Below the pieces are notes generated by a model, which did no database searches, had not been told where the DNA came from, and saw nothing but the letters and a program-made list of their open reading frames with translations. DNA of 36,871 bases. Source: an uncultured Clostridia bacterium. Its GTDB lineage: Bacteria; Bacillota; Clostridia; Oscillospirales; Acutalibacteraceae. Made by a program: the position numbers and the translations under genes. Where the stretch lies: NCBI GenBank assembly GCA_945983355.1, contig CAMFSU010000047.1, forward strand, positions 1 to 36,871, in the 5' to 3' direction. Shown piece after piece: positions 1 to 36,871 of the stretch. Each line of letters starts with the position of its first letter. Within the stretch, counting starts at the first letter, position 1.

Positions 1-716
1 TCACAGGTATAGCAATGCCATGATAAAAAGTCAAGCGGAACATCACGTTTTTTCATTTCACGAAGAAATTCTTCGCCCCACGCCCATTGACCGCCAAGCG
101 CAGGACCACCTATTTTAAGTTCAGGGAAGCAACCCTTCAAATGCTTTGCAGCAACCTCAAACAAATCAAAAAATTGTGCCTTTGTGCCACCCCAGTTGCG
201 CTTATTTGGAGAATCATCGCCGTCCAAATCGGGTTCGTTCCAAATTTCCCAATATTTAAGACCGTAATGAAAGCCATTTGCCCAACCATAGTTATAATGC
301 TTAATAATATGCTCGCAAATAATAGCCCACTTCTTAAAATCCTTAGGCGGTAAGGTGCCGTACTTTCTGGGCCAATGCTCTATTTTACTGCCAAGTCTGT
401 AAAAGGTTTCTGCACCCGCAAAATCGATAACCCTTAAATACTCATCAGTACAAACAAAATCGTAGGAATTTTCATCATACGGGTCAGCGTCAAAATTTGG
501 AAAAATAGCATGAACGTCTACTGTATGCTCACCGCCATAGGTGTTGAAATGCGCCGCATCATGATTTCGAGCGTAAGGAATACCCGCCGCACGGAAATGG
601 TCCATATTTGTTATTCTCATATCAGCGTTAAACTTATACACGGGGCCGTTATTTACAGCATGCATAGGTCTCATTGTTCCAATATTCTTACCTAAATCAA
701 CCGTAATTTTTTTCAT
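1..716 (-). CDS. GH39-like glycoside hydrolase (partial, 3' end outside window)
   Basis: The reading frame is open from an ATG at 716 to the window edge, giving 238 codons of the N-terminal part. A ribosome binding site (AAGGTGG) lies about 8 bases upstream, and only 27 bp separate it from the esterase gene before it. The protein starts MKKITVDLGK with no signal peptide, so a cytoplasmic enzyme is expected. Residues about 152-165 carry the motif YWEIWNEPDL, typical of clan GH-A enzymes, in which the Glu of NEP (E161) is the acid/base. A later LSWHCYT segment (about 231-237) is consistent with a TIM-barrel strand. The overall pattern resembles GH39 beta-xylosidase-like proteins, but the nucleophile region lies outside the window. 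GH5 or another clan-A family remains possible. It probably trims imported oligosaccharides together with the GH3 enzymes. Confidence 0.8.
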   Translation of the reverse strand, partial: MKKITVDLGKNIGTMRPMHAVNNGPVYKFNADMRITNMDHFRAAGIPYARNHDAAHFNTYGGEHTVDVHAIFPNFDADPYDENSYDFVCTDEYLRVIDFAGAETFYRLGSKIEHWPRKYGTLPPKDFKKWAIICEHIIKHYNYGWANGFHYGLKYWEIWNEPDLDGDDSPNKRNWGGTKAQFFDLFEVAAKHLKGCFPELKIGGPALGGQWAWGEEFLREMKKRDVPLDFLSWHCYTC

Positions 717-743
717 AATGTTTTCCACCTTGCTTATAGATTT

Positions 744-1574
744 TTATTGTAAAATAAGTTTAAGCCAGCTTTTAACCGCTGAAAGCCAATCGTTAACACG
801 CGCTGCACCGTCACTAAGGTTTGAATTCGTGTCAGAATCGGCAGTTGAAAGACCGTGCTGACCGTAAGGATAAATTCTCATTTCAAACGGAATTTTATGC
901 TCTGACAACGCTTTTGCATATTCAAGACTGTTTCTTACGGGAACGCAATCATCCTCTGCGGTATGCCAGATAAACGTGGGAGGTGTGTCACCGCTAACAA
1001 GCTTTTCACACGAAAACTTCTCTACTTCTTCTGCATCAGGTTCATGCCCCAATAAATTTTTAATGCTCCAAGCATGAGTAAAAGACATATCAGCGCTTAT
1101 TACGGGATAACAAAGTATTGAAGCGTTTACACCCTTGCTTTCAGGAAAAACATCGCGAACTTCAGGGCAGTTGTACGCATTTGAATAATGAGCTGCGAGG
1201 TGTCCACCGGCCGAGAAGCCAATAATCACAATACGGCTTGTATCACAATTCCATTTATCAGCATTTTGATAAATTAGCTCTACAACAGCTGCCACTTCCC
1301 TAATTTGTGTGGGGAAACGATTTGGCTCAACCGAGTACCAAATCGTAAATGTATTATATCCTTCAGATAAAAAATTTACTGCAACCGGCTCTGCTTCACG
1401 CTCCGAGCAAAAGCCATAACCACCGCCGGGACATATTATAATACACGGACGCTTGTCGTTTTCGCGATTCATCTCTGTCATATTATATCTAAGATTAATT
1501 TCAAGTAAAGGGTCTCTTCCTTCTTCACCCAAAAGCGGAAAATAATCTTTAAGATGTAAAATTTCGTTTTTCAT
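744..1574 (-). CDS. alpha/beta hydrolase, acetyl-/feruloyl-esterase-like
   Basis: This 276-aa cytoplasmic protein has no signal peptide and shows the alpha/beta-hydrolase triad. The nucleophile elbow GFSAGGH places Ser121, the HTAEDDCVP segment gives Asp208, and GQHGLS gives His240. An oxyanion-hole-like PGGGYGF stretch is at 49-55. This pattern is shared by the BD-FAE / acetyl-xylan-esterase-like group that removes acetyl or similar ester groups from sugars. The gene starts 10 bp after the upstream GH3 gene ends, so it is co-transcribed with it. Its likely role is removing ester decorations from imported oligosaccharides so that the exo-glycosidases can proceed. The acyl group and sugar cannot be deduced from sequence, and a peptidase-like role (S9 family) is a weaker alternative. 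Confidence 0.85.
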   Translation of the reverse strand: MKNEILHLKDYFPLLGEEGRDPLLEINLRYNMTEMNRENDKRPCIIICPGGGYGFCSEREAEPVAVNFLSEGYNTFTIWYSVEPNRFPTQIREVAAVVELIYQNADKWNCDTSRIVIIGFSAGGHLAAHYSNAYNCPEVRDVFPESKGVNASILCYPVISADMSFTHAWSIKNLLGHEPDAEEVEKFSCEKLVSGDTPPTFIWHTAEDDCVPVRNSLEYAKALSEHKIPFEMRIYPYGQHGLSTADSDTNSNLSDGAARVNDWLSAVKSWLKLILQ

Positions 1575-1584
1575 TTAATCACCT

Positions 1585-3744
1585 TTAATATTCTAAATCA
1601 CATTGTAATTTATCAATTAAAATTTCATACTGCCCGTTAAGCACAGTTGTTTTAAAGTTCAAATCAACATAGGTGAAATCCTCTTGAGTTAATGTAAACT
1701 CAACAGTTTTCTTTTCGCCCGCCTTTAGATAAACCTTAGCGAAGTTTCTAAGACGTTTTACAAATGGTGTAACGGGCGCATATAGCGCCTTTACGAATAA
1801 AAGCACACTTTCAAAAATGTCATAATTGCCTGTATTTTCAACATCAACCTTAACCTTAACGTCACCGTTCTCTAACTTTTCGACAGTTAAATTTGAATAA
1901 TCAAGTGTTGTGTAAGAAAGACCGTAACCAAACGGATACCAAGCATTAGGAGAAGATAAAACATAATCTCTACCGGGTTTTTCAACACTTCCATGTTGCC
2001 TGTAAAGCGTGCCTCTTGCACTTGGCTTATAGTTATAATAACAAGGAATATGACCTACGCTCTTCGGGAAAGAAACCGAAAGCTTTGCTGATGGTGATTT
2101 ATCACCAAAAATAAGATTTGCAAAGGCATTACCGCTTTGCTCGCCACCACCGAACGAAAACATAAAAGCATTAACCCTGTTTATATCTTGTTCTAGTGTA
2201 TAAGGTCTGCCGGCATAAAGCACCAAAATCGTAGGTTTATTAAGCTTTGTAATTTCATCAAAAAGTCGTCTTTGTGAGGGAGGCAAATCAAGGGTATGCA
2301 TATCATAACCCTCGCCACAGGTGATTTCCTTATTCTTTTCGGCAGCACCTGCAACACCGCCACCGACTGCCGCTTGGTCGCCAAGCACCAAGAAAACAAC
2401 GTCAGCTTGCTTTGCCGTTTCTACTGCTTCGTTAATCTCTTCTTCAGTATAAGAAATTGGTTTGCAACCCTTGGCATATAAAACGCGGTCTTCGCCCAAA
2501 CGATTAACCATTCCATTGTAAAAATCGACACAATTTTCAGTAAGGTCAATATAGTCACCGGGCGAGCTCTCTTTACCGTTATTACCAATAACCGCAACCT
2601 TGCCTATTTTCTTTTCATCCAAAGGCAAAATGCCGTCGTTTTCGAGAAGTAAAATTGATTCTTCGTCAAGGCGTAACGCTAAATCTACCGCCTTTTTAGA
2701 ATGCATTTGCTTTATTCTTTCTGGGTCAGTATAGGGGTTTTCGAAAAGACCTAATTTAAGTTTAAGTACAAGTATATTTAAAACTGCTTCATCAATGAGT
2801 TTTTCATCGATTTCGCCGCTCAAAACTGCTTCTTTAAATTTTTCACCATATCCAAACAGATACGGTGCTTCTATATCAACACCTGCGTTTATTGCAAGTT
2901 TACCAGCTTCTAAATCATCACTTGCAACCTTTTGAAAGGTATGTAACATTTGAACAGCACCATAGTCGGAAACTACAACACCGTCAAAACCAAGTTCTTC
3001 CCTTAAAAGTGAACGCAAATATTTAACCGAGCCGTGAACTGGCTCGCCGTCAATTTCGTTATATGCAGGCATAATAGACATAACACCTGCATCAATAAGC
3101 TTTTTAAAGGGCTCAAGAGTTACTTCGCGCATTTCGCGTTCGCCCATATGTGCAGGCGCCAAATTTATACCGCCTTCAGGTACGCCGTAAGCAATAAAAT
3201 GCTTTGCACAAGCAGCAACATCATGCTTCTGTATACCCTTAACATACTGTGCGCCCATTTCGCCAACGAGATAAGGGTCCTCGCCATAGCTTTCCTGTAA
3301 ACGTCCCCAACGTGGGTCACGCGGAATATCAACACAAGGCGCATAAACCTGTCTGATGCCCTTCGCCCTTGCCTCGTTACCGATAATATCTGCCATTTCT
3401 AAAATAGCTTCACGGTCAAAAGAACAACCGAGACCTGCACATTGCGGAAAAACGGTTGCGTCCTTATCCTGCACACCGTGAAGTGTTTCGGTTGCAGGCA
3501 TTAAAGGGATACCAAGCTTTGTTTTATTAAGGCAATAATCCTGTAATTCGTTTAAATTCTTTTCTTCTGTTGGATTATGGAAGGTGCCAGCCCTTAGCTC
3601 TATTTGGCCTTTTTCTAAAAATTCGGCATAGGCCTTATTTAGATTTCCATATATACTCATTTGCAAAATTTTATCATCAATAGTCATTTTAGATAAAATC
3701 TCTTTTGCTCTGTCAATATGTTTAGAATATATTTTTTCGCTCAT
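1585..3744 (-). CDS. GH3 family beta-glycosidase (beta-xylosidase/beta-glucosidase type)
   Basis: This 719-aa protein has the full GH3 architecture. The N-terminal TIM barrel contains the KHF motif (about 181-183) and the nucleophile motif VVVSDYGAV, with Asp260. The alpha/beta sandwich carries the segment CGEGYDMHTLDLPPSQ, whose Glu478 is the candidate acid/base. The C-terminal fibronectin-III-like domain follows the conserved YPFGYGLSYT motif. Length is normal for the family and there is no signal peptide, so it should act in the cytoplasm. The proteins it most resembles are exo-acting beta-xylosidases and beta-glucosidases that release single sugars from non-reducing ends. The exact sugar is uncertain. 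It lies between nagA and the esterase gene with short gaps, and the ATG at 3744 has a GGAAGGTG ribosome binding site. It is a different subgroup from the second GH3 enzyme at 7540-9690. Confidence 0.93.
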   Translation of the reverse strand: MSEKIYSKHIDRAKEILSKMTIDDKILQMSIYGNLNKAYAEFLEKGQIELRAGTFHNPTEEKNLNELQDYCLNKTKLGIPLMPATETLHGVQDKDATVFPQCAGLGCSFDREAILEMADIIGNEARAKGIRQVYAPCVDIPRDPRWGRLQESYGEDPYLVGEMGAQYVKGIQKHDVAACAKHFIAYGVPEGGINLAPAHMGEREMREVTLEPFKKLIDAGVMSIMPAYNEIDGEPVHGSVKYLRSLLREELGFDGVVVSDYGAVQMLHTFQKVASDDLEAGKLAINAGVDIEAPYLFGYGEKFKEAVLSGEIDEKLIDEAVLNILVLKLKLGLFENPYTDPERIKQMHSKKAVDLALRLDEESILLLENDGILPLDEKKIGKVAVIGNNGKESSPGDYIDLTENCVDFYNGMVNRLGEDRVLYAKGCKPISYTEEEINEAVETAKQADVVFLVLGDQAAVGGGVAGAAEKNKEITCGEGYDMHTLDLPPSQRRLFDEITKLNKPTILVLYAGRPYTLEQDINRVNAFMFSFGGGEQSGNAFANLIFGDKSPSAKLSVSFPKSVGHIPCYYNYKPSARGTLYRQHGSVEKPGRDYVLSSPNAWYPFGYGLSYTTLDYSNLTVEKLENGDVKVKVDVENTGNYDIFESVLLFVKALYAPVTPFVKRLRNFAKVYLKAGEKKTVEFTLTQEDFTYVDLNFKTTVLNGQYEILIDKLQCDLEY

Positions 3745-3769
3745 ATTCTACACCTTCCATTTATCCGAA

Positions 3770-4942
3770 TCAGTTTTGTATTATACCATTTTTAATTACA
3801 TTTACAATTTCAAAATCAGTGTTAACAATAACCAAATCGGCATTATAGCCCAATTTGATTTCTCCAATATTTTTTGCATTTATATGCTTTGCAGGAGCTA
3901 ATGACAGCATTTTAGATGCTGTTACAATATCAATACCGTAATCCTTGCAAAGTACTCTAAGGCATCTATCCATTGTGGCAATGCTTCCTGCATAGGATGA
4001 CATATCAGGTAATTTAGCAACAGTATCGTCAACGATTACGTCAGTACCGTTTTTTAAACTGCCAAGCTTACCGCCTTGCATATCCGTACACGAAATTCTC
4101 ATACCGTCGGTTATTGCCGAAACCTTATCAGCGCCCTTTATTTTGAGCGCCAATCTTAATATGTCTCGCGGGATATGTCTGCCGTCACATATAAGCTCAA
4201 CCGTTACGTTATCGTTTAAATATGCTGCTTCAACAACACCGGCAAGAACCTTTTGTCCTTCTTTACGGTAGGTGGTGACGGCATTATAAAAATGGGTTAC
4301 GTGTGAAAATCCGTTATCAATTCCCTCTTGTGCCTCTTCACTTGTAGCAACGGAATGGGCAATTGAACAAACAATACCATTTTCAAGGCATTTTCTTGCA
4401 AACATATCACTGCCTTGAAGCTCGGGTGCAGCATCCCAACGAATAATACCACCATCAGCAACCTTTAAAAGTCTATCCATTTCGGATTCATCCGGAAGTC
4501 TTAAAAGTCCTCTCGGTTGTGCACCACTGCTTTTAGCATTTGCACCTGAAAAATACGGTCCCTCTAAATGTACACCGGGGGTTAATGCTGAATATTCACT
4601 TTTATTTTTAAATTCTTTGAAAGCGTTTAAAAAATCATTCAAATCGCTTTCGGTTGCTGACATGGCCGTCGGCAAAAGGGTTGTTGTGCCACACTTTAAA
4701 TGTGCTTTAACAACTGTTTCGAAGGCTTCAGGGGTAGCATCCATAAAGTCTGCTCCCCCGCCACCGTGAACATGAATATCAACAAAACCAGCTAAAAGAT
4801 AATTGCCTTTAGCATCAATTTCTTTTTCCGCTTTGCCGTCATAACCAATAGAAGTTATTTTTCCGTCTTCTATTAAAACATTGGTAAGTCTTACCTCATT
4901 CGGTAAAACCACATTTGCGTTTTTAATAAGTAATGTTTTCAT
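3770..4942 (-). CDS. nagA: N-acetylglucosamine-6-phosphate deacetylase
   Basis: This 390-aa amidohydrolase removes acetate from N-acetylglucosamine-6-phosphate to give glucosamine-6-phosphate in the cytoplasm. All the expected metal and catalytic motifs are present: DIHVHGGGG with His57 and His59, HLEGPYFS with Glu127, IAHSVAT with His196, THFYNAV with His217, and ITDGM with the catalytic Asp279. Length is typical. Its ATG overlaps the stop codon of the upstream nagB-like gene by one base (TAATG), which suggests translational coupling. No GlcNAc kinase or PTS gene is seen here, so its substrate must be made by an enzyme encoded elsewhere. The intact active site contrasts with the altered NagB-like partner. 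Confidence 0.95.
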   Translation of the reverse strand: MKTLLIKNANVVLPNEVRLTNVLIEDGKITSIGYDGKAEKEIDAKGNYLLAGFVDIHVHGGGGADFMDATPEAFETVVKAHLKCGTTTLLPTAMSATESDLNDFLNAFKEFKNKSEYSALTPGVHLEGPYFSGANAKSSGAQPRGLLRLPDESEMDRLLKVADGGIIRWDAAPELQGSDMFARKCLENGIVCSIAHSVATSEEAQEGIDNGFSHVTHFYNAVTTYRKEGQKVLAGVVEAAYLNDNVTVELICDGRHIPRDILRLALKIKGADKVSAITDGMRISCTDMQGGKLGSLKNGTDVIVDDTVAKLPDMSSYAGSIATMDRCLRVLCKDYGIDIVTASKMLSLAPAKHINAKNIGEIKLGYNADLVIVNTDFEIVNVIKNGIIQN

Positions 4943-5793
4943 TATTTGTTATAAACTCTAATTTCAGGAATAGGACACTTTGTAGCTTCTGTAAGTGTAT
5001 AAATGGTTGCATCCTTATGATTTCTAAAGAGTGAGCAAGGAACTTTTGCAGTGATTTCGCCGTGTAAAATCTTTCTAAGCGCACCTGCATTCCAGTCTCT
5101 TGGCATAATCATAATAACCTTTTTAGCCATCATCATTTCCTTCATACCAACGGTAATGCAATATTCAGGAATAGCGTTAAGGTCAGCACCACAGTTCATA
5201 TATGCGTTAATTGTTCTTGTTTCGCGACTGATTTTAAGAACACGTGTGGGTCTGTTTGCGAATTCTTCATTATCGCAAATTTCATCAGCTTCGGGTGGTT
5301 CATTAAATGCATAGTGACCGTTGATACCAACACCGCCGAATACCATATCCAATTTGCCGTATTTTTCAATGATTTCCATAACCTTTTCGGGATGCTCGGG
5401 GTCGGGGAAAATTCTATTTTCAGGTAATACGTTAAGTTCTTCATCTACCACGTTATAGAAAATTCTATCCATACCGCCACGGAAAGAAAGCGCATCAGTC
5501 TTATCAAGATATGTTTTATCATCCTTTAAATACTCATCCATATTAATAAATACGCAATTCTTTAAAGAAATTCTGTACTTATTAACAAGTTCAGCTAGTC
5601 TGAAGTATGGACCCAAAGGACCATAAGGCACTACCATAACGGTAGGCTCGCCCTTTTTATTATTTTCAGCAATAACTGTAAGTACCTCGATAGCAACCTT
5701 CCAGTAGATATCTACCTCAGCAATAGACACGTCAAGCTTAATAGTAGAACCTTTACCTAAATCTTCGGGTTTAATTAAATTATAATGTTCCAT
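4942..5793 (-). CDS. NagB-family sugar-phosphate isomerase/deaminase, divergent
   Basis: This 283-aa protein belongs to the NagB / 6-phosphogluconolactonase superfamily. It keeps the NMDEY motif (Asp86, matching E. coli NagB Asp72) and GGVGINGHYAFNEPP (His160 and Glu165, matching His143 and Glu148). Several key positions differ. The Asp of the usual DGH is Asn158. The phosphate-binding loop, PTGGTP-like in E. coli, is shortened to PYGPLGPY. The region around E. coli Lys208 reads PRDWNAGALRK. Co-location and coupling with nagA suggest it handles glucosamine-6-phosphate, and the simplest view is a variant deaminase producing fructose-6-phosphate and ammonia. A changed substrate or a non-deaminating isomerase is also possible. 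Because of these changes I do not assign the symbol nagB. Confidence 0.85.
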   Translation of the reverse strand: MEHYNLIKPEDLGKGSTIKLDVSIAEVDIYWKVAIEVLTVIAENNKKGEPTVMVVPYGPLGPYFRLAELVNKYRISLKNCVFINMDEYLKDDKTYLDKTDALSFRGGMDRIFYNVVDEELNVLPENRIFPDPEHPEKVMEIIEKYGKLDMVFGGVGINGHYAFNEPPEADEICDNEEFANRPTRVLKISRETRTINAYMNCGADLNAIPEYCITVGMKEMMMAKKVIMIMPRDWNAGALRKILHGEITAKVPCSLFRNHKDATIYTLTEATKCPIPEIRVYNK

Positions 5794-5807
5794 TTTTAAT
5801 TTCTCCT

Positions 5808-7523
5808 TTATATGTTTTTTAATATTTCATTATTGAGTTTTTGCCTAAACTCAAATAATTCCTGATTTGTAGGTGAATACTTATAATTTACCTTGCCTAT
5901 GGTTTTTTCAATAAACTGTAGTACAGCTTCCCTGCCGATTAAGCTTTCTAAGAGCTGTAATGCGCCGTAATCGTTAATTGCTTCGTAAAACACCTTCATT
6001 CTAAGTGAAGGTAATGCCTCACCCGTTATATCAGGATAAACAACATACGAAGAACCTGCTAACTGCTTATATCCACAAGGATTAATCATAGGATTAAACA
6101 AACCACGGCTTAAAGCACCATAGTAATAGTTATATCCCCAATGCAAAAATCCCTTGGCACCGCCAACATACATTTGCAAACCGATTACTCTGTTTCTTGC
6201 CGAAGGAACAGATATAGTACGATTTGAAACATTGTACGCAAGTTCAGCATTAGTGTAATAAACCCAATAATCATCGCAATTTTCTACAAAATCATCAATT
6301 TCAGATGATATAACTACTACAACGGGGCGGTCGGTATAACCTTTTTTATAAAAATCAAAATCCGAAAGTGCATCACTGCAAATATATTCTTTAAGTTCGT
6401 CAGCAACCACGCTTAATGCATTTTCATAATAAGAAATTTGCTTTATTGGTGGCTCGTCTGAAATGTGGAACATAATTTGCTTTTCAAGGTTCATTTCCTT
6501 TAAAAACACTTTAAGAGCCCTTAAATAGCACTTTAAAAATGTCGCATATTCGTCACTTTTTGAATCGGTTTCCCAACCGAAAATTCGTTTATACTCGCCA
6601 TCAACGGTTGCCATTATTTTTGGTGCGTTCTGAGCGCCCCATTGTGTAAACAAATGGTTGTGCTCAAAACTTTCAATACCACATTCTCGGCAAAGCTCTA
6701 TGTACTTTTTCATAAGTGAAAAATCGAATGAGTATTTTCCATCATTAACTTCCACTTTTACAAGCTGAGCAGTTTTTCTTTCACCACCTTGCGGAGTATC
6801 AAGCGGAGGTGTAAATGCCGGAAGCATTATCATATTCATACCGGTTTTTGCCGCCAAAGTAATGTATGAACGCATTATTTCAAAGAATCTATCCGAAAAA
6901 ATTTCTACACCGTATATATCAGCAAGACAATCGCAATGAAACCACGCAGTATAAGTTAAGGTTTGTTTTGGTAGTCTTGCATCAATAACTTCTAAATCAA
7001 GTTTTTCTTCGGCGATACATTCCTGAGTGCCGGAATCACAAAATAAAATCTTTATAAAATGCTTTCCTGCAGTAATTTCTTCGCCGTTTTCGTTTATAGT
7101 AAACCACAAGCCCTGATACGAATCAATTACAGATTCAAGTAAATATTTTTGATTTTGTTCAGTCCATATTGGTAACCAAGATAGACCGTCATCTAAAATT
7201 TCGGTATTAGTTTTGCGCGCAAACAACACATCGGGATAAAGTCCTGCGGTTTTTCTTTCAAAATAATCGTCCGAATCAATATAATCAGCCCTTGTTACAG
7301 GTACATAACCTTCTAAATACTGCGAAATAAGGTTTATATCCAAATCGGTTTCTACACGTACATATATACGGGCAATATCATTAAAACCTTCTTCATTTTT
7401 AAAAGCGACCTGAAACGAAAAAGCTTCATTTCTAAGCAAAGATGCAGTTTTTAAACTTTCGCCCTTAACTTCATCGGGGAAAATCTTCCCTAATGAAGAA
7501 ATAAGTTTGGTTTCTAATTTCAT
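5808..7523 (-). CDS. DUF4091-domain protein, GH123-like glycosidase candidate
   Basis: This 571-aa protein has no signal peptide. It has a beta-rich N-terminal region (about 1-185) followed by a TIM-barrel-like region (about 190-500). The motif HISDEPP puts an Asp-Glu pair at 356-357. In GH123 beta-N-acetylgalactosaminidases, which carry the DUF4091 domain, such a pair is catalytic in substrate-assisted hydrolysis. A late GFLHWGYNYYY segment (about 453-463) is also typical of DUF4091 proteins. The gene lies between a GH3 gene and the nagB-like gene with gaps of about 15 bp. If the GH123 comparison holds, it would release an N-acetylhexosamine, which fits the neighbouring nagA. The activity is inferred; many DUF4091 proteins are uncharacterised. 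Confidence 0.75.
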   Translation of the reverse strand: MKLETKLISSLGKIFPDEVKGESLKTASLLRNEAFSFQVAFKNEEGFNDIARIYVRVETDLDINLISQYLEGYVPVTRADYIDSDDYFERKTAGLYPDVLFARKTNTEILDDGLSWLPIWTEQNQKYLLESVIDSYQGLWFTINENGEEITAGKHFIKILFCDSGTQECIAEEKLDLEVIDARLPKQTLTYTAWFHCDCLADIYGVEIFSDRFFEIMRSYITLAAKTGMNMIMLPAFTPPLDTPQGGERKTAQLVKVEVNDGKYSFDFSLMKKYIELCRECGIESFEHNHLFTQWGAQNAPKIMATVDGEYKRIFGWETDSKSDEYATFLKCYLRALKVFLKEMNLEKQIMFHISDEPPIKQISYYENALSVVADELKEYICSDALSDFDFYKKGYTDRPVVVVISSEIDDFVENCDDYWVYYTNAELAYNVSNRTISVPSARNRVIGLQMYVGGAKGFLHWGYNYYYGALSRGLFNPMINPCGYKQLAGSSYVVYPDITGEALPSLRMKVFYEAINDYGALQLLESLIGREAVLQFIEKTIGKVNYKYSPTNQELFEFRQKLNNEILKNI

Positions 7524-7539
7524 AAATACAATTCCTCTT

Positions 7540-9690
7540 TTAAACCACTTTTATTGAAAGCTTATTTTCAGTAAGACAGTTTTCACCAACATAGATTTCG
7601 AACTCGCCTTTTTCCACCAAATATTCACCGTTTTCATTATAAAAACCTAAATCATTATAAGAAAGTTGGAAATTAACATTGGTAGTTTGATTTTGCTTTA
7701 TAAGTTCCTTTTTATATCCTTTCAGTTCGCGCATAGGACGCATTAGAGATGCGACCTTATCACGAATATAAAGCTGAACAGTTTCCTTACCGTCATAATC
7801 ACCTATATTGGTCACACTGATAGAAACATCAAACTTAGCGCCTTGCTTTAAATCTTCAAGTGTAATCTCTTGCTTGTCGACCACTAAATTACTGTATTCG
7901 AATTTAGTATACGAAAGACCAAAACCGAAAGGATAAAGCGGTGTTGCAATACTATCTGTATAATTATCTTGCGGGTGGTCACCGTAATAACCGTTAACGG
8001 GGTGACTGCTTGCCGTAATATTATAATAAAGCGGAATATGTGTTGCTTTTCGTGGGAATGTTACAGGTGTTTTACCGCTTGGAACAACATCACCAAAAAG
8101 TATGTCACAAGCAGCATTTGCAGTTTCGCTGCCCGAATGCCAAGCATAAAGCACAGCGTCAAGATTCTCAACAACGCCTTCAAGCGCCATTGGTCTGCCG
8201 CAAAAGAATACACCGACAACCTTTTTACCGGTAGAACGCATTCTATTTATAAGGTCGATTTGTGAAGCATATAAAGATATGTCAGAAACCGAATGATGCT
8301 CTCCTGTAGTCCAATGACTTTCACCTAATGCCAAAACAATGACATCTGCATCGGTTGACAGATATTCAGAATTATCAAATAACCCGTTTGTATTATGAAC
8401 GATAAGCTTTCCGCCTGACTTTGCAGCGCTCATGGCCTCACATATTGTAGGGGTGTCTTTCTCGCTGCCGTCAAGTGACCAAGTACCGAGAAGCGAGCGC
8501 CTTTCGCTTACAAAAGGACCGAACAAGGCAATATTTGCATCCTTTTTAAGCGGTAGCACGCCGTCATTCTTAAGAAGCACCATAGATTCCGCCGCTAATT
8601 CACGTGCATCGGCTAAATGCATTTCTTTGTCATAATCATGTTTCTCACCATAAGGTCGCTGGAAAAGTCCCATAGCAAGCTTAACGCAAAGCATTCTTTC
8701 TACCGCAAGGTTAATTGTCTCTTCAGATACTTGACCCTCATTAACAAGTGCTTCAAGATTTTCAATATAACACTTATCACACATATCAAGGTCAAGCCCT
8801 GCTTTTATAGAATTTTTAGCGCAATCTTTACGGTCTTCGGCAAAGCCCATTGCCTCTTGTTGTTCTACTGCACCCCAGTCGGATACAACAAAGCCTTCAA
8901 AACCAAGCTGACCGCGCAAAATATCGTTAAGATATTTTTTACTGCCTGAAACGGGTATGCCGTTTATATCGTTAAATGAAGACATAACGGTACCTACTCC
9001 GCAGTCAACTGCAGCACGAAATGCCGGTAAAACATAGTTTTGAAGGGTTGCGTCAGAAATCTCTGTACGGAAATAATCCTTGCCGCCTTCGCTAAAGCCA
9101 TAGCCAAGATAATGCTTTGCACAAGCAACCAAACTGGTTTTGTCAGTCAAATCATCACCTTGAAAGCCCTTGACACATGCCTTTGCCATTTGTGCTCCGA
9201 CATAAGGGTCTTCGCCCGGGCCTTCAACAATTCGGCCCCAACGTGGGTCGTGACATATATCAAGCATGGGTGAAAATGTCCAACGGATACCGTCAGCCGT
9301 TGCTTCCTCTGCAATGTTGCGATAACACTTTTCGATAAGGGAGTCATTAAAGGCAGAGGCAGACGCCAAAGGCAAGGGATAAACCGTTCTATGACCGTGA
9401 ATAACATCACGGCCGTAAATCATAGGAATACCCATTCGGCTTTCTTCTACCGCGATTTTTTGCAGTTCGTTATATAAATCAACATTAACATGACCTTGTG
9501 GGTCGTTACCTGCAGTTGCGGAAGAAGCCAAAATAATTGAACCAACTTCCCCGTTTCTAATCATACTATGAAGATTTTTAATGTCATTCATATAAGGGGT
9601 AATTGTAATTTGATTAAGCTGACCTATTTTTTCCTTTAGGGTCATTTTGCTAATAATTTTTTGAGCTTCTTTTTGGTATTCTTTATACAT
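7540..9690 (-). CDS. GH3 family beta-glucosidase, BglX-like
   Basis: This 716-aa enzyme has GH3 domains in the usual order. The barrel contains RWGRIVEGPGEDPY (about 150-163), AKHYLGYG (about 191-198) and the nucleophile motif FVVSDWGAV with Asp271. The alpha/beta sandwich contains LGESHWTTGEHHSVSDISL, where Glu464 aligns with the acid/base of BglX-type enzymes. A C-terminal Fn3-like domain begins near YPFGFGLSYTKFEYS. There is no signal peptide, whereas E. coli BglX is periplasmic, so this copy probably acts on imported gluco-oligosaccharides in the cytoplasm. The start at 9690 follows a short GAGG-type site. It is 30 bp after the cytoplasmic GH16 gene, suggesting the pair works as endo- plus exo-enzyme. 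Confidence 0.93.
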   Translation of the reverse strand: MYKEYQKEAQKIISKMTLKEKIGQLNQITITPYMNDIKNLHSMIRNGEVGSIILASSATAGNDPQGHVNVDLYNELQKIAVEESRMGIPMIYGRDVIHGHRTVYPLPLASASAFNDSLIEKCYRNIAEEATADGIRWTFSPMLDICHDPRWGRIVEGPGEDPYVGAQMAKACVKGFQGDDLTDKTSLVACAKHYLGYGFSEGGKDYFRTEISDATLQNYVLPAFRAAVDCGVGTVMSSFNDINGIPVSGSKKYLNDILRGQLGFEGFVVSDWGAVEQQEAMGFAEDRKDCAKNSIKAGLDLDMCDKCYIENLEALVNEGQVSEETINLAVERMLCVKLAMGLFQRPYGEKHDYDKEMHLADARELAAESMVLLKNDGVLPLKKDANIALFGPFVSERRSLLGTWSLDGSEKDTPTICEAMSAAKSGGKLIVHNTNGLFDNSEYLSTDADVIVLALGESHWTTGEHHSVSDISLYASQIDLINRMRSTGKKVVGVFFCGRPMALEGVVENLDAVLYAWHSGSETANAACDILFGDVVPSGKTPVTFPRKATHIPLYYNITASSHPVNGYYGDHPQDNYTDSIATPLYPFGFGLSYTKFEYSNLVVDKQEITLEDLKQGAKFDVSISVTNIGDYDGKETVQLYIRDKVASLMRPMRELKGYKKELIKQNQTTNVNFQLSYNDLGFYNENGEYLVEKGEFEIYVGENCLTENKLSIKVV

Positions 9691-9720
9691 ATAAACCTCA
9701 CTATTAATATGTTTTAATAA

Positions 9721-10521
9721 TTAAAGTTGTGTTATAAACTCTTCCCCGTCTTCTGAGTTTTGGTATAATTTAATATAATCGATATGATATTCAACAGGCA
9801 TTGGGTCATCGTCTGTAAGCTCTGCACCATCGGGCTTCCAAGACCTACCCGGAGAAAACAATTCGTTATTGATTAAAATATAGCAAAAGTCGTGAAATCC
9901 TTCCATTCCGGGTAAGCCCTCGCTAAAGTCAAAGCTTCCATCAATTGCAAATTTAGCAAATTCCTCACCGTCAACGTCAAACGCGATATATTCCCTGTTC
10001 CATTCAAGCCCATAAGTGTGATATTCATTATTTAAATTTTCAGGATTTTCAAATATATATCCTCTGTTTAAACAGCCTTCACCGCCAGGAAGCATTGCGT
10101 GTTGTCCGTCTTTCCATTTATGTAAATTAGCAACAACAGCATTTGTGCTTGAGAAAACCTCAAAAATATCTATTTCGCAAAACCAGTCGGCTTTCTTAAG
10201 CTCTTTTTTGGATGACATCCAAAAAGATGGCCAGGTACCGTGTCTGTAGGGTATTTTTGCCCTCATTTCAAGATAACCATATTTAAAACACATAGTATTT
10301 TTGGTTGAAAGCGATTCGGGAACACAATAGGTTTTATCCGCTAATTTGCTTTTATTAGAAAGTAAAACCAAATTGTTATCTTTAATAAAAACGTGTTCCT
10401 CGCCGTTATCATACTCTAAATCAGGTGAATGCATTCCATGAACAAAACACCATTTTTCTTTGTTTAATTCAGGTTCAGTAAAATCATCCAACCACACCAA
10501 TTTGCGATTATTAATTCCCAT
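9721..10521 (-). CDS. GH16 family endo-glycosidase without signal peptide
   Basis: This 266-aa protein is a single GH16 jelly-roll domain. The catalytic strand WFCEIDIFEVFS gives nucleophile Glu116, helper Asp118 and acid/base Glu121. The ExDxxE spacing is that of the bulged-strand group, which includes laminarinases and agarases, rather than the ExDxE of lichenases. Segments NLHKW (about 132-136) and YHTYGLEWN are also typical. I chose the ATG at 10521 because GGGGGG stands 4 bases upstream. A longer frame begins with TTG at 10578 and adds a hydrophobic stretch, but it would overlap a strong hairpin and has no good ribosome binding site. The protein is therefore probably cytoplasmic, cutting imported oligosaccharides. 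Substrate (beta-1,3-glucan or other) is not determinable here. Confidence 0.85.
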   Translation of the reverse strand: MGINNRKLVWLDDFTEPELNKEKWCFVHGMHSPDLEYDNGEEHVFIKDNNLVLLSNKSKLADKTYCVPESLSTKNTMCFKYGYLEMRAKIPYRHGTWPSFWMSSKKELKKADWFCEIDIFEVFSSTNAVVANLHKWKDGQHAMLPGGEGCLNRGYIFENPENLNNEYHTYGLEWNREYIAFDVDGEEFAKFAIDGSFDFSEGLPGMEGFHDFCYILINNELFSPGRSWKPDGAELTDDDPMPVEYHIDYIKLYQNSEDGEEFITQL

Positions 10522-10565
10522 GATTCCCCCCAAAAAACAAATTAAATAATTAAAAATATAATACA

Positions 10566-10604
10566 TTGCTTCAAGCAAAGTTTTTACAACTTTGCTTGAA
10601 GCAA
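10566..10604. other. Intercistronic hairpin, 17-bp perfect stem
   Basis: The arms 10566-10582 and 10588-10604 are perfectly complementary with a 5-base loop (tttac). The hairpin stands between the secreted GH16-dockerin gene and the cytoplasmic GH16 gene. On the minus strand it is followed by AATGTATTATATTTTT, which is U-rich but has no clean U-run. A weak terminator, an attenuator or an mRNA-processing or stability element are all possible. Confidence 0.6.
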
Positions 10605-10613
10605 GATATTACC

Positions 10614-10643
10614 CTATCCCTGCCCCGTAAGGAGCAGGGATAG
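10614..10643. other. GC-rich intercistronic hairpin
   Basis: The arms CTATCCCTGC (10614-10623) and GCAGGGATAG (10634-10643) pair over 10 bp. After one mismatch, two further C-G pairs can form inside. It lies just after the stop codon of the 1606-aa protein (minus strand) and just before the 17-bp hairpin. No U-tract follows directly, so it is more likely a 3' stabiliser or part of a tandem attenuator than a simple terminator. Confidence 0.55.
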
Positions 10644-10671
10644 TAGTTTTAAGACAACTTAGTCAAAAGTA

Positions 10672-13600
10672 TTACTCAGCAATATCGATACTCTCACCAG
10701 TCTTTTGATAAAGTCTGATGTAATCAACGCTCATTTCAGGCAATGCATCATCATAAGTTAATATATATTCTCCATATTCTTCTGTATCAGAATAAGCCAT
10801 ATTAGAAATACGGAAATAATAATATTGGTTAAATACGTCTGCAAACGGATAAGTCCTAGTATAGTTCGCTCCGGGATATGATATTCCTTCAACTGCACTA
10901 ATATTTATTGTTTCATAGCAGTAGTCGTCAACATAAAATTTAAGTTCTGTTTCAGTCCATTCAAAGCCGTAGGTGTGATATTCTGTCTTATTGAAGTCAG
11001 CAGAGTATTCATAAAATTCAACGTAATCTTCTCCGAGCTGAGCTTGACGCTCACCATCTAACCACGAGTGAACATTTGGTCTCAAAGAAGAACCTTCAGG
11101 CATAGCTTCAAAGATATCAATTTCACCGCGGTAGTTGGTTTCTCCACCTAATCCTGAAAGCCAGAATGCTGCCCATTGGCCCTTTGAAAGATTAATCTTA
11201 GCACGCATTTCAAGATAACCGCGCTTAAATGACATCTTATCCAAAGTGCCCAATTCATAAGGAACTTTATAATCCACGCCATTAACCTTTGTCATGTTAA
11301 GGTTAATCTTACCGTCTTTAATGAATATATTTTGCTCATCGAATGATTGATAAGCTTTTAAATCGCTGCTATAAAGACGTGAAACCTTGTCACTTAACTC
11401 AGTACCGTTAAATTCTTCGTTCCACACGAGTGTTCTGTCGCCCTTTGTCTTAACGATTTTATCCAAACCCAAAAGGCCTTCACGACAAATGACTAAATCA
11501 TTGTTATTAACCAATCCGTCATCACTTAAATCATAAAGCCAGGTTTGAATTTCATCAGCTATAGCATTACGCATCAGCTTCAAATCAAGAAGGTCAACAA
11601 CATTGGATGTACCATCGCCGTTTACGTCGCCTTCGATATTGCGAACGGGCGCATCAATCATCTTAACATTTGAAACAGTAACATTTGAATTATCAACAAA
11701 GATATATAAAGTATCGCCCTTAACGGCATTTTCTTTAATAACATTAGGTTTAACAAATATTGACACTGTACCGTTAGCATTTATATTTCTTTGCCAAATA
11801 ATATTTTTAGCCACGCCAAAGCCAGATGCAGATGCGGTAGCAATACCTACTGCAACTGTGTTGCCGTTGGTGTTTATATCAAAGTTAATCGCATACGCAT
11901 TAGCATTTGTTACCTTTGTGCCAAGATTTGCGGCATAGATACCATTTCCAACATCCGATAAAGAAGCGTTGGCAACATTCATATCTGTTACAGCTTCTGT
12001 CCAACCTGCATAAAGTACATATACAGTACCAACCTTAGTTGTATCAGCATTAAAGGCAGCTGTGCAGTCTTTGTTGGTATACCAACCGGTAAATATATAA
12101 TCTTTACGTTCGGGGTCACCGGGGAGAAGAATTGCAGAATCCTTATCTGCTATATAAGGTTTGGTAAAGTGATTACCATAAGCATTAAAACCAATTGCAT
12201 TTCCTTCACAAGGTGTGATTACAAAATCATCGAAATAGAATTCATTATTCCAAACATCGACGTCACGGTTTGTTATATAGAAAACAGGTCTGTTTACACC
12301 GCCATTATCTGGGTCTACAAAGCTTTCCATTGTGAAGTAAGTGTAAAATTCAGTCCAATTTTCTGTAAGACTTGCAAGATTACCTGTGCTTTCAACGCAA
12401 GTGATACCTTTAGAATCAGTATACTGATGGTCATCACATGAATTCTTAGCATAAGAATAACCGTTATAAATTGCATAGTCAATAACACAATTTTTATTTG
12501 CTTTTGCTTTAAAGGTAATTAAATAGGTTTTACCGGGCTCTAATGGGCCGTTATCGCTCCAGCCATAGTTTTGCTTACTGTTATCAACAAGAGTAAAGCC
12601 AAAAGACGAAAGATTTAAATTTCCTGATGTAGTACCCTTAAGATATTTGTTTGTATCCTCAGTAACTACCGACCAGAAACTGTCAGTATTTGATGAACCA
12701 TTGATATAATTACTGAAATCTAAGTTTAAAACGGGTTCTTCACCCTCTTCCCATTTTGCATAAGCAACGGTAATATCGCCAATCTTTGTGGTTTCTGTAT
12801 CTAAAGCAACTGTGCAGTCTACATCAGTATACCAACCCCTAAATGCGTAACCGGTACGCTTTGGATTATTAGGTAAAGTGATGTCTTGACCTATTTCACC
12901 AACACAGGGCTGTGAATACTTACCGTCATATAAATGAAAACTTAGATAACCTTCACAAGGTGTGATTTCAAAATCATCAAAATAGAATTCATTATCCCAA
13001 ATTGCATCGTCACGGTTTGTTATATAGAAAACAGGTCTGTTTACACCGCCATTATCTGGGTCTACAAATTCATCTGCTGTGAAATAAGCGGTAAATGTAG
13101 TCCATTCGCCTGTAAGACTTGCAAGGTTACCTGTTTTTTCATAGATATAATAGCCATTTGAACCAAGATATTTATGCTTATCACTCGAATTTTTGGCATA
13201 AGAATAACCGTTATATACTGCATAGTCAATAATACAATTATTCTTTGCCTTCGCATTAAAGGTAACCATATAGGTTGTACCGGGCACTAATGGACCGTTA
13301 ACGCCCCAGGTATAATTTGTCACACTATTATCCACAAGAGTAAAGCCAAAGCCATAAGCTTGAGTTGAAGCACTTGTGGTACCTTTGAGATAGTTATTAT
13401 TACCCTCTGAGCCTACTGTCCAGTTAGTACTAGTATTTGATGAGTTGTTGATATAATTACTAAAATTCAAGCTTAAAATGGGTTGTTCTGCCTCTACCCA
13501 TTTTGCATAAGCAACGGTAATATCGCCAATCTTTGTGGTTTCTGTATCTAAAGCAACAGTACAATCTTCATCAGTATACCAACCGTCAAACTTATAACCG

Positions 13601-15492
13601 TCACGCTTTGGTTCAGTTGCGGGTACGGTGATTGCAGCGCCGATTTCACCAACGCAGGGCTGTGAATAGTGGTTGTCATATTCTTTAAAGGATACTGCAT
13701 CAACAGGTGTCATTACAACATCATCAAAATAGATTTTGTTGCCAAAAACACTTGTGTTTGGCTGAATTTGGAAAATAGGTCTGTTTGTACCTTGACTGTT
13801 ATTATTTGGATAAGATTCTGCAGTAAAGTACATTGAGTAATTCTGCCATTCGGTTGTTAAATCTGCAATTCTGCTGCCCGAAGCATCGTATACACCGTCT
13901 ACTAAGTGATCAGAACGATTATTGAGAGCATAACTATAACCATTATATATGGCATAATTCATTGAAGCGGACTCTTCTGCTTTTGCTTTAAAGTCGAGTT
14001 TATAAACAGTGCCGGGTTCCATAACACCGCTTTCGCCCCAGCCATAATAACCAGTAATGGTACCATTACCCTTTGCGTAATTTGGTGCGATTGTGAAAGC
14101 AAAATCCTGTGCATTTGTAACAGTTGAAAAATCACCCTGTAAGTACTTGTTACCATCTACTTCATCAGTTAATACTGTCCAGTTAGTACTTGTATTTGTA
14201 TAACCGTTGACATAATTGCTAAAATTATTTTTTAACACAGCCTCATTTTTCTTAGGGAATGATTTTAAGGTTGGCAAAGTGTTGGTTGCTTTATCAGCCC
14301 AATTAGTAGAAGAACCAACATTTGCATAGAAAGTATCAAGATTATCAGTTATAAATGTTGTTTCATCTGCTACTTTTATAATGTTCGAATTTGCAAGTGC
14401 TGCCTCTGCACCTATAGAATAGCAGTTAGTTGTATTAAATACAGGTGACAGGTTTTCCTGAAGATTACCGGTAGCATTACCAGAGGCAATGTAAACCGCA
14501 CCGCCGGATGTCATAGATACTACTGAAACAGGGTTCATCGCACCAAATGTAAGCACGTTGGTTAAGGTTGCTGTTTTGCCCCAACCTATAGCTCCGAATA
14601 TTGCACCGGCATAACCTACGCAACGACTTGTTGCATAGTAATTTCTAAAGCTAGCAGTTACGTTTTTAACAACGGCATCTTTTACGGTCAAATTACCTGT
14701 TGAGTAACCGATAATACCGCCAACGCCAACCGGTTTACCTGTAGTGGAAAGGTTAGGTCTTGCTATATCAAAGTGAACATTTTCTACCTGAACATTTTCA
14801 AATGTAGTTGCTACATCACCATGAACATTACCTACCAAAGCGCCATATCCGTGATACTCAGCATTCTTATCTCCGGTTACATTGCTCTTAATATAAACAT
14901 CTTTAAGTTTAACATTTTTAAAGGTTGCACCGTAAACATAAGGGAATAAGCCCCATCCGCAGTATATTCTTTTATAGCCGGTTCCTGATGCGTTCATTGT
15001 ACCGGTACCGGTATAATCAATATAAAGACCCGAAATGGTATAACCCGCACCGTCAAAATTACCACGGAACAGGAATTCACCCATTTCGCGACCGTTCATT
15101 GTATCGGAAACTGCTGCTCCGTTTGCATCGGTTCCCTTAATCCAGTTTTGAAGTCCTGATTCTTCATACCAATTTTTATTGGTGCTGTCGTTAATTACAA
15201 TATCGTTACCGAGCTTATAATATTTTCCGGCACCGTTTGCATCACCTCTTGCAAGGTGACGAAGCTGAGCTGCTGTTGTAATAATATAAGGGTCATCAAC
15301 AGTACCGGTTCCTGAGGTGTATCCGGTAGTGCCTGTATTTGAATACCAATAGGTTATTCCATATTCAAGATAACGATAACCTGTATCTTCCGTTCCAGCA
15401 GCGGATAAGGTCAATGTGCCTAAAGAAGTAAAAGTTGAAAATACTAAAACAAAGCACAAAATAAGTGAAATGCTTTTTTTGATTGTTTTCAT
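10672..15492 (-). CDS. Secreted multimodular GH16 protein with InlB-type repeats and internal dockerin
   Basis: This 1606-aa protein starts at the ATG at 15492, with GGAGG 7 bases upstream; a TTG at 15498 is less likely. A signal peptide covers about 1-32. Residues about 40-400 form a beta-helix-like region with GLUG-like repeats (YGALVGN, GVGGIIGYSTGN), shared with the 1378-aa protein. Then come three alternating pairs of a carbohydrate-binding-like beta module (about 421-598, 669-841, 918-1095) and an InlB B-repeat/Flg_new domain (GYKFDGWYTDEDC type). A further beta-rich region follows. A dockerin has two calcium loops, DVNGDGTSNVVD from Asp1289 and DLSDDGLVNNND from Asp1321. The C-terminus (about 1350-1606) is a GH16 domain with GEIDIFEA: Glu1457, Asp1459, Glu1462. 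It probably binds and cuts a polysaccharide outside the cell. A dockerin ahead of the catalytic domain is unusual, and no cohesin was recognised nearby. Confidence 0.9.
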   Translation of the reverse strand: MKTIKKSISLILCFVLVFSTFTSLGTLTLSAAGTEDTGYRYLEYGITYWYSNTGTTGYTSGTGTVDDPYIITTAAQLRHLARGDANGAGKYYKLGNDIVINDSTNKNWYEESGLQNWIKGTDANGAAVSDTMNGREMGEFLFRGNFDGAGYTISGLYIDYTGTGTMNASGTGYKRIYCGWGLFPYVYGATFKNVKLKDVYIKSNVTGDKNAEYHGYGALVGNVHGDVATTFENVQVENVHFDIARPNLSTTGKPVGVGGIIGYSTGNLTVKDAVVKNVTASFRNYYATSRCVGYAGAIFGAIGWGKTATLTNVLTFGAMNPVSVVSMTSGGAVYIASGNATGNLQENLSPVFNTTNCYSIGAEAALANSNIIKVADETTFITDNLDTFYANVGSSTNWADKATNTLPTLKSFPKKNEAVLKNNFSNYVNGYTNTSTNWTVLTDEVDGNKYLQGDFSTVTNAQDFAFTIAPNYAKGNGTITGYYGWGESGVMEPGTVYKLDFKAKAEESASMNYAIYNGYSYALNNRSDHLVDGVYDASGSRIADLTTEWQNYSMYFTAESYPNNNSQGTNRPIFQIQPNTSVFGNKIYFDDVVMTPVDAVSFKEYDNHYSQPCVGEIGAAITVPATEPKRDGYKFDGWYTDEDCTVALDTETTKIGDITVAYAKWVEAEQPILSLNFSNYINNSSNTSTNWTVGSEGNNNYLKGTTSASTQAYGFGFTLVDNSVTNYTWGVNGPLVPGTTYMVTFNAKAKNNCIIDYAVYNGYSYAKNSSDKHKYLGSNGYYIYEKTGNLASLTGEWTTFTAYFTADEFVDPDNGGVNRPVFYITNRDDAIWDNEFYFDDFEITPCEGYLSFHLYDGKYSQPCVGEIGQDITLPNNPKRTGYAFRGWYTDVDCTVALDTETTKIGDITVAYAKWEEGEEPVLNLDFSNYINGSSNTDSFWSVVTEDTNKYLKGTTSGNLNLSSFGFTLVDNSKQNYGWSDNGPLEPGKTYLITFKAKANKNCVIDYAIYNGYSYAKNSCDDHQYTDSKGITCVESTGNLASLTENWTEFYTYFTMESFVDPDNGGVNRPVFYITNRDVDVWNNEFYFDDFVITPCEGNAIGFNAYGNHFTKPYIADKDSAILLPGDPERKDYIFTGWYTNKDCTAAFNADTTKVGTVYVLYAGWTEAVTDMNVANASLSDVGNGIYAANLGTKVTNANAYAINFDINTNGNTVAVGIATASASGFGVAKNIIWQRNINANGTVSIFVKPNVIKENAVKGDTLYIFVDNSNVTVSNVKMIDAPVRNIEGDVNGDGTSNVVDLLDLKLMRNAIADEIQTWLYDLSDDGLVNNNDLVICREGLLGLDKIVKTKGDRTLVWNEEFNGTELSDKVSRLYSSDLKAYQSFDEQNIFIKDGKINLNMTKVNGVDYKVPYELGTLDKMSFKRGYLEMRAKINLSKGQWAAFWLSGLGGETNYRGEIDIFEAMPEGSSLRPNVHSWLDGERQAQLGEDYVEFYEYSADFNKTEYHTYGFEWTETELKFYVDDYCYETINISAVEGISYPGANYTRTYPFADVFNQYYYFRISNMAYSDTEEYGEYILTYDDALPEMSVDYIRLYQKTGESIDIAE
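12261..12810 (-). repeat. Coding repeat unit, copy 1 (module 3 region)
   Basis: Within the 1606-aa gene, 12261-12321 and 12750-12810 are each identical over 61 bases to 13008-13068 and 13497-13557. The offset is 747 bp (249 codons) in both cases. This marks a duplicated binding-module/InlB-repeat unit. Confidence 0.85.
13008..13557 (-). repeat. Coding repeat unit, copy 2 (module 2 region)
   Basis: This is the partner of the copy at 12261-12810, exactly 747 bp away. Both ends of the stretch keep 61 identical bases while the middle has diverged. The upstream unit (about 13560-14230) is related in protein but clearly more diverged. Confidence 0.85.
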
Positions 15493-15564
15493 AATCAATC
15501 CTCCAATTAATATTTTTTATTTGCCAAGGAAAAAATTTTTGTCTTTTTTATACCATAAAGACAA

Positions 15565-16479
15565 TTATCCTGTAATACCCACCCTATCAATAGAGCGAAC
15601 AAATTTTCTTTGGAAAATTGCGTATAATACAAGCGGGATAGCAACGTAAATAACGCAAGCCGCACAAACGTAAGCGGGATATTCAGGTTTTCCAAGGAAC
15701 ATACCAAGCATTTGTAAATATGTCGGTAATGCCGCCATTACTGATGCCAACGGACGTCCGTCAGACATAAAGCAAAGGTCGGCAATGTAGTTTTCGTTCC
15801 AATGCCAAATAAATGACAGCACCGAAACAGTTAAAATTACAACGCCCGATGAAGGTAATGCAATTTTGAAATATGTCTTAAGCGGACCTGCGCCATCAAC
15901 AAATGCAGCTTCTTCAAGTTCCTTAGGTAAGCCTTCATAGAACTGACGGTAAATAAATATTATCATACCGCCACGAACACCCACACCAAACAGTGATGGC
16001 AAATAATACACAAACGGTGTATCAAAAATACCAAGGTTTCTATAAGTTACTGAAAGCGACAAGCTATACATTTGAATTGGTACTAAAAGCAGTAAAATCA
16101 GCAAAACGCTTTCAAACTTTTTAAGCTTGAAGTTATAACGTGCAAGACCGTAACCCGCAAAAGAGCACATAAATACTTCAATTGCAGCACTTACAATTTG
16201 AATTGAAAGTGTTTTAACAAATGCAGGGCCAAACTGTGCAATTTCCCATACTTCCTTGAATCTGTCCATTGTCCAATAAGCAGGAAGCCAAATTCTTGCA
16301 ATGTTAAGGAAGTCATCCTGCGATTTTATAGAATTGCTTATCATATAAAAAAGCGGATACAAAATTACAAACCCAACTAATGACAAAAACAAGTATCTAA
16401 ACACTGAAATTCCAAACGAGTATGATGCTTTTTTAACTGTGTGCTTATCTATTTTCTTGGGTAAGGTAAACTTTTTCAT
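15565..16479 (-). CDS. CUT1 ABC sugar transporter permease, MalG-like
   Basis: This 304-aa inner subunit has about six membrane segments. The cytoplasmic EAA loop reads EEAAFVDGAGPLKTYFKIALP, which docks to the ATPase. It is the last transporter gene before the secreted GH16-dockerin gene. The ATG at 16479 is chosen because GGGGGTGATGCT precedes it and it follows the stop of the upstream permease by only 4 bases; a longer frame to 16548 would run deep into that gene. It forms a heterodimer with the product of 16484-17377. CUT1 systems import oligosaccharides using a binding protein and a shared MsmK-type ATPase, which is not in this window. Confidence 0.92.
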   Translation of the reverse strand: MKKFTLPKKIDKHTVKKASYSFGISVFRYLFLSLVGFVILYPLFYMISNSIKSQDDFLNIARIWLPAYWTMDRFKEVWEIAQFGPAFVKTLSIQIVSAAIEVFMCSFAGYGLARYNFKLKKFESVLLILLLLVPIQMYSLSLSVTYRNLGIFDTPFVYYLPSLFGVGVRGGMIIFIYRQFYEGLPKELEEAAFVDGAGPLKTYFKIALPSSGVVILTVSVLSFIWHWNENYIADLCFMSDGRPLASVMAALPTYLQMLGMFLGKPEYPAYVCAACVIYVAIPLVLYAIFQRKFVRSIDRVGITG

Positions 16480-16483
16480 AGCA

Positions 16484-17377
16484 TCACCCCCATTTCTTAA
16501 GGAATTTACTGAATATGAACATAACGGCGGCAATAACCAAGCCCACAATTACAAAATAGAACCATAGCACAGCCGAGCCAACGCCATATTCAATATTACC
16601 AAAGTAAGCATAACCCTGTTCCATTACCGGATTAGTATTGATAGTTACAACTTCAACCAAGGTGAAGATTACAACCAATAACATTGTACGAATCATCATA
16701 GGAAGGGTTATAAACCAAAACTGTTCCCACTTTGTTGCACCTTCAACATGTGCAACCTCGTAAAGTAAGTCGGGTATAGTTTGAAGACCTGCGATTATAA
16801 GCACTATTTGAATACCGCTTTGCCAAATAAGCAAAAAGATATTATCAAGTGCTATTGTTAAATATTTTAAAATTGATGATGGAAGATTTAATCCCTCAAG
16901 CACACTCGAAAAGTCAATCATACCAAACGAAACGCTGGCAGAAGTTGCAATTTCGGTAGAATCGCCTTGAGATGCTTCTAAGAACAAATTCAAAACAACG
17001 CCGCTCGCAATAATAACAGGTAAGAAGTAAAGCGAACGGTAAATCATTCTTCCCTTAAACTCGTTATTAAGCAAAATGCCCAAAATCAAGCTAAGTATAA
17101 GAATAAAAGGAACCTGAATAAAAATATTCTTAAGTCCTGCTCCAAGATTGTTGATATATTGGGGATTTTCATTCAAAATGAAATTATAGTTTTTTAAACC
17201 AACCCAATCCACAAGAACGCGACCCGGTTCAATACTAAGACTTGAGAAAGAATATATTGCTGATTGAATAATAGGTAAAATGAAGAACACTGCCACACCT
17301 ATTAACCAAGGCAAAGTAAACAGGAAGCCATAGCGTGATTTTAAACTTTCAATACCTTTTATCTTTTTATTTTTCAT
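16484..17377 (-). CDS. CUT1 ABC sugar transporter permease, MalF-like
   Basis: This permease of about 297 aa has a long hydrophobic N-terminal segment (FLFTLPWLIGVAVFFILPII) and the EAA-type loop LYEVAHVEGATKWEQFWF. It pairs with the MalG-like gene that follows 4 bp later. The ATG at 17377 has AGGAG 10 bases upstream. A GTG at 17386 overlaps the stop of the DUF5696 gene (GTGA) but sits only one base from the AGGAG, so it is less likely. Either start implies translational coupling to the DUF5696 lipoprotein. Compared with typical MalF-like proteins, it has an extra extracellular-looking segment at about 145-165. The imported sugar is unknown. Confidence 0.9.
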   Translation of the reverse strand: MKNKKIKGIESLKSRYGFLFTLPWLIGVAVFFILPIIQSAIYSFSSLSIEPGRVLVDWVGLKNYNFILNENPQYINNLGAGLKNIFIQVPFILILSLILGILLNNEFKGRMIYRSLYFLPVIIASGVVLNLFLEASQGDSTEIATSASVSFGMIDFSSVLEGLNLPSSILKYLTIALDNIFLLIWQSGIQIVLIIAGLQTIPDLLYEVAHVEGATKWEQFWFITLPMMIRTMLLVVIFTLVEVVTINTNPVMEQGYAYFGNIEYGVGSAVLWFYFVIVGLVIAAVMFIFSKFLKKWG

Positions 17378-17382
17378 TCTAA

Positions 17383-19620
17383 TCACGCTCCTGTAATAAA
17401 GCTTTGAGCTTTAACTACGCCAAATTCTGATTCATAATCAGTATCACCGTAGTTAACAACTGCCCAAACGCCATTGTCAAACTCAGTTATTTTTACATAC
17501 TCATTTACAATGGTATATTTGGAAATTTCGGCACCCTTAATACTGTTAAAATACTTAGAGGTTGCCTTAACATCGTTAACAAAAGCTTCCTTTTGGTTTT
17601 CGTAAACACTACCCCAAATAATTGTATGATTAGAGTTTCTAAGCTCGTTTTCATAGTTTGCAATAATTGTATATGATGGTGTAGTTCCCGATTCAATACA
17701 GCTAAGTAACGAATCCTTTGACTCAGCAGTGATATTAAGTGATATCGAGCTCATCGGCTTATAGCCCTTAAATACCATTTGATAGAAAGGAACCGAATAA
17801 GTCTGGAAATCAAACTTTGAAGAGGTTAATGGGCAATCGGTTAAAATATCTGAAACTGATGCCGCATAATCGTTAGCCGAAGCCGAAGAAATAGTAAGGT
17901 TTTTATTTTTAGCTGTTGCTAAAATTTCCTTAACATCAACTACCATATTCTTAACATTGCGGTATTTGTTATAGGTATAATCCGAATAAATTGTGCTTGC
18001 AAGTGAGTTGAAGGAAATACCAGCGTTTTCTACCTTTGAAAGCTTCTTAACACCCTTATTAGCAGCTTTTGATAATTCACTTCTTGCAAGGATATGGTAG
18101 CCATCAGTATAAGCAACGTGGCTAACCGTATTAAGCTGACCAAAGGTTAAGGACAACTTATTTGGTGCTTTAGCTGAATCACTGCCCTTTGTAAATCCCG
18201 CACCTGATTTTGCAAAGGAAATAATGTCAAAATCAAAGTATGAATTTACACCAAGCTTATTAAGATGGCTTACAAGCTTTTTATATCCGCCGAAGCCCCC
18301 AAGTTTAGAAGCAACGGTAAAGCCACCGCCAACTATGCCTTCATCAATACCGCTTTTGCCAAAGCCGACTAAATTTAACGAAAAGTCAGAGCCAATGCTC
18401 TTATTAATTTCATCGGTAATTTCAATTACCTGCTTTGTGGTTGTAAGCGGGAAAAGCTTTGTGGTAGGGATACCCAAGAAGAAATCAGGCTGAACAGTAG
18501 CACCGACAAACTTATAGTTAGCTATAGTTTCCTTTGCGTTGGATTTTGTAAGGCCGTGGGTTTTTTCAAGATATTCTCTATAAACCTTTGCCATACCTGT
18601 AAGGTTAGCATCTTCCTTCTTTAAAGCCTTATAATCAACCTGGAATACGCTTTCCACAACCGATTCATCAAAAAACTGAATGTAGTTAAGTGCAGTCCAA
18701 CCAAAGCCATTAGGTGTTTTTTCCAAGCTATAGCCACGAAGTCTATAGAAAGGGTAAACACTTGAGAAGCCAACAGTTGATGAACCCATATTCCAACAAA
18801 TTGAAGACTGTTCAGCGCCCGAAGAAATTATAGCAACCAAGCCACCTGTTTCTCTGGCCGAACCGAATACAGGCATTTTAACCTGCTGCTTTACAGCTTC
18901 ATAATAATACTGATGTACCGAAAGGTCATCGCCGTAAACCTTCATTTTACCCTCAACGCCCATTGAACCGATGGTTGTAGGTTTGATGACCGCACCACTA
19001 CCGTCGGGCATAAACATCCAATCAGTAGGATGATCATTTTCGACACCGCAGATAAAAGGTAAAACACTTACGCCCGTAATATAGTTAACACCGTCGTCCG
19101 ACATTTTACGAGGGTCAACAATTGTGCTAAAGGTGTCACCGTTAAGCACATAGTCAACAGTCACGCTAAAGCTATTTTCATAAAAATCGTAAGTTACTGA
19201 AAGGCCGTTTTCAATCTCGTTAACCCAAACGTTACCGTTTTGAACGGCACCTTCGTACGAATATGCATATTTTTCAGCAAGCGTACTTGCTTCCTTATAA
19301 TATACATAAACTGCACTTCTAATTGAATTTGTTAAAGTCATATCGGAATTTAGTGCTTTTTCAGGAATTTGACCCCAAATATTGCCTGTTTGCTTATCCA
19401 TAAAGCTTACAAGCTTATTAGCGTCATCCCAAATAAGCTGCCAATATTCGTTTTCACAAACGACACCGCTGTCGTAATAGTTCGAGCTAAATGCATCCTC
19501 GTTATAGTAAGGCAAATAAATAGCACGACTTTTAGGGTTTGAAGCGCATCCCGCAAAGCAGGCGCAAATCACACAAAAAACTACAGCGATAGAAATTAAG
19601 CGAAATAATAATTTTTTCAT
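17383..19620 (-). CDS. DUF5696-type lipoprotein, possible glycoside-hydrolase-like fold
   Basis: This 745-aa protein has a lipoprotein signal: a basic start, a hydrophobic core and the lipobox CFAGC within the first 25 residues, so it is anchored outside the membrane. The segment DWMFMPDGSGAVIKP (about 199-213) is characteristic of DUF5696 proteins, which I know mainly from genes beside CUT1 permeases in Clostridia and Paenibacillus. The N-terminal half is beta-rich. The second half shows a TIM-barrel-like pattern with NLVGFGKSGIDEG, then LGGFGGYKKL, then YFDFDI, resembling GH101/GH36-like barrels. SVPFYQMVFKGYKPMSS follows later. I infer a surface-exposed enzyme or binding protein that feeds the transporter. 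No catalytic residues can be assigned firmly and no activity is established. Confidence 0.75.
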   Translation of the reverse strand: MKKLLFRLISIAVVFCVICACFAGCASNPKSRAIYLPYYNEDAFSSNYYDSGVVCENEYWQLIWDDANKLVSFMDKQTGNIWGQIPEKALNSDMTLTNSIRSAVYVYYKEASTLAEKYAYSYEGAVQNGNVWVNEIENGLSVTYDFYENSFSVTVDYVLNGDTFSTIVDPRKMSDDGVNYITGVSVLPFICGVENDHPTDWMFMPDGSGAVIKPTTIGSMGVEGKMKVYGDDLSVHQYYYEAVKQQVKMPVFGSARETGGLVAIISSGAEQSSICWNMGSSTVGFSSVYPFYRLRGYSLEKTPNGFGWTALNYIQFFDESVVESVFQVDYKALKKEDANLTGMAKVYREYLEKTHGLTKSNAKETIANYKFVGATVQPDFFLGIPTTKLFPLTTTKQVIEITDEINKSIGSDFSLNLVGFGKSGIDEGIVGGGFTVASKLGGFGGYKKLVSHLNKLGVNSYFDFDIISFAKSGAGFTKGSDSAKAPNKLSLTFGQLNTVSHVAYTDGYHILARSELSKAANKGVKKLSKVENAGISFNSLASTIYSDYTYNKYRNVKNMVVDVKEILATAKNKNLTISSASANDYAASVSDILTDCPLTSSKFDFQTYSVPFYQMVFKGYKPMSSISLNITAESKDSLLSCIESGTTPSYTIIANYENELRNSNHTIIWGSVYENQKEAFVNDVKATSKYFNSIKGAEISKYTIVNEYVKITEFDNGVWAVVNYGDTDYESEFGVVKAQSFITGA

Positions 19621-19636
19621 AAATTTGCCCCTTTCC

Positions 19637-21769
19637 TTAACCGCTGATTAGTTCGTTTATTACGGTAAGAATCCAACCGTAAACTTGTTGTGAAAGCATA
19701 AATATAATAAAGATAATAAATACTACAACAAGCATTGCGCCTATTGTTAGAAGTGTTGTTCCGATAAATTTCAAAAGTGAATAATCGTGAACCTTCATAA
19801 CACCTACAGCAATCATCAAAAATGTGTATACTGTGCAAATTGTCGAGAAGATTGTAACAAATACAAATTCATCAGGAACAAGTATGTTAGAAAGCACTAC
19901 TCTTAATACAGTTGAGAAAATAATTGGCACCAAGCTATAACAGGTAATAACGTAAATTTCCTTCATTTTACCTATACCGCCAAGCAATACACATACAAGC
20001 CAGTTGGATATTACCCAAAGTGCAACCAAACCGATTGTACTTAAGAATACGAAGAACGAGTTATAGGTAGCAGCATCAAAGCTGTTATAAGCAAAGCCTG
20101 AAGCAACATCCGAAACAGCAGAAACCAAATAAAATAAAACAAGTAACACCGTTGCTATAACAACTGAACCCATTTTCTTTTCCTTTAAGGCTTCAAACGC
20201 TTCAAACGGATGGAAAATGCTCTTCTTTAAAAGAAGTACTTCCTGATTTTTAATTAAAACAATACCGTTTTTCTTTTTATAACGGCCAAATAAAATAGCA
20301 GCAACTATTAATACAATAAGTAAAATAGAGCCCGGTACAAAAAGTTTTGCTAAAATGTCACCACGTGAATTTTCGAAAGCATCGGCATAAACCTCGCGGT
20401 CGTTAGCAAGCCTTGCAAATTCTAAAGCGCCCTTATTATCGCCCTTTACAAATAATGCACGGGCAAGACCACTATAACCAAGCTGACTATTAGCATCTTG
20501 AGCTATAACCTGCTTCCATTCGGCTTCGGCGGCTTCATAATCGTCAGCTAAGGTTTTAACCTGTGCTGAACGAACCAATGCACCGTATTCAGTAATTGAG
20601 AAAACAGTAATGTTCTTTCTGCTGCTATCGGCAACAATTACATCGGTACCGTTAACTGCAATTGCATTTGCAATCGCGAAGGTGCCTTCTTGCTCACCTA
20701 TACCAAGTGAACCGCCGAATACTGACAACAAATTACATTCCTTATCGTACCAAAAAACTTTACCATAACGGAAATCTAATATGTAGAAAAATCCATCAGC
20801 ATCTACATCAATGCTTTCAATACCTTGGTGCTGCATTTGACCGTTGTGATTAGTAACCTCTAAATCAGCAAAATTAAATGAATCTTTGCCTAAGGTATCC
20901 TTACCACCCGGATTTAAAATGTGAACCTGACCCTTTGATTCACCGCTTTTACCTGCTGTTGCAGTATAAATAAAATCGTCAGGGCCTGCAACCAAATCGT
21001 TAATTTGGAAAGGCAAAGCCAATACCGAAGAACCCTTTTTAGTATCGTTTGAGAATAAACGGTCGAAAATGGTTTTAAGTACAGTAGAAGCCGAAGCAGC
21101 TACATTATTTGCACCGTAAAAGCCCATAAATTCTTCATTGGCAGAATAAACCAATGCGCCGTAAAACGAGCCATCACTTGCAACGTAAACAGTATTTGAG
21201 CTGTCAACTGCAACTTTTACAGGCTTATAATCAAAGCCCTCAGGAATCAATCTTGAATCTGGCAAGGTAAGAGTTTTAATATGCTTACCTTCAAGGTCAC
21301 AAATTAAAATTCTTGCATTTTTAGTGTCGGCAATATAAATTTTTCCGTCTTTAACGAAAACACCCTTTGCCCCGTTAAAAGTATAATCCTTGACACCCTT
21401 TACGGTAGTAATAGTACCTTTAAGTTTATAAGACGAATCTAAGATATATATAATTGAGGCTTCACCGTCAAGGATATAGGTGTTATTGTCTTCATCAGCA
21501 AAAATATCATCTACACTGGTAAAAGGAGCAAGTCCCAAATCAACGCCGTCAATTACTTGCTTTACTTTATACATTGGCTTACTTGGAACCGCTGTTTTAG
21601 AATTGGTGCCAAAATCCTGCCAATAGGTATAAGAAATAAAGCTACCTTGTTGAGAATCAACCGAAGATGTTGGAGAAGATTCCGCAAAAGCGTTAATAGC
21701 AAACACAAAAATCAATGCGATGCTAAGTAAAACGACTAATAATTTTTTAATTAAAAAACTTTGTTTCAC
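19637..21769 (-). CDS. NHL-repeat / TPR / YIP1-domain membrane protein
   Basis: This 710-aa protein starts with GTG at 21769, preceded by GGAGAG at 5 bases, and has a signal peptide at about 1-29. An extracellular region (about 60-400) shows NHL beta-propeller-like repeats such as DIFADEDNNTYILDG and SIDVDADGFFYILDFRYG. A TPR-like helical pair follows (YEAAEAEWKQVIAQDANSQLGYSGLARAL, about 404-432, cited here as one region). Then there is a membrane segment (about 468-490) and a YIP1-type domain with four to five membrane helices (about 515-706). Proteins of this layout occur beside DUF5696 and CUT1 genes in Firmicutes, but the function is not established. It lies between the two permease pairs with gaps of about 15 bp, suggesting a structural or sensing partner of the transporter. 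Confidence 0.8.
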   Translation of the reverse strand: MKQSFLIKKLLVVLLSIALIFVFAINAFAESSPTSSVDSQQGSFISYTYWQDFGTNSKTAVPSKPMYKVKQVIDGVDLGLAPFTSVDDIFADEDNNTYILDGEASIIYILDSSYKLKGTITTVKGVKDYTFNGAKGVFVKDGKIYIADTKNARILICDLEGKHIKTLTLPDSRLIPEGFDYKPVKVAVDSSNTVYVASDGSFYGALVYSANEEFMGFYGANNVAASASTVLKTIFDRLFSNDTKKGSSVLALPFQINDLVAGPDDFIYTATAGKSGESKGQVHILNPGGKDTLGKDSFNFADLEVTNHNGQMQHQGIESIDVDADGFFYILDFRYGKVFWYDKECNLLSVFGGSLGIGEQEGTFAIANAIAVNGTDVIVADSSRKNITVFSITEYGALVRSAQVKTLADDYEAAEAEWKQVIAQDANSQLGYSGLARALFVKGDNKGALEFARLANDREVYADAFENSRGDILAKLFVPGSILLIVLIVAAILFGRYKKKNGIVLIKNQEVLLLKKSIFHPFEAFEALKEKKMGSVVIATVLLVLFYLVSAVSDVASGFAYNSFDAATYNSFFVFLSTIGLVALWVISNWLVCVLLGGIGKMKEIYVITCYSLVPIIFSTVLRVVLSNILVPDEFVFVTIFSTICTVYTFLMIAVGVMKVHDYSLLKFIGTTLLTIGAMLVVVFIIFIIFMLSQQVYGWILTVINELISG

Positions 21770-21783
21770 TTACTCTCTCCTCC

Positions 21784-22680
21784 TTATCCCTTAATGCCTG
21801 CGCTACTCATTGATTCTTTAAGACTGCCTTGAGAAATAAAGTAAACAATGATTGGGGGAATCATCATAAGTACCGAGTTAGCCATTGCCGCACCCGAACG
21901 CGCAAGACCGCCAGAAACAACCGTTGACATTACCATAGGTAAGGTCTTGAGAGTTTCACTAAATATTGTACCTTGCGGAACAAGCGACCACATATCTCTA
22001 AACGAGAACAAGGTCAAAGTCAAAAGACATGGCTTAACGCATGGGAAAATAATTGTCCAGAAGGTACGAATCCAACCCGCGCCGTCAATTTTAGCTGCTT
22101 CAATAAGTGCATCAGGCACATAGCCGTCCATATACTGTTTCATAAGAAATACACCCATCGAGGACGGAATAGCGGGCAAAATGTAAGCCCACAAGGTGTC
22201 AATAATACCCATACCGCTGTATATAAGGTAACGCGGTATCATAAGAGTATAAGCATTAAAAAGAAGCGACAGCTGAACAACCATAAAGATTATGTTTTTG
22301 TACTTAATTTTCGACTTAGAAAGTACAAACGCAGCAGAAGCCGAAGCTAATACGTGCAAAACTGTACCAACAGTTGTTACAAACAAGCTGTTAAACGCAT
22401 AAATTGAAAACGGAACCTCTAAGCTTTCAATTAAGCTTGGAAGAATTAAATAGTTTTCAAGTGTGGGTCTTTTTACAATAAATAACGAAGGGGGGAAAAT
22501 TAGCAATTCGTCAAGTGGCTTAAATGATGTAACAATACTGTAAACTAAAGGTATCACCGAAAATGCACCGAACAAGAACAGGCAAAAGAAGAAGAAAAAA
22601 TTACCAAATCGGGACCTTGTATATCTTTTTACCTGTGCCTGTGAATGCACCTTCATTTTCTTTCTTTTTATCTCAGCCAT
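21784..22680 (-). CDS. CUT1 ABC sugar transporter permease, MalG-like
   Basis: This 298-aa permease has six predicted membrane segments and the EAA loop LIEAAKIDGAGWIRTFWTIIFP (about residues 192-213). The ATG at 22680 is one base after the stop of the upstream permease, with AAGGTGG 9 bases away. A GTG at 22689 touches that ribosome binding site and is less likely. The N-terminus is basic and cytoplasmic. It forms a pair with 22682-23581 and follows the module-fused binding protein, so these three genes make one transporter set. The next gene is the NHL-YIP1 protein, 14 bp on. Confidence 0.92.
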   Translation of the reverse strand: MAEIKRKKMKVHSQAQVKRYTRSRFGNFFFFFCLFLFGAFSVIPLVYSIVTSFKPLDELLIFPPSLFIVKRPTLENYLILPSLIESLEVPFSIYAFNSLFVTTVGTVLHVLASASAAFVLSKSKIKYKNIIFMVVQLSLLFNAYTLMIPRYLIYSGMGIIDTLWAYILPAIPSSMGVFLMKQYMDGYVPDALIEAAKIDGAGWIRTFWTIIFPCVKPCLLTLTLFSFRDMWSLVPQGTIFSETLKTLPMVMSTVVSGGLARSGAAMANSVLMMIPPIIVYFISQGSLKESMSSAGIKG

Positions 22681-22681
22681 G

Positions 22682-23581
22682 TTATTCACCCACCTTATTA
22701 AGCAAGCTTACAAACAGCTTTCTTGCACCAAACATAAGGGCAAATAAAATAACCGAAAGTGCCGAAGCATAACCCATTTCGTATTTAACCGAACCAACGT
22801 CATTAAGATAAGAAACAATTGTATCTGCAGCATAATTTACTGTCGGATAACCAGCAAGTTGTGTAATAATACCACTGATTGAGAATGCACTTGCAATTGT
22901 CATAACGGCACTAAACAAAAGCATACTCTTCATACCAGGTAAAGTGATATACCACAATTCTTGCCAACGGTTTCTAATACCGTCAACTGCACCTGCTTCA
23001 TATAATTCAGGATTAACATTTTGTAATGATGAAATGTTTGCAAGGAAAGATACACCCATACTTGACCACAACTGAACTGCAACTACGATAGGGATAATTG
23101 CTGTTGCATTTGAAAGCCATTGAATAGGTGCGGTTATAATACCAAGTGATAAAAGCACGGCATTTACATAACCGTAGCTATCGCCCGAAAACGCAATTGT
23201 CCAAATAAGAAGACCACCGCCGGTGAGCGCAGGTACGTAGAACATAAACGAAAGTAGTGTACGTAAGAAGGGTCCTAATTCGTTTATCATCCATGCAAGC
23301 ACAAAAGCAAGCAAGAAACCGGCAGGACCGGTAAGAATTGCGAGAACAATGGTATTCTTTAAAACTGTTAAGAAAATATCATCTTCGGTAAACATTCTGA
23401 TATAGTTACCTAAACCTGCAAATTTTGGTAGTGATACCATATCAAAATTGAAAAAGCTTAATACTGCGCTGGAAAGTACAGGCAAAACTGTTAAAAGGAA
23501 GAACAATAAGAGAAACGGTGCTAACAAAACATAAAGTTCCCAGTTTTGCTTCATTGTGTTTAAAGTGTTTTTAAACTTCAT
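22682..23581 (-). CDS. CUT1 ABC sugar transporter permease, MalF-like
   Basis: This 299-aa permease has a basic N-terminus, six membrane segments and the EAA-type loop YEAGAVDGIRNRWQELWY (about 200-217). The latter part of that loop is less canonical than in the partner. GGGAGG lies about 6 bases before the ATG at 23581, and the gene is 11 bp downstream of the binding-protein gene at 23593-26442, its probable partner. It should form the membrane channel with the MalG-like subunit at 21784-22680. The energy-coupling ATPase is absent from the window. Confidence 0.92.
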   Translation of the reverse strand: MKFKNTLNTMKQNWELYVLLAPFLLLFFLLTVLPVLSSAVLSFFNFDMVSLPKFAGLGNYIRMFTEDDIFLTVLKNTIVLAILTGPAGFLLAFVLAWMINELGPFLRTLLSFMFYVPALTGGGLLIWTIAFSGDSYGYVNAVLLSLGIITAPIQWLSNATAIIPIVVAVQLWSSMGVSFLANISSLQNVNPELYEAGAVDGIRNRWQELWYITLPGMKSMLLFSAVMTIASAFSISGIITQLAGYPTVNYAADTIVSYLNDVGSVKYEMGYASALSVILFALMFGARKLFVSLLNKVGE

Positions 23582-23592
23582 ATTATTCCTCC

Positions 23593-26442
23593 CTACTTCG
23601 AATATTCTTTGATTTTTCTTTCAATTTCACGGTCGCTGACCTCAGCCCACTTAATCATTGCTTCACGGGGTGAGTCAGTCTTATTCTTAACTGCCCAGAA
23701 TGCCTGGTCAATAGAACGTGCAACGTAATAGCTACCGGGAACTTCTGCTACCTCGGTAACATTATTCCATTGATTCATAATAACCTCTAAGGTTTCGGGG
23801 TCCCAAGAAAGACGCTTAACTGCGTTAACATTAGCAGAGCTCACACGTGCTGTTTCGCCTAAAACCGCCTCAACATCGCGTGAATAACGATATTGAACAT
23901 CTTCAGATACCCACCACTTAAGGAATTCCCAAGCTGCTTCTTTTTCGTCACTGTTATTCATAATCGCACAGCCCGAGCCAGAACCTGCACAGGTACGGTT
24001 GATATTACCGTTTTCATCCACCATACCGGGTATTTCAGCGATTTTCCACTTACCATCAATTTCAGGAGCACCAGCGCTGATAGTAAAACAGGTTGTATAA
24101 TTTGTGATACCCAAAGGATATACACCTGCACGGAACTTGTTATAGAAGTCTGCCTGCGGTTCTAATCCATAACGGGTATAGAAATCGGTCCAGAAATTAA
24201 AGGTTTTAACTGCTGTTGTACCTGCAAGTGCAGTTGCATTTTGTTCGTCATTATAGATAGAACCGCCCATTTGCATAAGAAGCGATGGATAGAAAGTAAG
24301 TCCGCCTACACCAACGTCAACCGTTGCGGTAGATGCAAGTTTAATATAGGGCAAATACACATTCATCTTATTGCGCTGTAATACTGCTGTAGTTTGAATA
24401 AATTCATCCCAAGTCTTAGGCACCTTAAGACCTAACTTATTTAAGATATCTTCACGGTAGAACATTACGTTGAATTGCTGCATATCAGGTAGTGCATAGC
24501 AACCACCCTTATATAAATAAGGTATTTCAGAACCCTTATGGAAGTTCTTTGCGATTACTTCATCATAATCATCAAAGTTTTTAAGATCATAAAGTACGCC
24601 ACGCATTGCAAGGTTTACAGGTTGTGAACGGCTTAAATGCAGGTAAAGGTCAGGTGAATTTCCTGAAATTACACCCTGTACCAAGGTTGCATTTACCTGT
24701 TCAATTACAACATCAATGTCATTGTTTGCCATAAAATCGCTGTAAATAAGGTTAGATAAAATCTTAACCTGGTCACGACCCCAGTTTACCCAAATTTTAA
24801 TGGTCTTACGGCCTTCAGTGCTGCCAACCTTATCGTTTGTATAATCTTTCATATAAGCATATACAAAACGTTTGAATCCAAACACCAAACCCTCCCAAAA
24901 TGAAGCTTTAGGTGTATCAAATTCGCTGTCGGGTGCACCTATGATAATTTGGTCGATGCCCAAAGGCATTTGACGCATATCATAAAGCCAAGCACTTAGT
25001 GTTTGTTGTGCAGATGAGAAAGAAGTGACCTGTGTGTGCGCTTCGTAAAGGTTGCCTGTCATTTCATCAATGATACGAATCATATTATTAAGCGCGCCTT
25101 CAATTTCACCATTAACAGAAAGTTCTTTACCAATTGAATTGTTAAGAGCTTTAAGTTCTTTATTTGAATCTTCAAGAATTTGAATGAAATTCGGTACCTG
25201 TTTATGTAATTCATAGTCGCGGTTTGCGTCAGGGCTTTCGCCTGTTATCATAAGAATATCTAAATAAAGGTTGCCCAAATCCTCAACAACAACACCCAAA
25301 CGGTTTAAAAGCTCGGAAGTATCTGCCAAGGTGACCGACATTGAAATTTCATGAGGGCCTTCGGTGAGATATACCATATACGGCTCTTTTCCCTTTTCGC
25401 CATATTCCTTAAACTGCCAAGAACCACCGTAGTTAAAACCTATTTTTGAAGCTTCAGCAAATGGTGTTTTACCATCAATTTTAAGCCAACGATATGTTTC
25501 ACCGTTAGTAACATAGCTTTGGTTAAAAGAAAAACCTATTTTATAAAGCCCGTCCTTTGGAGCATTAAATTCCCAAGCAATTGTATCACCGGGTGCACTC
25601 CAAACCTCACCACCAATGTAGTTGATAACTGAATTTTTAGGACTACTTGGTGACACATTAGCGCTTGCACGGTCACTTTTGGGTGAAAGTGATGCCGAAT
25701 CACGCCAAACGGAATTCTCACCTTCAATTACTATTTGTGCGCCGTCATATTTTTGGTATTTACCATAACTTGAAGACACCTTGTCATAGCTTTCGAGAAC
25801 TTCGGGTGCAGTTAAAATAATATTAGATAAATAGAATTCATTTTCAAGACAGGTAACCTTAATTTCGTGCTTGCCCTTAGAAAGCATAAATTCATAGGGC
25901 TTTAAAATAAGGCCGTTATTATCTTTAAGTATGCTCGAAGAATAATCTTCTGTATGCTTTTGGGAAGGCGCAATTTGGTCACCGTTTGGAAGCTCACGGA
26001 TATCCCCGTCATCCTCCCAAACCGAATAGAAGGTAATATCTTCACAGTTAGCAAACGGGGTTTTACCGTCAATGCTAAGTGAAATATGATATTCTTCGGT
26101 TGATTCCTTAACATCAGCAAAAATTGCTTTTATATTGTAAGCGGCATCTGCGGGTACATCCACAGTAAATACCGCATAATTTTCAGCTTTAAGTAATACT
26201 GAATTTTTACCGCTATATTCAGAAACGTCTCCATCGGTAGATGATAACTTTGTGTTAACGTCCTTTGATGCTGCTGAATAGCCAAATTTTTTAATATAAT
26301 TCCCGTAATCAGCTATGGAAACGCTTTCCACCTTATCTCCCGTGATTGTATTAGTGTCAGTTTTTGCAGCACTAACGGTCAAGCATGATAAAATAAGCGA
26401 AAAACAAACACAAGCAGCCGTTATTCGTGAAAAATATTTCAT
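23593..26442 (-). CDS. Extracellular solute-binding protein with N-terminal jelly-roll-like modules
   Basis: This 949-aa protein is about twice the usual size of a CUT1 binding protein. After a signal peptide (about 1-26) come two beta-rich regions, about 30-215 and about 235-400. Both contain the phrase IDGKTPFA and a KGKHEI / EGPHEI strand, typical of CBM6/CBM35-like jelly rolls. A helical linker spans about 410-550. The C-terminal part (about 555-949) is a family-1 solute-binding protein: TIKIWVNWGRDQV, NSPDLYLHL, MFYREDILNKLGLKVPKTWDEF. Anchoring is unclear. LILSC at 16-20 is a permissive lipobox, while VSAAK allows ordinary signal-peptidase cleavage. It probably captures a large or branched oligosaccharide for the permease pair 11 bp downstream. 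Confidence 0.88.
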   Translation of the reverse strand: MKYFSRITAACVCFSLILSCLTVSAAKTDTNTITGDKVESVSIADYGNYIKKFGYSAASKDVNTKLSSTDGDVSEYSGKNSVLLKAENYAVFTVDVPADAAYNIKAIFADVKESTEEYHISLSIDGKTPFANCEDITFYSVWEDDGDIRELPNGDQIAPSQKHTEDYSSSILKDNNGLILKPYEFMLSKGKHEIKVTCLENEFYLSNIILTAPEVLESYDKVSSSYGKYQKYDGAQIVIEGENSVWRDSASLSPKSDRASANVSPSSPKNSVINYIGGEVWSAPGDTIAWEFNAPKDGLYKIGFSFNQSYVTNGETYRWLKIDGKTPFAEASKIGFNYGGSWQFKEYGEKGKEPYMVYLTEGPHEISMSVTLADTSELLNRLGVVVEDLGNLYLDILMITGESPDANRDYELHKQVPNFIQILEDSNKELKALNNSIGKELSVNGEIEGALNNMIRIIDEMTGNLYEAHTQVTSFSSAQQTLSAWLYDMRQMPLGIDQIIIGAPDSEFDTPKASFWEGLVFGFKRFVYAYMKDYTNDKVGSTEGRKTIKIWVNWGRDQVKILSNLIYSDFMANNDIDVVIEQVNATLVQGVISGNSPDLYLHLSRSQPVNLAMRGVLYDLKNFDDYDEVIAKNFHKGSEIPYLYKGGCYALPDMQQFNVMFYREDILNKLGLKVPKTWDEFIQTTAVLQRNKMNVYLPYIKLASTATVDVGVGGLTFYPSLLMQMGGSIYNDEQNATALAGTTAVKTFNFWTDFYTRYGLEPQADFYNKFRAGVYPLGITNYTTCFTISAGAPEIDGKWKIAEIPGMVDENGNINRTCAGSGSGCAIMNNSDEKEAAWEFLKWWVSEDVQYRYSRDVEAVLGETARVSSANVNAVKRLSWDPETLEVIMNQWNNVTEVAEVPGSYYVARSIDQAFWAVKNKTDSPREAMIKWAEVSDREIERKIKEYSK

Positions 26443-26469
26443 CTACCTATACCTCCAAATAAGATTTTT

Positions 26470-26501
26470 GTATGGACACCCATTTTACAGGGTGCCCATA
26501 C
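26470..26501. other. Intercistronic hairpin, 12-bp stem with one mismatch
   Basis: The arms 26470-26481 and 26490-26501 pair over 12 positions with one A/C mismatch. They sit in the 111-bp gap between the GH16 lipoprotein gene and the module-fused binding-protein gene. On the minus strand the hairpin is followed by AAAAATC rather than a U-tract, so it is not a standard terminator. A stability or processing site that sets binding-protein mRNA level is plausible. Confidence 0.5.
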
Positions 26502-26553
26502 ATTATTAAGTCGAATTATTATTTATAACTTCCGGACTATAAATATATCTGAA

Positions 26554-29214
26554 TTAATCAGCTAAATAGTCCCAAACTCTTTGACGTTCGCCGTTCTTTT
26601 GGAAAATGCGTACATAGTCAGTGTATTGTGTCACTTCAAAATCAAGTAATTCCTGAATACCGCCAGCATCGCCAGGATAATTTCCGAATGTATAGAAACC
26701 GCCTGTAACATCTAAATCCATTTCGGGAGCAATCTTTTGTTCGAATGCATACCATTTCTCTTCAGTCATAGGAACTGCACAGAAAATTTCACCATCGAGA
26801 TAGAAGTCAAGATAATCGGCATTCCATTCTATACCGATATAGTGGAATGCATCGTAGAAGTTTTCACCAACAGGAGGCTTAGCACTTATACGAACGAAAT
26901 CGTTAACACTGTTGTGGTCGGTATGATTTGTGTTGTAATTTGCCCAAGTATGAAGATTGGGGTTTAAATTAGAACCACCAAAGGTTTCATAAAGGTCAAT
27001 TTCACAACCGTCTGCCAAACCGGAAGCAGCAGTAAACCAAAGATTAGCTGTTGCACCCTTATAGGAACCAACCATTTGACGAGCCTCAAAAATACCATAA
27101 CGGAAGCTCATTGATTTCTTGGTATCTAAACGTGAACGCCAGAAGCCTGTATTAACATCAAATTTTGTTGTTTGATATAAAAGGTTATTTTTTACGCCGT
27201 AGGTTTTACCAAAACCGCCTTGATACATTTTACCAAAGGGATAATAGTCACCGTGTTGCTCATCCTCAGTTTTTGTACCTAAAAGCGTTCTGAGCGGGTC
27301 TGTAAGGTCAAGCTCTAAAAGCTCTTTAACCAATTTACTTTCAGGATCATAATAAACTTGTGGCACACTGTCACCACCTGCCGGAGCATTATCATCCCAA
27401 TAATCAAGTTTATTATCAATTGGTGTGCCATCAATGGTTGATGAAAGGAATTCATCGCTCCAAGCGAGACCGTAACCATCAGAAAGACCGTACTTGCTTA
27501 TATCATTAGCAGTGGTATATGCGCCACTCTTGGTGAATGTTGCAGGAACTGCTTTTGAAGTTGCAAATTCGTTCATAACAAGACCAGTAGCAAAGTTTGC
27601 AGCGTAGTCACTACCTGCTTCTATAAAGAGCTTACCATCTTTATAGAAAACTTTATACTGTTCAGGAGCATAACCGTTTACATAGTCAAGAGATTCGCTC
27701 TTGAATACTGAAGCGTCAACGCCTGAACGTTCGGTAAGACCAACTAAGATTTCGTTAGCGGTTGTTTTTTGGTCGTTTTCAACCGGAACAACAATACCAC
27801 AAGTTTCAATAAAGTAGTTTGCTAAGTTTTTAGCAGCGCGCTTTGTAAGGATTGAAGGATATTTTTCGGTACGGATAACATACTTAGAAACATCCACACC
27901 ACCAATAGAAAGTGACTCAACCTTAGGACGACTTACGTGATACATATCAGCGGGAACAGCACTATTATCATCCTTTAAATAAGTTGTAAAGAAGAAGTTG
28001 AGTGCTTTTTCAAGTGCACTTTCAGAACCCGCAGCAATTACTACGTGCTTGCCTGTAACCTTAACGATATAGTCGTTAGCATAGTTCTTTCTGTAACCCT
28101 TAAGTGCGCTGTATGCTTCTTTTGAAGCAGCACGATTGGTTTCGCCAATAAGAATTTCATAATCAGAAGCGGGGAAATTTGCAGTGTTATCAGTCTTTAA
28201 TCTTACGGATGCTTCCAAAGTCTTTTCTAAAGTAGTGAAAGCATTGTTACCAAGCTTCTGAACTGCGATTGATGCATTTTCTGGATATACAACTTCGAAT
28301 CTTGAAGTGTAACCATCAATAAATGTAATTTCTTTGGTTTCGGGAACAATAACAGGTGTTTCATCAATAACGGGAGTATCGTCGTCATCGTCGTCATCGT
28401 CAGTATCGTTACCGTAAATTTCGTCAGCTAATTCACCGTTAAGCTGAATACCAAAGGTGATAATGTTGCCTTCTTTTACGGGGAGGTCATAGAAAGCGGG
28501 ATATTCAAGGAAGGTAACCTCTTCCCCATTTTCGCCAACGCCCTTACCAAATTCACCAGACCATAAAACAGTGTTGTTAATCATAATATTAACAACTGCG
28601 GTGCGGATAGAGCCGTCTTCGTTATCTAAGAAACCGGTTTCAACACCGCCAACAGACTTAACCATTGTTAAAGTGCCTGCTGGAATTTCTAAAGAACCGT
28701 CACTACCAACAACATAGGAAATACCTTCCTGTCTATCGCCTGAGGTTGAAAGCAATAAGCCAGCTTCGGGCAGAGTATTGTCATTATAGGTCTTAACATC
28801 AAGCACGCTTGTGTTATAGCACATAACAGATACTGTACCGTCTTGAGTGTATGAATAAGCTTTAAGCTTATTATCGGAAACGCTTGCGCGGTTACGCCAG
28901 CTATCAAGAGCGTAGGTATCACGAAGTTTCCACTCACTGCCTAATTTTGAAATCCACTTCCAAGAAGTATCATTTGAAAGTGCAGTTAATGTATGAGCTT
29001 TCGCGTCGGCTGAAATAGCAGTATTAATATCATTAAACGCTACAACCGATTCCCCATCTAAATAGAATATGGGGTTAAATGCCACAACCGCCTGAGCTTC
29101 CTTACCTTCGGGGAATTGGGGTTCTTTTTGAGAACCCCCACCGAATGTACATCCACTAAGGACAAATGTCATAACAAGGAAAAGTGATATTATTTTAAGA
29201 AATGATTTTTTCAT
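26554..29214 (-). CDS. GH16 lipoprotein with GH67N/hexosaminidase-N-like domains
   Basis: This 886-aa protein carries a lipoprotein signal with lipobox LSGC (Cys22). A beta-rich region of about 30-270 is followed by an Asp-rich linker (eight Asp in a row, near 275-285). Two alpha/beta regions, about 290-410 and 425-565, contain EILIGETNR / EILVGLTER plus a terminal VVIAAGSESALEKALNFF-like pattern. This pattern resembles the non-catalytic N-terminal domain of GH67 and GH20 enzymes. The C-terminus (about 580-886) is a GH16 domain with CEIDLYETFGG: Glu738, Asp740 and Glu743 in ExDxxE spacing. It should be tethered to the outer face of the membrane and make the first cuts in the polysaccharide. 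The domain naming in the middle is by pattern only. Confidence 0.87.
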   Translation of the reverse strand: MKKSFLKIISLFLVMTFVLSGCTFGGGSQKEPQFPEGKEAQAVVAFNPIFYLDGESVVAFNDINTAISADAKAHTLTALSNDTSWKWISKLGSEWKLRDTYALDSWRNRASVSDNKLKAYSYTQDGTVSVMCYNTSVLDVKTYNDNTLPEAGLLLSTSGDRQEGISYVVGSDGSLEIPAGTLTMVKSVGGVETGFLDNEDGSIRTAVVNIMINNTVLWSGEFGKGVGENGEEVTFLEYPAFYDLPVKEGNIITFGIQLNGELADEIYGNDTDDDDDDDDTPVIDETPVIVPETKEITFIDGYTSRFEVVYPENASIAVQKLGNNAFTTLEKTLEASVRLKTDNTANFPASDYEILIGETNRAASKEAYSALKGYRKNYANDYIVKVTGKHVVIAAGSESALEKALNFFFTTYLKDDNSAVPADMYHVSRPKVESLSIGGVDVSKYVIRTEKYPSILTKRAAKNLANYFIETCGIVVPVENDQKTTANEILVGLTERSGVDASVFKSESLDYVNGYAPEQYKVFYKDGKLFIEAGSDYAANFATGLVMNEFATSKAVPATFTKSGAYTTANDISKYGLSDGYGLAWSDEFLSSTIDGTPIDNKLDYWDDNAPAGGDSVPQVYYDPESKLVKELLELDLTDPLRTLLGTKTEDEQHGDYYPFGKMYQGGFGKTYGVKNNLLYQTTKFDVNTGFWRSRLDTKKSMSFRYGIFEARQMVGSYKGATANLWFTAASGLADGCEIDLYETFGGSNLNPNLHTWANYNTNHTDHNSVNDFVRISAKPPVGENFYDAFHYIGIEWNADYLDFYLDGEIFCAVPMTEEKWYAFEQKIAPEMDLDVTGGFYTFGNYPGDAGGIQELLDFEVTQYTDYVRIFQKNGERQRVWDYLAD

Positions 29215-29228
29215 ATACTTCTTCTCCT

Positions 29229-32200
29229 TTATCTCTTCTTGCGTTTAACAAGTACAATTACTAAAATAACTGCGCCTGCTAAAACTAATAGACCGGCAAT
29301 TGATGCAGCTACAATAATCCAAACAATATTCGAATTATTTTCTACTTCTGTATCTACTCTTTCAATTGGGTCTGCATCAGTAACAGTAAGGTTTTCACCA
29401 AAGCCAACGGGTTCCTCAACCTCAACATCGGTATCGGTATCGGTATCTTTGTCAGTATCGATTATATCTTTGTCTTCTTCTACTTCTTCCTTAACGAATT
29501 TAGCATAGAGAGTGATATTATCGGTAATAACATCTGAAAGGAAATCAAAAGGCTTAGTAAATTCCTTATCTAAGAACCAACCGATGAATTCATAACCAGA
29601 CTTAAATGCAAAGCCAGGATCATAAGATGTTAATTCTGAATAAGGCAATACAACTACAGAGTCAATCTTATCGCCGCCATTGGTTTCAAAGGTAATAGTC
29701 TTTTCTAACACCTTTTCAACCTTAACGTTATCAATGTAAACGTTTTGTTCAGCAAGGTAAACAGCACCGATTGCAACACCAACAGGCTGATCACCGGTAG
29801 TAATCAAACCTGAAATTTCATCATAACCCATCATATCCTCGTTTTTGGTTGTTAGGGTTGAATCAAACCTTGTATAAGCTAAGGTTGAAAGGTCAAATGA
29901 GTAGATTTTAAGTGAAGGAATTTTTGCATCGTCTTCATATTTTGCCTGTGCTGTAATTCTATAGGTGGTATTTGGTGATAAAATCATAATACCTGAAGAA
30001 TTATTCTTGTCATAAAGCAAAAAGCTTTGACCAATACCGTAAGAGTATAGATGATCCTTAATTCTTACATAACCCGAACCGTCAAATGCGTTTTTAGCAT
30101 CGTCGCCGATATAATCTAAGTTGTTAGTCAATTCTGAACAGGTCCATGACATATACGGCATATAGCGGTACATAACCTCTAAATCGAATTCCGAAGAAGT
30201 TTCAAAATCTAAAACTATCGGGCTGTCAAAATTAGAAACATCTGAGTATTCAACATCCTTCATCTTAACGTAAACGGTTTTATTTTCTTCGCCGATTACA
30301 TTATAATTGGTAGCAGGAGTTGTGCATGCTTGGTCTTCATAGAAGCCCTGAATTTGTTTACCCTTTTGAGTATTAATAGCAAATTCACGAATTGTATCGC
30401 CGGGCATACCGTACTGAACGTGATAACCGAAGCCAACAGGACGTGAATCTACAGCCTTGCCAGTGTCAGCATCTACAAAGGTAATGCTCTTGGCTTCGTC
30501 AACAACAGTAATCTTTACGTTATCGATAAGCACAAAGTGTTGTGAATTGGTGTTGTCAAAGTTTTGACGTGAACCCAAAGTGAAGTATACGAAGCCATCA
30601 GCAGAAGGCTTGAAATATTGGGTTACTTTTTCCTTTTCGGACTTAAGACCGTGAACAGCAACCTTTTCGGTACCGTTTGCCTGTGAACCGTTGAGTGAAT
30701 CAAGTGAATATGAACCGTACTTAACACCAATATATGAGTGTGCGGTTGTTTCACCTAATGGTAAATAGTCATATTCAAGCTTATAAATTTTACCAGACTT
30801 AACGGTGAATTTTGAACCGTCCTTATTAATTAAAACAGTAGCGGGTAATACCGTTGAGTTTGACATAACCGCAGGTGAGTTTGAAATTAACAAAGCAGCG
30901 CCCATACCGTCGGGACAATTTTCTTCAATATAACGGTTAGCAGCAGTCATTGTGCTGTCTAATATACCTGTATCCTTTAAGGATGTCATATCCAAGTTAT
31001 TATAATCCTTTAATACGTTTGGATATCTAACGTTATCAAAGTTTTCAAAGCCTTCACTATCATAATTTGATATGGATACCTGAGTCCACTTTGCCTTTAG
31101 CTTAATGCTATTAGTTGGTACGTAAGAAGGATTAATTTCTGCCTGGGTAGCATCATCTGCTAAGTACCAACAGTCAAATAAATAGCCCGATCTGGTAGGT
31201 GTGGGCAATTTGCCGATTGGGCTGTCCTTTAATACTCTGAAGCCAGAAACTGCTGTACCACCATTAGAATCAAACGCTACCGAAACTGCAGTTTTACCTT
31301 CAGGTAATTCCTCAGTAACAGTAATATTATCCAAATATGCGCTGTGGTAATCTGTGGGGTTTTCTTCAAGACGAACACCGTCGTTTGTTACCATTACAAT
31401 TCTGGGGATGTAACCCATCTTAGCAACAAAATCAAGGCTTGCGGTTCCCTTACTGCCTTCAGCAACGTTAACGTTAAATTTGCCAACTAAAATATTGCTG
31501 CTGGTCTTTAAGCTGTTTATTGCCAAATCATGAGAACCTACTTTCTCATCACTTAAATACAAGTAGAAGGAAACATCTTCTTCGGGGATAGGTCCTTCGA
31601 TTTCGTAATCAAACGAAACTGTATAATTAAATCCGGGTGAACCCTTAAAGGCAACGCCTGTACTGGGGTCAAAAATATACAAGAAGGGACTTATCTTATA
31701 GTTGTGGAACCATTCACCTGACGGACCGTAGTTGAAACCTGCCGCAGTGTAAACGGGGTTGTCATTAATATATGTTAATTCCAAAACACCGTTGCTATCT
31801 TTAACAGTTTGACGTGTTATATCGGCACGGGTATGGTATTTTGCGTTTGAATAGTTTGGGTCGAGCATATCAGCATATGCAGGGTGACCGCTTGTTGAAT
31901 AAGTATATTTTGTTTCAAAATCAAGTTTAATATACTTAGTCCATTTACGGTAATAAATTTTGCCCGCTACCGGATATTCATCAGTAGATAAAATTTTACA
32001 ATCGTAATCATCATACCATTTTCCATCATCGCTATAACCGGCTACTTCTACCTTTACATCAGCAAGCTTTTGACCGCTCTTATAGTTAACTTCCATTATG
32101 TCATTAGCGGGAGAAAGCACTCTAACCGAGTCAGGACGGAAGGATTTAAGCTGAGGTAACATATCTGCGTTTTTATCAGACCATTTGGTTGAAGAACCAA

Positions 32201-33365
32201 GGTTTGCATAAAAACCATCAAGATTTTCAGTTAAAAATGTTGTTTCATTTAATACCTTTGTGATATTTACGGTCGCAGGAATTTGTTCGCAATCAATAGC
32301 ATAGCAGTTAGCTATATTGAATACTGGCGACATATTAGCAACCAAGTTTGCAACTGCGTTACCCGATTGAATCCAAACCGCACCGCCGGAGTTCATAGAA
32401 AGCGCTGAAACCGGGTTCATTTTACCAACCGTAATAACATTGTTTAAGGTTATGGTTTTGCCCCAACCGCAAGCACCGAACACAGCGCCGCAATAAACTA
32501 AACAACGGCTTGTTGCATAGTAACTTCTAAAGTTAGCAGTTACATTTTTAACAATAGCGTCGGTCACATTAAGATTGCCATATGAATAACCGATAAGACC
32601 GCCAAAACCTGCAGGTTTACCTGCAGATGCAAGCTTAGGTCTAGCTACATCAAACTTAACATTTTCAACCCAAACATTTTCAAATGTGGTAGTTTGGTCG
32701 CCATAAACATTACCAACCAAAGCACCATAACCATGATACTCAGTATTAACATTACCTGAAATATTACTCTTAATATAAACGTCTTTAAGTTTAACATTTT
32801 TTAATGTGGCACCATATACTAACGGGAACAATCCCCAACCGCAATATATACGTTGAGCATTAAAGCCCGACATTTTACCAGTGCCTTCATAATTAATATA
32901 AAGACCGTAAATAGTATAACCTGCACCGTCGAAAGTACCGCGGAACAATTCACCGCCCATTTCACGATAATTTCTTGTATCGGTATATTCACCGTATGTA
33001 TTGTCTTTACCCTTTATCCAGTTTTTAAGGCCGTCGCCTTCATACCAGGTAGGAGATTCGGTATCGTTAATAATTATATCGTTACCCAATTTATAATATT
33101 TACCTGCACTATCCGAACTACCTCTTGCAAGGTGACGAAGTTGAGCAGCAGTTGTAATAATATATGGGTCACTTTCGGCACCTGTACCCGAAGTAAAACC
33201 CGAAACCTTTGTATCAGAATACCAATAGGTACCGTCAGCATCAAGGTCACGTTTGCCGCTAGCTTCTGTACCCGCCGAAGCAGTAATAGTGCCAATGCTA
33301 ACAAATAATGACATTATTAATGTAAGGCAAAGTAAAACGCTTAACATTTTTTTAGATAAATTCAT
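29229..33365 (-). CDS. Large membrane-anchored surface protein with GLUG-like domain and InlB-type repeats
   Basis: This 1378-aa protein has a signal peptide (about 1-32). A GLUG-like beta-helix region (about 40-395) is closely similar to the N-terminus of the 1606-aa GH16 protein: both share YIITTAAQLRHLARG and RIYCGWGLFP. The remainder alternates carbohydrate-binding-like beta modules (about 481-690, 765-955, 1045-1215) with InlB B-repeat/Flg_new domains (about 692-760 and 1222-1292, plus degenerate ones near 410-480 and 957-1040). An acidic linker with DTDTDTD leads to a membrane segment (about 1343-1372) ending in KRKKR. There is no LPXTG signal and no catalytic domain was recognised. It probably acts as a glycan-binding or adhesive surface protein that works with the two exported GH16 enzymes. 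Confidence 0.85.
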   Translation of the reverse strand: MNLSKKMLSVLLCLTLIMSLFVSIGTITASAGTEASGKRDLDADGTYWYSDTKVSGFTSGTGAESDPYIITTAAQLRHLARGSSDSAGKYYKLGNDIIINDTESPTWYEGDGLKNWIKGKDNTYGEYTDTRNYREMGGELFRGTFDGAGYTIYGLYINYEGTGKMSGFNAQRIYCGWGLFPLVYGATLKNVKLKDVYIKSNISGNVNTEYHGYGALVGNVYGDQTTTFENVWVENVKFDVARPKLASAGKPAGFGGLIGYSYGNLNVTDAIVKNVTANFRSYYATSRCLVYCGAVFGACGWGKTITLNNVITVGKMNPVSALSMNSGGAVWIQSGNAVANLVANMSPVFNIANCYAIDCEQIPATVNITKVLNETTFLTENLDGFYANLGSSTKWSDKNADMLPQLKSFRPDSVRVLSPANDIMEVNYKSGQKLADVKVEVAGYSDDGKWYDDYDCKILSTDEYPVAGKIYYRKWTKYIKLDFETKYTYSTSGHPAYADMLDPNYSNAKYHTRADITRQTVKDSNGVLELTYINDNPVYTAAGFNYGPSGEWFHNYKISPFLYIFDPSTGVAFKGSPGFNYTVSFDYEIEGPIPEEDVSFYLYLSDEKVGSHDLAINSLKTSSNILVGKFNVNVAEGSKGTASLDFVAKMGYIPRIVMVTNDGVRLEENPTDYHSAYLDNITVTEELPEGKTAVSVAFDSNGGTAVSGFRVLKDSPIGKLPTPTRSGYLFDCWYLADDATQAEINPSYVPTNSIKLKAKWTQVSISNYDSEGFENFDNVRYPNVLKDYNNLDMTSLKDTGILDSTMTAANRYIEENCPDGMGAALLISNSPAVMSNSTVLPATVLINKDGSKFTVKSGKIYKLEYDYLPLGETTAHSYIGVKYGSYSLDSLNGSQANGTEKVAVHGLKSEKEKVTQYFKPSADGFVYFTLGSRQNFDNTNSQHFVLIDNVKITVVDEAKSITFVDADTGKAVDSRPVGFGYHVQYGMPGDTIREFAINTQKGKQIQGFYEDQACTTPATNYNVIGEENKTVYVKMKDVEYSDVSNFDSPIVLDFETSSEFDLEVMYRYMPYMSWTCSELTNNLDYIGDDAKNAFDGSGYVRIKDHLYSYGIGQSFLLYDKNNSSGIMILSPNTTYRITAQAKYEDDAKIPSLKIYSFDLSTLAYTRFDSTLTTKNEDMMGYDEISGLITTGDQPVGVAIGAVYLAEQNVYIDNVKVEKVLEKTITFETNGGDKIDSVVVLPYSELTSYDPGFAFKSGYEFIGWFLDKEFTKPFDFLSDVITDNITLYAKFVKEEVEEDKDIIDTDKDTDTDTDVEVEEPVGFGENLTVTDADPIERVDTEVENNSNIVWIIVAASIAGLLVLAGAVILVIVLVKRKKR

Positions 33366-33428
33366 TTTAATTCCTCCATATTATTTTATAGAGTTGTAAA
33401 GAAAAAAGTTTAAAATTCCCTTTAAGAA

Positions 33429-34877
33429 CTATTTTATAATTCCTTGAAGTTTTTCGGTTGCTTTCTTAGCAGCGTTGTCAACAATGTTTGCACGAGCTGC
33501 CAAGTTTGTTTCAACCTCTTCAGGTGATACGGGACCAAATACATCGCCCCAGCCACCTGCAGATGCCTGATTCCAAGGAGAACCGACAAGCGATAATGGG
33601 TTTTGCATATATTCTATGTTGATTTTACCCTTCTTGAAGTTAGGGAGATAGGTTTCCTTATAGAAACGTTCGATATTTTTATTAACAAAAATATCAGCAC
33701 CCGCTTCATCATAGTTGTCAATATCAAGATAGAAACGAAGGAGATAGTACGCACCTTCAACGTTTTTAGCATCTTTACCAATACCATAAGCACGTAAATT
33801 TGCACCGTAATAATTAGCGGTTTTGCCATTGAACTTTGATGGCAGTTCTACAACGCCTAAAGCCGAGGGTGACATTGCCTTGAACCAACCGTTGTACTTC
33901 ATACCAAAGTTATTTAAAACAGCAATAGCCATTTGACCGCTTGAAAATCTTGTTAACGGGTTATTAGAAATAACACCGTCCTTGCGAAGAGAAGCAACAA
34001 GCTTTAGTGCTGCAAGAATGTCAGACTTTTGTGAAGCGTCATTTAAACCATTTGTGAAGGTTGCTGTTTTAGGGTTATAATTAATCATACCTGCGCCGGT
34101 TGTCGACCAAACTAACTGCGGTAAAATTGAGCCGCCGTCAAAGCCCTTTTGCTTTGCTTCGCGTACACATTTTTCAAGATTTTCCCAAGTCCATTTGCCT
34201 TCATCAATATAATCCTGAGGACTCTTGATATTGTTGTTAGCAAAGATTTGCTTGTTATAGAAAACGAAAGTACCGCCGTTTGCAAAAGGTGAATTGTAAG
34301 AGTTAACAAAATACTTCTTACCCTTTACAGATAAGCCTTCGGTAACTCGCTTATCCCAGAAACCATCGTTAACGTCAAAGTATTTAGGTAATTCTTGAAC
34401 TGCTTCAACTGCCGAAGGGAAGGTTGTGTTTGTGATTACAATATCAGGACCTTTGCCTGCTGCATTTTGTTCAACGATACTAGAAATGTACTTATCTTCG
34501 TTGTATGTAACCCACTTAACATTGATTTTTGTCTTCTTGGTGAAGAGCTTAGCAACCTTTGCATATTCGGTTGCGTTTTCATCGCCCCATGCTGCAAAGG
34601 TAACTGTTGTGCCCTGAAGCTTTTTGGGAATGTTATTTAGGTAGCTATTGCTCTGATTAGCTGTGCCGCCACCGTTACCATTAGCGTTGCCGTTGCCAGT
34701 GCCATTACCGGTGCCGCTGTTATTATCGCCACCTTGTGCACCACCTACGTTAAGACCGCCAAGTGCCTCGTAATCATCTTCAACCGGAGTATTGCTTTCG
34801 CCGCAAGCGCAAAGTGAAACACACATTACAACAGCAAGAAGCAATGCCATAAGCTTCAAAACTTTTTGTTTTTGCAT
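33429..34877 (-). CDS. CUT1 extracellular solute-binding lipoprotein
   Basis: This 482-aa protein is the first gene of the cluster. The ATG at 34877 is preceded by AGGAGG, while the frame extending to 34922 lacks such a site. The lipobox LCAC gives Cys25. A Gly/Asn-rich flexible linker (about 47-80) separates the lipid anchor from the family-1 binding domain, which starts near LQGTTVTFAAWGDENATEY and contains KGPDIVITN and SGQMAIAVLNN. It binds a sugar and delivers it to a CUT1 permease. No permease gene follows directly. The likeliest partners are the pair at 15565-17377, since the other pair adjoins its own binding protein. Its position just after the promoter suggests high expression. Confidence 0.92.
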   Translation of the reverse strand: MQKQKVLKLMALLLAVVMCVSLCACGESNTPVEDDYEALGGLNVGGAQGGDNNSGTGNGTGNGNANGNGGGTANQSNSYLNNIPKKLQGTTVTFAAWGDENATEYAKVAKLFTKKTKINVKWVTYNEDKYISSIVEQNAAGKGPDIVITNTTFPSAVEAVQELPKYFDVNDGFWDKRVTEGLSVKGKKYFVNSYNSPFANGGTFVFYNKQIFANNNIKSPQDYIDEGKWTWENLEKCVREAKQKGFDGGSILPQLVWSTTGAGMINYNPKTATFTNGLNDASQKSDILAALKLVASLRKDGVISNNPLTRFSSGQMAIAVLNNFGMKYNGWFKAMSPSALGVVELPSKFNGKTANYYGANLRAYGIGKDAKNVEGAYYLLRFYLDIDNYDEAGADIFVNKNIERFYKETYLPNFKKGKINIEYMQNPLSLVGSPWNQASAGGWGDVFGPVSPEEVETNLAARANIVDNAAKKATEKLQGIIK

Positions 34878-34930
34878 AATTTTTCCTCCTATAAAAATAA
34901 TTGATAGCTGCTTCAAATACATGTAAATAA

Positions 34931-34945
34931 TTGTAACCGAAAGCG
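34931..34945 (+). promoter_or_regulatory. cre-like catabolite-repression site
   Basis: The sequence TTGTAACCGAAAGCG fits the CcpA consensus WTGNAANCGNWNNCW at 14 of 15 positions; only the last base differs. It lies 54 bp upstream of the binding-protein start codon and downstream of the predicted transcription start. A roadblock type of carbon catabolite repression would fit that position. No ccpA gene is in the window. Confidence 0.4.
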
Positions 34946-34979
34946 CCTATCATAAACGGGAAGTATCGCTAACAAAGGG

Positions 34980-35004
34980 CTTAAATCGGCTTGCTTTAAC
35001 CGGC
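34980..35004 (+). promoter_or_regulatory. Tandem direct repeat, possible AraC-type operator
   Basis: CTTAAATCGGC (34980-34990) and CTTTAACCGGC (34994-35004) match at 9 of 11 positions with a 14-bp period. Related TAAnCGG-like motifs occur at 34934, 34953 and inverted at 35241-35250. AraC-family regulators often bind direct repeats upstream of their targets, so this is a candidate site for the adjacent regulator. Confidence 0.3.
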
Positions 35005-35069
35005 ACAAAAAGCATACCCGAAAATTTCATTTTCAATATGTAGAAATACTCCGCCAAATTTACACAATA

Positions 35070-35098
35070 ATTATATCATTAAACAAATTTTAAAGATA
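35070..35098 (-). promoter_or_regulatory. Predicted promoter of the glycan cluster
   Basis: On the minus strand a perfect TATAAT (35070-35075) is preceded by TGA, giving an extended -10 element (TGATATAAT). The -35 position, 17 bp away, reads TATCTT and is weak, as expected for an activator-dependent promoter. Transcription would start near 35063, giving an untranslated leader of about 186 bases before the binding-protein gene. Confidence 0.45.
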
Positions 35099-35239
35099 TA
35101 AAAAAACTCGACTTTTTTAATGGAAAACATATAAAAATTAGTCAGACTTCACCAAAAAAAACAATTTATGTTAAAAAAATCCACAAAAATGCACAAAAAG
35201 TTATACAAAGATTAGATGGCGTGGAAATTACCAAAGTTC

Positions 35240-35266
35240 AGCCGTTTAATTTTTAACCCCACGGCT
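35240..35266. promoter_or_regulatory. Short inverted repeat around AGCCGT/ACGGCT
   Basis: AGCCGT at 35240-35245 and ACGGCT at 35261-35266 are inverted copies 15 bp apart. The left arm also contains an inverted TTAAACGGC-type motif shared with the 34930-35004 cluster. Possible regulator binding site; the support is only sequence pattern. Confidence 0.2.
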
Positions 35267-35380
35267 AAAAATACCATTCGTTATGTTACTATAACCCTAA
35301 AAAACACTTTATAAACCTGCTGCTTTATTCACTAACATCATAATTCAAAAATATATAATCAAAAACATTGATTTTCTGGC

Positions 35381-35394
35381 TTTGGGTGCCCAAA
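35381..35394. promoter_or_regulatory. Small palindrome upstream of the regulator gene
   Basis: TTTGGGTGCCCAAA is a 6-bp inverted repeat around a 2-base centre. It lies about 65-100 bp upstream of the regulator's predicted promoter elements. It could be an operator or chance. Confidence 0.2.
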
Positions 35395-35457
35395 AACATG
35401 GAAAAAAAGAACATTTTGGTATTTTTTACTGTTTTTTTATTGAAGTTTTTTATCATT

Positions 35458-35485
35458 TTGATAGAATATAATTGGATATTATAGT
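35458..35485 (+). promoter_or_regulatory. Candidate promoter of the araC-family gene
   Basis: TTGATA (35458-35463) and TATAGT (35480-35485) are separated by 16 bp. A perfect TATAAT also lies at 35467-35472, but without a well-spaced -35 element. Either would give a leader of roughly 115-130 bases. Confidence 0.3.
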
Positions 35486-35607
35486 CTTACTCCCATTTAC
35501 ATAAATGTATGTTTTTCGCCAATATTATTTATTGCACAACTTATGTTTTTGAAATGTACAAAGTTACTTGTCTAAAAATAAAAAAGGAGGCAAAATAAGG
35601 CTTTATA

Positions 35608-36483
35608 TTGCTTTGTTATAAGTGTGTTATGTTTATTGATGCTGCATTTTACCACGACCTAACAAAAACCACCCACAATGATATTGTTCCTCAAGGTCAC
35701 GATTATTTTGTGCTCAGTTCCGGGTACTCTCAATTAATTACATTACCTCAGGTTAATACCGAGCATTTATCCCGACATGATTATCAATTGATATATGTTG
35801 TTGGTGGGCCATTGCACTATTATGACAAGGATGGCACAGAGCATATTGCCCCTCCCGAAAGCTTTTTATTGTTCAAGCCATACGAATATCAAAACTATAC
35901 TATTTTCAAAGAAGAAAGCTGTTCAATTTATTGGTGCCATTTCGGCGGGATTTTAATTGAAGAACTTTTAAAACATTACAAGCTTTTAAATAAACGTGTC
36001 ATCAATGTTGACAGCAGCCCACAATATCGTAAGCTCTATCATTTAATGCGGTATAATCTAAATCAAAAAAAACCGCATTACGTTGAACTTTGCAAGCTCT
36101 ATTTACAAGAACTTATAATTTCTATCGCACAGGCAAGAAAACAAAAAAATTCTAACGAACAATTGCCTGAAAGCCTTGTTTCGGTTGTAGATTATATTCA
36201 AGAGCATTACTATGAAAAAACTACAATTTCACAATTAGCAAGAATTGGAACAACAAATACAAAGGCACTTTCAAAACAATTTGTTAAATATTTTGGTGTT
36301 AACCCTTTGGGATACATTACTAATTTGCGTTTACAAAAGGCACAAACCTTACTTTTGCAAACTAACCATAAAATTAACGAAATTGCTTTATCAGTGGGCT
36401 TTAATGACCCGTTATATTTTTCAAATGTTTTCCGCAAAGCAATTGGTGTTTCGCCACGAGAATTCAGAAACAAAAACAAATAA
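35608..36483 (+). CDS. AraC-family transcriptional regulator
   Basis: This regulator of up to 291 aa has an N-terminal cupin-like sugar-sensing domain (about 20-150; HYYDKDG, FLLFKPYEYQNY). The C-terminal DNA-binding domain (about 190-291) has two helix-turn-helix units: TISQLARIGTTNTKALSKQF, then INEIALSVGFNDPLYFSNVF with the signature FRKAIGVSPREFR. It is divergent from the glycan cluster, so it probably activates that cluster when a breakdown product binds. The start is uncertain. TTG at 35608 has AAGG 7 bases upstream. The ATG at 35629 has no clear ribosome binding site. A strong AAGGAGG at 35584-35590 is 17 bases from the TTG. A rho-independent terminator follows the stop codon. Confidence 0.92.
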   Translation: MLCYKCVMFIDAAFYHDLTKTTHNDIVPQGHDYFVLSSGYSQLITLPQVNTEHLSRHDYQLIYVVGGPLHYYDKDGTEHIAPPESFLLFKPYEYQNYTIFKEESCSIYWCHFGGILIEELLKHYKLLNKRVINVDSSPQYRKLYHLMRYNLNQKKPHYVELCKLYLQELIISIAQARKQKNSNEQLPESLVSVVDYIQEHYYEKTTISQLARIGTTNTKALSKQFVKYFGVNPLGYITNLRLQKAQTLLLQTNHKINEIALSVGFNDPLYFSNVFRKAIGVSPREFRNKNK

Positions 36484-36493
36484 CCAACAATTT

Positions 36494-36535
36494 AAAACGC
36501 ACCCCAAGGCTTAAAGCTTTAGGGTGCGTTTTTTG
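36494..36535 (+). terminator. Rho-independent terminator of the regulator gene
   Basis: AACGCACCC (36496-36504) pairs with GGGTGCGTT (36522-36530). After one mismatch an inner 5-bp stem around a TTAAA loop extends it. A run of six T follows on the plus strand, 11 bp after the regulator's stop codon. Four A before the stem give it a weaker role on the minus strand as well. Confidence 0.9.
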
Positions 36536-36541
36536 TATTAA

Positions 36542-36570
36542 ACAGGCGCCAACAAAATGTTGACGCCTGT
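36542..36570 (-). terminator. Hairpin after the transaldolase-like gene, probable terminator
   Basis: ACAGGCG (36542-36548) pairs with CGCCTGT (36564-36570). After one mismatch CAACA pairs with TGTTG around a 3-base loop. It stands 4 bp after the stop codon of the minus-strand gene, with TTTAAT following the stem on that strand. The short U-stretch makes it weaker than the neighbouring terminator. Confidence 0.6.
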
Positions 36571-36574
36571 AAAC

Positions 36575-36871
36575 TTAAAAGTCAAGTATTGTTTTTTCGC
36601 CGTAAACGTTTTTCCAATCCTTTTCAAAGCCCGCAATTGCTGCATCGGTCATAGGATGTGAAATTGCAAACTTCAAAATGTCGGCAGTAACTGTTACACA
36701 TTGGCAACCAACTGATGCACATTTATGTACCTGTTCGGCATTCTTAAAGCTTGCGGCAAGCACCTTACAGGGTAAATCATAAATTGCAAACTGTTCAACG
36801 ATTTGAGCAACAACCTCACAACCGTCACCAATAATATTATCAAGACGGTTAACGTAAGGAGCAACATAATC
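36575..36871 (-). CDS. Transaldolase / fructose-6-phosphate aldolase family (partial, 5' end outside window)
   Basis: The open frame enters from the right edge and ends at 36575, giving 99 residues of the C-terminal part. The segments DYVAPYVNRLDNI, KVLAASFKNAEQV and GFEKDWKNVYG closely follow the C-terminus of E. coli fructose-6-phosphate aldolase (YVAPYVNR, KVLAASFK, FEQDW). The Schiff-base lysine region is outside the window, so TalC-type transaldolase cannot be separated from FSA-type aldolase. Both act in cytoplasmic sugar-phosphate metabolism. It converges on the araC-type gene and has its own terminator, so it is probably a separate unit. The visible part contains no sign of damage. 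Confidence 0.9.
   Translation of the reverse strand, partial: DYVAPYVNRLDNIIGDGCEVVAQIVEQFAIYDLPCKVLAASFKNAEQVHKCASVGCQCVTVTADILKFAISHPMTDAAIAGFEKDWKNVYGEKTILDF

Follow-up and report, generated by a model that had tools for sequence, protein, structure and literature searches.

On the minus strand of the window, the 36,871-nucleotide contig of an uncultured Clostridia bacterium analyzed here, seven genes form a cassette whose content, order and breadth of occurrence, as read from sequence, suggest that it encodes a standardised Bacillota import platform for glycans (oligo- or polysaccharides), in which two CUT1-type ABC importers are coupled. We give this reading a probability of about 0.55. 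From 26442 down to 15565 the genes encode an SBP fusion, the permeases f1 and g1, an NHL-TPR-Yip1 membrane protein, a DUF5696 lipoprotein and the permeases f2 and g2 (Table 1). This gene order, range and tight spacing had been reported in the first-pass annotation, and all seven genes were recovered as described there. No published description of the cassette was found in a literature search covering titles and abstract openings.

Table 1. Genes of the cassette and of its surroundings in the window.
Gene	Position	Strand	Matches
SBP fusion (949 aa)	23593..26442	-	Pfam SBP_bac_1 6.5e-21, residues 561-850
Permease f1, MalF-like, pair 1	22682..23581	-	Pfam BPD_transp_1 4.7e-8
Permease g1, MalG-like, pair 1	21784..22689	-	Pfam BPD_transp_1 1.3e-7; UgpE-like
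NHL-TPR-Yip1 membrane protein (710 aa)	19637..21769	-	Pfam Yip1 4.1e-14, NHL 4.3e-10
DUF5696 lipoprotein (745 aa)	17383..19620	-	DUF5696 6e-113
Permease f2, MalF/UgpA-like, pair 2	16484..17386	-	NCBIfam UgpA 4.3e-11
Permease g2, MalG/UgpE-like, pair 2	15565..16548	-	Pfam BPD_transp_1 1.1e-14
GH16 enzyme (886 aa), just upstream of cassette	26554..29214	-	Pfam Glyco_hydro_16
Second, stand-alone SBP (497 aa), head of the cassette's gene run	33429..34922	-	SBP_bac_8 1e-14
Downstream genes, first part: GH16 with List_Bact repeats, GH16, GH3, GH123	744..15498	-	Pfam
Downstream genes, rest: 283-aa gene, amidohydrolase, GH3, BD-FAE esterase	744..15498	-	Pfam
AraC-type regulator, divergent	35608..36483	+	HTH_18, AraC_binding

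As called, g2 overlaps f2 by 65 bases; an alternative ATG at 16479, 4 bases past f2, is the likely true start. Elsewhere in the cassette, neighboring genes are separated by 11, 14 or 16 bases or overlap by 8 or 4. Between 15300 and 26700 we counted 46 promoter-like sites (33.9, sd 6.4, in shuffled sequence) and 9 terminator-like sites (9.6 expected), counts that carry no weight for or against an operon. At the level of gene content, no ATPase gene is present within the cassette.

The platform that we propose consists of two modules. In module A, comprising the CBM35-like/SBP fusion and f1/g1, the sandwich domains of the fusion would keep a glycan chain at the cell surface, and the SBP core would pass it to f1/g1. 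Module B comprises NHL-TPR-Yip1, DUF5696 and f2/g2, usually with the second SBP. Here DUF5696, as a surface protein of the GH129 fold, would bind or steer the chain without GH129-type cutting, and NHL-TPR-Yip1 would cross the membrane and, exposing propeller and TPR-like helices on the outer side, act as a scaffold joining DUF5696 and the permeases. Both importer cores would be driven by the MalK/UgpC-type ATPase shared within the genome. A physically coupled form, one composite envelope machine in which NHL-TPR-Yip1 holds the two ABC cores side by side while DUF5696, as a receptor derived from a glycosidase, and the CBM-armed SBP feed them glycan chains, is put forward tentatively.

The co-occurrence survey suggested in the first-pass annotation was run. 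Of 120 neighbourhoods with sufficient flanking sequence, a collection that includes a few same or near-identical genomes, 115 contained the whole set; a lack of conservation, which would have spoken against the system, is clearly contradicted. Chance clustering was rejected, the association being far beyond chance, because the set recurs across Paenibacillaceae and Clostridia and, in a phylum-wide sample, in 14 families (labels as assigned by the tool). In the genome of the window and 59 relatives, Yip1 lies upstream of 91/96 DUF5696 matches of at least 150 bits, and DUF5696 lies downstream of 91/100 Yip1 matches. Yip1 by itself is widespread, occurring in 7 of 14 control genomes, so only Yip1 paired with NHL and DUF5696 is telling. 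Full-length DUF5696 was detected in 37 of 398 genomes of the phylum-wide sample, the genome of the window included, and one genome of the window's genus has as many as 14 DUF5696 matches.

In the phylum-wide sample, which was drawn evenly and is separate from these neighbourhoods, the core of NHL-Yip1, DUF5696, f2 and g2 was present in 35 of 35 loci, and the fusion with f1/g1 in 27 of 35. Module A is absent from three loci with at least 8 kb on both sides (L186, L189 and L194) and lies on the opposite side of module B in five others, so the two modules can be separated. Displacement of pair 2 from DUF5696 is seen in L137 and L142. The conserved candidate import system of the first-pass annotation stands, but its single larger complex does not follow, since the genes also fit two adjacent ABC importers. 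These would be two ordinary CUT1 importers with no joint machine, one formed by the fusion SBP and f1/g1 and the other by the stand-alone SBP and f2/g2, with DUF5696 and NHL-Yip1 as accessories of the second only; they would be encoded together because one polysaccharide gives two kinds of fragments. The lost, swapped and displaced modules favor such an arrangement, as does the second SBP, found within the same gene run in 73 of 101 complete cassettes. Importers with separate substrates would be expected to mix, yet one and the same combination of two permease subfamilies is accompanied by very different enzymes. On balance we consider this alternative possible, though short of probable.

The permeases bear on the same question. 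Each core has a pair of BPD_transp_1-type permeases, one MalF-like and one MalG-like, as in CUT1 systems; f2 of the window gave no match in the Pfam search and is assigned through NCBIfam UgpA. In profile comparisons with the PDB, the closest solved relative of the f1 family is AlgM1 (2.3e-31, next best 1.1e-18), and the f2 family matched 7cad (2.6e-21). The EAA loop, the ATPase docking site of ABC permeases, is present in the consensus of f1, g1, f2 and g2 from 101 cassettes. In the trees f1 and f2 are split by a 100/99 branch and g1 and g2 by a 100/98 branch, which shows at sequence level that pairs 1 and 2 are two distinct permease subfamilies. Several sub-groups, judged by eye among the branches listed, recur in both the f1 and f2 trees and likewise in those of g1 and g2, a pattern that argues against separate importers.

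Distances were also correlated between paralogues of the same genome (22 non-independent pairs from 15 cassettes in 4 genomes). Among these, f1, g1 and the fusion co-vary at 0.72. The low values of f2 against these three (0.21-0.34) agree with separate importers, the higher ones of g2 (0.55-0.62) speak against them, and g2 correlates with f2 at 0.64; the NHL protein and DUF5696 reach 0.08. The choice between a joint machine and separate importers is not settled by these correlations. Distance correlations over the whole list (0.88-0.96) were set aside because shared species history inflates them.

A MalK-type OB domain was matched in 51 of 60 genomes, mostly once each, and a genome with 14 DUF5696 matches has a single one. 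Genome G000 has two such matches, outside the cassette, so a MalK/UgpC-type ATPase of the CUT1 kind is available to it. Four genomes with DUF5696 above the cut-off gave no OB_MalK match (G005, G029, G030 and G059), G029 being 96% complete. On a plasmid of Paenibacillus cellulosilyticus, ugpC lies directly upstream of the cassette; a search with this UgpC gave matches in 4 of 178 sources, all weak (76-108 bits).

In the fusion SBP an N-terminal part of about 510 aa precedes an SBP core at residues ~540-949. The core has the SBP_bac_1/8 fold of CUT1 binding proteins by Pfam and by profile comparison with the PDB, where its family is closest to Lin1841 (2.7e-34), which we take to be the beta-1,2-glucooligosaccharide binding protein of Listeria innocua; the solved chain of 397 residues lacks the N-terminal part of the fusion. 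This part probably consists of two CBM35-like beta-sandwich domains and a helical linker. Its family profile matched residues 396-519 of the CITase 5x7g (3.8e-10), presumably the CBM35 of that enzyme, and Pfam CBM_35 was detected at E<=0.01 in 12 of 25 N-terminal parts (best 1e-5). For the fusion of the window, the matches listed include no CBM_35 and only a weak Golvesin_C match. A lipobox was found in 12/101 fusions by a loose pattern and in 11/101 by a placed one, compared with 44/101 and 32/101 DUF5696 proteins. Anchoring of both proteins is therefore uncertain.

According to Pfam, hydropathy and an AF2 model (pLDDT 84.8), the NHL-TPR-Yip1 protein has a signal or TM segment, an NHL beta-propeller (47-392), TPR-like helices (394-455) visible in the AF2 model only, a TM segment at ~476-500 and the Yip1 membrane domain. 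Foldseek searches with the model returned the NHL domain of TRIM2 and other NHL and propeller folds; none of the matches listed was attributable to the Yip1 part, which may nonetheless have a known fold. NHL and TPR domains are usually protein-contact modules, which would suit a cassette that senses or attaches rather than imports, in which NHL-Yip1 and DUF5696 would serve signalling or surface attachment and the permeases would act as sensor. We regard such a function as very unlikely: to our knowledge, CUT1 permeases that work with an SBP and carry EAA loops have proved to be importers in every case studied, and no kinase or regulator lies inside the core among the complete cassettes listed.

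DUF5696 has the GH129 fold, with an N-terminal beta-sandwich, a TIM-like barrel and a C-terminal beta domain, and descent from GH129 is likely. The nucleophile Asp and the acid/base Glu of the GTE motif, invariant across four aligned GH129 proteins, are not conserved in DUF5696, which differs in this from GH129 glycosidases such as NagBb of Bifidobacterium bifidum and ZgGH129 of Zobellia. With columns on which two alignment methods agree, the window's protein has N538/S539 and A580/S581 at these positions and no acid in either register, and thus lacks both GH129 catalytic carboxylates. Among 101 DUF5696 proteins, 7 have Asp in the nucleophile column and 48 in the adjacent one; one or the other column is acidic in 64. 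The acid/base column is E in 15/101 and D in 14/101, with an acidic residue near it in 37/101. Both sites have acidic residues nearby in 19/101 and neither has in another 19/101, and the full catalytic pair is missing in most members.

Given the lack of conservation at the catalytic columns, we do not favor DUF5696 as an ordinary enzyme of GH129 chemistry. The acidic residues near these columns in part of the set imply that some members may be enzymes, and we kept as an alternative that DUF5696 is an active GH129-related surface glycosidase, its catalytic residues shifted in at least many members, that trims the glycan before import. Fold and neighboring acids agree with this, the rare Asp in the nucleophile column itself and the window's member do not, and we find it rather doubtful.

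The flanking GH16 and GH3 genes point to utilisation of a beta-glucan type of substrate at this locus; the 283-aa gene downstream has no Pfam match. Enzymes beside the cassette vary widely among loci while the cassette genes stay in nearly the same order, and the P. cellulosilyticus cassette lies among flavin-dependent oxidoreductases, not glycosidases.

Among known systems, CUT1 importers (MalEFGK, LpqY-SugABC and MsmEFGK with the shared MsmX/UgpC ATPase) resemble the cassette in their SBP_bac_1/8 SBP, MalF/MalG-like permeases and EAA loops, and in having a MalK-type ATPase encoded elsewhere in the genome. Whereas ordinary CUT1 operons contain one binding protein and one permease pair, the cassette has two pairs that belong to different subfamilies, in most cases a second SBP, and constant NHL-TPR-Yip1 and DUF5696 genes. 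AlgM1M2SS-AlgQ of Sphingomonas sp. A1, to which f1 is related by sequence closeness only, imports long glycan chains; unlike the cassette it has one permease pair, its own ATPase and no NHL-Yip1 or DUF5696. SusC/SusD of Bacteroidota is alike in the proposed role only, a repeated surface import unit with varied glycosidases; its proteins differ throughout, and the constant cassette genes include no TonB-dependent porin or SusD-type protein.

A composite machine, if true, would be a functional equivalent of SusCD in Gram-positive bacteria and an interchangeable platform for many glycans, and the cassette may be a main route of complex-glycan uptake in these Bacillota. It also turns the need for two ABC cores at a single locus into a question that can be tested. 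Since changing sets of glycosidases adjoin it, the cassette could serve as a marker for finding glycan-use loci. DUF5696 gains a fold and a likely GH129 history, and NHL-Yip1 proteins gain a context. Relatives and 2 of 14 control genomes also gave weak DUF5696 matches, all under the cut-off; the one in the genome of the window looked by eye like a GH13 branching enzyme and was taken to reflect the shared barrel fold.

The genes and the order that the first-pass annotation had described for the putative import cassette were all recovered on the minus strand of the window by gene calls and Pfam and NCBIfam matches (see table). Intergenic gaps within the cassette are 16 bp at most, and genes overlap at three junctions by 8, 4 and 65 bases, the 65-base overlap applying only with the TTG start listed for the last gene, for which an alternative ATG start is present. 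The window is one entire contig of 36,871 bases from a 1.57-Mb genome of 62 contigs. The cassette is surrounded by genes for a second solute-binding protein (SBP), GH16, GH3, GH123, an esterase, an amidohydrolase and GH39, and a divergent AraC regulator flanks the locus. Since GH16 and GH3 are present, established knowledge of both families makes a beta-glucan locus the most likely reading.

Features of the window and of related loci (L numbers)
Feature	Position	Strand	Remarks
SBP fusion	26442-23593	minus	first cassette gene
MalF-like permease (f1)		minus	follows SBP fusion
MalG-like permease (g1)		minus	follows f1
NHL-TPR-Yip1		minus	follows g1
DUF5696		minus	follows NHL-TPR-Yip1
Second MalF-like permease (f2)	16484-17386	minus	without Pfam match, yet clear permease by NCBIfam and family profile
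Second MalG-like permease (g2)	ATG start at 16479	minus	last cassette gene; TTG start listed
Very large protein	29229-33365		1378 aa; Listeria-Bacteroides repeats
Very large protein	10672-15498		1608 aa; Listeria-Bacteroides repeats plus GH16 domain
Gene between amidohydrolase and GH123	4942-5793		283 aa; no Pfam match
L224, same genome	C31:1-7756		second SBP fusion and f1, then short g1 (240-aa frame) and AraC regulator
L225, same genome (C53)	11165-11599		fragment of fusion N-terminal module with in-frame stop, next to GH28 and GH31 genes
L226	688-3588		HEAT-repeat protein (967 aa) with GH28 as neighbour, downstream of complete cassette

The source genome and 59 relatives were searched for DUF5696, and 43 of these 60 genomes had it over the cut-off; the most matches in any single genome were 14, of which 13 were full-length. 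Loci were sampled by their DUF5696 (80 named loci and 60 of genus and order relatives) and the neighbourhoods were read with custom profiles made from the window proteins. A six-frame scan yielded 141 DUF5696 units, 120 of them with sufficient flank. Yip1 and NHL lie upstream of DUF5696 in all 120, the upstream permease pair and the SBP N-terminal module were each found in 119, and the downstream pair in 116. The proposed co-occurrence is thus conserved, all parts standing together in 115 of the 120 units, which are not independent events, some loci coming from the same or near-identical genomes (e.g. L033, L120). In the exceptions, pair 2 is located upstream rather than downstream (L137, L142), only f2 of pair 2 is present (L170, L172), or the SBP fusion and pair 1 are missing (L078). 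Among the source genome and its relatives, a same-strand Yip1 precedes 91 of 96 DUF5696 matches and DUF5696 follows 91 of 100 Yip1 matches; one of the five DUF5696 misses (G031:C22, locus L124) has an NHL-Yip1 gene by the custom profiles. Yip1 by itself is common, with matches in 7 of 14 control genomes; none of the 14 had DUF5696 over the cut-off.

In 398 genomes drawn evenly across the phylum, with apparently at most three DUF5696 candidates scored per genome, 39 passed the cut-off, 37 with a full-length protein (the source genome included) and two with a short match only. One locus each was taken from 35 of the 37, G000 (the source genome) and G054 being already sampled; by their labels these loci represent 14 families. 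NHL-Yip1, DUF5696, f2 and g2 occur in 35/35, and the SBP fusion with pair 1 in 27/35 (22 upstream, five downstream: L197, L205, L211-L213), the permease labels being assigned by custom profiles that cross-recognise one another. Five of the remaining eight loci cover less than 6 kb upstream. In L186, L189 and L194 the SBP fusion and pair 1 are absent from at least 8 kb on both sides; L194 carries a different permease pair and two SBPs downstream, and the genome of L186 (G264) holds further, complete cassettes.

That the SBP fusion and pair 1 can be separated from the rest is the main point in favour of two importers that are only neighbours, a reading we hold to be possible and rank second. Coupling is favoured mainly by the strict pairing of the two permease subfamilies across varied substrates. 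We favour, with a probability slightly above one half, two putative importers that would be coupled and not merely adjacent, in which DUF5696 may serve as a receptor on the cell surface and NHL-Yip1 as a scaffold in the membrane. No published description of the cassette was found in the open-access literature searched.

In trees of 36 representatives and other permeases, f1 is separated from f2 by a branch supported at 100/99, and g1 from g2 by one supported at 100/98; the program warned of long branches, and rows labelled "other" within both sides are mostly permeases of cassettes left incomplete by the ORF caller. Several sub-groups, judged by eye among the rows listed, recur on both sides (window, L152 and L167; L124, L125 and L129), a pattern that joint inheritance of the two pairs would produce. 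The nearest solved relative of f1 is AlgM1, an alginate importer permease (2.3e-31), that of f2 the 7cad permease (2.6e-21). Sequence identity within 22 same-genome paralogue pairs is lowest for DUF5696 (about 25%) and highest for f1/g1 (about 44-48%). In these pairs, f1, g1 and the SBP fusion co-vary (r 0.72); f2 tracks g2 (0.64) and shows little correlation with f1, g1 or the SBP fusion (0.21-0.34). Since g2 also correlates with these three (0.55-0.62), the paralogue data give no clean split into two modules.

The EAA loop, the docking site for the ATPase, is present in the consensus sequences of f1, g1, f2 and g2 alike (101 complete cassettes). OB_MalK matched in 51 of the 60 genomes, mostly once each, including the genome with 14 DUF5696 matches; four DUF5696 genomes among the 60, one of them 96% complete, had no OB_MalK match. 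Paenibacillus UgpC as query against 178 sources gave five matches in four sources, all weak (76-108 bits).

In the structure model of NHL-TPR-Yip1 (pLDDT 84.8, pTM 0.73), residues 47-392 form a propeller and residues 394-455 TPR-like helices; the model further contains one transmembrane helix and a membrane bundle that corresponds to Yip1. NHL and Yip1 are two separate genes in 44 of 101 complete cassettes, and 41 of the 44 split-off NHL proteins have a transmembrane helix beyond the signal. The existence of both split and fused forms argues that the two parts work together. The N-terminal part of the SBP fusion, about 510 residues found in 130 of 141 units, looks like two CBM35-type sandwiches with a helical linker.

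A Pfam search of 66 neighbour ORFs of representative cassettes returned, among the 25 of 85 families listed, GH32 and GH38 (four each), rhamnosidase and GH43 (three each), GH30, GH2 and GH16 (two each), and others. The cassette is thus not bound to a single glycan. Public annotation records the same gene order on a Butyrivibrio fibrisolvens plasmid and a Paenibacillus cellulosilyticus plasmid. The former, 243-kb pNP243 (L229), carries a complete cassette with a GH43 gene upstream and two more SBPs downstream, and the cassette can therefore reside on extrachromosomal DNA. In the latter (L230, NZ_CP054609.1), the cassette is immediately preceded by ugpC and followed by three LLM-class flavin-dependent oxidoreductases; the presence of these oxidoreductases hints at possible non-glycan or sulfonated (sulfosugar) ligands. 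In the source genome, L224, whose 7.8-kb contig has no NHL-Yip1 or DUF5696 match, may be read from its gene content as a partial or decayed cassette, and the L225 fragment is perhaps the remnant of a third.
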